Assembly: GCA_030621215.1 (NCBI GenBank)
Contig: JAUXIC010000003.1
Span: forward strand, 1-55,251
DNA from: Caldisericota bacterium
Lineage (GTDB): Bacteria > Caldisericota > Caldisericia > Caldisericales > Caldisericaceae
DNA: 55,251 nucleotides
Direction of reading: 5' to 3'
A program made the position numbers and the translations under genes. The notes under the pieces are model-generated. The model saw only the letters and a program-made list of their open reading frames with translations. It searched no databases and had not been told where the DNA came from. Shown here piece after piece: positions 1-55,251 of the stretch (position 1 is the stretch's first letter; each line of letters opens with the position of its first letter).

Positions 1-638
1 ACAATACAACAATTGTTGGCGGAAAAGGAAACAAAAAAGATATAGATGCAAGAATCAACCAGATTAAAGAACAAGTTAAAACAACAACTTCAAATTATGA
101 TAAAGAAAAACTGGAAGAAAGGCTTGCAAAACTTGCTGGCGGCGTTGCAATCATTAAGGTAGGTGGTGCTACAGAAACAGAGATGAAAGAAATGAAACAT
201 AGAGTAGAAGACGCAGTAGCCGCAACAAAAGCAGCTCTCGCGGAAGGCATTGTAGCAGGTGGGGGAACAGCATATTTAAACACGCTCTCTGCTCTTGATA
301 AAATTAAAGCAGAAGGAGACGAAAAAACAGGTATTGAAATTGTAAAAAAAGCGCTAAAAGAACCATTAAAACTTATCGCACAGAATGCAGGATACGACGG
401 AGTTATTGCGCTTCATAAAGTACTGGATTCTAAAAACAACATAGGGTTTAATGCAGACACAGGAAAATTCGAAGATATGTTCAAGGCAGGTATTATCGAC
501 CCACTCAAAGTTGTAAGAATTGCTCTACAAAATGCAGAAAGCATTGCATCACTCCTTATAAGCACAGAATCCATCGTTTCAAGTATTCCCAAAGAAGAAA
601 AACCAATGCCGGCTGCTCCACAGTATCCAGGATATTAA
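1..638 (+). CDS. groEL: 60 kDa chaperonin GroEL, C-terminal part (truncated by window start)
   Basis: Frame 3 is open from the window edge ([24 protein letters not shown]...[42 protein letters not shown]...), classic GroEL sequence; the listed ORF at 183 is only an internal Met. Confidence 0.97.
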
Positions 639-653
639 TATCTGAAAATAGAA

Positions 654-687
654 TAAAAAATGCCTCTCGTAACGGGAGGCATTTTTA
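654..687 (+). terminator. Rho-independent terminator after groEL
   Basis: aaaaaaTGCCTCtcgtaacggGAGGCAttttta: GC stem followed by T run. Confidence 0.8.
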
Positions 688-909
688 TATCAAATCTTTA
701 TGATGGGATATACAGATAATATTTTACACAAACTTTTTTTGCTAAAATCCGCAGGTTAAACAAAGAATCCAAACCCACATATTACAGAGAAGCAATTCTT
801 AACGTAATCTCCATAAAAATACGGCACACCCATTTTAAATACTTCCTCAAAACATTGCTTTTATTGCAAATCTTGAATCCTATTATATAATGATAACGGG
901 GAGGAGAGT

Positions 910-1782
910 GTGATGAATGAAACAACTAATATTGTTAGTGTCATAAATATTTTATTCTGGTTTTTTATAATTCTTACATTGCTCAGTCCTTGGTTTAAGC
1001 AAAAAAATCTGGAAAGCGCACGCCTTACATTAATACACAAAATAGAAAAAAAGAGAAAATCGCGGGTTATCGCACTTATCCACAGACAGGAAACAATGGC
1101 CTTGCTCGGTTTCCCGATAATGAAATACATAAATATAGAAGACTCGGAAGCAATACTTCGGGCTATAAGGCTGACGCCAAATAAAATGCCCATAGATATT
1201 GTCCTGCACACCCCGGGAGGATTAGTCCTTGCAACAGAGCAGATTGCCCATGCACTGGTGCAACACAAAGGAAAAGTCAGCGTATTTATTCCCCATTACG
1301 CAATGAGCGGAGGAACATTGCTTTCTCTTGCCGCCGACGAGATTGTAATGGATGAAAACGCTGTTTTAGGCCCTGTAGATCCACAGCTGGGACAGTATCC
1401 TGCTTCTTCCATTTTGAAAGTTTTAAAGGAAAAAAACAAAAATAAAATAGACGATGAGACACTAATTTTAGCAGATATAGCAAAAAAAGCTGAGCGTCAA
1501 GTAAAAACATTTGTCACAACAATACTCATCTCAAATGACTATCCTAAAAAGAAAGCCGAACAAATTGCAAAAATATTGACAGAAGGCAAATGGACACATG
1601 ATTATCCCATTACATATCAGGAAGCAGGAAAACTAGGATTGCATGTTTCTAAAAACATGCCAGAAGAAGTCTACTTACTAATGAACTTATACCCCCAAAA
1701 TCCAGCTTTAAGACCGTCTGTCTCCTATGTGCCTCTTCCATATAAACAACCAAAGAAGGCACCAAAAAAACCATCAAAATGA
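910..1782 (+). CDS. SDH/ClpP-like membrane serine protease (DUF114 family)
   Basis: N-terminal TM segment, LHTPGGLVLATEQIA and HYAMSGGTLLSLAADEIVMDENAVLGPVDPQ motifs; SD ggggaggag before ATG. Confidence 0.85.
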   Translation: MMNETTNIVSVINILFWFFIILTLLSPWFKQKNLESARLTLIHKIEKKRKSRVIALIHRQETMALLGFPIMKYINIEDSEAILRAIRLTPNKMPIDIVLHTPGGLVLATEQIAHALVQHKGKVSVFIPHYAMSGGTLLSLAADEIVMDENAVLGPVDPQLGQYPASSILKVLKEKNKNKIDDETLILADIAKKAERQVKTFVTTILISNDYPKKKAEQIAKILTEGKWTHDYPITYQEAGKLGLHVSKNMPEEVYLLMNLYPQNPALRPSVSYVPLPYKQPKKAPKKPSK

Positions 1783-2063
1783 ATAACACACTGAACATCA
1801 ATAAAGTCGAAAGAATTGCAAGAGTAGGGATAGGGATTCTAATTTTCTATCTTGGCACCCAGGTAACAAATATCAAAAATTTATTCGATGCAGGATACTA
1901 TATATCCCCATCGGCAAAATATCTATTTGCACGGATAATTGCCTCATCTCCAAATATTTTTAGAATTACTGGCTGGTTTATCGGATTCGTTCTTATTTTT
2001 ACAGGGATCAATGGCTTCTGTCCTTTCTATAAACTGTTCCATGTCAATACAAATAAAAATTAA
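1779..2063 (+). CDS. Small membrane protein, DUF2892-like
   Basis: 94 aa, two hydrophobic segments, ...GINGFCPFYKLF ending; ATGA overlap with upstream gene. Confidence 0.7.
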   Translation: MNNTLNINKVERIARVGIGILIFYLGTQVTNIKNLFDAGYYISPSAKYLFARIIASSPNIFRITGWFIGFVLIFTGINGFCPFYKLFHVNTNKN

Positions 2064-2094
2064 AGCGTCAAAATATATTTTGACGCTTTAATTT
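2057..2094. terminator. 38-bp perfect palindrome, probable bidirectional terminator
   Basis: aaattaaagcgtcaaaatatattttgacgctttaattt is self-complementary; lies between convergent genes and includes the stop codon of 1779..2063. Confidence 0.75.
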
Positions 2095-2113
2095 AAAAAT
2101 CCTTGTCAAAAAT

Positions 2114-2719
2114 TTACTTTACGAGGATTTTTTTAATAAAGAAGATTCTTCTAAACCAATATTCTTTTGTTTTACGAAAACCTATTTTATTAAACGCACA
2201 AATTGAATCCTTATTGCAAGAATCTATTGCAACACAAGCCCTTGAATATCCATGTTCCTTAAATACATCTATGACATATTTTGTTTCATTGTATATCAAG
2301 CCTAGTCCACGAAATTCTGGGAATGTAAAACAGTCAAAAAAATAGATATCGCCTTTTTTTAGCCGAAATAGTGAAAACTGTTCTGAAGAGAAAGCAAAAA
2401 AACAGTAAGAAGCAAGTTCTCCATTTACAAAAGAAGCAACAAGTTTTATTGTCACAGAAAGCCTGTATTTAAAAATACGGAGTTTTTCATATCCTAATTT
2501 TTCTTTAATCCTGGCTCGTAAAACAGACGGCAGCTCGTCAAAAGAATAAAATATTTTGCTTTCTGATTTTACTCTTGGCTTCATAATCTTTACCTCATCA
2601 AAGGGAAGCTCAAAATAATAAATAATGCCTTTTTCATAGATACTAGACTTTAACATTTTTAAAAAATTTTCAGGTCCTATACAAATCAAATAAAATAAAA
2701 GTAGTTTAATTCTTGTCAT
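2114..2719 (-). CDS. GNAT-family N-acetyltransferase-like protein
   Basis: FPEFRGLGLIYNETKYVIDVFKEHGYSRACVAIDSCNKDSICAFNKIGFRK resembles the GNAT acetyl-CoA binding region and C-terminal motif. Confidence 0.65.
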   Translation of the reverse strand: MTRIKLLLFYLICIGPENFLKMLKSSIYEKGIIYYFELPFDEVKIMKPRVKSESKIFYSFDELPSVLRARIKEKLGYEKLRIFKYRLSVTIKLVASFVNGELASYCFFAFSSEQFSLFRLKKGDIYFFDCFTFPEFRGLGLIYNETKYVIDVFKEHGYSRACVAIDSCNKDSICAFNKIGFRKTKEYWFRRIFFIKKILVK

Positions 2720-2732
2720 ATTTCATTATAAT
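2705..2732 (+). promoter_or_regulatory. Putative promoter, TATAAT 6 nt before start codon of next gene
   Basis: TTTAAT-N16-TATAAT; ATG at 2739; no SD. Confidence 0.45.
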
Positions 2733-2738
2733 ATAAGC

Positions 2739-3116
2739 ATGGAAATCACAAAAGAACAATTTGAAGAAATAATTAAAGATAGCCTGGAGGAAATACCTGA
2801 CTACTTTAAAAAACATATTCAAAATCTTGAGTTCCTTACTATGGACTACCCAACAGTAGACATGTTGAAAAGAGTACATCTCTATAAAAAAGGTACTTTG
2901 CTTGGATTATACGAAGGGATACCTCTTAGAAAAAGAGGGCCGGGATATCAAGGAGTACTTCCAGACCGCATAATACTGTTTATCATCCCAATTCTTCATG
3001 AAGCAAATAGAAAAAAAATACCACTTAAAGAAAAAGTTAAAAAAGTATTAATGCATGAAATTGGCCACTACTTCGGCCTCTCGGAAAAAGAGTTAAGAGA
3101 AATGGGGATTAGATGA
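2739..3116 (+). CDS. Zincin-like metallopeptidase (DUF1025-type)
   Basis: LMHEIGHYFGLSEKELREMGI; HExxH motif near C-terminus, typical ~125 aa family. Confidence 0.85.
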   Translation: MEITKEQFEEIIKDSLEEIPDYFKKHIQNLEFLTMDYPTVDMLKRVHLYKKGTLLGLYEGIPLRKRGPGYQGVLPDRIILFIIPILHEANRKKIPLKEKVKKVLMHEIGHYFGLSEKELREMGIR

Positions 3117-4327
3117 AATTTAGGCGTATAATCAAAAAAAATCTATTTGCACTCCTTATATTAATATTTGTATTTTCGACCGCAGAAACACTAAATGAAG
3201 CCAACTACACCCCTCACCAAACACCATTCCCTGTTCAAAAAGAATGGGGAGCAATGGATATGTTAAAAAATGGGGGAACAATAGAGATACACCGTACTGC
3301 ACGGCCAGAAACACTAAAAGGACTATATATAACGGGTTGGACTGCAGGTCTTGACCGGTTTGGCGATTACATAAAAATTGCAAAAGAAACTGAAATAAAT
3401 ACATTCATCATAGATATAAAAGATGCAACGGGCTATCTCTCTTACGAATCAACTGTGCCTCTTTCAAAAGATATAAATTCTTCACTCAAAAAAATAAATA
3501 ATATACAAAAGATTGTTGCACAGTGCAAAGAAAATGACATCTATCCTGTTGCAAGAATTGTTGTATTCAAGGATCCGCTTCTCGCTGCCAAAAGAAAAGA
3601 TCTCGTAATCAAAAAGAGCAACGGAGCAATCTATTACGATAGAAGCAATATTTCCTGGGTCGATCCGTATTCAGAAATAGTATGGCAATACAATGTAGAT
3701 ATAGCGGAAGAAGCTATTTCAATGGGATTCGAAGAAATACAGTTTGATTACATACGTTTTCCTGCTGTGTCAAATAGTATAGAGCTTTTATATCCTTACA
3801 ATAAAAAATCCATTTCGAAAGAAGATAATATCCAGTTATTTCTTAAATATGCAAAAGACCGGATACATAAATATAGAGTAAAATTAGAAGTGGATATATT
3901 TGGTTTAGTGTTATCTGCAACAGATGATTTGGGAATAGGCCAAAATCTTGAAAAATTAGCTCTCTACGCTGATTATTTATGTCCCATGGTTTACCCGTCG
4001 CATTATGCGCGGGGAAGTTATGGCATCAAAGATCCCGATGCCCATCCGTACGAAACAATTCTTAAGACCCTTCAGGATGGGACAAAGCGTCTCAAAGCAG
4101 TCGATTCAAAATGCAAACTTATACCGTATCTTCAGGATTTTTCATTGTACCATTTTTACGGGAAAAATGAGGTGCAATTACAAAAAAAGGCAGTTTATGA
4201 CAATGGGATAACCGATTGGTTTTTATGGAACGCAGCAAACATATATACAATAGATGCGTTAGAAAAAAAACAGCAAAATAAATTTATTAAATTGAAGCAG
4301 CAAGTTATAATAAACTGTAAACAATGA
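3113..4327 (+). CDS. Secreted putative glycoside hydrolase (DUF4015 type)
   Basis: N-terminal hydrophobic signal; GLYITGWTAGL...FIIDIKDATGYLSYES, EEIQFDYIRFP, DYLCPMVYPSHYARGSYG motifs. Confidence 0.85.
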   Translation: MKFRRIIKKNLFALLILIFVFSTAETLNEANYTPHQTPFPVQKEWGAMDMLKNGGTIEIHRTARPETLKGLYITGWTAGLDRFGDYIKIAKETEINTFIIDIKDATGYLSYESTVPLSKDINSSLKKINNIQKIVAQCKENDIYPVARIVVFKDPLLAAKRKDLVIKKSNGAIYYDRSNISWVDPYSEIVWQYNVDIAEEAISMGFEEIQFDYIRFPAVSNSIELLYPYNKKSISKEDNIQLFLKYAKDRIHKYRVKLEVDIFGLVLSATDDLGIGQNLEKLALYADYLCPMVYPSHYARGSYGIKDPDAHPYETILKTLQDGTKRLKAVDSKCKLIPYLQDFSLYHFYGKNEVQLQKKAVYDNGITDWFLWNAANIYTIDALEKKQQNKFIKLKQQVIINCKQ

Positions 4328-4342
4328 ACAAGGAAAGGAAAG

Positions 4343-5746
4343 ATGAGAGAAATTAAAGAACATCCTGTACTGGATTTCAAAAAACAGGGAAAAATTCATT
4401 TTGTATTCGAGGGCAAAGAAATAGAGGCATATCAAAATGAAACGATTGCAATGGCATTGTATCGAAACGACTTGAATGTATTCTCTGAAAGCACTAAACT
4501 CCACAGGCCAAGAGGAATGTTCTGCGCAATAGGAAAATGCTCATCCTGTATGATGCGGGTAAACGGCATACCCAATATAAAAACATGCGTACTTCCCGTA
4601 AGAGAAAAAATGGTTGTTGAAAGACAAAATGGAATGGGAGAAAAACCAGACAAGATCGAACATTTCCCGCCTCCAATCGAAATAAATAGAGACATAGTCA
4701 TTATTGGCGGAGGACCAGCAGGCTTAAGCGCCGCAATTACGCTTAAAAAATACGGAGTGTCGCCGTTAATCGTTGAACAAAATCCACTTCTTGGAGGGCA
4801 GCTTATCAAACAAACGCATAAATTCTTTGGTTCGGAAAGAGAGAAAGCAGGAACAAGAGGCATAAAAATCGCGTCCGAAATGATTAACACAATAAAAAAA
4901 GAGAATATTGAAAATTTTGTAAGCAGTGCTGTATTCGGCTTCTATCCCCCTGATACAATTGGTGTATTCAAAAAAAATCAATTTGTAAAAATTAGAAGCA
5001 AATATTTTATATTCGCCACAGGAGCCGCAGAGAAAATGATACCATTCCCGGGAAATGATATTCCAGGAGTATTCGGCGCAGGCGCAGCACAAACATTAAC
5101 GAATGTCTTCGGCATAAAACCAGGAAAATCTATCTTAATGGTGGGAGCAGGAAATGTTGGCCTGATTGTTTCATACCAAATGCTTCAGGCTGGTATCAAC
5201 GTAAAAGGAGTAATCGAAGCTCTGCCCGGCATTGGAGGGTACTTTGTACATGCAGCAAAACTCAGACGCTTTAATGTACCAATCCTTACCAGCACAACAA
5301 TTAAAGAGGTAAACGGAAACAAACATGTTGAACAGGCAGTGACAATAGGCCTTGATGAAAAATTCAACGAAATTCCCGGCACAGAAAAAACATGGGATGT
5401 GGATACAGTATGTCTCTCTACGGGCCTTATACCATCAGTAACATTGCTTGCACAAGCAGGATGCCAATTAAAGTACGTGCCCTCTCTTAGCGGATATGTC
5501 CCAATAAGAAACAGGTTTCTTGAAACATCTCTTAAAAATACATTTGTAGCAGGAGATATTGATGGAATAGAAGAAGCATCAACCGCTATGATAGAAGGAA
5601 CAACTGCTGCATGCTCAGTGCTCATTAAAATGGGAAAAGATGCAACAAAAGAAAGAGAATCTTCTATAAAAGAATTGAACATATTACGAAGTGGGCCTTT
5701 CGGAAAAAAAATAAGAGAAGGACTGAAAGAGGTACAATATGAGTAA
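4343..5746 (+). CDS. Fused 2Fe-2S / NAD(FAD)-dependent oxidoreductase (sarcosine oxidase alpha / HcnA-HcnB-like)
   Basis: N-terminal HRPRGMFCAIGKCSSCMMRVNG 2Fe-2S domain, then IVIIGGGPAGLSAAITLKK FAD motif and FVAGDIDGIEEA. Confidence 0.85.
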   Translation: MREIKEHPVLDFKKQGKIHFVFEGKEIEAYQNETIAMALYRNDLNVFSESTKLHRPRGMFCAIGKCSSCMMRVNGIPNIKTCVLPVREKMVVERQNGMGEKPDKIEHFPPPIEINRDIVIIGGGPAGLSAAITLKKYGVSPLIVEQNPLLGGQLIKQTHKFFGSEREKAGTRGIKIASEMINTIKKENIENFVSSAVFGFYPPDTIGVFKKNQFVKIRSKYFIFATGAAEKMIPFPGNDIPGVFGAGAAQTLTNVFGIKPGKSILMVGAGNVGLIVSYQMLQAGINVKGVIEALPGIGGYFVHAAKLRRFNVPILTSTTIKEVNGNKHVEQAVTIGLDEKFNEIPGTEKTWDVDTVCLSTGLIPSVTLLAQAGCQLKYVPSLSGYVPIRNRFLETSLKNTFVAGDIDGIEEASTAMIEGTTAACSVLIKMGKDATKERESSIKELNILRSGPFGKKIREGLKEVQYE

Positions 5747-6233
5747 TTTTTTAAAGACAGGGTTTTTGAAAACAGAGGATATAAAAGAAAATTTTCCATC
5801 AGCGGAAAGAATCAAAAAAAAACCTGTTGCTATCATTGAATGCCCACAGGAAATCCCGTGTAACCCCTGCGTCACATCCTGCGCAGCACAGGCAGTCTCA
5901 ATGAAAACAATCAATAGCATTCCCGATATAGATTTTGATAAATGCATTGGCTGCGGAAACTGCATCAAAATTTGTCCGGGACTTGCAATCTTTCTTATAA
6001 ACATAAAAGATGGAAATGGGATAGTAAGCTTGCCATATGAAATGCTGCCGACACCAAAAAGAAGAGAAAAGGTTAACCTCTTGAATAGAAAAGGTGAAAA
6101 AATAGGAAAAGGAACAGTGACAAAAATTATTCTGCCGGAAAAAGACACAAGTGCTGCAATAATCACAGTACAGTTTAACGATCCGGAACTTGTGTATGAA
6201 GTAAGGAATATCGAGGTGCAAAATGAAAGATGA
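5739..6233 (+). CDS. 4Fe-4S ferredoxin-type subunit
   Basis: CIGCGNCIKICPG plus variant CPQEIPCNPCVTSC cluster. Confidence 0.8.
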   Translation: MSNFLKTGFLKTEDIKENFPSAERIKKKPVAIIECPQEIPCNPCVTSCAAQAVSMKTINSIPDIDFDKCIGCGNCIKICPGLAIFLINIKDGNGIVSLPYEMLPTPKRREKVNLLNRKGEKIGKGTVTKIILPEKDTSAAIITVQFNDPELVYEVRNIEVQNER

Positions 6234-6495
6234 AGAAATTATTATCTGCAGATGCGAAGATATTACGTTAAAAGAAATAAAAGATGCAATTCATAAAGGA
6301 TATAAAGATATTGAATCACTACGAAAATATTTACAACTAAGCGCAGGGCCTTGCCAGGGAAAAACATGCATTCCTCTAACAGAAAAAATTCTTGCACAAG
6401 AATTAAAAAAAAGAATTGATGAAATAGCAATGCCTACAACACGCCCGCCCGAAACTCCTGTGCCATTCGGAATATTTTCAAAGGCAAAGAAATGA
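6223..6495 (+). CDS. BFD-like (2Fe-2S) subunit
   Basis: IIICRCEDITLKEI...SAGPCQGKTC (CxC...CxxxxC). Confidence 0.85.
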   Translation: MKDEEIIICRCEDITLKEIKDAIHKGYKDIESLRKYLQLSAGPCQGKTCIPLTEKILAQELKKRIDEIAMPTTRPPETPVPFGIFSKAKK

Positions 6496-7625
6496 AAAAT
6501 CGTAACGTTGTAATCATTGGTGGAGGCATTACAGGACTTGCCGCCGCATACTACCTTGTTAAATCTGGCATTAAAAATATCTCTATTCTTGAAAAATCTT
6601 ACTTGGGCTCTGGATCCACAGGAAGATGTGGCTCAGGCATACGACAACAATTTACAACAAAAGAACATATCGTTTTAATGAAGGAGAGCGTAAAACTCTG
6701 GAAAGAATGGAATAATGACCTTCCAATACCCATTCATTTTGAACAAGGTGGTTATCTATGGCTTTTAAGCAATAAAAAAGAACTCGCCCAATATAAAGAA
6801 TACGTAACATACCAAAATACATTTGGCGTAGAGAGTATTATTATATCAGCTAAAGAAGCAAAAGAAATTGTACCGGATTTAAACACAGACAAGGTAATAG
6901 GAGCAAGTTGGTGCCATACAGATGGAAATGCATACCCTTTCGACGTAACAAACGCACTGCAAACATTTCTTAAAAGGGAAAAAGTAGAAATAAATACGTT
7001 TGAAGAAGTAAATAAAATTCATGTAAAAAATGATAAAATTCAAGAAGTAGTTACCAATAAAAACAGGTATGCAACAAATACTGTAATAAACGGTGCTGGA
7101 TACGGAGCAAAATATATAGGGCAATTAGCCGGATTAAACCTCCCATTGCAACCATACAGACATCAAATTGCAGCCAGCGAACCAATGAACAATTTTTTAG
7201 GCCCAATGATTGTAAAAGGCGGATTATATTTTTTACAAACTCATAGGGGAAGAATTGTAGGCGGGACAGACTTAAAGGAACCCCCGCTATCAAATTTAAA
7301 CTCAACGTTAAACTTCCTGGAAGAGTATTCAAAACAAATTATAAGTGTTTTGCCAATTATCTCTTCAGTAAACATAATGAAACAATGGGCAGGGTATTAC
7401 ATAGTAACACCTGATCGTCATCCAATATTAGGACCGACAAAAATAAATGGATTCGTACTGGGATGCGGATATTCAGGACATGGTTTCATGTTAGGCCCGG
7501 TTGTAGGCAAGCTTCTTGCCTCACTCATCGTTCATAAGAACATGTATATTGCTGAAGCAAACAATCTCACCTTAGAGCGCTTTAAAACAGGAAAACTCAT
7601 CAAGGAAAGAGCTGTAATTGGATAA
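6492..7625 (+). CDS. FAD-dependent oxidoreductase, DAO family (sarcosine oxidase beta / L-proline dehydrogenase beta-like)
   Basis: NVVIIGGGITGLAAAYYL, STGRCGSGIRQQF, GTDLKE, TPDRHPILGP...GCGYSGHGFMLGP. Confidence 0.88.
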   Translation: MKNRNVVIIGGGITGLAAAYYLVKSGIKNISILEKSYLGSGSTGRCGSGIRQQFTTKEHIVLMKESVKLWKEWNNDLPIPIHFEQGGYLWLLSNKKELAQYKEYVTYQNTFGVESIIISAKEAKEIVPDLNTDKVIGASWCHTDGNAYPFDVTNALQTFLKREKVEINTFEEVNKIHVKNDKIQEVVTNKNRYATNTVINGAGYGAKYIGQLAGLNLPLQPYRHQIAASEPMNNFLGPMIVKGGLYFLQTHRGRIVGGTDLKEPPLSNLNSTLNFLEEYSKQIISVLPIISSVNIMKQWAGYYIVTPDRHPILGPTKINGFVLGCGYSGHGFMLGPVVGKLLASLIVHKNMYIAEANNLTLERFKTGKLIKERAVIG

Positions 7626-7632
7626 ATAAAAA

Positions 7633-8106
7633 ATGAAAACACTCATCATTTACGTTTCAATACATCACGGCAATACCGAGAAAATTGCCAGAGCAATAAC
7701 TAAAGTTCTAAACGCAGATATAACAAACTTATCCAAGGTCAAAGCAAACATCCTCAATCAATACGATCTCATTGGATTTGGTTCCGGTATCTACTACGGA
7801 AAGCACTCCGGGGAATTGCTGAATTTTATAGACAGCTTAAACAACCAAAAAGGAAAAATGGCGTTCGTTTTTTCCACAAGCGGAATAGGTATCATCCCCA
7901 TAATAAATGATTTCAATAAATTTCTGCGAAAGGGATTGTTACAGAAAGGGTTTAAAATCATCGGGGAATTCGATTGCAGAGGATGGGATACATACCCGCT
8001 TATAGTAAAACCTTTCGGGGGCATTAGCAAGGGCAGGCCAAATAAAAAAGACATAGAAAGTGCCAAAAGATTTGCAACGCACTTAAAAAACACTCTTATT
8101 TTTTAA
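7633..8106 (+). CDS. Flavodoxin-family protein
   Basis: KTLIIYVSIHHGNTEKIARAI FMN phosphate loop; IGFGSGIYYGKHS. Confidence 0.85.
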   Translation: MKTLIIYVSIHHGNTEKIARAITKVLNADITNLSKVKANILNQYDLIGFGSGIYYGKHSGELLNFIDSLNNQKGKMAFVFSTSGIGIIPIINDFNKFLRKGLLQKGFKIIGEFDCRGWDTYPLIVKPFGGISKGRPNKKDIESAKRFATHLKNTLIF

Positions 8107-8131
8107 GAATAAAATATGACAGTTTTAAATG

Positions 8132-8542
8132 CTACTTCGTACAATACTTTCCACGCAATTTATCAAGGTCAAACATTAAAGAGGCCATTGGTCTATGAAT
8201 TTTGCCATCCTCATCTTCTACTTCAATCAAAAGTCTGACTTTCTTTGAATGTTTCTCATTAAGAAGTTTTTGCACCAGCCCTTTTATACTGGCTTCTGCC
8301 AAACAAATTTCACCTTCTTTTAATTCATAAGGAAGACTTTCTGAACTCAAAAATGTCGGAACAGCCTCAAATTCATTGCGGGGTATCTTAATCTTTATCG
8401 ACTTTATCACAGCTGTTTTTTTTCCTGTATTCGTAATTTTAATAACAAGAATCCTTAAGTTTTGGTTAAATTCATCATCAACAATTCTGCTAGAAAGAGC
8501 AATAGATAGTTTGGATTCATGTTTAAAAAATGATAAGCCCAA
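8132..8542 (-). CDS. Hypothetical protein; start probably TTG at 8542
   Basis: ORF listed to 8578, but gaggaggtgg SD lies inside it, about 8 nt before TTG; no family recognised. Confidence 0.5.
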   Translation of the reverse strand: MGLSFFKHESKLSIALSSRIVDDEFNQNLRILVIKITNTGKKTAVIKSIKIKIPRNEFEAVPTFLSSESLPYELKEGEICLAEASIKGLVQKLLNEKHSKKVRLLIEVEDEDGKIHRPMASLMFDLDKLRGKYCTK

Positions 8543-8650
8543 TTTTGCCACCTCCTCTTTATATGTATTATACGGCATTACTCAATTTATCTAAATCTAT
8601 CCCCAATTTCTCCTGAGATAAACAATAACCGGACAAAAAATTTTATCATA

Positions 8651-8678
8651 TTGACTTTTCTAAATAAACATATAAAAT
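8651..8678 (+). promoter_or_regulatory. Putative sigma70-type promoter for the regulator-acn-icd-aclBA operon
   Basis: TTGACT-N16-TAAAAT. Confidence 0.45.
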
Positions 8679-8689
8679 GCGGATGGTGT

Positions 8690-8725
8690 TAAAATTTTTT
8701 GTAAGCTGCTAAAATTTTTTGTAAG
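8690..8725 (+). repeat. 16-bp direct repeat, 20-bp period, in leader
   Basis: taaaattttttgtaag at 8690-8705 and 8710-8725. Confidence 0.9.
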
Positions 8726-8734
8726 GAGCAGAAA

Positions 8735-9430
8735 ATGCCTTCAAAAGAAGATGAGGCAATTATAAGAGCGTTAAAACCAGTAATAAAAGGTATTGCAGCA
8801 TTACTCGGAAAAAACTGTGAAGTCGTATTGCATTCATTTATAAACTCGCAACATTCAATTATCGCCATCGAAAATGGAGAAATTACAAACAGACAAGTCG
8901 GTTCATCTCTCACTAATTCAGGACTGGAAATATTAAATGAAGCAATCCAAAATAATAAAGAAATCGTAGGCCCATACAAAAGCGTTTCCCCTGTAGGAAT
9001 TCCGCTACGTTCTGTTACTGTCCCTATCCGGAACAGAAAAGGCAAATTGATAGCTTCCCTTTGTCTTAATATGAATCTTACTGCGGCTATTTCACTGGAT
9101 GAATTTTTTACATCACTTACGCAATTTGCAGAAGATAAGACCTTAAGCAAAAATATCTCAAAAAATACATCTCACTCTACTATCGGATTAATGAAAAAAA
9201 TCTTTGACGAAGTTGCTTACGCTGTAAGTACAAAAAACAATCTTTCAGCAAGCCAAAAAAATAAGTTAATTGTAAAAAAATTACGCAACAGACAATTCTT
9301 TCAGATTAAAAATTCAGTCGAATTTATAGCTAATAAATTAAACGTATCGCAATTTACAATTTATAACTATATAAGAGAAATAAAAAAATCGGAAGGAGAA
9401 GGAGGCAATAATGGGAAAAAGTATCATTGA
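8735..9430 (+). CDS. YheO-like PAS/HTH transcriptional regulator
   Basis: IKGIAALLGKNCEVVLHSFINSQHSIIAIENGEITNRQVGS plus C-terminal HTH NKLNVSQFTIYNYIREIKK. Confidence 0.85.
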   Translation: MPSKEDEAIIRALKPVIKGIAALLGKNCEVVLHSFINSQHSIIAIENGEITNRQVGSSLTNSGLEILNEAIQNNKEIVGPYKSVSPVGIPLRSVTVPIRNRKGKLIASLCLNMNLTAAISLDEFFTSLTQFAEDKTLSKNISKNTSHSTIGLMKKIFDEVAYAVSTKNNLSASQKNKLIVKKLRNRQFFQIKNSVEFIANKLNVSQFTIYNYIREIKKSEGEGGNNGKKYH

Positions 9431-11369
9431 AAAAATCATTGAGAGCCACATTGTAGATGGTATCCCGAAAAAAGAAGAAGAAATCGGCCTGCACATTGAT
9501 CAGACACTCACACAAGACGCAACAGGGACTGCAACATACCTTGAATTTGAAGCAATGGGATTTAAAGAAGTAAAAACAGAAGCAGTCAGTTATGTAGATC
9601 ACAACACCGTTCAGGTAGGTTTTGAAAATGCTGATGACCATCGGTATTTACAGTCCGTTGCAAAAAAATACGGCATCACATTTTCCCGTCCAGGAAACGG
9701 CATTTGTCATCAAGTACAACTAGAGCGATTTGCAAAACCCGGAAATGTTTTAATAGGTACAGACTCCCACACGCCAACAGCAGGAGGCATTGGAGAAATG
9801 GCAATCGGCGTCGGAGGGCTTGATGTAGCAGTTGCAATGGGAGGAGGCCCATTCTACCTCACATACCCAAAAATAATAAGAATAGAGCTTACAGGAAAAT
9901 TGCAGCCCTGGGTTTCGGCAAAAGACGTTATACTAAAAATCTTATCCATACTTACAACAAAAGGCAACGTAGGCTACGCAATAGAATATGGTGGAGATGG
10001 TGTAAAGACGCTTCCCATTCCGGAACGTGCAACAATTACAAATATGGGCGCAGAAACAGGAGTAACTACGTCTATTTTCCCTTCCGATGAGCAAACACAC
10101 GATTTTATGAAAAAACAAGGAAGAGAAAAGGATTGGATTCCACTTGAAGCCGATCCAGATACACATTACGACAAAATAATAAAAATCAATCTTTCAGACA
10201 TAGAGCCAATGGTTGCATGCCCTGATTCGCCAGGTAATGTAAAAACAGTAAAAAAAATTGCCGGGTTGAAAGTTGACCAGATTGCCATCGGAAGCTGCAC
10301 AAATTCTTCGTATAAAGATTTAATGACTGTTGCGCATATTCTGAAAAATCACATTACAAATGAAGACGTTGAGTTTGGTGTAGCGCCAGGATCAAAGCAA
10401 GTAATAGAAATGATAGAAAAAGAGAGAGGTTTATCATCAATTATAAAAGCAGGAGCAAGAATTTTAGAATCTGCTTGCGGTTTTTGCATCGGCAACAGCT
10501 TTGCCCCCGGAACAGATGCTGTGTCTGTCAGGACAAATAACCGGAATTTTAAAGGACGCTGCGGAACAAAAAGCGCAAAAGTATACCTTGTAAGCCCGGA
10601 AACAGCTGCCGCAACAGCCATAACAGGAAAAATTACAGATCCAAGAGACCTGGAGAAAATGGGGGTTAAATATGAAGAAATAAAAATGCCAGAAACATTT
10701 GAAATAGACGACTCTATGTTTATCTTTCCGCTTCCGGAAAAAGAAAGAGAAAAAATAGAAATATTTAAAGGCCCGAACATAAAACCAATCCCAAAAAATG
10801 AACCTCCGCGAGAAACAATAAATGGCGTTGTAACAATTAAGGTAGAGGATAAAACAACGACAGATCATATAATGCCTGCAGGTCCCTATCTTAAATACCG
10901 TTCAAATGTACCAGAATACGCAACTCATGTATTTGAGCCCATAGACCCGCATTTCTCCGAGCGTGCTCTAAAAAATAAAGAGCAAAATATAGCAAATATT
11001 ATTGTAGCAGGAGAAAGTTATGGCCAGGGTTCATCAAGAGAACACGCAGCACTATGCCCAATGTATCTCGGCGTAAAGGCAGTTATCGCAAAGACAATAG
11101 AACGGATACACCAGGCAAACCTTGTAAATTTTGGCATAGTGCCTTTATTATTTAACAATCCTTCAGATTATGATGAAATAGAACAAGGAGATAGTATCGA
11201 AATATCTGACATAAAAAAGGTAATAGAAACCGGAGGAAAAGACATTAAAGCAAAAAATGTAACAAAAAATAAAGACATAACACTCAAATTATATCTTACA
11301 GATATGCAACGAAAAATCATACTCGCTGGAGGGCTCCTGCCCTTTACAGCAAAAGGAGATGTAAAATGA
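9411..11369 (+). CDS. acn: Aconitate hydratase
   Basis: [67 protein letters not shown]. Confidence 0.95.
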
Positions 11370-12586
11370 AAATTACAGTAGAAAACGGCAAAATGCATGT
11401 ACCAGACAATCCCACAATTCCATACATAACTGGAGATGGAATCGGGAGAGACATTACACCTGTTGCTATGAAGGTATTTGATGCAGCAGTGGAAAAAGCT
11501 TACAACGGCCAAAGAAAAGTCGAGTGGCTAAAAATCCTTGCAGGAGAAGAAGCATTAGAAAAAAAGGGAGAACCGCTTCCGGAGGAAACAATAGAAGCAA
11601 TAAAAGAACATGTTGTTGCAATAAAAGGCCCTCTTACCACGCCAGTCGGCGGTGGGTACAGATCGCTCAATGTCACTATGAGGCAAGTTATGGACCTGTT
11701 TGTCTGCTTCCGTCCAGTAAGATATTTTGATGGCGTACCCTCGCCCATGAAACACCCGGAATTGCTGGACGTAATTATATTCAGAGAAAATACAGAAGAT
11801 GTGTATGCTGGAATCGAATGGCCATATGATTCAAAAGAAGCAATTGAGGTCCAAAACTTCCTGAAAGATAAATTAAACGTCGATATAAAAGAAAACTCAG
11901 GCATCGGAATAAAACCAATCAGCGTATCCGGCTCAAAGAGGATAGGGAAAGCAGCCATTGACTACGCACTTAAATATGGAAGAAAATCAGTAACAGTCAT
12001 GCACAAAGGAAATATTATGAAATACACAGAAGGGCTCTTCAAAAATGCAATTTATCAACTTGCAGAAGAAGAATATAAAGATACAGTAATCACCGAAAAA
12101 GAATTAACGGAAAAATACAACGGCAAATTACCTGACGGGAAAATCCTTTTGAATGATAGAATTGCAGATGCAATGTTCCAGCAGATACTACTCCGTCCCA
12201 GTGAATATGATATAATTGTCGCACCAAACCTGAACGGTGACTATATTTCAGACGCCTGTGCCGCACAGGTTGGCGGATTAGGTATGGCACCGGGGGGAAA
12301 CATAAACTTTAATACCCACATTGCACTGTTTGAAGCAACACATGGTTCTGCCCCAAAACATGCAGGAAAAAACGAAATAAATCCAGGTTCGATGCTTCTA
12401 TCCGGTTCTGAAATGTTTGAGTATATGGGCTGGGATGAGGTCAAAAAAGTAATTATTACTGCGATAGAGAAGACTATCAAAGAAAAATACGTAACCTACG
12501 ACCTTGCAAGGCAAATAGACGATGCAATAAAAGTATCTACTTCAGATTTTGGTGACAGGATAATCAAAAACATGGAGAATGCCTAA
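11366..12586 (+). CDS. icd: Isocitrate dehydrogenase (probably NADP-dependent)
   Basis: [71 protein letters not shown]. Confidence 0.95.
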
Positions 12587-13845
12587 TGGCACAACGCGGA
12601 ATAAGAGAATACACAGCAAAAAAACTTTTGTCGAAATATATTAATGAATACTCCAGCGGAAAATTTCAGTATAAAGGTGAAGTAGCCCTTATATCCCCTG
12701 AAACCAGTATTGGAACGATTGCAGAAAAAAATAGCTGGATTAAAGAAAAACGCCTTGTTGTAAAACCTGACCAGCTATTTGGAAAAAGAGGGAAGCACAA
12801 TCTTGTGCTGCTTAATGCAACATATGAAGAGGCAAAACAGTGGATAAATGAAAAAATGGGAAAGGTCGTTAAAATTGGGCAAACAAAAGGACCGCTGACT
12901 CACTTTCTCGTAGAGCCATTTGTTCCGCACACTAAAGAATACTACATTGCAATTAAAACTGAACAAGACGGAGATAAAATATATTTTTCTGAAACTGGCG
13001 GAGTAGAAATTGAAGAAAATTGGGAAAATGTAAAAGAATATTTTGTCCCTGTTCTTGAAACGATAGATACCTTAAACTTCTCAACTGTAGATGAAACGAT
13101 AAAAGAATTCATAAAAGCGCTATACAAATTATTTGCAGAACTGGACTTCACATACTTTGAGATAAATCCTTTCACAATAATCAACAATGAAGTTATTCCA
13201 CTGGACCTCGTAGCACGGCTGGATGACACAGCTCTGTTCTGGAATAAAGATAAATGGGGAGATATTGAATTTCCCAACCCATTTGGAAGAACATTTACTG
13301 AAAAGGAGCAATTTATAAGAGACCTGGACGAAAAAACCGGTGCCTCATTAAAGTTAACCATACTTAATCCGAAAGGGCGTGTCTGGCAGATGGTAGCAGG
13401 TGGTGGAGCAAGCGTTGTATATGCAGACACAGTAATAGATCTCGGATATGGCAAAGAACTTGCAAGTTACGGAGAATACTCAGGCAATCCATCCGAGGAA
13501 GAAACTTACCTTTATGCAAAAACCTTACTGGAACTTATGACAAGAGAAAAGAACCCGAAAGGTAAAATATTAATCATAGGCGGAGGCATTGCAAATTTTA
13601 CTGATGTTGCGAAAACATTTAAGGGAATCATAAGAGCAATAAAAGAATATAAAGATAAGATAAAAGAAAACAATGTAAACATATATGTAAGAAGAGGGGG
13701 GCCAAATTACAAACAAGGACTTGCCCTTATGCAAAATTTAGGAGAAGAGACCGGTATCCCAATTGAAGTATACGGCCCAGAACTTAGCATGACTCGTATT
13801 GTTGGTATTGCCCTGAAAGGAGAGAGAGATGAAACAGCTATTTAG
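12586..13845 (+). CDS. aclB: ATP-citrate lyase, small subunit (ATP-grasp plus citrate-binding region)
   Basis: REYTAKKLLSKYI, RLVVKPDQLFGKRGKHNLV, GGGASVVYADTVIDLGYGKELASYGEYSGNPSEEETYLYAKTLLELM. Confidence 0.93.
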   Translation: MAQRGIREYTAKKLLSKYINEYSSGKFQYKGEVALISPETSIGTIAEKNSWIKEKRLVVKPDQLFGKRGKHNLVLLNATYEEAKQWINEKMGKVVKIGQTKGPLTHFLVEPFVPHTKEYYIAIKTEQDGDKIYFSETGGVEIEENWENVKEYFVPVLETIDTLNFSTVDETIKEFIKALYKLFAELDFTYFEINPFTIINNEVIPLDLVARLDDTALFWNKDKWGDIEFPNPFGRTFTEKEQFIRDLDEKTGASLKLTILNPKGRVWQMVAGGGASVVYADTVIDLGYGKELASYGEYSGNPSEEETYLYAKTLLELMTREKNPKGKILIIGGGIANFTDVAKTFKGIIRAIKEYKDKIKENNVNIYVRRGGPNYKQGLALMQNLGEETGIPIEVYGPELSMTRIVGIALKGERDETAI

Positions 13846-15664
13846 CAAAGAATCCCAGAGCATTATATACGGCAAACAACTAAAAGCAGTTCAGCGGATG
13901 TTAGATTTTGACTATATCTCTCAAAGAAAAATACCATCTATTGCATGCATTGTAGACCCCAACGGCAGCGGAATCGAAACAGCATTTTTCGGGAGCAAAG
14001 AAATCATAATACCAGTTTACAATACCATTAGCGATGCGGTAAAACATCACCCCAATGCAACAATAATGATTAATTTTGCATCATACCGTTCCGCCTTTGA
14101 AACAACAGTTCAGGCACTGGACATCTCTACGATTGATCTTATTACAGTCATTGCAGAAGGAATACCAGAACGAAAAGAAAGAATAATGAGAGCTTTAGCC
14201 AAAGAAAAAGGGAAAATAATTATTGGCCCTGCAACAGTAGGAGGCATTGTCTCGGGTAAATTTAGAATCGGCAATACTGGAGGAAGCGTTGAAAATCTCA
14301 TTGCATCAAAACTTTACAGAAGTGGAAGCGTGGGGCTTGTAACAAAATCGGGAGGCCTGTTAAACGAAATGTTTAACATCATTGCAAGAGCAGCGGATGG
14401 CATTAATGCGGGCATTGCGATTGGAGGAGACAGATATCCATGCTCTTCCCTCATCGACCATCTACTGCGCCACGAAGAAAACGAAGAAATTAAATTTCAT
14501 GTAATGCTCGGAGAAGTGGGCGGAAAAGAAGAGTATAAAGTTGTTGAAGCGCTAAAAAGTAGAAAAATCAAAAAACCACTTATCGCCTGGGTCACAGGAA
14601 CATGTGCAAAAATATTTCCAACAGAAGTGCAATTTGGACATGCGGGAGCGCGCGCGGGTGGCGAACAAGAAACAGCAGATGCAAAAAATATCGCCCTGAA
14701 AGAAGCAGGAGCCATTGTCCCAGATTCTTTTGACGGATTATTTGAAAAGACAAAAGAAGTTTATGACAGCTTAAAATCCCAGCATATTATTAGCGAAATT
14801 GAAGAATTTACTCCACCTGAGATACCCGTCGATTTCAAAAAAGCAGTAGAACAAAGCATCATAAGATACCATAAAGAATTTATAACAACAATTTCAGATG
14901 ACAGGGGTGAAGAAGTAAAATATGCAGGCATCCCTTTATCACAAATTATAGAAGAAGGAAAAAGCATAGGAGATGTTATAGGTCTACTATGGCTCAAGAA
15001 AAAGCTCCCAGAATATGCCACAAAATTCATCGAGCTTGTCATTGAAATTGTAGCAGATCATGGACCTTGTGTCTCTGGAGCACACAACGCCATAGTAGCA
15101 GCACGGGCAGGAAAAGACCTCGTTTCCGCATTAGCCTCTGGTATGCTCACCATTGGACCTCGCTTTGGAGGCGCAATAGATGGAGCAGGGCATTATTTTA
15201 AATGGGCAAAAGACAGCGGTCTCACGCCAAAAAAATTTGCTGATGAAATGAAGAAAAAAGGTATACCCGTCCCTGGTATAGGCCACAGGGTAAAAAGCAT
15301 AAGAAACCCGGACAAAAGAGTAGAGTTGCTTAAAAATTATGCAAAAACATACTTCCCAAAAACAGAATATCTTGATTACGCTCTTGAAGTAGAAAAAATT
15401 ACAACGGCAAAGAAAGAAAACCTTATCTTAAATGTCGATGGTTGTACAGGCGTTTTACTTGTAGACCTAATGAAATCTATCGGCTTTACAAATGAAGAAA
15501 TAGAGAAAAGAATTAATGCGGGTGTTTTAAATGCATTCTTTGTGGTAGGAAGAAGCATCGGTATAATTGGTCACATCATTGACCAGAAACTCCTTGAAAC
15601 AAAACTTTACAGAACTCCATACGAAGACGTACTTTACACATTACCGAGGGAAGAAAAATTATAA
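13829..15664 (+). CDS. aclA: ATP-citrate lyase, large subunit (CoA-binding plus citrate-synthase-like domain)
   Basis: GNTGGSVENLIASKLYRSGSVGLVTKSGGLLNE, phospho-His motif FGHAGARAGG, DHGPCVSGAHN, PGIGHRVKSIRNPDKRV. Confidence 0.95.
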   Translation: MKQLFSKESQSIIYGKQLKAVQRMLDFDYISQRKIPSIACIVDPNGSGIETAFFGSKEIIIPVYNTISDAVKHHPNATIMINFASYRSAFETTVQALDISTIDLITVIAEGIPERKERIMRALAKEKGKIIIGPATVGGIVSGKFRIGNTGGSVENLIASKLYRSGSVGLVTKSGGLLNEMFNIIARAADGINAGIAIGGDRYPCSSLIDHLLRHEENEEIKFHVMLGEVGGKEEYKVVEALKSRKIKKPLIAWVTGTCAKIFPTEVQFGHAGARAGGEQETADAKNIALKEAGAIVPDSFDGLFEKTKEVYDSLKSQHIISEIEEFTPPEIPVDFKKAVEQSIIRYHKEFITTISDDRGEEVKYAGIPLSQIIEEGKSIGDVIGLLWLKKKLPEYATKFIELVIEIVADHGPCVSGAHNAIVAARAGKDLVSALASGMLTIGPRFGGAIDGAGHYFKWAKDSGLTPKKFADEMKKKGIPVPGIGHRVKSIRNPDKRVELLKNYAKTYFPKTEYLDYALEVEKITTAKKENLILNVDGCTGVLLVDLMKSIGFTNEEIEKRINAGVLNAFFVVGRSIGIIGHIIDQKLLETKLYRTPYEDVLYTLPREEKL

Positions 15665-15685
15665 ATAACCCTTGTTGATGACACT

Positions 15686-15723
15686 ACCCCCCCCTTCCTG
15701 TCAGCTAGATAAGGAGGGGGGTT
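15686..15723 (+). terminator. Terminator after aclA
   Basis: acccccccccttcct-loop-aggaggggggtt hairpin. Confidence 0.65.
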
Positions 15724-15770
15724 ATGTTTCTATCCATTCCAAAATAAGCAAATATATAGTATAATATGCT

Positions 15771-16491
15771 ATGCCGATATTTTATTATCATGTTAAAAAG
15801 GATGCACAAGAAATAACAGTTGAAGAAAAAACTCTTATTCACCACCTTAGAGACGTAATGAGGGTTGGTAAAAATGAAAGCGTAAGATTCTTCAACAGTA
15901 ATTAGTAATTATATATATATCACAAAAGTAAAAGAAGCTACAAAAACAAAAATTGTTTGCCACATCGAAAAGAAAAGAAGAGTCAGACAATTCTTGCCGG
16001 AAATTTCAATCGTCCAGTCTGTTATTAAACCCCACCTACTGGAAGAAGTAATAAAGCTCTGCGTTCCTGTAGGAGTACAAACGTTTTTCTTTGCAAAAAC
16101 GGATAAAAGCCAATATAACATAGAAAAGAAAATCCAACGATTCAATGCAATTGCACTATCTGTAGCAGAGCAATCAGAAGTTGCGTTTATCCCAAAAATA
16201 GCCCTGCTAAATGGAATAGAAGATTTTTGTAAGCTAAAAGACAAGGGATTCCCTATTGTACTGGAGCCATTTGCTCAACAAAGCATTATGTCCCTCTTAA
16301 AAAATACAATGCCCAAAAAACTATCAATTATGGTAGGGCCTGAGGGTGGCTTTAGCAGAAAAGAAATAGAAATATTTAAAGCCTATAACATACCTTTTGT
16401 TTTCTTGAATACAGGGATGTTCCGCTCAGAACTCGCAGGATTTGCAAGCACACTTATAGTAAGAGAGCTTGTATCGAATCGCCAACAATAG
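15771..16491 (+). pseudogene. rsmE: 16S rRNA m3U1498 methyltransferase RsmE, frameshifted
   Basis: Frame from 15771 gives MPIFYYHVKKDAQEITVEEKTLIHHLRDVMRVGKNESVRFFNSN*; +1 frame continues NYIYITKVKEATKTK...IVQSVIKPHLLEEVIKLCVPVGV...MVGPEGGFSRKEIE...RSELAGFASTLIV. Confidence 0.85.
15897..15910. repeat. 7-bp tandem duplication (agtaatt x2) at the rsmE frameshift
   Basis: agtaattagtaatt read directly; removing one copy restores the rsmE frame. Confidence 0.9.
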
Positions 16492-16503
16492 CGGATCCTG
16501 ATC

Positions 16504-17874
16504 TTACTTAAGTAGTTCCTTTGAAATTTTATTGTGTTTATCGATAAATTTTTTCTCGTCTATTTTTGTAAAATGCCCTTCTTCTATTATCACCTGTCCA
16601 TTAATCATTGAGAAATCCACAGATTTTGCATCGCAAAGCACAAGGGACGCAACGGGATCAGTAAGTCCTCCCGCAAATTCAAGCCGATCCATCTTAAAGC
16701 CAATGATGTCTGCTGCCTTGCCCTTTTCAATAGAACCAATTTCTTTCCCCATCCTTAAAACTTTTGCCCCTCCGGCTGTAGCAAAAGATAAAGCTTCGCG
16801 TGGAGTCAAGGCATCTGCACCATACTTTACGCGTTGAAGAAGTAGCGCATTTCTGATTTCGAGCAAAAAGTTTCCTGTATCATTTGAAGAGCTTCCATCA
16901 ACTCCTAACCCGATTTTCATTGCCGTATTCTTCATTTTAGCGACAGGCGCAATACCAGAGCCCAGTCTCATATTTGAAGTAGCGCAGTGGGCCATACCCA
17001 CATTGTGAGCGGAAAGTTTTTCTATATCCTGTTCGCTCACATACACAAGATGAGCAAACCATACATTTGAATCCAGCCATCCTACTTTTTTCATATAATC
17101 AACAGGTCTCAATCCGAACTTAGAGAGACAAAACTCATCTTCATCCTTTGTTTCTGCAAGATGAGTATGTAGCAAAAGATTATACTTCTGCGCAAGAGCA
17201 ACACTTTCACGCATCAATTCTTCAGTAACAGAAAATGGTGAGCAGGGCGCAAGAGCAACCCGGCACATAGAAAAACGGGAGGGATCATGATATTTTTCAA
17301 TAACCCGCTCTGAATCACTTAAAATTTCATCTTCGGTTTGTACTACAGAATCCGGAGGTAATCCCCCATCCTTTTTAGAGAGAGACATACTGCCTCTTGT
17401 CCCGTAGAAACGCACCCCCGTGATATCAGCCCCTTCCACCTGCGCATCAAATAGATAGGGATGCCCTTTTGGGAAAAGGTATAAATGGTCAGTCGTGGTC
17501 GTAACACCACTTTTTATCATTTCAAGGATAGCTGTAACTGTAGATATCATCACGGCTTCCTCGTCAATGTTCTTCCATTTTTCATAAAGAAAAATCAACC
17601 AATCAAATAATTTTGTATTCTGTACCTCGGGAACTGCCCTGAAAAGTGATTGGTAAAAATGATGGTGGGTATTAACAAATCCAGGTAAAACAACCATTCC
17701 TTTCCCGGAAATTTCTCTATCAATCTCAAAATCAGGACAAACTTCACTCCCTACTTCTTTTATTACATTATCTTCGATATAAATCCATCCATTGTTAATT
17801 TCTGTTAGGTTCTTGTTAAATGTAGCAATAATATCGATATCTCTAATTAGTGTTCTCATTGCATTTTTCTTCAT
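16504..17874 (-). CDS. Amidohydrolase, 8-oxoguanine deaminase / chlorohydrolase family
   Basis: GFVNTHHHFYQSLFRAVPEVQNTKLFDWLIFLY, HTHLAETKDED, GVDGSSSNDTGNFLLEIRNALLLQR. Confidence 0.82.
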   Translation of the reverse strand: MKKNAMRTLIRDIDIIATFNKNLTEINNGWIYIEDNVIKEVGSEVCPDFEIDREISGKGMVVLPGFVNTHHHFYQSLFRAVPEVQNTKLFDWLIFLYEKWKNIDEEAVMISTVTAILEMIKSGVTTTTDHLYLFPKGHPYLFDAQVEGADITGVRFYGTRGSMSLSKKDGGLPPDSVVQTEDEILSDSERVIEKYHDPSRFSMCRVALAPCSPFSVTEELMRESVALAQKYNLLLHTHLAETKDEDEFCLSKFGLRPVDYMKKVGWLDSNVWFAHLVYVSEQDIEKLSAHNVGMAHCATSNMRLGSGIAPVAKMKNTAMKIGLGVDGSSSNDTGNFLLEIRNALLLQRVKYGADALTPREALSFATAGGAKVLRMGKEIGSIEKGKAADIIGFKMDRLEFAGGLTDPVASLVLCDAKSVDFSMINGQVIIEEGHFTKIDEKKFIDKHNKISKELLK

Positions 17875-20149
17875 TCTTTTGTAAGAGAGTGTAAACCAAC
17901 TCGCTTGTTGCGGGCAATTTGAAAATTCTTACACCAACTGCATTATAGATAGCATTTGTAATAGCAGGAGCAGTGGCACACATAACGGTTTCCGCAACTC
18001 CTTTCGAGCGGTATGGTCCTGTTTCTTCAGGGTTAACAACTGTTACCGTTTCAATTTCAAAAGGTACATCCTCTACTGACGGAATAATGTATGTCGAAAA
18101 ATTTGTTGTTTTGAATACCCCTTTCTCAATAACAGTGTTTTCAAAAAGCCCATACCCCATACCCATAACAAAACCACCCTCAGTCTGTGCCTCAAGTCCC
18201 TGTCTGTTTACTATATCTCCTGCATCAATTACCTCGGCGCCCTTCAATACTTTTGTTTGGCCAGTAAGTGTGTTTACTTCGACAAGTGCAAGATGGACAG
18301 AAAATGCAAAGATATGGTGAGGAAGCCCAAAAGCATTTTCAACTTTCATATCCGCAAGTGGCATAAGAAAATGACCCTCAGTCTCGGGAAGATGATGCAA
18401 CTCTTTCATAAATTGTGCTGCAATCTCTTCGTACGAAACCCTTTTTTCTGGCCGGTTTTTCATGCATATATAACCATTTTCAGCATCAAGATCCTTAACA
18501 GAAGTTTCTAACATTTCAGCTGCTTTCTCTTTTAAAATCGTCATCATATTTTCTGCCGCAATGATAGTTGCCTTTCCACCTAAATACAGCCCCCTTGATG
18601 CACTTGTAGGGCCAGAATCTGCAGTCAAAGTAGTATCTCCCAGCAAAACTCTTATTTTGTCTATTGGGCATTTCATCATTTCTGCTGCAATTTGTGCATA
18701 TGAAGTGCCAATTCCCTGGCCATAATCCACCATGCCTACACCAACCTCAAAACCGCCATTTTCACAAAACTTTAAAATAGCACCACCGTAATCAGGAAGT
18801 CCAACTCCGAGACCAGTACCCTGATATGTGAGAGCAAAACCAAAACCCCTTTTAATCCATGGCTTTTTAGTATTTTTTACAAGATATTTTTCTCTTTCCT
18901 TCCACAGTTTCGTTTTGCTTATACCTTCCAACACAGCTACAGTGCCTACGCTTGTTGTGAGCTTATTCCCTACGGGAGCTATATCTCCCTTTCGCAAAGC
19001 ATTTTTCCTGCGCAATTCAATGGGGGCAATCCCTAATTTTTCAGCTATGATGTCCATCTGTGTTTCAACTGCAAACGCTGTTTGCGGAACTCCAAACCCC
19101 CGAAACGCACCAGAGACACCATTGTTCGTATAAATACAATAACCTTCTATGTCTACATTAGATAATTTATAAGGACCACAAGCATGCTCTATGGCAAGAT
19201 TTACCACAGGGCCGCCAAGCGATGCATACGCCCCGGTATCCGCATATATTGTCACTTTATTTACTATTAATGTTCCGTCGTTTTTAACGCCTGTTTTATA
19301 CTTCATAATCATTGGATGTCTTTTCCAGTAAGAAATAATGGATTCCTCGCGTGTCATCACCATTTTAACCGGCCTCTTTGTCCTTAACGCAAGTAACCCT
19401 AAGACTGGCTGGATAGTAAGCTCATCTTTCCCGCCAAATGCACCGCCAACAGGATAAGAAACAACACGAATCTTATGAGGGTTCAGTGCAAGACAGCGAG
19501 AGAGTTGCATTTGATCCCGGTGAGGATACTGTGATCCTGCATAGATAGTCAAAATATTATCTTCTTCAATCCTGGCAACCCCGGTTTCCATCTCTAAAAA
19601 TGCATGCTCTTGCCTTTCTGTACAGTAAGTATGTTCTACTATGAGATCTGCTTCCTTAAAGGCTTTTTCAACATCACCACGAACAACCTTCGTATGAAGA
19701 TGAATATTTCCACCATCATGCACTTTTGGCGAATCAGATTGTGTTGCTTCAATCAGATCATCCACAACAGGCAGCGGTTCATACTCAACATCTATGAGAG
19801 CAAGAGCTTTTTCAGCCAATTCTCCTGTCTCTGCAGCAACAGCGGCAACAGCATCTCCAACATACCGGACTTTGTCCTTACATAAAACAGGCTGATCCGG
19901 CGTAACGATGCCAAAACCATTTAAGCCGGGAACATCTTCATGCGTGACAACAGCAATAACACCGGGAAGAGCTTTTGCCTGCGATGTATCAATCTTTTTT
20001 ATCAACGCGTGCGGATATTTTGCTCGTAATATTTTGCCGAAGAGCATTCCGGGAAAATTAAGGTCGGACATGTATTTAATTTCTCCGGAAGCCTTATCTG
20101 CAGCATCTATTCTTGGTACACTTTTTCCTATATATTTAAAATCTTCCAT
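17843..20149 (-). CDS. Xanthine dehydrogenase family protein, molybdopterin-binding subunit
   Basis: GGAFGGKDE, GAFRGFGVPQ, MVDYGQGIGTSYAQIAAE; start set to MEDFKYIGKSVPR downstream of aaaggtgtgag. Confidence 0.9.
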   Translation of the reverse strand: MEDFKYIGKSVPRIDAADKASGEIKYMSDLNFPGMLFGKILRAKYPHALIKKIDTSQAKALPGVIAVVTHEDVPGLNGFGIVTPDQPVLCKDKVRYVGDAVAAVAAETGELAEKALALIDVEYEPLPVVDDLIEATQSDSPKVHDGGNIHLHTKVVRGDVEKAFKEADLIVEHTYCTERQEHAFLEMETGVARIEEDNILTIYAGSQYPHRDQMQLSRCLALNPHKIRVVSYPVGGAFGGKDELTIQPVLGLLALRTKRPVKMVMTREESIISYWKRHPMIMKYKTGVKNDGTLIVNKVTIYADTGAYASLGGPVVNLAIEHACGPYKLSNVDIEGYCIYTNNGVSGAFRGFGVPQTAFAVETQMDIIAEKLGIAPIELRRKNALRKGDIAPVGNKLTTSVGTVAVLEGISKTKLWKEREKYLVKNTKKPWIKRGFGFALTYQGTGLGVGLPDYGGAILKFCENGGFEVGVGMVDYGQGIGTSYAQIAAEMMKCPIDKIRVLLGDTTLTADSGPTSASRGLYLGGKATIIAAENMMTILKEKAAEMLETSVKDLDAENGYICMKNRPEKRVSYEEIAAQFMKELHHLPETEGHFLMPLADMKVENAFGLPHHIFAFSVHLALVEVNTLTGQTKVLKGAEVIDAGDIVNRQGLEAQTEGGFVMGMGYGLFENTVIEKGVFKTTNFSTYIIPSVEDVPFEIETVTVVNPEETGPYRSKGVAETVMCATAPAITNAIYNAVGVRIFKLPATSELVYTLLQKNEEKCNENTN

Positions 20150-20151
20150 AC

Positions 20152-21039
20152 TCACACCTTTCTCTTCCAATCATTAGCAGACAGTTCAAGCAACCCTTCG
20201 TACAAAAGATTTATACTCATATCCTGCCGGTATTTAAGAGATGCTCTTATATCAGATATTGGAGAGACCTCCCTGAAAGCAAGTCGTGCAATGTAATGAA
20301 TCTGCTCAGGGGAATCTAAAGAACTGCTAATAATAGCTTTTTCTACTCTTCGCCCTCTTACAACTGTCGGCGCAACTGCCCCAAACGCAACAACTGCCCT
20401 ATCAAACGCATTTGTTCCTGCTTCTCTTATTCTCATTTTTACTGCAACATTCAAAACAGCTATCGCAAGCGCATCTCTTTGGCCCAATTTTTTAAAGAAA
20501 CCTGTTTCGTTTTCTTCAAGTTCAGGCATAAAAATATCAACAAGTAATTCATTTGGCTCTAAAACAGTCTTTCCCGGTCCTGTAAAAAATTCTTCAATAG
20601 AAACAACTCTCTCTCCGTTAATACTTTTAAGTTTAAGCCTTGCGGCCTGAACAAATAACGCAGAAATAGAATCGCCAGCGGGAGAAGCATTTACTATGTT
20701 TCCGCCAAGCGTTCCTCTGTTCCGTATTTGTGGAGAGCCAATAGTAGCACATGCTTCTCTTAAAATAAAAGCATATTTGCTTATAGTTTCTGACTCTAAA
20801 ATATCTGTGTGGGTAGTTAAAGGTAAAAGGTGAATTGCGCCATTTTCTCTAAAGATATCGTTTAATTCTTTAATCCTGCTAATATCTAAAATATTATTTT
20901 CTTCTACCATATCCTGTTTTAATCTTACAACAAGATCGGTACCTCCCGCAAGAATCCTTATATCCTGTTTAAACTCGTCAAGATATTGTAGTGCGCTGTC
21001 AATTGTGTCAGCTCTTAAATAGTTCAGTGCCTTCATCAT
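20152..21039 (-). CDS. Xanthine dehydrogenase family protein, FAD-binding subunit
   Basis: LAGGTDLVVRLKQ, ATIGSPQIRNRGTLGGNIVNASPAGDS; listed ORF start 21075 is upstream of likely Met. Confidence 0.9.
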   Translation of the reverse strand: MMKALNYLRADTIDSALQYLDEFKQDIRILAGGTDLVVRLKQDMVEENNILDISRIKELNDIFRENGAIHLLPLTTHTDILESETISKYAFILREACATIGSPQIRNRGTLGGNIVNASPAGDSISALFVQAARLKLKSINGERVVSIEEFFTGPGKTVLEPNELLVDIFMPELEENETGFFKKLGQRDALAIAVLNVAVKMRIREAGTNAFDRAVVAFGAVAPTVVRGRRVEKAIISSSLDSPEQIHYIARLAFREVSPISDIRASLKYRQDMSINLLYEGLLELSANDWKRKV

Positions 21040-21853
21040 GTATTTTTTTCTCTGTTTTAACTTTGTCAACCGCACCCCTTCTTACGGCAATTATCTCTGC
21101 AAGGATAGCAATCGCAATCTCAAAAGGAGTATCTCCCTCTATAGCAATACCCGTAGGAGCATATATGCTGTCCAAAAAATCGCTGCTTATTCCTAACTCT
21201 TTCGCCTTTTCAAAACATTTGCTCCTCCTGTTTAAACTCCCTATCATGCCGATATACTGGTACCTTATATTTTTTTCATACAGTGCCTTTAAGATATATG
21301 GATCATCTTCTCCGCCTGATGTCACAATAACAACAACCGCACCATCATTTAGAGGTATATTTCTCGCAGTTTCATAAAAATTGCTATTCACAAATACGGA
21401 TGCCTTGGGAAACATTTCTTCACTCACAAAATCTACTCTTTTATCAGAAACTATCACATCAAAAAAATCATCCAGCATAGTTATATCATACAATTTTTTC
21501 CCAATGTGCCCCGCACCAAATACCACAAATTGCTGTTTCGGTCCCACATATTCCATATACACAGAAAGTGTTCCCCCACACACCATACCAAGGGAAGTTT
21601 CATCGCCCTCTTTCAAAGTATATGTCTTTAAAAATGGCTTTCGCGTTCTAAACAAATTCATCGCAGTGTCTACTACATCTTTTTCAACAACGCCTCCGCC
21701 AACCGTACCAAAAAATTTGCCGTTAGGTAGAATCACCATTTTAAAACCTGTTTTACCCGCAGTTGAATTTTCTGCGTTAACAACAGCTGCTAAAACAAAC
21801 TCTTTCCTATCATGGATAAGTTCCACGATTTTTTCATAAATTTCCTGCATCAA
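21008..21853 (-). CDS. XdhC/CoxI family protein (molybdenum hydroxylase maturation)
   Basis: FVLAAVVNAENSTAGKTGFKMVI, FGAGHIGKKLYDI, YIGMIGSLNRR, APTGIAIEGDTPFEIAIAILAEIIAVRRG. Confidence 0.88.
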   Translation of the reverse strand: MMQEIYEKIVELIHDRKEFVLAAVVNAENSTAGKTGFKMVILPNGKFFGTVGGGVVEKDVVDTAMNLFRTRKPFLKTYTLKEGDETSLGMVCGGTLSVYMEYVGPKQQFVVFGAGHIGKKLYDITMLDDFFDVIVSDKRVDFVSEEMFPKASVFVNSNFYETARNIPLNDGAVVVIVTSGGEDDPYILKALYEKNIRYQYIGMIGSLNRRSKCFEKAKELGISSDFLDSIYAPTGIAIEGDTPFEIAIAILAEIIAVRRGAVDKVKTEKKIHDEGTELFKS

Positions 21854-22826
21854 TAAAACCCCCTTCGCTCATTTTTATAAGTGTATCACGAGAAATTATA
21901 TAATTGGAAAGTATAATTGGCATAATTTTGTGAAAACTTGTCCCCTTCTCCATAAATCCCGCGGAAGAAGGAATGCCAAGAATAACTTTTTCATCCTTGT
22001 ATGCCAAAAGAAATGTAGTTCCCGGCCATATTGGCACGCCATACATCACGATATCTGCACCCATTTTTTCAATTCCTTCAACTGTCTTGTCATCCGGGTC
22101 AACAGCCATACCGCCCATATATATTGTGATATCCGAACCTTTTTCAAAAGCATCCATTCCACTCTCACGGATCTGGGAAACATCATCAGGAAGAACTTTT
22201 TCCAAAACAATGTCCTGCCCCATCTGTTCAAGATATTGCTTTACCCGTCCACTCATTGTTTCTTCTCGTCTTCCCTCGATGAATTCGTTTCCAACAGAAA
22301 AAAGAGCTATTTTATGATTTTTCACAGACAAAAGGTTTATAATGGGATAATATTCCCCTGCAATATTCCTTATTTCATCCATTTCAGCTACCGGTATCTC
22401 AAGCGGCATTACTTTGCCTATGGCAACAGGAGCGCCTTTTTCTACGAACGAAAAACTGCGCTTTGCAGCAACACGCGGATTTTTTAATCGATTTATTTCT
22501 TCAAGCCCTTTCGTATTGATAATAAAAACGCCTCTTTCTTCAGCAAAGAGCTTGACTTTGGATTCGCTTGGAGGACCCACTCTGAGATTTTCCTTTTTCA
22601 TTAAATTCATCATCTCTGTCGCCGCATCATCTTCGTGAATAAAACCTTCTCTCTCGCCAAACACCCACACATAATGTTTCCCTATTGAAAGAAGAGGCGC
22701 AATATCATCTTTTCCTATAATATGCCCTTTCTTAAAAAGAGGGCCTTTTTTAATGCCGGGAACAACTTCTGTCACATCGGCGCCTAAAATTTTCCCTACT
22801 GCTTTTTGCGTTTCTATTTTTTCCAT
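21834..22826 (-). CDS. Molybdopterin-binding (MoeA/CinA-like) protein
   Basis: KAVGKILGADVTEVVPGIKKGPLFKKGHIIGKDD...VGNEFIEGRREETMSGRVKQYLEQMG. Confidence 0.8.
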   Translation of the reverse strand: MEKIETQKAVGKILGADVTEVVPGIKKGPLFKKGHIIGKDDIAPLLSIGKHYVWVFGEREGFIHEDDAATEMMNLMKKENLRVGPPSESKVKLFAEERGVFIINTKGLEEINRLKNPRVAAKRSFSFVEKGAPVAIGKVMPLEIPVAEMDEIRNIAGEYYPIINLLSVKNHKIALFSVGNEFIEGRREETMSGRVKQYLEQMGQDIVLEKVLPDDVSQIRESGMDAFEKGSDITIYMGGMAVDPDDKTVEGIEKMGADIVMYGVPIWPGTTFLLAYKDEKVILGIPSSAGFMEKGTSFHKIMPIILSNYIISRDTLIKMSEGGFIDAGNL

Positions 22827-23422
22827 ATATCCTTAATCCTCTCATATTCTTTTTTTGTATCCATATCAATAAGAATCTTATTGCTTTTCATTTCTAAAAA
22901 TTTTATTATGTCGTTATGTCTGCCTAACACATCTTTTAATGTCGTCTTCTCCGCATCCATTGCCAAAATTTCGTCTTTCATCGCATAAGGGATTATAATG
23001 GGATGCCCTTTTCTTCCCTGAAAGGTTGGAATAAGCACTTTCCCTTTGATATAATGTTCTGTTAATTCATTAATAATGTCACTTGTAATAAGCACCTGAT
23101 CTCCAAGCCCTATCAAAATTCCCTCCGTTCCCTCTACCTCTGCCAGTCCTGCCTGAATGGAAGAAAACATTTCCTTTTTAAAATCTTTATTTATAATGAC
23201 CTTAAGTTTGCTGCTGCTAATTTTTCTATCATCAATAATTTCTTTAATATCATCCGCCCTATGCCCGAGAACCAGCACAATCTCAGAAAGGGATGACGCA
23301 AGATACTCACTTAAAACTGTTTCTACCACGGTTTTCCCGCCTATTGGGAGTAAGGGCTTTAATTTTCCCATCCGCTTTGACTCCCCTGCAAAAAGTAAAA
23401 TACCTTTAATTTTATTTGCCAA
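22814..23422 (-). CDS. Molybdenum cofactor cytidylyltransferase / NTP-transferase (MocA-like)
   Basis: GILLFAGESKRMGKLKPLLPIGGKTVVE...ILIGLGDQVLI...GHPIIIPY. Confidence 0.85.
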   Translation of the reverse strand: MANKIKGILLFAGESKRMGKLKPLLPIGGKTVVETVLSEYLASSLSEIVLVLGHRADDIKEIIDDRKISSSKLKVIINKDFKKEMFSSIQAGLAEVEGTEGILIGLGDQVLITSDIINELTEHYIKGKVLIPTFQGRKGHPIIIPYAMKDEILAMDAEKTTLKDVLGRHNDIIKFLEMKSNKILIDMDTKKEYERIKDIWKK

Positions 23423-23888
23423 TATCTTTACCCGCCTTTTCTACCGCCTTTATAATTTTTACATATCCCGTGCAACGGCAAAGATTTCCAGAAATCCCTT
23501 CTCTTATTTCAGCAATCGAAGGATTCGGGTTCTTGTTAAGCAGATAGAGAGATGACATTATCATACCCGGAGTACAGAAACCGCACTGCACCGCTCCTTC
23601 CTCCACAAATGCTTTTTGTATGGAAGGCAATTTTTTTTCAACTCCTGCCCCTTCAATTGTAACAATCTCTGCCCCATCTGCTTGAAGCGCAAGAATTAAA
23701 CAGGCATTCACGCTTCTACCGTTAAACAAAATTGTGCATGCACCGCATTCTCCTCTACCGCAGCCTTCTTTTGTTCCAGTAAGATACATTTTATCCCGTA
23801 TGACATCAAGAAGTACTGCATTGGCAGGAACACTCAGTTTGCACTCCTTGCCATTTAGAGTAAAACTAATATCTATTACCTGTGCCAT
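23412..23888 (-). CDS. Xanthine dehydrogenase family protein, 2Fe-2S subunit
   Basis: TKEGCGRGECGACTILFNG, QCGFCTPGMIMS, ISGNLCRCTGYVKI. Confidence 0.93.
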   Translation of the reverse strand: MAQVIDISFTLNGKECKLSVPANAVLLDVIRDKMYLTGTKEGCGRGECGACTILFNGRSVNACLILALQADGAEIVTIEGAGVEKKLPSIQKAFVEEGAVQCGFCTPGMIMSSLYLLNKNPNPSIAEIREGISGNLCRCTGYVKIIKAVEKAGKDIGK

Positions 23889-23889
23889 T

Positions 23890-25131
23890 TCACCTCTTTT
23901 CTACAAAATAATGCACACTGTTACTTCCATCTATTTTTTCATTCATCTTAATTGCATCCACAGGGCAAACCTGCATACACATTGCACAACCAACACATTT
24001 TTCGTCATCAAAATGAGGCAGTCTCTTTTCGCTATCCCAATCAATTGCCATATGCCCTCCATCGTAACAAGCTGAATAGCAAAGACCGCAACCAACACAT
24101 TTTTCCTCCACTAACTCAGCACGGGTTTTAGGCGAGGGAAGTTCATCCTGGGATTTGATATTTGGCAGTGCCTTTCCAACAACATCCAAAGGAGAATTAA
24201 AGCCAATATCAGACAAATAATGAGCAAAACCGCTTTTCAAATCCTCTATTGTTCTAAATCCGTAATGCATAGGCAATGTGCAGAATTGCACATTCGAAGC
24301 TCCAACAGCCATAAATTCTACAGCGTCTCTCCAGTTAAACGCACCGCCATTCCCGGAAATTGTAATGTCCACATTTTTGGCAATTTCTGCAATGGTACGC
24401 AAGGTAATAGGTTTTATGGCAGGACCCGAAAGACCTGAATATGCGCCTTTACCAAAAAGAGAAGGATATGGTTCAAATGTATCTATATCAAGACCTAATA
24501 AAGAAGGAATTGTATTACTCGCAGTAATACCGTCTGCGCCACCCCTTTTTACAGCTTTTGCCACTTCAACAATGTCTGTAACCTGCGGGGTTATCTTAAT
24601 AAGTACAGGAGTATCCTCTGCTGCCTCTTTTACCCACCGTGCCACTTTCTCCGTTGCCTCAACACTTTGAGCAAGCATTCTCCCTGACTCTTCACCCATA
24701 CTTCCCTGAGGGCAACTAAAACTACATTCTATAAGATCAACGCCAGCTTTTTTCAACCGCCACACAAGTGTCTGCCAATCTTCCTTTTTTGCGCCCATAA
24801 TAGATGCGGCAATCATTTTTTCAGGAAATACTTCCCTTAATGTCTTTACCCTCTTTTCAATTTCATCAATATGATGTTCAGAAATAAGATCAATATTACC
24901 CAAACCAATAACTTTTCTACTCATCGAACCAAATGAAGACATCATAGGGTATTTGAGCGGTACTGGATTTCCTTCGACAGACGTTGTTTTTAATATTACG
25001 CCGCCCCAGCCTGCTTTTAGTCCATTATATGCAATATCGAACTCATCCGTAGAAGGTGCTGCAGAAAGAATAAAGGGATTCTCCAGGCAAATGCCTAAAA
25101 ATTTCATAGAAAGATCTATTTTTTTATACAT
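23890..25131 (-). CDS. preA: Dihydropyrimidine dehydrogenase subunit PreA-like
   Basis: DHOD-like barrel (NPFILSAAPST, SGNGGAFNWRDAVEFMAVGASNVQFCT) plus CVGCGLCYSAC and CVGCAMCMQVCPVDAI. Confidence 0.88.
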   Translation of the reverse strand: MYKKIDLSMKFLGICLENPFILSAAPSTDEFDIAYNGLKAGWGGVILKTTSVEGNPVPLKYPMMSSFGSMSRKVIGLGNIDLISEHHIDEIEKRVKTLREVFPEKMIAASIMGAKKEDWQTLVWRLKKAGVDLIECSFSCPQGSMGEESGRMLAQSVEATEKVARWVKEAAEDTPVLIKITPQVTDIVEVAKAVKRGGADGITASNTIPSLLGLDIDTFEPYPSLFGKGAYSGLSGPAIKPITLRTIAEIAKNVDITISGNGGAFNWRDAVEFMAVGASNVQFCTLPMHYGFRTIEDLKSGFAHYLSDIGFNSPLDVVGKALPNIKSQDELPSPKTRAELVEEKCVGCGLCYSACYDGGHMAIDWDSEKRLPHFDDEKCVGCAMCMQVCPVDAIKMNEKIDGSNSVHYFVEKR

Positions 25132-26392
25132 TTTTTCCTCCCTCTAAATACTCCACAATGCTTTGCGCAGCCTTTTTGCCATCTGCTACACATTCAACAA
25201 CAGTACTTGCTCCCCTTACAATATCGCCTCCGGCGAAAACACCTTTTACGTTTGTCATCAAGCCATCACTGACTTTTATTAAACCCTTCTCGTCTCTTTT
25301 CACCTCAGGAAAATAAACATCAGCTTTTTGCCCTATGGCAATCACCACGGCATCAAGAGGAATTATAAAATCAGAATTTGGGACTGGCACAGGGTGTCTC
25401 CTTCCAGACACATCCTTCTCATCAAGATGTGCCCTTGTCACAACAAGTCCCTCTACCCTTTTATCTCCTTTAATTTCCTTTGGAATTGCAAGAAACTGGA
25501 ATGTTACGCCTACTTCTATCGCTTCTTCAATTTCTTTCTTGAACGCTTTTAACTCTTTTATGCCTCTTCGATATATCACCTCGACATCGCGCAGTGGATC
25601 TTCAATTTTCAAAACACTTGCTACTTCCACTGCCACATTACCACCACCTATTACTCCTACTCTTTTAAAATGGGGTAATTTAGTGCCGGATTTTGCCCGT
25701 TTAAGAAGTTCCCGCGAATAGTAAACACCGTCTAAATTATTTCCGGGTATATCTAAATCAAGTTCATCTGAAAGGCCTGTTGCAATAAAAATTGCGCCGT
25801 ACTCTTTATTTAATTCTCCCACTGATTTTATTGTGGCATCTTTTATCTCCGACACAAAATTTTGATGAATGAAACGGGCTTCTTTTTTTTCTATTTCTTC
25901 AGGAAGTCGTGTTGCAGATATTTCATTAGCAGGAATTCCTCCCAACTGCTTCTTTTCAAAAACGACCGGCAGATAGCCAAATCTTCTTAGCTCTCTTGCG
26001 CAGGCAAGACCTGCAGGCCCACCACCTACAATGGCAATTCTTTCCTTTGTAGCAGGCACAAGTTCAAGGTTCTTGGAAGGATCCGTATTATCCGTTATAT
26101 ATCTATGAAGCTCTCTAATTTTAATGGGTGTATCCATTTTTATCCTTGTGCAAACACTTTGACAGAAGCTCTCTTCAGGGCAAATTCTGCCGCATGTTTC
26201 AATAAGAGGATGCGCTTCCTGGATAATTTCTCTTGCCCCTTTTAGATTACTGGTGCGTATAGATTGAATAAATTCAGTAATGGGAACATGGGCTGGACAT
26301 GCCGCTTCGCAGGGGGCATCATAACAATAAAGACAGCGTTCAGCTTCTATCTCGGCTTGCTCTTCTGAAAATGTTTTTTCGATTTCTTCCAT
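25124..26392 (-). CDS. preT: PreT-like / glutamate-synthase-type FAD oxidoreductase
   Basis: AERCLYCYDAPCEAACPAHVPITEFI, AIVGGGPAGLACARELRRFG, GVIGGGNVAVEVASV, FAGGDIVRGASTVVECVADGKKAA. Confidence 0.87.
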   Translation of the reverse strand: MEEIEKTFSEEQAEIEAERCLYCYDAPCEAACPAHVPITEFIQSIRTSNLKGAREIIQEAHPLIETCGRICPEESFCQSVCTRIKMDTPIKIRELHRYITDNTDPSKNLELVPATKERIAIVGGGPAGLACARELRRFGYLPVVFEKKQLGGIPANEISATRLPEEIEKKEARFIHQNFVSEIKDATIKSVGELNKEYGAIFIATGLSDELDLDIPGNNLDGVYYSRELLKRAKSGTKLPHFKRVGVIGGGNVAVEVASVLKIEDPLRDVEVIYRRGIKELKAFKKEIEEAIEVGVTFQFLAIPKEIKGDKRVEGLVVTRAHLDEKDVSGRRHPVPVPNSDFIIPLDAVVIAIGQKADVYFPEVKRDEKGLIKVSDGLMTNVKGVFAGGDIVRGASTVVECVADGKKAAQSIVEYLEGGKNV

Positions 26393-26427
26393 TATACCTT
26401 TACTCCTTTGCTATATTCGTTAAAATT

Positions 26428-26455
26428 TATTATACCCTCGTTTAATAAACTGTCA
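26428..26455 (-). promoter_or_regulatory. Consensus promoter for the preT-preA-xdh operon
   Basis: Minus strand TTGACA-N16-TATAAT (plus strand tgtcaa 26450-26455, attata 26428-26433). Confidence 0.8.
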
Positions 26456-26593
26456 AGAAAAAGCGGATTAAATCATTTGAAAAATATTATCCTCTGCTGC
26501 ATCCGATTACCTTACCTGTGTCACAAAATCTGACACAGTATAGAAGAAAATTATATGGATAACAGGGTATTAAAACCCAGAGCAAACAAAGCA

Positions 26594-27262
26594 CTATTTG
26601 TAAGACACGATTATAATGACTTCCCCTTTTACTGAGCGGCGGTCCTCCAGTTCACTAAGAATATCTGACGCTTTACCTCTCAATGCTTCCTCATGAATCT
26701 TTGTAATTTCACGGGTTACTGCAACATTTACATCGCCTGCACTTTCTATAAGCTCAGAGAGAAATTGCTTTACCCTGAAGGGGGATTCAAAAAAAATAAC
26801 AGGGCCGGGGAAATCTTTGAATTCCTGCAAAATCTTTTTCCTTTTCCCTTTCTTTCTTGGGAGAAATCCATAAAAAATAAAATGAGCTGGGGAAAACCCT
26901 GAAAGAAGAAGTGCCGGGACAAAAGAAGTAGGACCAGGCAAAACCTCAACATGTATTCCTTTATCAATACAAGCTTTAATAAGTTTGTAGCCAGGATCAG
27001 AAATCCCAGGAGTACCTGCATCTGTCACAAGAGCAATCTCTTTTCCTCTTTCCATCTCCTCCACAAGTTTTTCCAGCTTACGTGTACTGGAATAACTATG
27101 GAAACTTGTAACCGGAGTGTGTATAGCGTATTTGTTTAATAAAATACGGGTAACCCGCGTGTCTTCTGAAGCTATAAGATCCACTTCCCTCAACACAAGA
27201 ATTACCCGTAGCGTAATGTCCTTTAAATTGCCAATTGGCGTAGGACAGACATGCAAACTCAT
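26594..27262 (-). CDS. rsmI: 16S rRNA 2'-O-ribose C1402 methyltransferase
   Basis: VCPTPIGNLKDITLRVILVLREVDLIASEDTRVT, LVTDAGTPGISDPGYKLI. Confidence 0.95.
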   Translation of the reverse strand: MSLHVCPTPIGNLKDITLRVILVLREVDLIASEDTRVTRILLNKYAIHTPVTSFHSYSSTRKLEKLVEEMERGKEIALVTDAGTPGISDPGYKLIKACIDKGIHVEVLPGPTSFVPALLLSGFSPAHFIFYGFLPRKKGKRKKILQEFKDFPGPVIFFESPFRVKQFLSELIESAGDVNVAVTREITKIHEEALRGKASDILSELEDRRSVKGEVIIIVSYK

Positions 27263-29178
27263 TATTTTGTATCAGATTCGCTGCTCTTACTTATTTCGAT
27301 TTCGTCTCCCACTTTAATATCGTTAAAGTTTTTCAATCCTATACCACATTCATATCCCTTTGCAACTTCTTTTGTATCCTTTTTAAATCTTTTCAAAGAT
27401 GAAACCACTGTATTGTATATAACGGCATTGTCACGCAAGACTTTTGCTTTGGCATCCCTTACTATCTTTCCCTCACTAACAATGCAGCCAGCAATCGTAC
27501 CGGCGCCACTTACCTTAAATACCTGTTTTACAGTAGCCCTGCCAACCACCGCTTCTTTAACTTCTAGTTTAACCATACCCTTAAGTAATCGTTCAATATC
27601 GTCTATTAATTCAAAGATAATATCATAAGTTCTTATTTCTATTTTTCTCGCCTGGGCATCTTTTTTAGCCTCAGCAGTAGGACGTACGCTAAAACCTAAT
27701 ATGACCGCTTTTGTCGCTTCTCCGAGCAAGATATCACTTTTAACTATTCCACCAACGCCTTCATGAATAATATCAATAGGAACGGGGGATTTAAGCTCTT
27801 TTACTGCATGTTTTACTGCTTCAAGCGAACCTTGGGTATCAGCCTTAAGAATAACAAAAAATCTTTTAATCTCCTTTTCTTCCATCTCTCTAAATAAGTC
27901 ATCCATAGTTTTAGAAACAGTCTGGGTCTCCATTTGTTGGGCTCTTCTTCCAATTTCAATCCGCTTTGTTTCCTCTTTTGCGCTCTTAATATCATCTATT
28001 ACATAAAATATCTCACCCGCCTTCGGCACACTGGGAAGTCCCGCAATTCCAACAACAGAAACAGCCTTAATTTCTTTGACCATTTTACCTCTAATATCTG
28101 TAAGGAATCTCACTCTTCCAACAACATCGCCTACTCTAATATAATCGCCTGCTTTTAATGTACCAGTTTGAACAACTACCGTAGCAAGTGGCCCGATATT
28201 TTTATGCATTTCTGATTCAATCACAGTACCTGAACAAAGGGTAGTGGGGTTTGTTTTAAGTTCAAGAAGTTCTGCCTGTAAATTAATCATTTCAAGAAGT
28301 TCTCCCACGCCTTTTCCTGTCTTTGCCGAAACATTGGCATATATTGTCGATCCTCCCCAATCCTCTGGAAGTAGGCCTCTATCGGCAAGCTGTTTCTTTA
28401 CAGCCTCCGGGTCAGCATTTGGCCTATCAATTTTATTAAGTGCCACAATAATTGGGACATCAGCAGCACGAGCATGGTCAAGCGATTCTATCGTCTGGTC
28501 CTTAATACCCTCATCTGCTGCAACAACAAGAATAACAATATCAGTAACTAACGACCCCCTTAAACGCATTTCCGTAAATGCCTCATGCCCCGGAGTATCA
28601 ATAAAGATGATTTCTTTTCCATTTATATTAACAACAGATGCGCCAATTGCCTGAGTAATTTGCCCTTTCTCCTGATCAGCAATAGACGTTTTTCTTATTG
28701 TATCAAGCAATGTAGTTTTTCCGTGGTCTACATGCCCCATGACAGTTACAACGGGTGCACGGAAACAAAATTGTTTTAAGAACTCTTTATCTTTAAACTC
28801 TGGAACGCCAAAATTTAATTCAGAAGCAAGATAATGTACTTCATTTTTTGAAAGCTTTCTGCCCGGTTTATAAGGAATTCCCAGCTTCATAATTCGCTCC
28901 CTTACTGTCCTTACCGGAACTTTAAAGCGTTTCGCAAACTCCTCAACATTAATATCACCAGCTATCTTTTGAGATTTTTTCTCCGCAACTTCCTGTTTTT
29001 TGTGCATTTCCTTAACATACTCTTCTACCAAAAAAATCGCATCAGGCTCCAGTGACGATAAATGCCCTTTCACGTCAACTCCCAATTCCCCTAAAATCTT
29101 AATCAGTTTAGGAGATTTTATTCCCAGTTTTGTAGCAACTTCATAAACTCTCATTTTATTTTTGTTCACTTGCACCAC
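27262..29178 (-). CDS. infB: Translation initiation factor IF-2
   Basis: VTVMGHVDHGKTTLLD, FIDTPGHEAF, ALNKIDRPNADP; short 638-aa form. Confidence 0.97.
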   Translation of the reverse strand: MVQVNKNKMRVYEVATKLGIKSPKLIKILGELGVDVKGHLSSLEPDAIFLVEEYVKEMHKKQEVAEKKSQKIAGDINVEEFAKRFKVPVRTVRERIMKLGIPYKPGRKLSKNEVHYLASELNFGVPEFKDKEFLKQFCFRAPVVTVMGHVDHGKTTLLDTIRKTSIADQEKGQITQAIGASVVNINGKEIIFIDTPGHEAFTEMRLRGSLVTDIVILVVAADEGIKDQTIESLDHARAADVPIIVALNKIDRPNADPEAVKKQLADRGLLPEDWGGSTIYANVSAKTGKGVGELLEMINLQAELLELKTNPTTLCSGTVIESEMHKNIGPLATVVVQTGTLKAGDYIRVGDVVGRVRFLTDIRGKMVKEIKAVSVVGIAGLPSVPKAGEIFYVIDDIKSAKEETKRIEIGRRAQQMETQTVSKTMDDLFREMEEKEIKRFFVILKADTQGSLEAVKHAVKELKSPVPIDIIHEGVGGIVKSDILLGEATKAVILGFSVRPTAEAKKDAQARKIEIRTYDIIFELIDDIERLLKGMVKLEVKEAVVGRATVKQVFKVSGAGTIAGCIVSEGKIVRDAKAKVLRDNAVIYNTVVSSLKRFKKDTKEVAKGYECGIGLKNFNDIKVGDEIEISKSSESDTK

Positions 29179-30208
29179 TTTCCTCTAATAATTCAATAAG
29201 ATGGATCCTATATCCAGTAAGATTAGAGGCAAGTTTTACATTAATGCCTCCTCCTCCAAGCGTTGAGGGATAATTTTTAGAAGAGACATAAACATTGGCT
29301 TCCGTAGTTTTAGGAATAATTTCTACTCTCTCAACTTTTCCCGGACTTAGTGCGTTCTCTATATAGATGGCTGGATTCGTATTATACCTGATCACATCAA
29401 TTCTTTCTCTGTTCAATTCTCTCGAAACAGCATTAATTCGCACGCCTTTAGTGCCAATACATGCCCCCACAGGATCGACTCGTAAATTTTTTGTAGCAAC
29501 AGCCATCTTAGTTCTTACACCCGGCTCTCTTGCAATGCCCTTAATCTCTACAATACCCTGCTGAACTTCTGGCACTTCCATATTTACGAGTCTTTCCAAA
29601 AATTCTGGGCACGCACGAGATAAAATAATTTGAGGGCCTTTAACACTGCTGCTCACCTCTTTTATTAATGCCTTCACCAGCCTGTCTTTTCTCAACTGCT
29701 CCCCGGGAATAGCTTCCTCTGGAGTTATAACCCCTTCAATGTTGTGGGGTTCAATATTTACTCCGATTTCGCCTCTTCCTTTCTTTCTTGTCACCCTTCC
29801 AGTAACCACCGTTCCTACAAGTCCAGAAAATTCTTCAAAGGCAACTTCTCGCTTTCTCTCAAGTATTTTCTGTTGGAAAACCTGCCGCGCTGTACGAATT
29901 GCTGTTGAGGAAAGCCTGCTCACTGGAATCTCAATAAGGACAGTACCGCCTATCTCCACATTATCAGTAAATTTCTTTGCCTCCTCAGCATTTACTTCAA
30001 GTACTGGATTTTCTACACTTTCCACAATTGTCTTCTCAGAGTAAATCTTAACACTGCCACGGGAAAGATCTATTTTGACAATAGAGTTCTGCTCATTAAA
30101 TGTTTTTCTATAAGCGGCTTGCAATGCCGCCTGTATAACCTCGATAATATAATCCTTGGAAACGCCTTCTTCCTCTTCTATGTTCCTCAATATATCAATA
30201 TCTATCAT
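29156..30208 (-). CDS. nusA: Transcription termination/antitermination factor NusA
   Basis: S1/KH domain sequence: RARPEFL-like SRACPEFLERLVNMEVPEVQQGIVEIKGIAREPGVRTKMAV, DPVGACIGTKGVRI. Confidence 0.96.
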   Translation of the reverse strand: MIDIDILRNIEEEEGVSKDYIIEVIQAALQAAYRKTFNEQNSIVKIDLSRGSVKIYSEKTIVESVENPVLEVNAEEAKKFTDNVEIGGTVLIEIPVSRLSSTAIRTARQVFQQKILERKREVAFEEFSGLVGTVVTGRVTRKKGRGEIGVNIEPHNIEGVITPEEAIPGEQLRKDRLVKALIKEVSSSVKGPQIILSRACPEFLERLVNMEVPEVQQGIVEIKGIAREPGVRTKMAVATKNLRVDPVGACIGTKGVRINAVSRELNRERIDVIRYNTNPAIYIENALSPGKVERVEIIPKTTEANVYVSSKNYPSTLGGGGINVKLASNLTGYRIHLIELLEESGASEQK

Positions 30209-30657
30209 TTTTTCTCACCTCTCTTTTCCAACAACCTGCTATAAAGAGAAATTTTCACTACCCTGTCAAATGGCACTTCAAGTTTTTCTCCATTTTTTCT
30301 AAATACAACATTATCGCCAGAAAATCCTTCAAGTATAGCCTCTTCTTTTATTATATTCTCATCAACCTTAAAAGAAACTTTTACCTCATTCCCGGCAAAA
30401 ATATCAATTTCTTCCCTTGTTTTCAAAATCCTATTTAAGCCAGGCGAAGAAATTGCGATACTGTAAGCTCCTTCAAGCCCAACAGAAAAAAGTTCACTCT
30501 GAATTTCCTTCGTTACATTTTCTAAATCTTTAATACCTACAATACCGCCCCTTCGATAGATAACTGCTTCAATTCTGCCGTGCGAAACCAAACACTCTAT
30601 CAATATTAATCCAAATCGCTCAGCACTTCTCTTCACAATTTCCTTTATTCTATCCAT
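30205..30657 (-). CDS. rimP: Ribosome maturation factor RimP
   Basis: IVKRSAERFGLILIECLV...AIASPGLNRIL-like AISSPGLNRILKTREEI; position before nusA. Confidence 0.92.
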   Translation of the reverse strand: MDRIKEIVKRSAERFGLILIECLVSHGRIEAVIYRRGGIVGIKDLENVTKEIQSELFSVGLEGAYSIAISSPGLNRILKTREEIDIFAGNEVKVSFKVDENIIKEEAILEGFSGDNVVFRKNGEKLEVPFDRVVKISLYSRLLEKRGEKK

Positions 30658-30676
30658 AAATTCTCTCCATCAAACG

Positions 30677-30703
30677 AAAAAGTGGGCACATTTACTCCCA
30701 CTT
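30677..30703 (-). terminator. Intrinsic-terminator-like hairpin in rimP leader
   Basis: Minus strand AAGTGGGagtaaatgtgCCCACTTTTT, about 20 nt before the rimP ATG. Confidence 0.7.
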
Positions 30704-30724
30704 CTCCATATAAAACCTGTATAT

Positions 30725-30752
30725 ATTGTAAAAGAAATTTTAAATTTTGCAA
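30725..30752 (-). promoter_or_regulatory. Putative promoter of rimP-nusA-infB operon
   Basis: Minus strand TTGCAA-N16-TACAAT. Confidence 0.45.
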
Positions 30753-30996
30753 ATGTATGTAACTCATACACCCTCTTGACAAGATTTTTAATTTTGGTAC
30801 ACATAAAAGTGATAGAGAGTTTTGCAGTCACCCAATTTAGGGAGCACTACAGCAATAGATTAGTTTTAGAGAGAGGATAATAAAAGTTAGAAACGTGAAA
30901 AAGTAGAAAAAGTGAAAAGTTAAACTAAAATTTTGAAAAGGTTAATATGCAAATAGGGAAACACAAGGAGTTTTTCAGAGACCTCATTGCAATTGA

Positions 30997-31026
30997 TTGA
31001 CATATTTATATAGTGTATTGTATAAT
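30997..31026 (+). promoter_or_regulatory. Promoter of CofE-like gene
   Basis: TTGACA-N18-TATAAT. Confidence 0.7.
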
Positions 31027-31098
31027 TTTTTTAAGAAACTTCTTCAAAAGAGTATTAGGAATTTTGTCGCTTTGGTCATCCGAAGGGGAGGCGGTAGA

Positions 31099-32001
31099 AT
31101 GATAGATGCAACAAAGTTAGAATTCTATGGGCTTAGGTTGCCTATAATAGAGTTCAAGACAGATTTTAACAAGCTCTTGTTTAGATATTTCCTTGAGGCA
31201 AACATAGATCTGAAGAATAATGATGTTCTTGTAATAACTTCTAAGTATGTTCTGAAAGCTATGGGTTTAGTTGTAAACGTGTCTAAGGTACATCCAGGAT
31301 TCAGAGCAAAACTTATAAGTAGGTTTATTGGAAAAGACCCGGTAGAAACTCAAATTGTGCTTGATAATTCTCAAAAAGTCTTATTCTTTTCTACTGTTGG
31401 ATTTCTCTCTCCTTATATAAAAGACCTTGGCAAAGAGCCGGAAAAGGCTAAGCGAGCTCTTAAAGAAACACATAAATCAATACTTTTCACTATCACAAAA
31501 AATGGCTTTATCTCGACAGACTCCGGACTTGATTATTCCAATGTTCCAGAGGGATATGCAGTAGTAAATGCATGCGATTTTGACAAAATCGCACAGGAGA
31601 TAAGGAGCAGTTTGAATGAGAGATTTAATATTAATATTGCCATAGTTATAACAGACACAGAGTTTACTCTATCCAATGGTAAGTTTGGAACATTGGACTT
31701 TGCAGTTGGTTCATCAGGAATAAATGTTATAACAAGAGAATTTGGTTCGCTAGATTTGTACGGAAGGCCTAAGTTTGGAGGCATAGATATTGTTGTAGAT
31801 GAAATAAGTGCAGCAGCAGCACTGCTGATGAAACAAACAAATGAAGGAATACCTGCTGTATTAGTCAGAGGATTGGAATATGAAAGAAGCGAAGAAGGAG
31901 TAAAGGGCCTTTTGATTACAGGATATAGGAAAACAGCAAAAAAAGTAATTTTTAAAATAATTGTATTAACCCTCCTTGCAAAAATCTTTCGGATTTTATA
32001 G
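31099..32001 (+). CDS. Coenzyme F420-0:L-glutamate ligase (CofE)-like protein
   Basis: NDVLVITSKYVLKAMG, VITDTEFTLSNGKFGTLDFAVGSSGI, FGGIDIVVDEISAAAALLMKQTNEGIPAVLVRGLEY; start with SD aggggaggcgg. Confidence 0.75.
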   Translation: MIDATKLEFYGLRLPIIEFKTDFNKLLFRYFLEANIDLKNNDVLVITSKYVLKAMGLVVNVSKVHPGFRAKLISRFIGKDPVETQIVLDNSQKVLFFSTVGFLSPYIKDLGKEPEKAKRALKETHKSILFTITKNGFISTDSGLDYSNVPEGYAVVNACDFDKIAQEIRSSLNERFNINIAIVITDTEFTLSNGKFGTLDFAVGSSGINVITREFGSLDLYGRPKFGGIDIVVDEISAAAALLMKQTNEGIPAVLVRGLEYERSEEGVKGLLITGYRKTAKKVIFKIIVLTLLAKIFRIL

Positions 32002-32232
32002 GATGCGTTTTTATTATTACACTATCAGAAAAAAGAAGTATTTTTCCTTTTAACATTTTATTCTTTTTATGCTCAGGCTTAGTTCGTATACATACCTATA
32101 ATCACTCTTAGACATCTTCTTTAACCTCCTGTATATCTTTAACTTTTGTATAGTATAATGCGTTTACAAAAGTCTCATATGTTTCGGAACTTATTCAATA
32201 GAAAATAATTAAAATTTTTTAAATAACCGAAC

Positions 32233-32258
32233 TTTTTAGACACCAGTCTGTCTAAAAA
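32233..32258 (+). repeat. Perfect 10-bp inverted repeat in leader of DUF4349 gene
   Basis: tttttagaca-ccagtc-tgtctaaaaa. Confidence 0.85.
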
Positions 32259-32274
32259 TAAAAGGGAGGAAAAA

Positions 32275-33192
32275 ATGAATGACTTTGTACATTTTTTAAA
32301 GAAAAACAAAACTGTTTTGGCGCTACTTATCATCGTGCTGATAATAGGTATCGGCGGGATAAGTTATCTCTTTCTTGGAACAAAAATAAGTAGAATCGGA
32401 AAAACAATATTTCCACAAAATCAGACAAACGAGTTTCTGTCCCCCTATTCACAAGACACAACCTTTGAAGATGAAGCTGCAAGAGAATCTGGTACCTACT
32501 TTGGTGAAAGCGATACAAATGCTCAGTTTGGCCTCAAAATAATTAAAAATGGCAGCACGAGCCTGCAGGTAGAAAAAGGGAAATTCTTCGAAGTATGGAA
32601 TAAAATCATCTTTACCGCAAAAGGTTTGGATGGCTTTGTTTCCAACTCAAACTATTACAAACAAGATGAATACTATTATGGGACTGTTAGCATAATAATC
32701 CCCTCTAAAGACTTTGACACATTTGCCGAGCAAATTTCAAAACTTGGAAAAACAGAAAATATGCGCGTGTCAACCAAGGATGTCACAGGTGAATATGTAG
32801 ATCTTTCATCAAGAATCGAAGTGCTTGAATCCCAAAAAGATCTTCTTCTTTCCTGGCTAAGCAAATCAAACGATGTAAAAGATATGATCGCATTGAGAAA
32901 TGAACTGGAAAAAGTAGAAAGTGAAATCGAACAAATCAAAGGAAGAATGAATTACATCGCATTTCACACAGATTTTTCTGAGATTACAATAAGCATCACA
33001 GAAGAAGGAAAAATTCCAGTAGAAAAACCAGAAATACTTCTGCGCCTTATTGCTGCATGGAAAATAGCATTGAACGCTTTAGTTTCTTCATTGGCTGGAT
33101 TCATAATATTTATTGGCTGGGTAATTCCATGGGTCGTTATCCTTTATATTATTTATTTAATTTATAAAAAAAGAAAAGGAGGCACGGTATGA
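32275..33192 (+). CDS. DUF4349 domain membrane protein
   Basis: N-terminal TM, VSTKDVTGEYVDLSSRIEVLESQKDLLLSWLSKSNDVKDMIALRNELEKVESEIEQIKGRMNYI, C-terminal TM. Confidence 0.88.
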   Translation: MNDFVHFLKKNKTVLALLIIVLIIGIGGISYLFLGTKISRIGKTIFPQNQTNEFLSPYSQDTTFEDEAARESGTYFGESDTNAQFGLKIIKNGSTSLQVEKGKFFEVWNKIIFTAKGLDGFVSNSNYYKQDEYYYGTVSIIIPSKDFDTFAEQISKLGKTENMRVSTKDVTGEYVDLSSRIEVLESQKDLLLSWLSKSNDVKDMIALRNELEKVESEIEQIKGRMNYIAFHTDFSEITISITEEGKIPVEKPEILLRLIAAWKIALNALVSSLAGFIIFIGWVIPWVVILYIIYLIYKKRKGGTV

Positions 33193-33932
33193 GTAAAAAA
33201 TTTATTGCCGTTTTTATTTTGACTGTACTAGTTTTAAGTACTGTAGTAATTGGTGGAAACACATTGCCAAAAGGTAGCGTTGCCGCAGAGAGTATAAGCG
33301 TAGATGAACATCACCTGATATCCGTAACAGGTACAGGCACCATACAAGTAATCCCCGACATCGCATACGTATCATTTGGCATACAGGCAGAACATGAAAA
33401 TGCAGGCATTGCAATGGAAAAAATGTCCGCCCGAGCAAACGCAATTATCGACGCACTGAAAGAAAGAGAGGTAAAAGAGGAAGATATTAAAACAACAGGT
33501 TTAAGCCTTGTACCTGTTTATCGCTGGGATAAAGAAACGGGAAAATCTATTTTAGATTACTACAGGGCAAGCGAGTTTTTCAGAGTAAAATGCACAGTTA
33601 ATAATGCCGGGGCAATTCTCACCTGTGCAGGGGAAAATGGAGCAAATATAATAAATGGAGTCTCGTTTGACATTTCAAACCGCGAAGAACTAAAACTCGA
33701 AGCAATTAAAAAAGCAATGGACAACGCAAAAGCGCAGGCAGAAATATCATTAAATGGAACAAGGTACATGATTACCGGAATAAAAACTATTTCTATCGGC
33801 TCTATTTACGATCAAATACGAAGTATCGATATGGCGTTCGGAGGAAAAGGCACAGAAAATATAGAAATTCCAATAGAAGGCGGCATGCTTACAATTCAGG
33901 CAACCGTACAAGTCACATACACATTTGATTAA
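33189..33932 (+). CDS. SIMPL (DUF541) domain exported protein
   Basis: ISVTGTGTIQVIPDIAYVSFGIQAEHENAGIAMEKMSARANAIIDALKE; signal peptide. Confidence 0.9.
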   Translation: MSKKFIAVFILTVLVLSTVVIGGNTLPKGSVAAESISVDEHHLISVTGTGTIQVIPDIAYVSFGIQAEHENAGIAMEKMSARANAIIDALKEREVKEEDIKTTGLSLVPVYRWDKETGKSILDYYRASEFFRVKCTVNNAGAILTCAGENGANIINGVSFDISNREELKLEAIKKAMDNAKAQAEISLNGTRYMITGIKTISIGSIYDQIRSIDMAFGGKGTENIEIPIEGGMLTIQATVQVTYTFD

Positions 33933-33943
33933 TCAATACTAAC

Positions 33944-34000
33944 AAGTGGCGGGCATCTTGTAAATATTTGCCAGATTAAAGATACCCGTCACTTAATTTT
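33944..34000 (+). terminator. Terminator after SIMPL gene
   Basis: aagtggcgggcatctt ... aagatacccgtcactt then aatttta; 16-position stem with one mismatch and one wobble. Confidence 0.7.
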
Positions 34001-34125
34001 ATATAAAGAGTTTAATGCTTTAAAGAAACCAAAACATGCAACCTAAGGCAAAGACAGTGCAATCTCTTCAAAGTTAATAAAATTTTTTTCTTAAGCAATT
34101 GATTGAATAAATTACATACATTGAT

Positions 34126-34153
34126 TTGACAAAACTTGAAATATACATATAAT
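34126..34153 (+). promoter_or_regulatory. Perfect consensus promoter upstream of noncoding region
   Basis: TTGACA-N16-TATAAT. Confidence 0.8.
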
Positions 34154-34159
34154 CCTGTC

Positions 34160-34265
34160 GGAGTTGCGCCCTGGCTCTATCCTATATCTCTATCTAAACA
34201 CTTTTGCATCTCTCCAAAATTCGAGAGATTGAAAGACGAGAAGGGAAGGGCTGGGGCTCTTTGAT
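34160..34265 (+). ncRNA. Candidate structured small RNA or 5' leader element
   Basis: GGAGUU-GC-GCCCU pairs with AGGGC-UGG-GGCUCU; internal hairpin AUCUCUCcaaaauucGAGAGAU; no credible ORF; consensus promoter positioned for a start at ~34160. Confidence 0.4.
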
Positions 34266-34324
34266 TTATCACAAAATAACAATACAATAGAACAGCCAGT
34301 AAATTTTCGTATGAAAGGATAAAT

Positions 34325-35176
34325 ATGCATAAAAATAGTATCAGCGTAAGCCTTCTTGTTTTTATGAACAGATTTTTTAATCGCCCTGTTCATCCATTTA
34401 ATCTGGAAGACGCATCAATAAAAACATTTGCAGAGTGGGAATTTGAACAATCCAAACGCATCAATTCTTACTACCTTCCTGAAGTAGATCTTTTAAGAGA
34501 AATACAGAACAAAACTATACTGGATATCGGGGCAGGCAGTGGAGGAAAAAGCACATTTTATGCATTAAATGGAGCCAAAAAAGTAATAGGAATAGACACA
34601 GAAAAAGAATTCATAAAGCAGGCGAAAGCATTTGCGTTGTCAAAAAACACAAAGAACATTGAATTTCATGTAGCAAATGCAGAGAATATACCTTTAAAAG
34701 AAAGTTCAATTGATATCTGTGTAATGAACGACGTATTTGAACACTTGAAAAATCCTGAAAAAGTATTAAAAGAAGTTTACAAAGTATTAAAAAAGAAAGG
34801 TAAAATTTTTATCAATTCACCACCATACTATCACCCATACGGTGCGCATCTTTCGGATCTTATTGGTATCCCGTATGTGCATCTCCTGTTCCCCGAACCT
34901 GTTCTTATAAATGCATACAAAAAACTTGCAGAAAATACAAAATCCTATGAAAAAAGAGTAAATTTAAGATTCGGCACTGTAAACGAAAAAGAAAAAATCA
35001 CGTATATAAACAGAATGACAGTAAAACGATTCGAATACATTGCAAAATACGAAAACCCGTTTAAACCAATTCATTACAAGCTTATACCACTTAAAGCAAA
35101 GGGCAGATTTTTATTAAAAACACCTTTAAGAGAGTTTTTTACAAAAATGGTTGTCTTTACAGGAGAAAAAAGCTAG
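34325..35176 (+). CDS. Class I SAM-dependent methyltransferase
   Basis: TILDIGAGSGGKSTFYALNGAKKVIGIDTEKEFIKQA, IDICVMNDVFEHLKNPEKVLKEVYKVLKKKGKIFINSPPYYHPYGAH. Confidence 0.88.
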   Translation: MHKNSISVSLLVFMNRFFNRPVHPFNLEDASIKTFAEWEFEQSKRINSYYLPEVDLLREIQNKTILDIGAGSGGKSTFYALNGAKKVIGIDTEKEFIKQAKAFALSKNTKNIEFHVANAENIPLKESSIDICVMNDVFEHLKNPEKVLKEVYKVLKKKGKIFINSPPYYHPYGAHLSDLIGIPYVHLLFPEPVLINAYKKLAENTKSYEKRVNLRFGTVNEKEKITYINRMTVKRFEYIAKYENPFKPIHYKLIPLKAKGRFLLKTPLREFFTKMVVFTGEKS

Positions 35177-35393
35177 AGTTTCTCACCCCCATATTTCTCC
35201 CCACACATACTAGGCATTGCCTTAATACACATATGCGTACACTAAGGAATATTACCTGTAATAGCTTTTTCTTGCATGGCAATCAACGTTTAACAGCAAC
35301 AAAGTGCCAACCCTCTATCATTGAATAGAATTACATCGTTACTAAAGTACTCTGCTCTTTTTGCTTCTCGTTTCATAACAACTTCATAAAATA

Positions 35394-36623
35394 TTACTGC
35401 TCCATTTTGCCAAACTCTTTAACAATGTTTACTATAACTTCAACCGCTTTCCCCATAGCAAAGATTGGTATATATTCATACACGCCGTGAAAATTATGCC
35501 CGCCTGAAAATAAATTCGGCGTTGGTAATCCCATAAATGAAAACTGAGCCCCGTCAGTTCCACCTCGTATCGGTTTTGCAATGGGGTTAATTCCAGCGTC
35601 TTTAATTGCTTTTCGTGCAACATCAATTAGTTGAGGATTTTTAGCAATGATATCCTTCATGTTGTAATACGTATCTTTAAGTTTTAGCTCAGCCGTCCCC
35701 CTGCCATATTTTTTATTAACAAAATACACACACTCTCTTGCAAATTTCTTTCTTTTTTCAAACTTATCTCTATCATGGTCTCTTATAATGCATCTCTGCA
35801 CTACCTCCTCTACCCCTCCGCTCATTTCATATATATGATAAAAACCTTCATACTTCTCTGTAAACTCCGGAACTTCACCTTTTGGAAAAAGTTCAAGCAA
35901 TTCAGTTGCAATACGAACTGCGTTCTTCATTATACCCTTGGCACTGCCCGGATGAATACTTTTTCCATGAATAATAAAAGTGGCTGATGCAGCATTAAAA
36001 TTTTCGTATTCAAGACTGCCAATCTCATCTCCATCCATTGTATACGCATAGTCAGCTCCGAATTTCTCTATGTTAAATTTTTTTGGCCCCTTTCCTATCT
36101 CTTCATCTGGAGTAAATGCAAACTTTACCGTACCATGTTTTATCTCCGGGTGTTCTATTAAATACTGGACAGCAGTCACTATCTCAGCAATACCTGCCTT
36201 ATCATCAGCACCGAGAAGAGTCGTCCCATCGGTAACAATAATGTCTTTTCCATAATAATTTTTTATCGCAGGGAATTCCTGACCCTTCAAAACAATGCCC
36301 AACTTTTTATTCAATACGATATCGCCACCTTTATAATTTTTCACTATACGTGGCTTTACGTTTTTGCCGGATACCTCTGGAGATGTATCAAGATGGGCAA
36401 TAAAACCGACAACAGGGACTTTCTTTCTAATTTTTGAAGGAACGCTCCCCATAACATATCCATTTTTATCCATCTCTACATCAACGCCCATGCCCTTCAT
36501 TTCTTCCATTAATTTTCTCCCCAGTTCAAGCTGTTTTGCCGTACTTGGGGTAGTAGAAGAATTCTCGCTGGATTGCGTATCAAAAGAAACATAATCAAGA
36601 AATCTTTTTGTAATATCTTGCAT
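35394..36623 (-). CDS. pepT: Peptidase T (tripeptide aminopeptidase)
   Basis: RFLDYVSFDTQSSENSSTTPSTAKQLELGRKL, GFIAHLDTSPEVSG, DGTTLLGADDKAGIAEI, PIRGGTDGAQFSFMGLPTPNLFSGGHNFHG. Confidence 0.96.
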   Translation of the reverse strand: MQDITKRFLDYVSFDTQSSENSSTTPSTAKQLELGRKLMEEMKGMGVDVEMDKNGYVMGSVPSKIRKKVPVVGFIAHLDTSPEVSGKNVKPRIVKNYKGGDIVLNKKLGIVLKGQEFPAIKNYYGKDIIVTDGTTLLGADDKAGIAEIVTAVQYLIEHPEIKHGTVKFAFTPDEEIGKGPKKFNIEKFGADYAYTMDGDEIGSLEYENFNAASATFIIHGKSIHPGSAKGIMKNAVRIATELLELFPKGEVPEFTEKYEGFYHIYEMSGGVEEVVQRCIIRDHDRDKFEKRKKFARECVYFVNKKYGRGTAELKLKDTYYNMKDIIAKNPQLIDVARKAIKDAGINPIAKPIRGGTDGAQFSFMGLPTPNLFSGGHNFHGVYEYIPIFAMGKAVEVIVNIVKEFGKMEQ

Positions 36624-36713
36624 ATTGCCTCCTCTCATATTTTGTTACATTGTAGTATTTTCCTAATATAATAAAAACCTTGAATAAATAATAAAAATAA
36701 ATAAAATAACAAC

Positions 36714-37667
36714 ATGAAATTACAAAACAATCAGGTAATCAATTTTATTGAAAATAATGTTCCGCTATTTTTAATTATAAGCATACCACTTGGATTGCTT
36801 TTCCCTTACTTTGCATTTCTCAGAAATTATATAACTTACCTTCTTATGATTGTTTTATTTATCACATTCTTAAAGATGGATATTCTAGAAATTGTACACC
36901 ATATCAAAAGACCTATGCTGCTCCTCTATATTGAGGGTATGAGCCTGATTGCCGCTCCAATCATCGTTTATTTCATTCTTACATTGCTCAAATTCGATTA
37001 CATCGTAGTAGCAGCTCTTGTACTGCTGGCGGCAGCGCCTGCAGGAGTAGCATCATCCGCAATGACTGCTTTAACTTCCGGAGAAACATCTTTGAATGTT
37101 ATTATAATCTTTGTAAGCCACTTTATAGCCCCGTTTACCATTCCATTCCTTTTCTTTATCCTTTTTAGAAAATATATAAGACTTGACTATTTTAATGTAC
37201 TCATCACTATGGCTAAGCTCATTTTAATCCCACTGGTAGCCTCCTTCCTCTCAAAACAATTTTTCAAAGAAAAAATAAACCTCGTAAAAGAAAGAAGCAG
37301 CCTGTTAACCATAATTCCAATATTTCTTATTTCACTAACGATAATATCCATAAATGCACCGTTTATAAAATCCAATCCACTTCAGGTAGCAAAATATTTA
37401 TTAATCGTGTATCCTGAGTATTTTTTCTTTATGATTTTTGGGTTCGTCATAGTCTTCTGGTTAAACCTGAAAGAAAAAATTGCCGTATCTAATTCAAAAA
37501 CATTTACAAATGTATCCATTGTAATGGTTCTTGCATTCGAATTTTTTGACCCAAAAGTCGCTTTAATCATTGCGATTGCACAACTACCATGGTCCACAAT
37601 GCTTGTCCCTGTCAATATAATGTTAAAGCTCATCAGAAAGAAAGTCCCTGAAAATCAGTATTCGTAA
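36714..37667 (+). CDS. Bile acid:sodium symporter (BASS)-family transporter
   Basis: Multi-TM protein with LLAAAPAGVASSAMTALTSGETSLNVIIIFVSHFIAPFTIP. Confidence 0.7.
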   Translation: MKLQNNQVINFIENNVPLFLIISIPLGLLFPYFAFLRNYITYLLMIVLFITFLKMDILEIVHHIKRPMLLLYIEGMSLIAAPIIVYFILTLLKFDYIVVAALVLLAAAPAGVASSAMTALTSGETSLNVIIIFVSHFIAPFTIPFLFFILFRKYIRLDYFNVLITMAKLILIPLVASFLSKQFFKEKINLVKERSSLLTIIPIFLISLTIISINAPFIKSNPLQVAKYLLIVYPEYFFFMIFGFVIVFWLNLKEKIAVSNSKTFTNVSIVMVLAFEFFDPKVALIIAIAQLPWSTMLVPVNIMLKLIRKKVPENQYS

Positions 37668-37677
37668 TTCCCTGCTC

Positions 37678-38913
37678 TTACACCTTTTTCTCAAGTCCTA
37701 TTAACTTCTCAGCAGCAAAAAGTGAAGCAAGTTTTGAGTGCTCATAATAAATGCCCCCTTGCAAATAAACTACATACGGTTCCTTCATTGGCGCATCAGC
37801 TGATAATTCAATTGAAGAACCTTGTATAAATGTACCTGCTGCCATTAAAATATCATTTTCATAACCTGCAAGCGGCGATGGCAGAATCTCAGCATCCCAA
37901 TCTATCGGCGATACGGTCTGAACAGCTTGCGCAAATGTAACAAGCTTCTCGGGAGATCCTAAGAGAATTGCCTGAACAATATCACCCCGCTCCTCATTAA
38001 AAAGGGGCTTTACATCATATCCCAACTCGCTAAAAAACTTTGCGGCAAAAATTGCCCCTTTTAACGCATTAGACACAACAAGCGGAGCAAAAAAAACACC
38101 CTGAAGAAAGAGACGGGTGAGAGAAAGCATTGGCCCAATCTCCCTTCCCGTTCCAGGAGCGGTAAGCATTGCTTCAATCTTTTTTATGTATTTCTCTTTC
38201 CCTCCGATGTAACCGCCCGTCGGGGTAATTGCCCCGCCCATATTCTTAATAAGGGATCCTGCCACAATATCGGCACCTGCTTCCGTTGGTTCCTTTTCGC
38301 CAACAAATTCCCCGTAGCAATTGTCTACCATGATACAAATATTCGGGTTAATTGCTTTTGCCTTTTCTATCATCTTTTCAATTTCCCCGATTGTGAGAGA
38401 TTTTTTGTACGAGTATCCACCTGAGCGCTGAATAACTCCTACGGCTGCTCTTTTTATTTTTTCTTCCTCAATATTTTTAGCCATATCTGTTTTATCAAAC
38501 TCTATCCCATACTCTTTCAGGGAACCCGTCACTTTTCTCAATCCCACTATGGCTTCACCTGTTTCATAAGGATCTCCACTCAAGTAAAGAAGTGTATCAG
38601 AAGGACGAAGCAAACCAAAAAACGAAATGGAAATTGCATGCGTGCCAGAAATAATTTGAGGCCTGACAAGTGCCGCTTCGACATTAAAAATTCGCTTATA
38701 TACTTCTTCTACCTTATCTCGTCCAGGGTCAGAAAGTCCATATCCTGTTGTATCCCTGAAATGAAAAGCAGAAATATGAGATTCCCTGAACGCATCTAAT
38801 ACTTTATAAAAATTACTGGTCTTTATATTGTCTACCCTTTTGAATTCCCCTGAAAGCTCGCCTTCGCATCGCTCAGCAAGAGTTATAAGTTCTTTCCTAA
38901 TTTGAATGCCCAT
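37678..38913 (-). CDS. Methionine gamma-lyase family / aluminium resistance (YnbB-like) protein
   Basis: FHFRDTTGYGLSDPGRDKVEEVYKRIFNVEAALVRPQIISGTHAIS, VDNCYGEFVGEKEPTEAGADIVAGSLIKNMGGAITPTGGYI. Confidence 0.93.
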   Translation of the reverse strand: MGIQIRKELITLAERCEGELSGEFKRVDNIKTSNFYKVLDAFRESHISAFHFRDTTGYGLSDPGRDKVEEVYKRIFNVEAALVRPQIISGTHAISISFFGLLRPSDTLLYLSGDPYETGEAIVGLRKVTGSLKEYGIEFDKTDMAKNIEEEKIKRAAVGVIQRSGGYSYKKSLTIGEIEKMIEKAKAINPNICIMVDNCYGEFVGEKEPTEAGADIVAGSLIKNMGGAITPTGGYIGGKEKYIKKIEAMLTAPGTGREIGPMLSLTRLFLQGVFFAPLVVSNALKGAIFAAKFFSELGYDVKPLFNEERGDIVQAILLGSPEKLVTFAQAVQTVSPIDWDAEILPSPLAGYENDILMAAGTFIQGSSIELSADAPMKEPYVVYLQGGIYYEHSKLASLFAAEKLIGLEKKV

Positions 38914-39808
38914 ATAAAAACTCCTCTACAAGTTTTTCCGCCTGCTCTTTCGCATCACTAAAATCTGTTATGTCAATCCAGTGAACATTATCCTCTTTTT
39001 TAAACCAGGTAATCTGTCTTTTAGCAAAATGCCTTGTCCTCTTTTTAATTTCTTCTTTAGTTTCTTTTAGAGAAATAGTTCCGTCAAGGTATTGTAAAAT
39101 TTCCTTATATCCAATTGCCTGCAAAGCTGTCTTTGACCAATTGGAATAAATATCTCTCAACCTTTGCACCTCTTCTACAAAACCACTATTAAACATCTCT
39201 TCTACGCGCTTTTCAATATCCAGATAGAGAAGTCTCTTCTCTTTTATTAAACCTATTTTTAAAAATTCGTAACGAACCTCCTGGTTCTCAAGAGAAGAAA
39301 TTTTACGTCCAGTTTGCCTGAAAAATTCAATTATTCTTATAAGGCGCTTTCTGTCACTAACCTTGTCTGAAGCATCTTTATCAATACTTTCTGCCATTTT
39401 TCTTAAAACAGCAAAAGGTAAAACATCGAGTTCTTTCCGTAATGCCGCATCAGGGGGTGCTGAAAATTCCACAGGAAACCCTTCTGTAATACTTCTTATA
39501 TAAAGACCCGACCCACCAACTATCAATGGCACCCTTTTCCGCCCAAAAATATTGCCAATTACTGCCTCGGCATGTTTTTTAAACTCTGCAATGTTAAACT
39601 CTTCCTGCACAGTTACAATATCAATTAAATAGTGCGGCACTTTGCTTCGGATATCTTTCCCCACTTTATCCGTTCCTATCTCCATTCCTTTATAAAACTG
39701 CATAGAATCTGCAGATATAATCTCAACAGGAAATTTCTCCGCAATACATAAACTGAGTTGTGTCTTATGTGTTGCAGTAGGCCCTAAAATGACAATAATT
39801 TTTTTCAT
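38897..39808 (-). CDS. miaA: tRNA dimethylallyltransferase
   Basis: VILGPTATHKTQLSLCIAEKFPVEIISADSMQFYKGMEIGTDK, HYLIDIV, GGSGLYIRSI, ALQAIGYKE. Confidence 0.96.
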   Translation of the reverse strand: MKKIIVILGPTATHKTQLSLCIAEKFPVEIISADSMQFYKGMEIGTDKVGKDIRSKVPHYLIDIVTVQEEFNIAEFKKHAEAVIGNIFGRKRVPLIVGGSGLYIRSITEGFPVEFSAPPDAALRKELDVLPFAVLRKMAESIDKDASDKVSDRKRLIRIIEFFRQTGRKISSLENQEVRYEFLKIGLIKEKRLLYLDIEKRVEEMFNSGFVEEVQRLRDIYSNWSKTALQAIGYKEILQYLDGTISLKETKEEIKKRTRHFAKRQITWFKKEDNVHWIDITDFSDAKEQAEKLVEEFLYGHSN

Positions 39809-41064
39809 TTCCCTCGCAGGTGAATAAAATCAGCATCCACAATCTCTGCCTTGATAATGTCGCCGACGCGTGCGGCACACCCCTCTACAATAACCAATTT
39901 ATCCTGCGGTATCCTGCCAAAAGCCTGTGCTCCAACAATTGATTCAATCAAAATCTCCACAGTTTTTCCTATAAAGAAGCGGTTTTTCTTTAAAGAAATA
40001 GCATTCTGCAAAGAAAGAAAATCGTTCAGTCTTTTCTTCTTTTCCTTCTCATCAATCTGCTCTTCCATTACTGCCGCCGGAGTATTTGGCCTCTTTGAAT
40101 AAGCAGCAACAAAACTTCTATCAAATTGCACATACTCAACAAGTGCTTTAGTTTCATTGTAATCTTTTTCGCTTTCCCCTGGGAATCCCACAATAATGTC
40201 AGTAGTAATACTTGCATCAGGAAAAAGCATTCGCACGCTGTCTATAAGTTTGATATATTGTTCTCTCGTATAGCCTCTCTTCATAGATTTCAATATTTTA
40301 TTGCTCCCTGACTGCACAGGCAAATGAAAATGAGAGCACAATTTTTTTAGATTCCTCATTCGTTCCAAAATAGAAAGAGTGAAATTCGCAGGATAAGGAG
40401 TAAGATATCTTAACCTCTTAAGACCCGAGACTTTATCAACATCTTCGAGTATTTTAATAAAACCATTTTTATATCCAAGATCCAGTCCATAGTGATTAAT
40501 GTTCTGCCCCAGCAAAACAACTTCCTGTGTACCGTTTTTAACAAGCGTATTCACCTCTTCTAATATTTCTTCTTTTGTTCTGCTTCGCTCCCTTCCCTTG
40601 GCAGCAGGGACAATGCAATAACTACAAAAATCGTTGCACCCATAAATAATAGGCACATATGCAAACACCTTCCGTGCGGGGGAAATTTTCTTCTCGCCCA
40701 TTACAGAAAGTAGTTTCCTTAATTTTCTAATGCGATCATCAAGAGGTTCGTATCCTTTAAATAGAGTAATAACACTTTTTTCACCAACTCTCTTTATTGC
40801 TTGTTCTTTTATGCTGGCAACACATCCTGTTACAACAGATACCGGGTGGCCTTGTTTTTCAAAAATTTTTCTTATGTGTCCTATTTTGCTGAGAAGCTTT
40901 AAATCCGCCTTTTCCCGAACAGCACAGCTATTCAGTAGAATCAAATCAGCATCTTCGTCTTTTTCTACCTCGCTATACCCAAAAGACAGGAGTGCCTCTC
41001 TGAATTTTTCGGACTCATATTCATTAATCTGGCACCCATATGTAACAATCTTAAAATTTTTCAT
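39805..41064 (-). CDS. miaB: tRNA-2-methylthio-N6-dimethylallyladenosine synthase
   Basis: TYGCQINEYESEKF, NSCAVREKA, PIIYGCNDFCSYCIVPAAKGRERSR; start at MKNFKIV. Confidence 0.96.
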   Translation of the reverse strand: MKNFKIVTYGCQINEYESEKFREALLSFGYSEVEKDEDADLILLNSCAVREKADLKLLSKIGHIRKIFEKQGHPVSVVTGCVASIKEQAIKRVGEKSVITLFKGYEPLDDRIRKLRKLLSVMGEKKISPARKVFAYVPIIYGCNDFCSYCIVPAAKGRERSRTKEEILEEVNTLVKNGTQEVVLLGQNINHYGLDLGYKNGFIKILEDVDKVSGLKRLRYLTPYPANFTLSILERMRNLKKLCSHFHLPVQSGSNKILKSMKRGYTREQYIKLIDSVRMLFPDASITTDIIVGFPGESEKDYNETKALVEYVQFDRSFVAAYSKRPNTPAAVMEEQIDEKEKKKRLNDFLSLQNAISLKKNRFFIGKTVEILIESIVGAQAFGRIPQDKLVIVEGCAARVGDIIKAEIVDADFIHLRGK

Positions 41065-42148
41065 ACAGCTTTTTGCACTCCCTCTCAAGAATTTGCCTTT
41101 TCAAAACACCCAACTCTTTTCCTTCAACTCTGAATTTTTCTCTTAATTCACTACCGTCAATCTTTACTTTGCTGCATTCAATGAAAAATCTAGCTACCTT
41201 TGATGCACCCTTCTCTCCTAATGAAAAAAGGGCCGCGGCCAAAGGAACATGAATACTTCTATGCCTGGCAAAAAGAGTAAATAATGAATCAAAGCTGTCC
41301 TCCACTTTTTCTTTAGCAATTTTATTAACTATTTCGACTTCCTTCCTGCTTAAGCCTAAAATATCCAGCACAGGATGATCCAAAAAAACGTGTGAAAATA
41401 GCGCCACAACAAAAGCATCTCTGTATGTAAAATCTCTGTTAATCTCTTTGTCTAATTCATTAAACTGCAAGGATAAACCAGTTTTTCTGAGAATAAATGA
41501 AAAATCTTTTTCAGGAAAAAATATTTCAAGTACTTTTAACACAGACTGAATATCTAAATCAAGAATCTTTTTCAGTTCCTCTCTTCGTCTCTCTCTTTTG
41601 GTCTCTTTAAGAAAAAAAAATGCACTTTTAATCTGTTCCTTCGTATCTTCGTCAATGGAAAGGCCAAATGCTGCCGTAAGCCGGATCCCCCGGAGAACAC
41701 GTACCGGATCTTCAGTAATGGAAGTCGGGGAAACAGCCTTTAACACGCGGTTTTTAAGGTCTTTGAGTGAAATATCTTTGTAAAAAAACTTTTTTTCTGA
41801 AAGAGAATAACAGACAGCATTAATAGTATAATCCCGCAGCATAAGATTATTGTCAACACTATCTATAATTTTCATAAAATCAAATGTATAATCGCCCTGA
41901 ATGGTTCGCAGAAGTAAAAAATCCTTTGCATTCAAAAAAAAGTATTTCAGATTGCTATCTTCAAAAAAATCCAAAATTTTTTCAAAGTCGTTTTCCCTCA
42001 CTATGAAATCAAAATCTTTAATGTCTTTGCCGTAAAAAGCATCCCTTATAGCGCCTCCGACAATATAGATTTCACTTATCTTTGCCTTCAGCGTCTCAAC
42101 AAATGTATCTGAAAGTACAGCAGTTATAATGGTTTTTACTCTCTCCAT
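41051..42148 (-). CDS. CCA tRNA nucleotidyltransferase / poly(A) polymerase family
   Basis: IYIVGGAIRDAFYGKDIKDFDFIV, RDYTINAVCYSLSE, DPVRVLRGIRLTAAFG. Confidence 0.9.
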   Translation of the reverse strand: MERVKTIITAVLSDTFVETLKAKISEIYIVGGAIRDAFYGKDIKDFDFIVRENDFEKILDFFEDSNLKYFFLNAKDFLLLRTIQGDYTFDFMKIIDSVDNNLMLRDYTINAVCYSLSEKKFFYKDISLKDLKNRVLKAVSPTSITEDPVRVLRGIRLTAAFGLSIDEDTKEQIKSAFFFLKETKRERRREELKKILDLDIQSVLKVLEIFFPEKDFSFILRKTGLSLQFNELDKEINRDFTYRDAFVVALFSHVFLDHPVLDILGLSRKEVEIVNKIAKEKVEDSFDSLFTLFARHRSIHVPLAAALFSLGEKGASKVARFFIECSKVKIDGSELREKFRVEGKELGVLKRQILERECKKLYEKF

Positions 42149-42909
42149 CTTCCTCTCTCTATATTTTTTGCCTTACCGTTATTTGCAATGTCAATGACTA
42201 CAAAATCCAAAATCACACTACCTTCTGCAACTTCAAATGTTAATGGGAGAAGTGTTAAAAATTTTTTGATCGCCAGCTCCTTTTTAACTCCTATAACGGA
42301 TTCTTCTACGCCAGCCATTCCAACATCTGTAATATAAGCTGTGCCACGTGGAAGAATTGTTTCATCTGCAGTAGGCACGTGTGTATGTGTGCCGATAACT
42401 GCGCTTACAAATCCATCCATGAAAAAACCAAACGCTCTCTTTTCACTGGTTGCCTCAGCATGAAAATCAATCATTATACAGGGAGTATCTTTTTTCATCG
42501 CTTCAACTAACTGTTTTCCTACGACAAAAGGCGAATCAAGTGGAGGTAGCTCTATCCTTCCCTGTAAATTCACCACTCCCAATTTCATACCGTTTTTTTC
42601 AATTATAACATGGCCTTTGCCTCTCACGCCTGATGGAAAATTTGCAGGACGCAAAAGAAAAGGAAAATCATCAAACTGATTCCAAAATTTTTTCTTGTCA
42701 AAACTATGATTTCCTCCAGTAATTACATCTGCACCAAAGGAAAAAAGTTCCCGCGCGCTTTTTTCTGTGATTCCCGTTCCGTGCGCTGCATTTTCTCCAT
42801 TTAATATAATAAAATCAGGACGGTATTTTTCTCTTAATTCAGGTAATGCCATTCTAACGGCTTTTCTTCCGGGCTTGCCAAACACATCTCCAATAAAAAG
42901 TATTTTCAT
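42136..42909 (-). CDS. YmdB-family metallophosphoesterase
   Basis: KILFIGDVFGKPGRKAVRMALPEL, NGENAAHGTGITEKSA, GGNHSFDKK, DFHAEATSEKRAFGFFMDG, GTHTHVPTADETILPRGTAYITDVGM. Confidence 0.95.
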   Translation of the reverse strand: MKILFIGDVFGKPGRKAVRMALPELREKYRPDFIILNGENAAHGTGITEKSARELFSFGADVITGGNHSFDKKKFWNQFDDFPFLLRPANFPSGVRGKGHVIIEKNGMKLGVVNLQGRIELPPLDSPFVVGKQLVEAMKKDTPCIMIDFHAEATSEKRAFGFFMDGFVSAVIGTHTHVPTADETILPRGTAYITDVGMAGVEESVIGVKKELAIKKFLTLLPLTFEVAEGSVILDFVVIDIANNGKAKNIERGRWRE

Positions 42910-42985
42910 TTATCTCTCCCATCACAAACAAAAGGAGCCAGTAGAAATAGTACCGGCCGCTTTATATGTCTTAAAAACTAACTTA

Positions 42986-43642
42986 CTATTTCTTTTCAGT
43001 TTCTTCTTTCTGTTCTTTTTCAGCCGCTTCTTCGCCAGCTTCTTCAGCCGCTTCTTCACCAGCCACAGCTTCCACCGGTACCACTTCTTCCTTTGTAGGA
43101 TGCCCAATCCCTGCCACAACTACATCCAACGGAGTAAGCACTTTCACCTTATCAGAAAGAACAAGGTCACTTACATGCACAACATCGTTTATATCAAGTT
43201 CAGTTATATCAACCTCAATTTTGTCAGGAATATCAAGAGGAGAAGCTTCTACCTTGAGATCATACAGCATATGCTTAAGCAAACCGCCAACTTTTACCCC
43301 TTTTGATTCGCCTACAATCACAATCGGTATCTTTGTAAGCACGGGTTTGTCCAGATCTACTTCCAGAAAATCCACATGCACAACCTTATCGCCAAGAGGA
43401 TCTTTTTGTACAGCTTTAAGAATTGTCGGATAAATAGTGCCATCAATATCGAGATCAACAATAATGCTTGTCCCTTTATGCTTTAGGATGTGAATAAATT
43501 CCTTTTCGTTAATTGCAATAGGAGTAGGTTCTGCAGTCTTTCCGTAAGCTATAGCAGGAATAAATCCTTCGCTGCGAAGCTTCTTTAACGCTCCTTTAGT
43601 AGAAACATCTCTCTTCGTTGCCTTAAATGCTATCTTTTCCAT
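42986..43642 (-). CDS. rplY: 50S ribosomal protein L25/general stress protein Ctc
   Basis: RDVSTKGALKKLRSEGFIPAIAYGK...DPLGDKVVHVDFLEVD; acidic C-terminal tail. Confidence 0.94.
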   Translation of the reverse strand: MEKIAFKATKRDVSTKGALKKLRSEGFIPAIAYGKTAEPTPIAINEKEFIHILKHKGTSIIVDLDIDGTIYPTILKAVQKDPLGDKVVHVDFLEVDLDKPVLTKIPIVIVGESKGVKVGGLLKHMLYDLKVEASPLDIPDKIEVDITELDINDVVHVSDLVLSDKVKVLTPLDVVVAGIGHPTKEEVVPVEAVAGEEAAEEAGEEAAEKEQKEETEKK

Positions 43643-43688
43643 ATATACATCTCCTTTATAATTTTTTGAAGTTAATTATAACATTCTT

Positions 43689-44648
43689 TCAATCTTTTTC
43701 AAATAATGCACTTATAGATTCATGTAAAAATACTCTTTTAATCGCCTCACCTATCAGCGGAGCTACACTAAGAACCTCAACTTTAGCAGGTAAATGATTA
43801 CGCTCTTCCACAGGAATCGTGTCCGTTATAATTATTTCTCTGATAGGCGCTTTTTCAAATTTTTCCAGGCTATTTTTTGCAAATATTCCATGTGTCGCAC
43901 ACACATAAACCTCTTTTGCTCCCTTTTTAAAAACTTCTTCTGTTGCGCTAATGATAGTATTGCCCGTATGAATCGCATCGTCAACAAAAATAACGCTTTT
44001 CCCATCAACTTCACCAATAAGACTGCTCGTTTCTACTTCTTCCGGGCCAAGTCTTCTCTTGACAAATATTGCCTGAGTTGAACGAGGTACCCTCCTAGCA
44101 AATTCAGTCGCCCGCGCTACACCTCCCACATCAGGAGAAACAACAACAGGATTCTCAATATTTTTTTCGCGTATATAATCAGCAAGTATCAACATAGCCG
44201 TAAGATTATCCATCGGTATATCAAAAAACCCTTGTATCTGGCCTGCATGCAAATCTACAGACATTACCCTGTCTGCGCCCGCCGTTGTAATGAGATTTGC
44301 AACAAGCTTTGCTGAGATAGGCTCCCTTGATTTTGTCTTTCTATCCTGTCTTGCATACCCAAAAAAAGGAACAACAGCAGCTATAGTATTCGCTGACGCT
44401 CTTTTTAAAGCATCGATCATAATAAGCAACTCCATTAAATTATCCGCCGGGGAAAAAGTTGGTTGAATGACAAATACATCTCTCCCTCGTACGTTTTCGA
44501 GGCATCTTACATGAATTTCTCCATCGGGAAAATAATCAACAAACATCCTCCCTAATGGCAAACCAACATACTTCGCAATTTTTTCTGAAAGCTGCCTGTT
44601 TGCCGTGCCAGAAAAAATTTTTATTGCTTTTCCTTTCAAATCAACCAT
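43689..44648 (-). CDS. prs: Ribose-phosphate pyrophosphokinase
   Basis: DVFVIQPTFSPADNLMELLIMIDALKRASANTIAAVVPFFGYARQDRK, VIFVDDAIHTGNTI. Confidence 0.97.
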   Translation of the reverse strand: MVDLKGKAIKIFSGTANRQLSEKIAKYVGLPLGRMFVDYFPDGEIHVRCLENVRGRDVFVIQPTFSPADNLMELLIMIDALKRASANTIAAVVPFFGYARQDRKTKSREPISAKLVANLITTAGADRVMSVDLHAGQIQGFFDIPMDNLTAMLILADYIREKNIENPVVVSPDVGGVARATEFARRVPRSTQAIFVKRRLGPEEVETSSLIGEVDGKSVIFVDDAIHTGNTIISATEEVFKKGAKEVYVCATHGIFAKNSLEKFEKAPIREIIITDTIPVEERNHLPAKVEVLSVAPLIGEAIKRVFLHESISALFEKD

Positions 44649-46014
44649 TACTTTTTTTCCTCCTCTTTGCCCATTCTTTTTTGTTTATTTGTTTAGCCCT
44701 CCCAATAGCAAGCGCATCCTCAGGAACTTCTTCTGTAATCACAGATCCAGCTGCTGTATACGCACCTTTTCCTATTTTTATGGGCGCTACAAGTGTGTTG
44801 TGAGAGCCAATAAATACATCTTTCTCTATAAATGTTTGTTTCTTCTTACTTTGAAGCCCGTCATAATTGCAAGTAATTGTTCCTGCCCCAATATTCACAT
44901 TTTCCCCAACTGTTGTATCGCCAATATAACTTAAATGGGGGACTTTTGTATTTTCCCCAAACTGGGATTTTTTCACCTCAACAAAAGCACCTATCTTAAC
45001 ATTCTTACTCATTTTGCTATCAGGCCGCACATAAGCAAATGGGCCTATTTTACAATTATCTCCTACATTAGCCTGCCTTATTACACTGTACTGCACGCCC
45101 ACATCGCTTTTAATAACAGAATCAACAATACGCGTATTTGGCCCGATCACGCAATCTTTCCCTATAGTTGTTTTCCCTTGAATTAACACCCCTGGAAGAA
45201 TTGTCACGTCATTCTCTATTCTTACATCAAAATCAATACATACGCTGTCCGGATTTATAATTGTAACGCCTGAAAACATTAATTTATCAAGTATCTCTTC
45301 CTGGATGATCTTAGTCGCAATGGAAAGCTCTTTTCTATTGTTAATGCCATATACGGAAAATTTTCTTTCCATCTTTTTTACACTTACTTTTACTCCTTTT
45401 TTCTTCAATATTGTAAGTGCGTCCGTCAAATAATACTCTTTTTGCAAATTATTGGGAGTAATTTCGCTAATTGCGTCAGCAAGATGTTTTTTTGCAAATA
45501 CATATACTCCCGTGTTGATCTCGTTTATTTTCTTCTCTTCCTCTGTTGCGTCTTTTTCTTCAACGATCTTGACAAAATCAGTCTCATGCCTGACTATTCT
45601 GCCAAAACCAATCGGATTATCGGATAAGGCAGTAAGTAATGCTGCGCCGCTTTTAGCATCTCTATGAAAAGCAAGAAGTTCTTTAAGGTCAGAGGATTTT
45701 ATCAAAGGATTATCTCCTGTAATAATAAACACTGGTGTCTCATCCGGGATATTGCTAACAGCGGTAAGTGCCTGCCTTACTGCATCCCCTGTCCCGAGAG
45801 GGACTTTTTGGTAAACCAGTTCAACATTAGAAAAAACATTTTTATCAATTTTTTCGGAAATCACTACAACAACTTTATCAGATATTCCTTTTGCAGCATC
45901 TATCACGTATTTCACCATAGGCCGCCCGCAAATTGGATGCATCACTTTCGGAATAGACGAATGCATCCTCTTCCCTACTCCAGCAGCTAAAACAATACAA
46001 ACATTTTTCATCAT
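44641..46014 (-). CDS. glmU: Bifunctional UDP-GlcNAc pyrophosphorylase / GlcN-1-P acetyltransferase
   Basis: VLAAGVGKRMHSSIPKVMHPICGRPM, left-handed beta-helix repeats, GAGTITCNYDGLQSKKKQTFI. Confidence 0.97.
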   Translation of the reverse strand: MMKNVCIVLAAGVGKRMHSSIPKVMHPICGRPMVKYVIDAAKGISDKVVVVISEKIDKNVFSNVELVYQKVPLGTGDAVRQALTAVSNIPDETPVFIITGDNPLIKSSDLKELLAFHRDAKSGAALLTALSDNPIGFGRIVRHETDFVKIVEEKDATEEEKKINEINTGVYVFAKKHLADAISEITPNNLQKEYYLTDALTILKKKGVKVSVKKMERKFSVYGINNRKELSIATKIIQEEILDKLMFSGVTIINPDSVCIDFDVRIENDVTILPGVLIQGKTTIGKDCVIGPNTRIVDSVIKSDVGVQYSVIRQANVGDNCKIGPFAYVRPDSKMSKNVKIGAFVEVKKSQFGENTKVPHLSYIGDTTVGENVNIGAGTITCNYDGLQSKKKQTFIEKDVFIGSHNTLVAPIKIGKGAYTAAGSVITEEVPEDALAIGRAKQINKKEWAKRRKKSNG

Positions 46015-46162
46015 TCACAACTCCTTATTGTCAGGCCATAAATTTTATTTAAACAGCAAAACCATCCCATTGCCATATTTTCATCAGCCAGCGTCATTTT
46101 CTCTTCGGTATCAATAATACAAGCAATACTCTTTACTTAACGAGACAGATTATGGCAGCAAT

Positions 46163-47395
46163 TTAGTGGCTCTCTTTGTATTTACGCAATATTCCAAGCG
46201 CGTAATCTATATCGCCCTCAGTATGGTCAGCACAGATTTGAAATCGTATCTCCTGATCTCCTTTTGGAACTACAGGAAAATTAAGACCAGTTGCTAAAAT
46301 ACCGTTATCCTTTAAATATCCGACAAGTTCTGTAGTTTTCTCTGTATCCCGCACCATAAGGGGCACAACAGGATGCTCTCCTTTTATTACCTCATACCCC
46401 ATATCTATTAGGTCGGATTCAAACCGCGCCGTCATCGCACGCAGGTGTTTTAGCATTGCCCTTCCCTTGTCACTATCCAATATTTCTAATGAGGCAAGAG
46501 CAGCACTTGCTTCCGGTGGAGTAATAGGATTAGAATAAATATAAAACGGAGCAGTTTCGCGTAAAAATCCTATTACCTCTGCACTGCTTACCACGTATCC
46601 GCCATTCACTCCGAGGGCTTTGCCGAGCGTTGCAACTAACACATCGATTCTATCTTCGTGCGTATATTCTGCTGTTCCTCTACCTGTTTCTCCAATAGCC
46701 CCAACGCCGTGTGAATCATCAACAAATGTAAGAACTCCTTCTTCAAAATTTGAATTGTATTTTTCAACTAAATCAGCTATTTCTTTGAGCGGAGCATAAT
46801 CCCCCCTCATACTAAAGATACCATCAGTTACAATTATAACCCGCTTGCAATTGCCAATTGAACTCTCTAAAGTTGACGCCAGTCCATCCATATTATTGTG
46901 CTTATATACCTTTTTATCCTTTGGCCTGGATAATTTTATACCATTAATAATGCAATTATGATTCAATTCATCGCTTATCACAATAGTATCTTGCGTAATC
47001 ATAGGCGCTAATATACCCACCATCGCTGCATATGCAGAACTAAATATCATAGCTGCTTCTCTATTATGGAATTCGGCAAGTTTTTTCTCAAGCGCCATAT
47101 GGGAAGTATAAGTACCGCTTATAAATCGTACAGCGCCAGGTCCAGCCCCAAATTCTTTTGCAGCTTTTTCCTCAGCTTCTATTACCTCTTTTTTTAAAGA
47201 CATCCCAAGATAGTTATTTGCATTCATCCGCAAAAACTCTTTTTCGCTATAACCATCTATAAAATACCTTGGGCCCTTATCCCCTTGTGCCGGTTTTATA
47301 CCAGTTATCACTGTTTCGCTACCCTTAAGCACTCCTTTATCTTTCAACTCCTTTAAATAAGCCGATAGTATCTCTCTAATCTTATCAAGCGGCAT
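46163..47395 (-). CDS. kbl: Glycine C-acetyltransferase (2-amino-3-ketobutyrate CoA ligase)
   Basis: NNYLGMSLKKEVIEAEEKAAKEFGAGPGAVRFISGTYTSHMALEKKLAEF, VDDSHGVGAIGETGRG, TLGKALGVNGGYV; start MPLDKIREIL. Confidence 0.92.
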   Translation of the reverse strand: MPLDKIREILSAYLKELKDKGVLKGSETVITGIKPAQGDKGPRYFIDGYSEKEFLRMNANNYLGMSLKKEVIEAEEKAAKEFGAGPGAVRFISGTYTSHMALEKKLAEFHNREAAMIFSSAYAAMVGILAPMITQDTIVISDELNHNCIINGIKLSRPKDKKVYKHNNMDGLASTLESSIGNCKRVIIVTDGIFSMRGDYAPLKEIADLVEKYNSNFEEGVLTFVDDSHGVGAIGETGRGTAEYTHEDRIDVLVATLGKALGVNGGYVVSSAEVIGFLRETAPFYIYSNPITPPEASAALASLEILDSDKGRAMLKHLRAMTARFESDLIDMGYEVIKGEHPVVPLMVRDTEKTTELVGYLKDNGILATGLNFPVVPKGDQEIRFQICADHTEGDIDYALGILRKYKESH

Positions 47396-47411
47396 TATTC
47401 CACCTCCCTGG

Positions 47412-48371
47412 TTATATTTTAATTGCCAGCTTCTTTGACAGCTTCTCAAGCATGTCCCTCGCCATAAAAGCAAGATTATATTCTGGTCTCCATCCCCACT
47501 CTTCTTTAGCAGCACTATCGTCCATCCTGTTGGGCCAGGAATCAGCTATTGCCTGCCTCATCAGGTCAATGTCATATTCCATGATAAAGTCTGGAATATA
47601 TTTTTTAATTTCATTTGCAATATCCTTGGGAGCAAAACTCATTGCCGTCACATTAAAAGCATTTCTATGCACTAATTTTTCAGGATCTGCTTCCATAATA
47701 TCAATCGCCGCTTTTATCGTGTCTGGCATATACATCATATCCATATATGTATCAGGTTTCAGATAACATATATATCTCCTATGCTTAAGAGCTTCATAAA
47801 ATATTTCAACAGAATAATCAGTAGTCCCTCCGCCGGGTAATGTTACATAAGAAATGATACCGGGGAAACGCACTCCCCGGGTATCCACTCCAAATTTTTT
47901 AAAATAATAATCGCAAAGTAATTCTCCCGAAACTTTGGTAATGCCATACATTGTATTTGGACGCTGAATCGTATCCTGTGGCGTGTTATCTTTTGGTGTA
48001 TTAGGACCAAACGCGCCGATAGAGCTGGGAGTAAAAACAGCACATCTATGCTCACACGCAACATCTAAAACATTGCAAAGCCCGTTAATGTTTACATTCC
48101 AGGCAAGTTTTGGCTTGGCTTCTGCCACTGCAGAAAGTATAGCTGCCAAATGATAGATAGTGTCTATTCTGTGCTTTTTCACAACTTCCTCAATCGTATT
48201 AATCGTTGCACAGTCAATAGTTTCAAATGGTCCCGAATTGAACAACTCTTCACTAGGTTTTCTTTTATGCCCTGCTGCAACTACATTTTCATTGCCATAC
48301 TTTTCACGCAGGGCTAAAGTAAGCTCAGAACCAATTTGCCCCGTAGCTCCCGTCACTAAAATCCTTTGCAT
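47412..48371 (-). CDS. NAD-dependent L-threonine dehydrogenase (SDR/epimerase type)
   Basis: ILVTGATGQIGSELTLALREKYG, FTPSSIGAFGPNTPKDNTPQDTIQRPNTMYGITKVSGE, RFPGIISY; pairs with kbl. Confidence 0.88.
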   Translation of the reverse strand: MQRILVTGATGQIGSELTLALREKYGNENVVAAGHKRKPSEELFNSGPFETIDCATINTIEEVVKKHRIDTIYHLAAILSAVAEAKPKLAWNVNINGLCNVLDVACEHRCAVFTPSSIGAFGPNTPKDNTPQDTIQRPNTMYGITKVSGELLCDYYFKKFGVDTRGVRFPGIISYVTLPGGGTTDYSVEIFYEALKHRRYICYLKPDTYMDMMYMPDTIKAAIDIMEADPEKLVHRNAFNVTAMSFAPKDIANEIKKYIPDFIMEYDIDLMRQAIADSWPNRMDDSAAKEEWGWRPEYNLAFMARDMLEKLSKKLAIKI

Positions 48372-48474
48372 AAATGCCGTACCTCCTCTTTTAGTCGTCA
48401 TCAAAATAGGATTTAACTTATTATTCCCTACTACATCGTTTCTCCAAAGATTTTAATCCTTACTAAATATGCCT

Positions 48475-49251
48475 CTATTCCCCTGATGTAGGAGCTTTAC
48501 TGCAAGAACAATGCCTCTCGCCGGGAATATTTATCACTGCTTCACTTAAAACATTGCGTAACATTTTGTTCATTTCTTCCATTTTCCCTACCACTTCCTT
48601 ATGAGAAATCATTTGATCAGAAATACCTGCTGCATAATTTGCTACAGCAGCAATCGTAGCATAGCACATACCTAACTCTCTTGCCAATACTACTTCGGGA
48701 ACGCCAGTCATTCCAACCACATCCCCGCCTAAAATACTGTAAGCACGTATTTCTGCCCGTGTTTCAAACCTTGGGCCTTCTACAGATACATACGTGCCCT
48801 TTGGGGAATAAGGATAATCAAATTTCTCCATTGCTTTTTGGATAGCAGCAGCTAACTCAGGGCAATATGGATCTGTGCAATCTGTATGCACTACCTTCCC
48901 TTGAGAAAAAAAAGTATCTTCTCTCTTTTTTGTAAAATCAAGAAATTGATCAGCAATAACAAACATGCCAGGCGAAATCTCCCTGTTAATTGAACCCACT
49001 GCAGCAGTTGCAATAATTCGCTCAACCCCCAGCTTGTATAAAGAAAAAATATTAGCTCTATAGTTTATCTTATGGGGTGGCACGGTATGTCCCGTACCGT
49101 GACGGGCTTCAAAAAACACATTTCTCCCTTCCAGTTCTCCTTGCATAAGATTCACAGTGCCAAATTCAGTTCTTACAGCTATTGGCTCTGCATTTTGTAA
49201 AAAATCTGGCGTATAAACACCAGTACCACCAATAATACCGATACTTTTCAT
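48475..49251 (-). CDS. mtnP: S-methyl-5'-thioadenosine phosphorylase
   Basis: SIGIIGGTGVYTPDFLQNA, FEARHGTGHTVPPHKINYRANI, EGPRFETRAEIRAYSILGGDVVGMTGVPEVVLARELGMCYA. Confidence 0.93.
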   Translation of the reverse strand: MKSIGIIGGTGVYTPDFLQNAEPIAVRTEFGTVNLMQGELEGRNVFFEARHGTGHTVPPHKINYRANIFSLYKLGVERIIATAAVGSINREISPGMFVIADQFLDFTKKREDTFFSQGKVVHTDCTDPYCPELAAAIQKAMEKFDYPYSPKGTYVSVEGPRFETRAEIRAYSILGGDVVGMTGVPEVVLARELGMCYATIAAVANYAAGISDQMISHKEVVGKMEEMNKMLRNVLSEAVINIPGERHCSCSKAPTSGE

Positions 49252-49294
49252 GTTTACCTCCATACCATTTTAACATTTTTTAAGAATTTTTCTA

Positions 49295-49322
49295 TTGCTT
49301 TTTAAGACTTTGTATCTATAAT
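49295..49322 (+). promoter_or_regulatory. tRNA promoter
   Basis: TTGCTT-N16-TATAAT, 8 nt before tRNA 5' end. Confidence 0.6.
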
Positions 49323-49330
49323 TATCTGAC

Positions 49331-49405
49331 GGGGCAGTAGTTCAGCGGGAGAACGCATCCCTCGCACGGATGAGGTCAGGGGTTCAAATCCCCTCTGCTC
49401 CACCA
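49331..49405 (+). tRNA. tRNA-Ala (anticodon CGC), CCA encoded
   Basis: Full cloverleaf: GGGGCAG/CTGCTCC, GTTC/GAAC, CATCC-CTCGCAC-GGATG, AGGGG-TTCAAAT-CCCCT, ACCA; G3:U70 alanine identity pair. Confidence 0.96.
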
Positions 49406-49842
49406 AATTTTTCCAGAATAAAAGTAACAGGTCCATCATTGACAAGATTTACTTCCATATATGCACCAAAAATGCCTGTCCTGACAATCCTGACCTGCTT
49501 TTTTATTTCTTCCACGAATAATTTATAAAGCGAAATTGCCAAATCATCTCCCGCCGCATTGCTGAAACCGGGTCGATTGCCTTTCTTAATGTGAGAGGCA
49601 AGTGTAAACTGGGAGATAATCATAACCTCGCCGTTTACATCCGTTACAGAAAGATTCATCTTTCCATGCTCGTCAGAAAAAATCCTTAAGTCACAAATTT
49701 TCTTTGCGAGGTACTTTGCTTCTCTTTCCGTGTCTCCTTTTTCCACACCCATTAAAATAAGCAATCCACTTCCAGTTGTTGAAACTATCTCACCATCAAC
49801 GCTAACTGACGCTCTCTTCACTCTCTGAAGAACTATCCTCAT
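49384..49842 (-). CDS. dtd: D-aminoacyl-tRNA deacylase
   Basis: MRIVLQRVKRASVSVDGEIV, SQFTLASHIKKGNRPGFSNAA, GIFGAYMEVNLVNDGPVTFILE. Confidence 0.96.
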   Translation of the reverse strand: MRIVLQRVKRASVSVDGEIVSTTGSGLLILMGVEKGDTEREAKYLAKKICDLRIFSDEHGKMNLSVTDVNGEVMIISQFTLASHIKKGNRPGFSNAAGDDLAISLYKLFVEEIKKQVRIVRTGIFGAYMEVNLVNDGPVTFILEKFGGAEGI

Positions 49843-51865
49843 ATATTCTCCTTTTGCTCCATCTTACCGTTATTACTTCAGGAATAAGTTTAATTTCCCT
49901 TGCAATATCCGTTACAATAGAAGGCTTCTCCGCAATAAAAGAAAAACGCAAATATGATTGGTAATACCCGTGTTTCCTTTTTTCTGTCCTGTTTGATGTA
50001 CGAAAGTTTTCTATATTCACGTTCATTTCACTTGTAACTCTTGATATTCTATAAATAATACCTGGCACATTCCAAACGGTTACTCTGAAATACACCAAAA
50101 ATTTTGCTTTCCCTCTTGCTTCCCAGGCAGCAGACAGTACTTTCCCGCCACTGCTTATAATCTCGTCTAAATTCGGACAATCCTTTCTATGAATCTTTAT
50201 TCCCCTTCCTCTCGTTACATAGCCTACAATTGGATCTTGTGGTTCCGGATTGCAACATCCTGCAACAGATATCTTTATTCCCTTAACACCAGCCACAACA
50301 GGATAATAAACCGTTTCTTCCTTCTGAAAAATGCGCGGTGAAGGCTTGCGTATATAGGGTCTTTTGGCTTCTTTCTTCTCCTGCTGCTCTTCCTTTTTCT
50401 CACTTTTTTCTTCCGGCGTCTCTCTCAGTTTTCTGAGCCAGTACCTGATTTTTGAGCGTGCAGAAGAAGTTCTTACAAATTGTAACCAGTCAAGTTTCGG
50501 TCCGGTTGAAGATCTTGAAGTAAGGATTTCTACGCGGTCTCCAGTCTTTAACTCTGTATGCAAAGGAACAATAGCGCCGTTTATTTTGGCTCCAACGCAA
50601 TAATTTCCGACATCCGTGTGCACTCTGTATGCAAAATCAATAGGAGTGGCGCCCAGTGGGAGATCAATAACATCACCTTTTGGAGTAAAAACAAGCACCT
50701 CTTCGCTAAATAAATCTCCTTTTACCATTTCTACAAATTCTTTTGTGGACCGTACTTCTTTTTGCCAGTCAACAATCTGGCGAAGCCACATTAGTTTACT
50801 CTCATAATTCTTGTCAAGCTGAATGCCTTCTTTATATTTCCAATGTGCTGCTATGCCAATTTCGTCATGCTTGTGCATTTCTTTTGTTCTAATCTGGATT
50901 TCAAGCGGCTCACCAGATTTTGTGATAACAGTTGTATGGAGAGACCGATAGTCATTAGGCTTCGGCATTGCTATATAGTCCTTTACCCTCCCGGGAATTG
51001 GTTTATACGCATTATGCAAAATACCTAATACCTGATAGCACTCAGGAACAGATAATACAATGATTCGCACGGCGACAAGGTCATAAATTTCGTCAAACTC
51101 TTTTTCCTCCCGCACCATTTTTCTGTATATGCTGTAAAGGTTTTTTGGCCGTCCGGAAATCTCTGCCTTTATATTTTGTTCGTCCAGTAAATCCTTGATT
51201 TCCTTCACAATATCACTGACAAATTTTTCCCTCTCGCCTCTTTTGCTGGAAACTTTTTTGGCAAGCTCGTAATATTCATCCTGCTTGAGATATCTAAAAC
51301 TTAAATCTTCTAGCTCCCACTTTATTTTGTAGATACCCAGCCTGTGTGCCAGCGGAACATAAATATCCATCGTATCCAGTGCAATCTGTTTTTGCCTGTC
51401 GGGAGGGAGAAAAAAGAGTGTCCTCATATTATGCAGCCGGTCTGCCAGCTTTATAATGACAACTCTCACATCTGAAGCCATTGAAAGGAGCATCTTACGA
51501 AGATTTTCAAGCTTTGTTTCTTCGGAAGAAAAATGATCCATGTATTCCAATTTTGTAACGCCATCGACAAGAAAGGCAATATTTTCTCCAAACTCTTTTT
51601 TAATTTTGTCCAGAGTAACAGATGTATCTTCAACAACGTCGTGAAGAAGCGCTGCAGCATAACTTTCTGCGTCAAGCCGCATTTCCGCAAGGATAAGTGC
51701 GACATGGAGCGGATGAATAATATATTTATCTCCAGACTCTCTTGCCTGTTCGCCGTGTGCTTTTTTTGCGAATTCATACGCCTTTTTAACCAAAGAAATC
51801 CCCTCTTCGCCAAGATAAGAGGAGATTTCCTTAAGTAATTTTTCGAATAATGTTTGCTCGTTCAA
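49802..51865 (-). CDS. RelA/SpoT family (p)ppGpp synthetase/hydrolase
   Basis: LLHDVVEDT, RLHNMRTL, GRPKNLYSIYRKM, NDYRSLHTTVI, TGS and ACT domains. Confidence 0.97.
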   Translation of the reverse strand: MNEQTLFEKLLKEISSYLGEEGISLVKKAYEFAKKAHGEQARESGDKYIIHPLHVALILAEMRLDAESYAAALLHDVVEDTSVTLDKIKKEFGENIAFLVDGVTKLEYMDHFSSEETKLENLRKMLLSMASDVRVVIIKLADRLHNMRTLFFLPPDRQKQIALDTMDIYVPLAHRLGIYKIKWELEDLSFRYLKQDEYYELAKKVSSKRGEREKFVSDIVKEIKDLLDEQNIKAEISGRPKNLYSIYRKMVREEKEFDEIYDLVAVRIIVLSVPECYQVLGILHNAYKPIPGRVKDYIAMPKPNDYRSLHTTVITKSGEPLEIQIRTKEMHKHDEIGIAAHWKYKEGIQLDKNYESKLMWLRQIVDWQKEVRSTKEFVEMVKGDLFSEEVLVFTPKGDVIDLPLGATPIDFAYRVHTDVGNYCVGAKINGAIVPLHTELKTGDRVEILTSRSSTGPKLDWLQFVRTSSARSKIRYWLRKLRETPEEKSEKKEEQQEKKEAKRPYIRKPSPRIFQKEETVYYPVVAGVKGIKISVAGCCNPEPQDPIVGYVTRGRGIKIHRKDCPNLDEIISSGGKVLSAAWEARGKAKFLVYFRVTVWNVPGIIYRISRVTSEMNVNIENFRTSNRTEKRKHGYYQSYLRFSFIAEKPSIVTDIAREIKLIPEVITVRWSKRRIYEDSSSESEESVS

Positions 51866-51866
51866 T

Positions 51867-52382
51867 TTAATCGAAGTCTATTAATGAAAATATAGGATAT
51901 TTCTTTAACTTCTCTTCTCCTTTAAGATTTTTCAAAATAATAATAAAACCCCAGCCAATAATTTTTCCACCAGATTCTTCGACAAGATCGCTCGCTGCAG
52001 CTGCAGTACCTCCGGTAGCAAGCAAATCATCTACCATCAGTATCCTTTCGCCCTCTTTTATGCCGTCTTTATGCATCTCTAAAATAGACATCCCGTATTC
52101 TAACTGGTATTCCTTTCTTGCCAGTTCAAAAGGAAGCTTGCCTGGTTTTCTTATTGGTACAAAACCTACACCAAGCTTAACGGCAACGGGTGCCCCTATC
52201 ATCAATCCTCTTGCTTCAATGCCTACTACTTTATCAATACCTTTGTCCTTAAAAAAATCTGCAACTTGTTCAATTGCATAGGCAAATGCTTTGCCGTCAG
52301 AAAGTAAAGGTGTAATATCCCGAAATAAAATCCCTTTCTGCGGGAAATCCGGAATGTTCCGTATATACTTTGTTAAATCCAT
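51867..52382 (-). CDS. apt: Adenine phosphoribosyltransferase
   Basis: IRNIPDFPQKGILFRDITPLL, GIEARGLMIGAPVA, RILMVDDLLATGGTAAAA; start MDLTKY after ggaggaggt. Confidence 0.96.
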   Translation of the reverse strand: MDLTKYIRNIPDFPQKGILFRDITPLLSDGKAFAYAIEQVADFFKDKGIDKVVGIEARGLMIGAPVAVKLGVGFVPIRKPGKLPFELARKEYQLEYGMSILEMHKDGIKEGERILMVDDLLATGGTAAAASDLVEESGGKIIGWGFIIILKNLKGEEKLKKYPIFSLIDFD

Positions 52383-52452
52383 TTTTACCTCCTCCCTTGT
52401 CGCTACATTTAAATTATATCCAAAAATGCTCACTCAGCAAAAGATAAAAAAA

Positions 52453-53505
52453 TTATCTTCGTTTTCTCTTAGATTTTTTTCCTCTCTTCTTATTTAAAGC
52501 CTTTCTGCTTAAAGAAACTTTCTGTTCCGTATGGGATTCACCAACAACAGTTTCAACGCGGGGTTCTACAGAGATAACTCTCTTTTCCGCTGGGCTGCTT
52601 GTCTTTTCTTTGCCATGGCGCCATAATACAAGAAGTGGAGAAGCAATGTAAATCGAAGAATAAGTTCCTGAAAGCAGTCCGAACATCAACGTCATCGAAA
52701 AATCTTTCATTGTAGGCCCTGCAAAAATGACCAATGCGAAAGACGCGAAAAACGTTGTAATGGAAGTATTCATAGATCTTACCCAGACCTCAGTGATGCT
52801 TTTGTTGACAAGCGCTGAGAAAGTTTCCTTTCCTCTAAACTTTATATTTTCCCGCACTCTATCCATCACAACGACACTATCCTCTACGGAATATGTCATA
52901 ATGGCAAGCAATGCTCCTATAAATGGAGCATTTAGTTCTATTCTAAAGATTGAAAGCAAGCCAAGAGTAACAAATACATCATGAAGCAAAGCAATAATGG
53001 TTGCAAGAGCGAACTTAAATGTAAACCGCATTGTAATGTAAAAAAGTATAAAGAGGAGAGCGAGAATAAGCGAAATAATCCCACTCCTCTTGAGTTCGCT
53101 GCCAATAATCGATGCAATAGAAGTAATGCCAATTTTGTCCATTTCTACTTTAGCTACATTAGCAGATATTCTATCAATAATTCTATTTTTTACATCAGAA
53201 TCCAACGTTTCTGTCTTAAGTTTAATAAAAATTTTGTTTCCCTGTGCTTCCTGAATAATTGCGTCTTTAATTCCTTCAGAAGCAAGAATTTCACGCACTG
53301 CTTCTATGTCTGGTTTTTCCTCGCACGTAAGAGTAATTACCGTACCTCCCATAAAGTCAATGCCGAAATTCAAGGGGGACCCAATAGTAAACTGGTTAAC
53401 CACCATTGAAGTAATCCCAATTAAAATAATAACAATAGAAATAATCATCCAGAGTTTCGTATGTTTTACAATATTCCAATTTGCTATTTTCTCTCTAAAG
53501 TTCAT
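52453..53505 (-). CDS. secF: Protein translocase subunit SecF
   Basis: NFGIDFMGGTVITL, YSVEDSVVVMDRVREN, RSMNTSITT. Confidence 0.95.
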   Translation of the reverse strand: MNFREKIANWNIVKHTKLWMIISIVIILIGITSMVVNQFTIGSPLNFGIDFMGGTVITLTCEEKPDIEAVREILASEGIKDAIIQEAQGNKIFIKLKTETLDSDVKNRIIDRISANVAKVEMDKIGITSIASIIGSELKRSGIISLILALLFILFYITMRFTFKFALATIIALLHDVFVTLGLLSIFRIELNAPFIGALLAIMTYSVEDSVVVMDRVRENIKFRGKETFSALVNKSITEVWVRSMNTSITTFFASFALVIFAGPTMKDFSMTLMFGLLSGTYSSIYIASPLLVLWRHGKEKTSSPAEKRVISVEPRVETVVGESHTEQKVSLSRKALNKKRGKKSKRKRR

Positions 53506-53516
53506 CTATACACCCC

Positions 53517-54788
53517 CTATATCCCAAACATCCACGGTTTCTTTGCCACCGAATCCGGAATGAGTAGATTAGCAAGAGAATGAGTCACAACAATTCCGCT
53601 TAAAAAACCTACAAGAATACCTACAGAAACGGTCACAGCAAATCCTTTAATCACGCCAGAACCAAAATAAAACAACACTATTGCGCCAACAAGAACCGTC
53701 AGGTTTGAATCAAATACAGTCCTAAACGCTTTGGCAAAACCAGCCGAAATAATGGAGCGCATTGATTTGCCAAGCTTTAACTCCTCTTTCATTCTCTCAA
53801 ATACAATAACATTAATATCTACTGCCATACCAAGTGAAAGAATTGCACCTCCTATAGCAGGCAGTGATAACGTTGCATGCAGCAGGAAAAGCAGAGCCAC
53901 TTCAACCGTCATATAAAACACAAGTGCTATGGTTGCAAGAACGCCGAGAAAACGATAGAAGAAAATCATATAAAGGAAAATGAGAAGTATTGCAATAATT
54001 ATCGCAATCAAAGCCATCTGAACAGACTTCTGTCCAAGAGAAGGGCCCACAACGTCTTCCTGTATAAAATTAAGCTTGACGGGAAGCGCACCACTTCTCA
54101 AAAGTGCCGCATAATTCGCAGCTTCTTCAGCAGAAAAACCTCCTTCAATAATTCCTTCTCCTCCAGTAATGGCACTCCTCACAACCGGATTCATCAGCAA
54201 TTTACTATCAAGATAAATTGCTATTGTTTTGCCCACGTTCTGAGCAGTAATTTCAGCAAATATCTTAGTACCTTCACTGTCCAGTTTAAACTCTATAATA
54301 GGTTCGCCAGGAGATTCTGGATCGCTGCTAAATGCAAGATTTGCATCTTTTATATGATCTCCCGTTAAAACAACGGCACCATCTTCAGTTTTAAATTCAA
54401 GCAGTGCAGTCTGCCCTATAAGTTCTTTGGCACGCTGCGGATCTTTCCACCCTGGAAGTTCCACATCAACTCGCATCCAGTGTGCACCTTTTTCCTGTAC
54501 GACAATGGCCTCGCTTAACCCAAGATTGTTTACCCTTCTCTCCAGGACACCCAATGTACTTTCCATTTTGTCTCGTGTCACTGGTACTTCCGGGGTGCTC
54601 TCTGCTTCTAAAACAAATCTCACGCCACCCTTAAGATCCAGGCCAAATCTTGGCCTCACTGCCTCCTCAAGAGGAGTTAATTCCTCTAGCGGTTTGTTTA
54701 ATGCACGAATTCCAACATAATCAATCCAGAGAGCTGTAAGAAATATAAGTAGAATAACAATAACAGCTACAATTCTCTTTTTCCTCAT
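53517..54788 (-). CDS. secD: Protein translocase subunit SecD
   Basis: RFGLDLKGGVRFVLEAE, GQTALLEFKT, GMAVDINVIVFERMKEE. Confidence 0.96.
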   Translation of the reverse strand: MRKKRIVAVIVILLIFLTALWIDYVGIRALNKPLEELTPLEEAVRPRFGLDLKGGVRFVLEAESTPEVPVTRDKMESTLGVLERRVNNLGLSEAIVVQEKGAHWMRVDVELPGWKDPQRAKELIGQTALLEFKTEDGAVVLTGDHIKDANLAFSSDPESPGEPIIEFKLDSEGTKIFAEITAQNVGKTIAIYLDSKLLMNPVVRSAITGGEGIIEGGFSAEEAANYAALLRSGALPVKLNFIQEDVVGPSLGQKSVQMALIAIIIAILLIFLYMIFFYRFLGVLATIALVFYMTVEVALLFLLHATLSLPAIGGAILSLGMAVDINVIVFERMKEELKLGKSMRSIISAGFAKAFRTVFDSNLTVLVGAIVLFYFGSGVIKGFAVTVSVGILVGFLSGIVVTHSLANLLIPDSVAKKPWMFGI

Positions 54789-54852
54789 CCTAAATCCTCC
54801 TCATCTCATTAAATTCACAAAATTAATATAAAGAAAACTTCTCTTTTGTCAA

Positions 54853-55251
54853 TTAAGAAAGCTTTGTTTTGTTAACCTCTAAACGAAATGCATAATCTAA
54901 AACTGATGCTGCTTTTCTGCACATAACCATTCGCGAAAGAAAAATTTCAAAAAATTCCATTACCTGGCAAATTTTTGTATCAATACTCAAATTAAGAGAG
55001 ATTTCTTTTTTCTCCTGGTCCACAAAAATACTCGATTTTACAACAGCAAAGTTTACGCGGTCATGTATGTCAAAAGTTGCAGGGTTTGAATTTCTTACCC
55101 TGCTTCTGTGGACATCTGCCTTGTCAGCTAGCACGACGGCCGCTGTTATAGGGTTTGTAGCAATACCTGAAGGCTCTTCATGATTTGCAACTGCTCCGCC
55201 TACAGATACAATCTCGTTCATATCGCCACCCATTTCTTCCAGTACCCGCAT
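54853..55251 (-). CDS. HD-superfamily phosphohydrolase-like protein, C-terminal part (runs to the window edge)
   Basis: VANHEEPSGIATNPITAAVVLADKADVHRSRVRNSNPATFDIHDRVNFAV; located upstream of secD. Confidence 0.7.
   Translation of the reverse strand: MRVLEEMGGDMNEIVSVGGAVANHEEPSGIATNPITAAVVLADKADVHRSRVRNSNPATFDIHDRVNFAVVKSSIFVDQEKKEISLNLSIDTKICQVMEFFEIFLSRMVMCRKAASVLDYAFRLEVNKTKLS

Follow-up and report, generated by a model that had tools for sequence, protein, structure and literature searches.

ATP-citrate lyase (ACL) genes are widely used as markers for the reverse citric acid cycle as a route of CO2 fixation. The reactions of ACL, aconitase and NADP-type isocitrate dehydrogenase (NADP-IDH) are common to the reductive cycle of Chlorobium, Hydrogenobacter and Nitrospirota and to the locus described here. 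The same three reactions, with a homologous ACLY, make up mammalian reductive carboxylation, in which IDH, aconitase and ACLY act on glutamine-derived 2-oxoglutarate; only an analogy is claimed, the mammalian system having separate genes and compartments and a lipogenic function. The ACL of Methanothrix (Methanosaeta) concilii (PDB 6HXI/6ZNW) has, like the present one, two subunits with equal domains and active-site residues, whereas here the enzyme is bacterial and its genes share an operon with those for aconitase, NADP-IDH and a YheO-type regulator. The order ACN-aclB-aclA is also found in Bathyarchaeum, Thermoplasmatales and a Euryarchaeota MAG (L032-L034, 54-66% identity), but in these clusters IDH is missing, or distant (31%) and located 3' of aclA, and a YheO gene is absent. 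In Desulfobacter postgatei, ACL runs in the citrate-making, oxidative direction and yields ATP as part of a complete cycle (PMC12743299). Thermococcus kodakarensis, an organism without CS, SDH and MDH, catabolizes glutamate through GDH, OGOR and an ADP-forming succinyl-CoA synthetase (PMC11921379).

The window (the whole stretch of 55,251 nucleotides that was analysed) belongs to a heat-loving hot-spring bacterium of the family Caldisericaceae, of which 18 genomes were searched. Absences were called using targeted profile searches combined with sequence stretches, some of them from single profiles, in MAGs. Five ORFs, yheO–aconitase–IDH–aclB–aclA, were recovered at exactly the coordinates of a preliminary description of this DNA (Table 1), with the overlaps it had reported: in gene order, 20 nt (9411/9430), 4 nt (ATGA, 11366/11369), 1 nt (TAATG, 12586) and 17 nt (13829/13845). 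Each internal start is preceded by an AG-rich ribosome-binding site.

Table 1. Features of the ACL operon and its surroundings (positions within the window)
Feature	Position	Strand	Evidence
Four-gene flavin amino-acid dehydrogenase complex (PyrRed+2Fe2S, 4Fe4S, BFD, DAO)	4343..7625	+	Pfam, structure match
Sigma-70-type promoter, TTGACT-16-TAAAAT	8651..8678	+	Consensus scan; similar boxes in relatives
Candidate operator, two identical copies of TAAAATTTTTTGTAAG	8690..8725	+	Repeat analysis, kept in relatives
YheO-type regulator (PAS_6 sensor + HTH_22)	8735..9430	+	Pfam/NCBIfam profiles, predicted structure
Aconitate hydratase (ACN)	9411..11369	+	Profile, cysteine positions
Isocitrate dehydrogenase (IDH), NADP type	11366..12586	+	Profile, residues
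AclB, ATP-grasp and citrate-binding subunit of ACL	12586..13845	+	Pfam, structure match
AclA, CoA-binding/phospho-His and citryl-CoA lyase subunit	13829..15664	+	Pfam, structure match, residues
Probable terminator, GC-rich hairpin	15689..15721	+	Folding against shuffles

The identities given previously for the four enzymes and the regulator were right by Pfam/NCBIfam profiles. The aconitate hydratase profile scored 920 bits (cut-off 612), and C296, C356 and C359 occupy the positions expected of cluster ligands; the NADP-IDH profile scored 600 bits (cut-off 567), and the residues K331/Y378/R382, equivalent to K344/Y391/R395 of E. coli, likewise indicate the NADP type. AclB consists of Citrate_bind (288 bits) and ATP-grasp domains, its Citrate_synth_N profile score being 251 bits, and AclA of CoA_binding/Ligase_CoA and a Citrate_synt C-domain. 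AclA carries the phospho-histidine H271 and the lyase-domain residues H418, H485 and D537, which align with H760, H900, H975 and D1026 of the human enzyme. In a comparison named in the preliminary description as a possible refutation, AclA and AclB were set against succinyl-CoA synthetase (SCS) plus citrate synthase: the top PDB matches were Methanothrix ACLY-A and ACLY-B (547 and 814 bits) and SCS chains stayed below 100 bits, which rules out that pair. Judged by sequence, AclBA is thus a true ATP-citrate lyase in which the catalytic residues are intact. A Chlorobium-type ACL was ruled out as well, the match to 6hxj being far weaker than that to 6hxi, and the analogy with Chlorobi and Aquificales drawn in the preliminary description was not supported, since these criteria place the lyase with the archaeal/eukaryotic (archaeal/human) type. 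In the ACL tree, an open fork joins the sequences of Caldisericaceae with those of archaea and G063; transfer from archaea is a possible origin. A literature search found no paper on ACL in Caldisericota.

A promoter before the operon and a probable terminator after it, as given in the preliminary description, were supported. Matches to the promoter consensus occur in the region at chance level (25 found, 24.9 expected), but ACL-bearing relatives also carry -35/-10-like boxes 5' of yheO. Between the -10 box and the yheO start, the TAAAATTTTTTGTAAG direct repeats follow a 20-nt period (0 expected in shuffles); repeats with this spacing are conserved in genera g1, g9, g2 and g5, whose upstream regions were read directly, and a strict-pattern search for a motif shared over the loci gave no match. 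These conserved repeats upstream of yheO are a candidate operator. The terminator hairpin (MFE -24.4, z -2.35, equalled by 4/200 shuffles) was not among the matches of a pattern scan and is therefore moderate evidence.

In the regulator, the N-terminal PAS_6 (119.7 bits) and C-terminal HTH_22 (57.5 bits) domains both scored above their cut-offs. Its AlphaFold model is of moderate quality (pLDDT 71, pTM 0.46) and matches PAS-like folds with low TM, giving no hint of a ligand.

The arrangement yheO-ACN-IDH-aclB-aclA was present in every ACL-bearing genome with a sufficient contig, across seven genera (g1-g5, g8 and g9), and since this order is kept with regulator identity down to 41%, it is not due to chance. 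Four genomes of the ACL-less genus g7 have instead PyrRed-Fer4-(BFD)-DAO-yheO-sucC-sucD-korA-korB-korC-DASS, followed by pheS-pheT where the contig reaches; SucC, SucD and KorA exceed curated cut-offs, and KorA/B are closest to 2-oxoglutarate types. In g4 the locus reads PyrRed-Fer4-BFD-DAO-(iorBA)-yheO-ACN-IDH-aclB-aclA-ispE-pheS-pheT, and the pheST flank is retained in g3 and g8. At one locus, the regulator is retained while one 2-oxoglutarate module is swapped for the other. Regulators of g7 share only 39-45% identity with those of other genera, so that the case for strict orthology comes more from location than from sequence. In family f5 of the same class, the SucCD genes adjoin YchF-like and amidohydrolase genes, away from the yheO locus, and the trees have no suitable outgroup; the exchange may have run in either order. 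The logic of the g7 module is that of T. kodakarensis, with which the family shares an incomplete cycle and an amino-acid lifestyle, whereas ACL-bearing Caldisericaceae carry IDH-ACN-ACL where OGOR and SCS would stand. The link between regulator and operon proposed earlier is real and lineage-wide, and the fact that one regulator type heads both the citrate and the sucCD-kor modules fits control of 2-oxoglutarate metabolism rather than autotrophy.

A stand-alone citrate synthase was found in 0/18 family genomes, the exception being a second lyase-domain gene in G007. Profile searches for class-I fumarase and for LDH-type MDH (PF02866) were negative in the 18 genomes, and the SucC-type succinyl-CoA synthetase occurs in no ACL-bearing genome, only in g7. 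No SDH/FRD flavoprotein was accepted: 2/18 genomes gave a match, both NadB-like (as judged by eye) and adjoining nadC/nadA-like genes. The companion citrate synthase and fumarate reductase that the preliminary description proposed to seek were thus not found in these genomes, NadB-like matches aside, and by the profiles searched the citrate limb appears detached from a citric acid cycle of either direction. The window's own genome carries Por-like, Kor-like and Ior genes, with PorA below the equivalog cut-off; its KorAB-like pair lies outside the operon, and was counted against the citrate-limb model set out below.

Several neighbouring and genomic features concern amino acids. The closest solved relative of the flavin dehydrogenase complex is P. 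horikoshii 1Y56, identified as L-proline dehydrogenase according to a paper cited in PMC4575208; genes for such a complex also flank the sucCD-kor module in the ACL-less genus. Glutamate dehydrogenase (GDH) was detected in 17/18 genomes at the search threshold, the window's own genome giving a weak match only. G003 has a 2-oxoacid oxidoreductase and a gene of the acetate/butyrate-kinase family next to GDH. All ACL-bearing genomes encode PEPCK. Caldisericum respires sulfur compounds.

From the gene identities, the operon was rightly predicted to interconvert 2-oxoglutarate plus CO2 with acetyl-CoA plus oxaloacetate. Each of the enzymes ACL, aconitase, NADP-IDH, Kor and SucCD can work in both directions, and genes prove no flux direction. 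The reading slightly favoured here is an isolated citrate limb that would convert amino-acid-derived 2-oxoglutarate into acetyl-CoA and oxaloacetate, feeding PEPCK. The 2-oxoglutarate would be supplied from glutamate by GDH, and from proline-type amino acids, the probable substrates of the adjacent flavin dehydrogenase. NADP-IDH and aconitase would carboxylate it reductively to isocitrate and then citrate, which ACL would cleave with ATP to acetyl-CoA (for acetate and lipids) and oxaloacetate (for aspartate, or PEP via PEPCK). If NADP(H) is common to GDH and IDH, the conversion of glutamate to acetyl-CoA and oxaloacetate would be redox-neutral. The PAS-HTH protein would be the dedicated switch, probably binding the 20-nt-spaced repeats, which extend over its operon's leader and ribosome-binding site. 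In g7, the same type of regulator would control another fate of 2-oxoglutarate, through KorABC and SucCD to succinate and ATP, with a dicarboxylate-type transporter. As relatives have this alternative 2-oxoglutarate pathway at the corresponding site, behind a switch of like type, the ACL set probably serves amino-acid use, not growth on CO2. A more specific proposal is offered tentatively: an undescribed anaerobic amino-acid catabolism in which glutamate-derived 2-oxoglutarate would undergo carboxylation instead of oxidation and then cleavage by ACL to acetyl-CoA and oxaloacetate, redox-neutrally, with in-place exchange for KorABC-SucCD (in either order) under a retained PAS-HTH switch, and with subsequent loss of the catalytic aspartate from the AclA lyase domain of one branch.

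Because the enzymes are reversible, the two modules might instead supply 2-oxoglutarate for glutamate synthesis. In this main rival, considered rather unlikely, ACL would act in reverse as an ATP-yielding citrate synthase, as in D. postgatei (PMC12743299), with PEPCK delivering its oxaloacetate and pyruvate:ferredoxin oxidoreductase its acetyl-CoA; aconitase and NADP-IDH would complete the synthesis. Citrate synthase being absent from ACL-bearing genomes, AclA's own domain aside, ACL is the sole citrate-making candidate; PEPCK in all these genomes can supply oxaloacetate, Por-like genes exist in the window's own genome, and import by the g7 DASS transporter would fit synthesis of 2-oxoglutarate from succinate by sucCD-kor. 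However, the adjacent amino-acid dehydrogenase and the fermentation genes around GDH suggest that glutamate is supplied and not limiting, and the OGOR and SCS pair is catabolic in Thermococcus (PMC11921379).

It is very improbable that the operon serves citrate use, with imported citrate cleaved by ACL and aconitase/IDH as a side branch to glutamate: citrate cleavage is predicted and DASS-type carriers occur in the family, but the ACL-bearing loci read showed no gene for a citrate transporter within the operon or next to it, and IDH is always part of the operon. Complete oxidation of acetate or peptides by a cycle with ACL is hardly credible; an ACL without citrate synthase and SucC recalls Desulfobacter, which uses a CoA-transferase and whose ACL works oxidatively with ATP yield, but succinate dehydrogenase, class-I fumarase and LDH-type MDH were not found in the 18 genomes. 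The reductive cycle for autotrophic CO2 fixation, the label first given to the operon, is largely refuted, despite the presence of ACL, aconitase, NADP-IDH and Por-like and Kor-like genes. It was rejected because the searches gave no SDH/FRD, class-I fumarase or LDH-type MDH in the 18 genomes and no SucC in any ACL-bearing one; in addition, the nearest ACL is not of the Chlorobium type.

In this family of small-genome thermophiles, an ACL set is thus conserved and linked to its own regulator, apparently with no cycle attached, and autotrophy calls based on ACL markers would be wrong for Caldisericaceae. The exchange of modules beside one regulator type suggests a testable role for the uncharacterised YheO/PAS_6 family, as a sensor of the glutamate/2-oxoglutarate node. 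The locus exchange may also be considered as a natural experiment on why 2-oxoglutarate would be carboxylated rather than oxidised.

The preliminary description had placed five genes here, joined by overlaps; all five were found at its coordinates, each family was confirmed with Pfam and NCBIfam, and overlaps of 20, 4, 1 and 17 nt were measured at successive junctions, with purine-rich ribosome-binding sites 5' of the internal start codons. The proposed terminator probably corresponds to a GC-rich hairpin 3' of aclA. As to the promoter, promoter-like matches in the region reach only the chance number, yet relatives, too, have boxes resembling -35 and -10 elements ahead of yheO.

Genes of the ATP-citrate lyase (ACL) operon in the window
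Gene	Position	Strand	Basis
yheO	8735-9430	+	ORF; family by Pfam/NCBIfam
aconitase (ACN)	9411-11369	+	ORF; family by Pfam/NCBIfam
isocitrate dehydrogenase (IDH)	11366-12586	+	ORF; family by Pfam/NCBIfam
aclB	12586-13845	+	ORF; family by Pfam/NCBIfam
aclA	13829-15664	+	ORF; family by Pfam/NCBIfam

The full order is kept in the window and in relative genomes G002, G003, G004 (genus g1), G012 (g9), G005 (g2), G008 (g5), G006 (g3), G007 (g4) and G011 (g8), and is incomplete in G001 and G009, where a contig end falls within the operon; the genes are real, conserved and correctly annotated. Archaeal ACL relatives share ACN-aclB-aclA, but their clusters lack yheO, and IDH is absent or distantly related. 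The distant genome G063 has recruited another kind of IDH into this cluster: a monomeric-type NADP-IDH (741 aa, L067:10332-12557), encoded between the aconitase gene and aclB. Behind the operon, an rsmE-like gene (15771-16491) is frameshifted near 15900, adjoining an AT repeat, which reflects either true decay or an assembly error; an intact copy of 245 codons is present in L035/L058. Further on lie a probable purine/pyrimidine breakdown cluster (16504-26392; molybdenum hydroxylase subunits, amidohydrolase, DHO_dh/Fer4 and Fer4_20/PyrRed, PreA/PreT-like) and, in this Caldisericaceae genome, an F420-0:gamma-glutamyl ligase family protein (30997-31998, 334 aa).

AclB and AclA best match Methanothrix concilii ACLY-A/B (547 and 814 bits), with human ACLY second and Chlorobium limicola ACL far weaker (195 and 450 bits). 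AclA keeps the phospho-histidine H271 and lyase residues H418, H485 and D537, the aconitase keeps three cysteines within cluster motifs, and IDH is of NADP type (profile and conserved cofactor residues), with Tyr345 replaced by His. In g3, g4 and g8 (clade B: G006, G007, G011; loci L061, L062, L065) the AclA lyase domain has lost its catalytic Asp, replaced by Gly (NVDG to NIGG); these proteins form a long branch and are conserved thereafter, the domain being 88-93% identical among the three. Only in G007 is aclA immediately followed by a separate gene for a lyase domain, whose residues are intact (L062:7226-8191). The Methanothrix 6ZNW chain has NVAG in place of NVDG and looks like a trapping mutant at this position.

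The closest named relatives of AclB are from Caldisericaceae/Caldiserica MAGs (75-89% identity), within phylum Caldisericota; the source genome is itself a MAG (1.17 Mb, 94% complete). Among 119 relatives, strong ACL matches (E below 1e-50) were obtained in 11 other family genomes and two distant ones (G063, G115), and in no other member of the class; weak matches in family f5 were ruled out as SucC-like genes.

Absences were assessed by profile searches of 18 family genomes, every profile matching in control genomes; the profiles covered the SucC rather than the ACD type of succinyl-CoA synthetase, class-I rather than class-II fumarase, and LDH-type rather than PF02615-type MDH, and MAG gaps set a further limit. 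No stand-alone citrate synthase, a gene proposed earlier for a genome search, was found in the 18: its domain occurs only as AclA and in the extra G007 gene. Class-I fumarase and the LDH/MDH C-domain were matched in 0 of 18, SDH/FRD flavoprotein in two (both NadB-like, with nadC/nadA-like neighbours), and SucC in no genus but g7, which is without ACL. Given these gaps in ACL-bearing genomes, the earlier assignment to the reductive TCA cycle is not supported; the operon is read as belonging to no cycle, and autotrophy is unlikely. Pyruvate carboxylase-type domains occur in three of the 18 genomes, all of other genera, and PEPCK in every ACL-bearing genome. The PEPCK is ATP-type in g1, g2, g5, g6 and g9 and GTP-type in g3, g4, g7 and g8, never both together. 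GDH reaches threshold in 17 of 18; the source genome has a weak match only, its four congeners a clear GDH.

The g7 locus was chosen for reading because this genus had SucC. Its site (G010, G015, G014, G017) reads PyrRed-Fer4-(BFD)-DAO-yheO-sucC-sucD-korA-korB-korC-DASS, and pheS-pheT come next on contigs that are long enough; yheO-sucCD-korABC and the DASS transporter gene occupy the site of the ACL operon (L088, L089, L093, L094). SucC, SucD, KorA and DASS score above curated cut-offs, KorB/KorA resemble 2-oxoglutarate types, and the regulator has both PAS_6 and HTH_22. G007 shows the same flanks (PyrRed-Fer4-BFD-DAO, iorBA, yheO-ACN-IDH-aclB-aclA, extra lyase gene, ispE, pheS-pheT); the dehydrogenase side is kept in the window, G003 and G008, and the pheST side in G006 and G011. 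Since g7 regulators are 39-45% identical to those of other genera, against about 50-70% for flanking dehydrogenase subunits and PheS, yheO orthology is supported more by position than by sequence.

The nearest structure to the adjoining four-subunit flavin amino-acid dehydrogenase (4343-7625) is P. horikoshii 1Y56, an archaeal L-proline dehydrogenase according to literature cited in PMC4575208, where D-hydroxyproline and opine dehydrogenases are assigned to this group as well; for the most part, what such enzymes produce is converted to glutamate or 2-oxoglutarate. This complex adjoins the ACL operon and, in g7, the sucCD-kor module. In G003, the GDH gene has as neighbours genes for a 2-oxoacid oxidoreductase and for a member of the acetate/butyrate kinase family. 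Thermococcus kodakarensis, which is without CS, SDH and MDH, breaks down glutamate by GDH-OGOR-SCS (PMC11921379), the same logic as the g7 module. By analogy, the ACL module would use up 2-oxoglutarate, and we infer this direction. The opposite flow, in which ACL makes citrate that leads to 2-oxoglutarate, is chemically possible, as Desulfobacter ACL runs toward citrate (PMC12743299), and is considered the less probable here.

Between the -10 box and the yheO ribosome-binding site, the 16-mer TAAAATTTTTTGTAAG occurs in two identical copies with a 20-nt period (8690-8725), where none is expected. Genera g1, g9, g2 and g5 share a repeat of this period (equalled by 0 to 9 of 2000 shuffles), a similar one with lag 19 is found in G010 of g7 (6 of 2000), g3 and G015 show a weaker form, and the repeat is not significant by the same test in g4, g8, G014 and G017. 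From position, a repressor or autoregulatory role could be guessed; a PAS-like fold with HTH is predicted for the yheO product with modest confidence. Because only 2-oxoglutarate (and CoA/ATP) is common to both modules, the locus is read as a 2-oxoglutarate switch. Known parts are newly combined here, and the exchange of one 2-oxoglutarate pathway for another at a single site is unusual.
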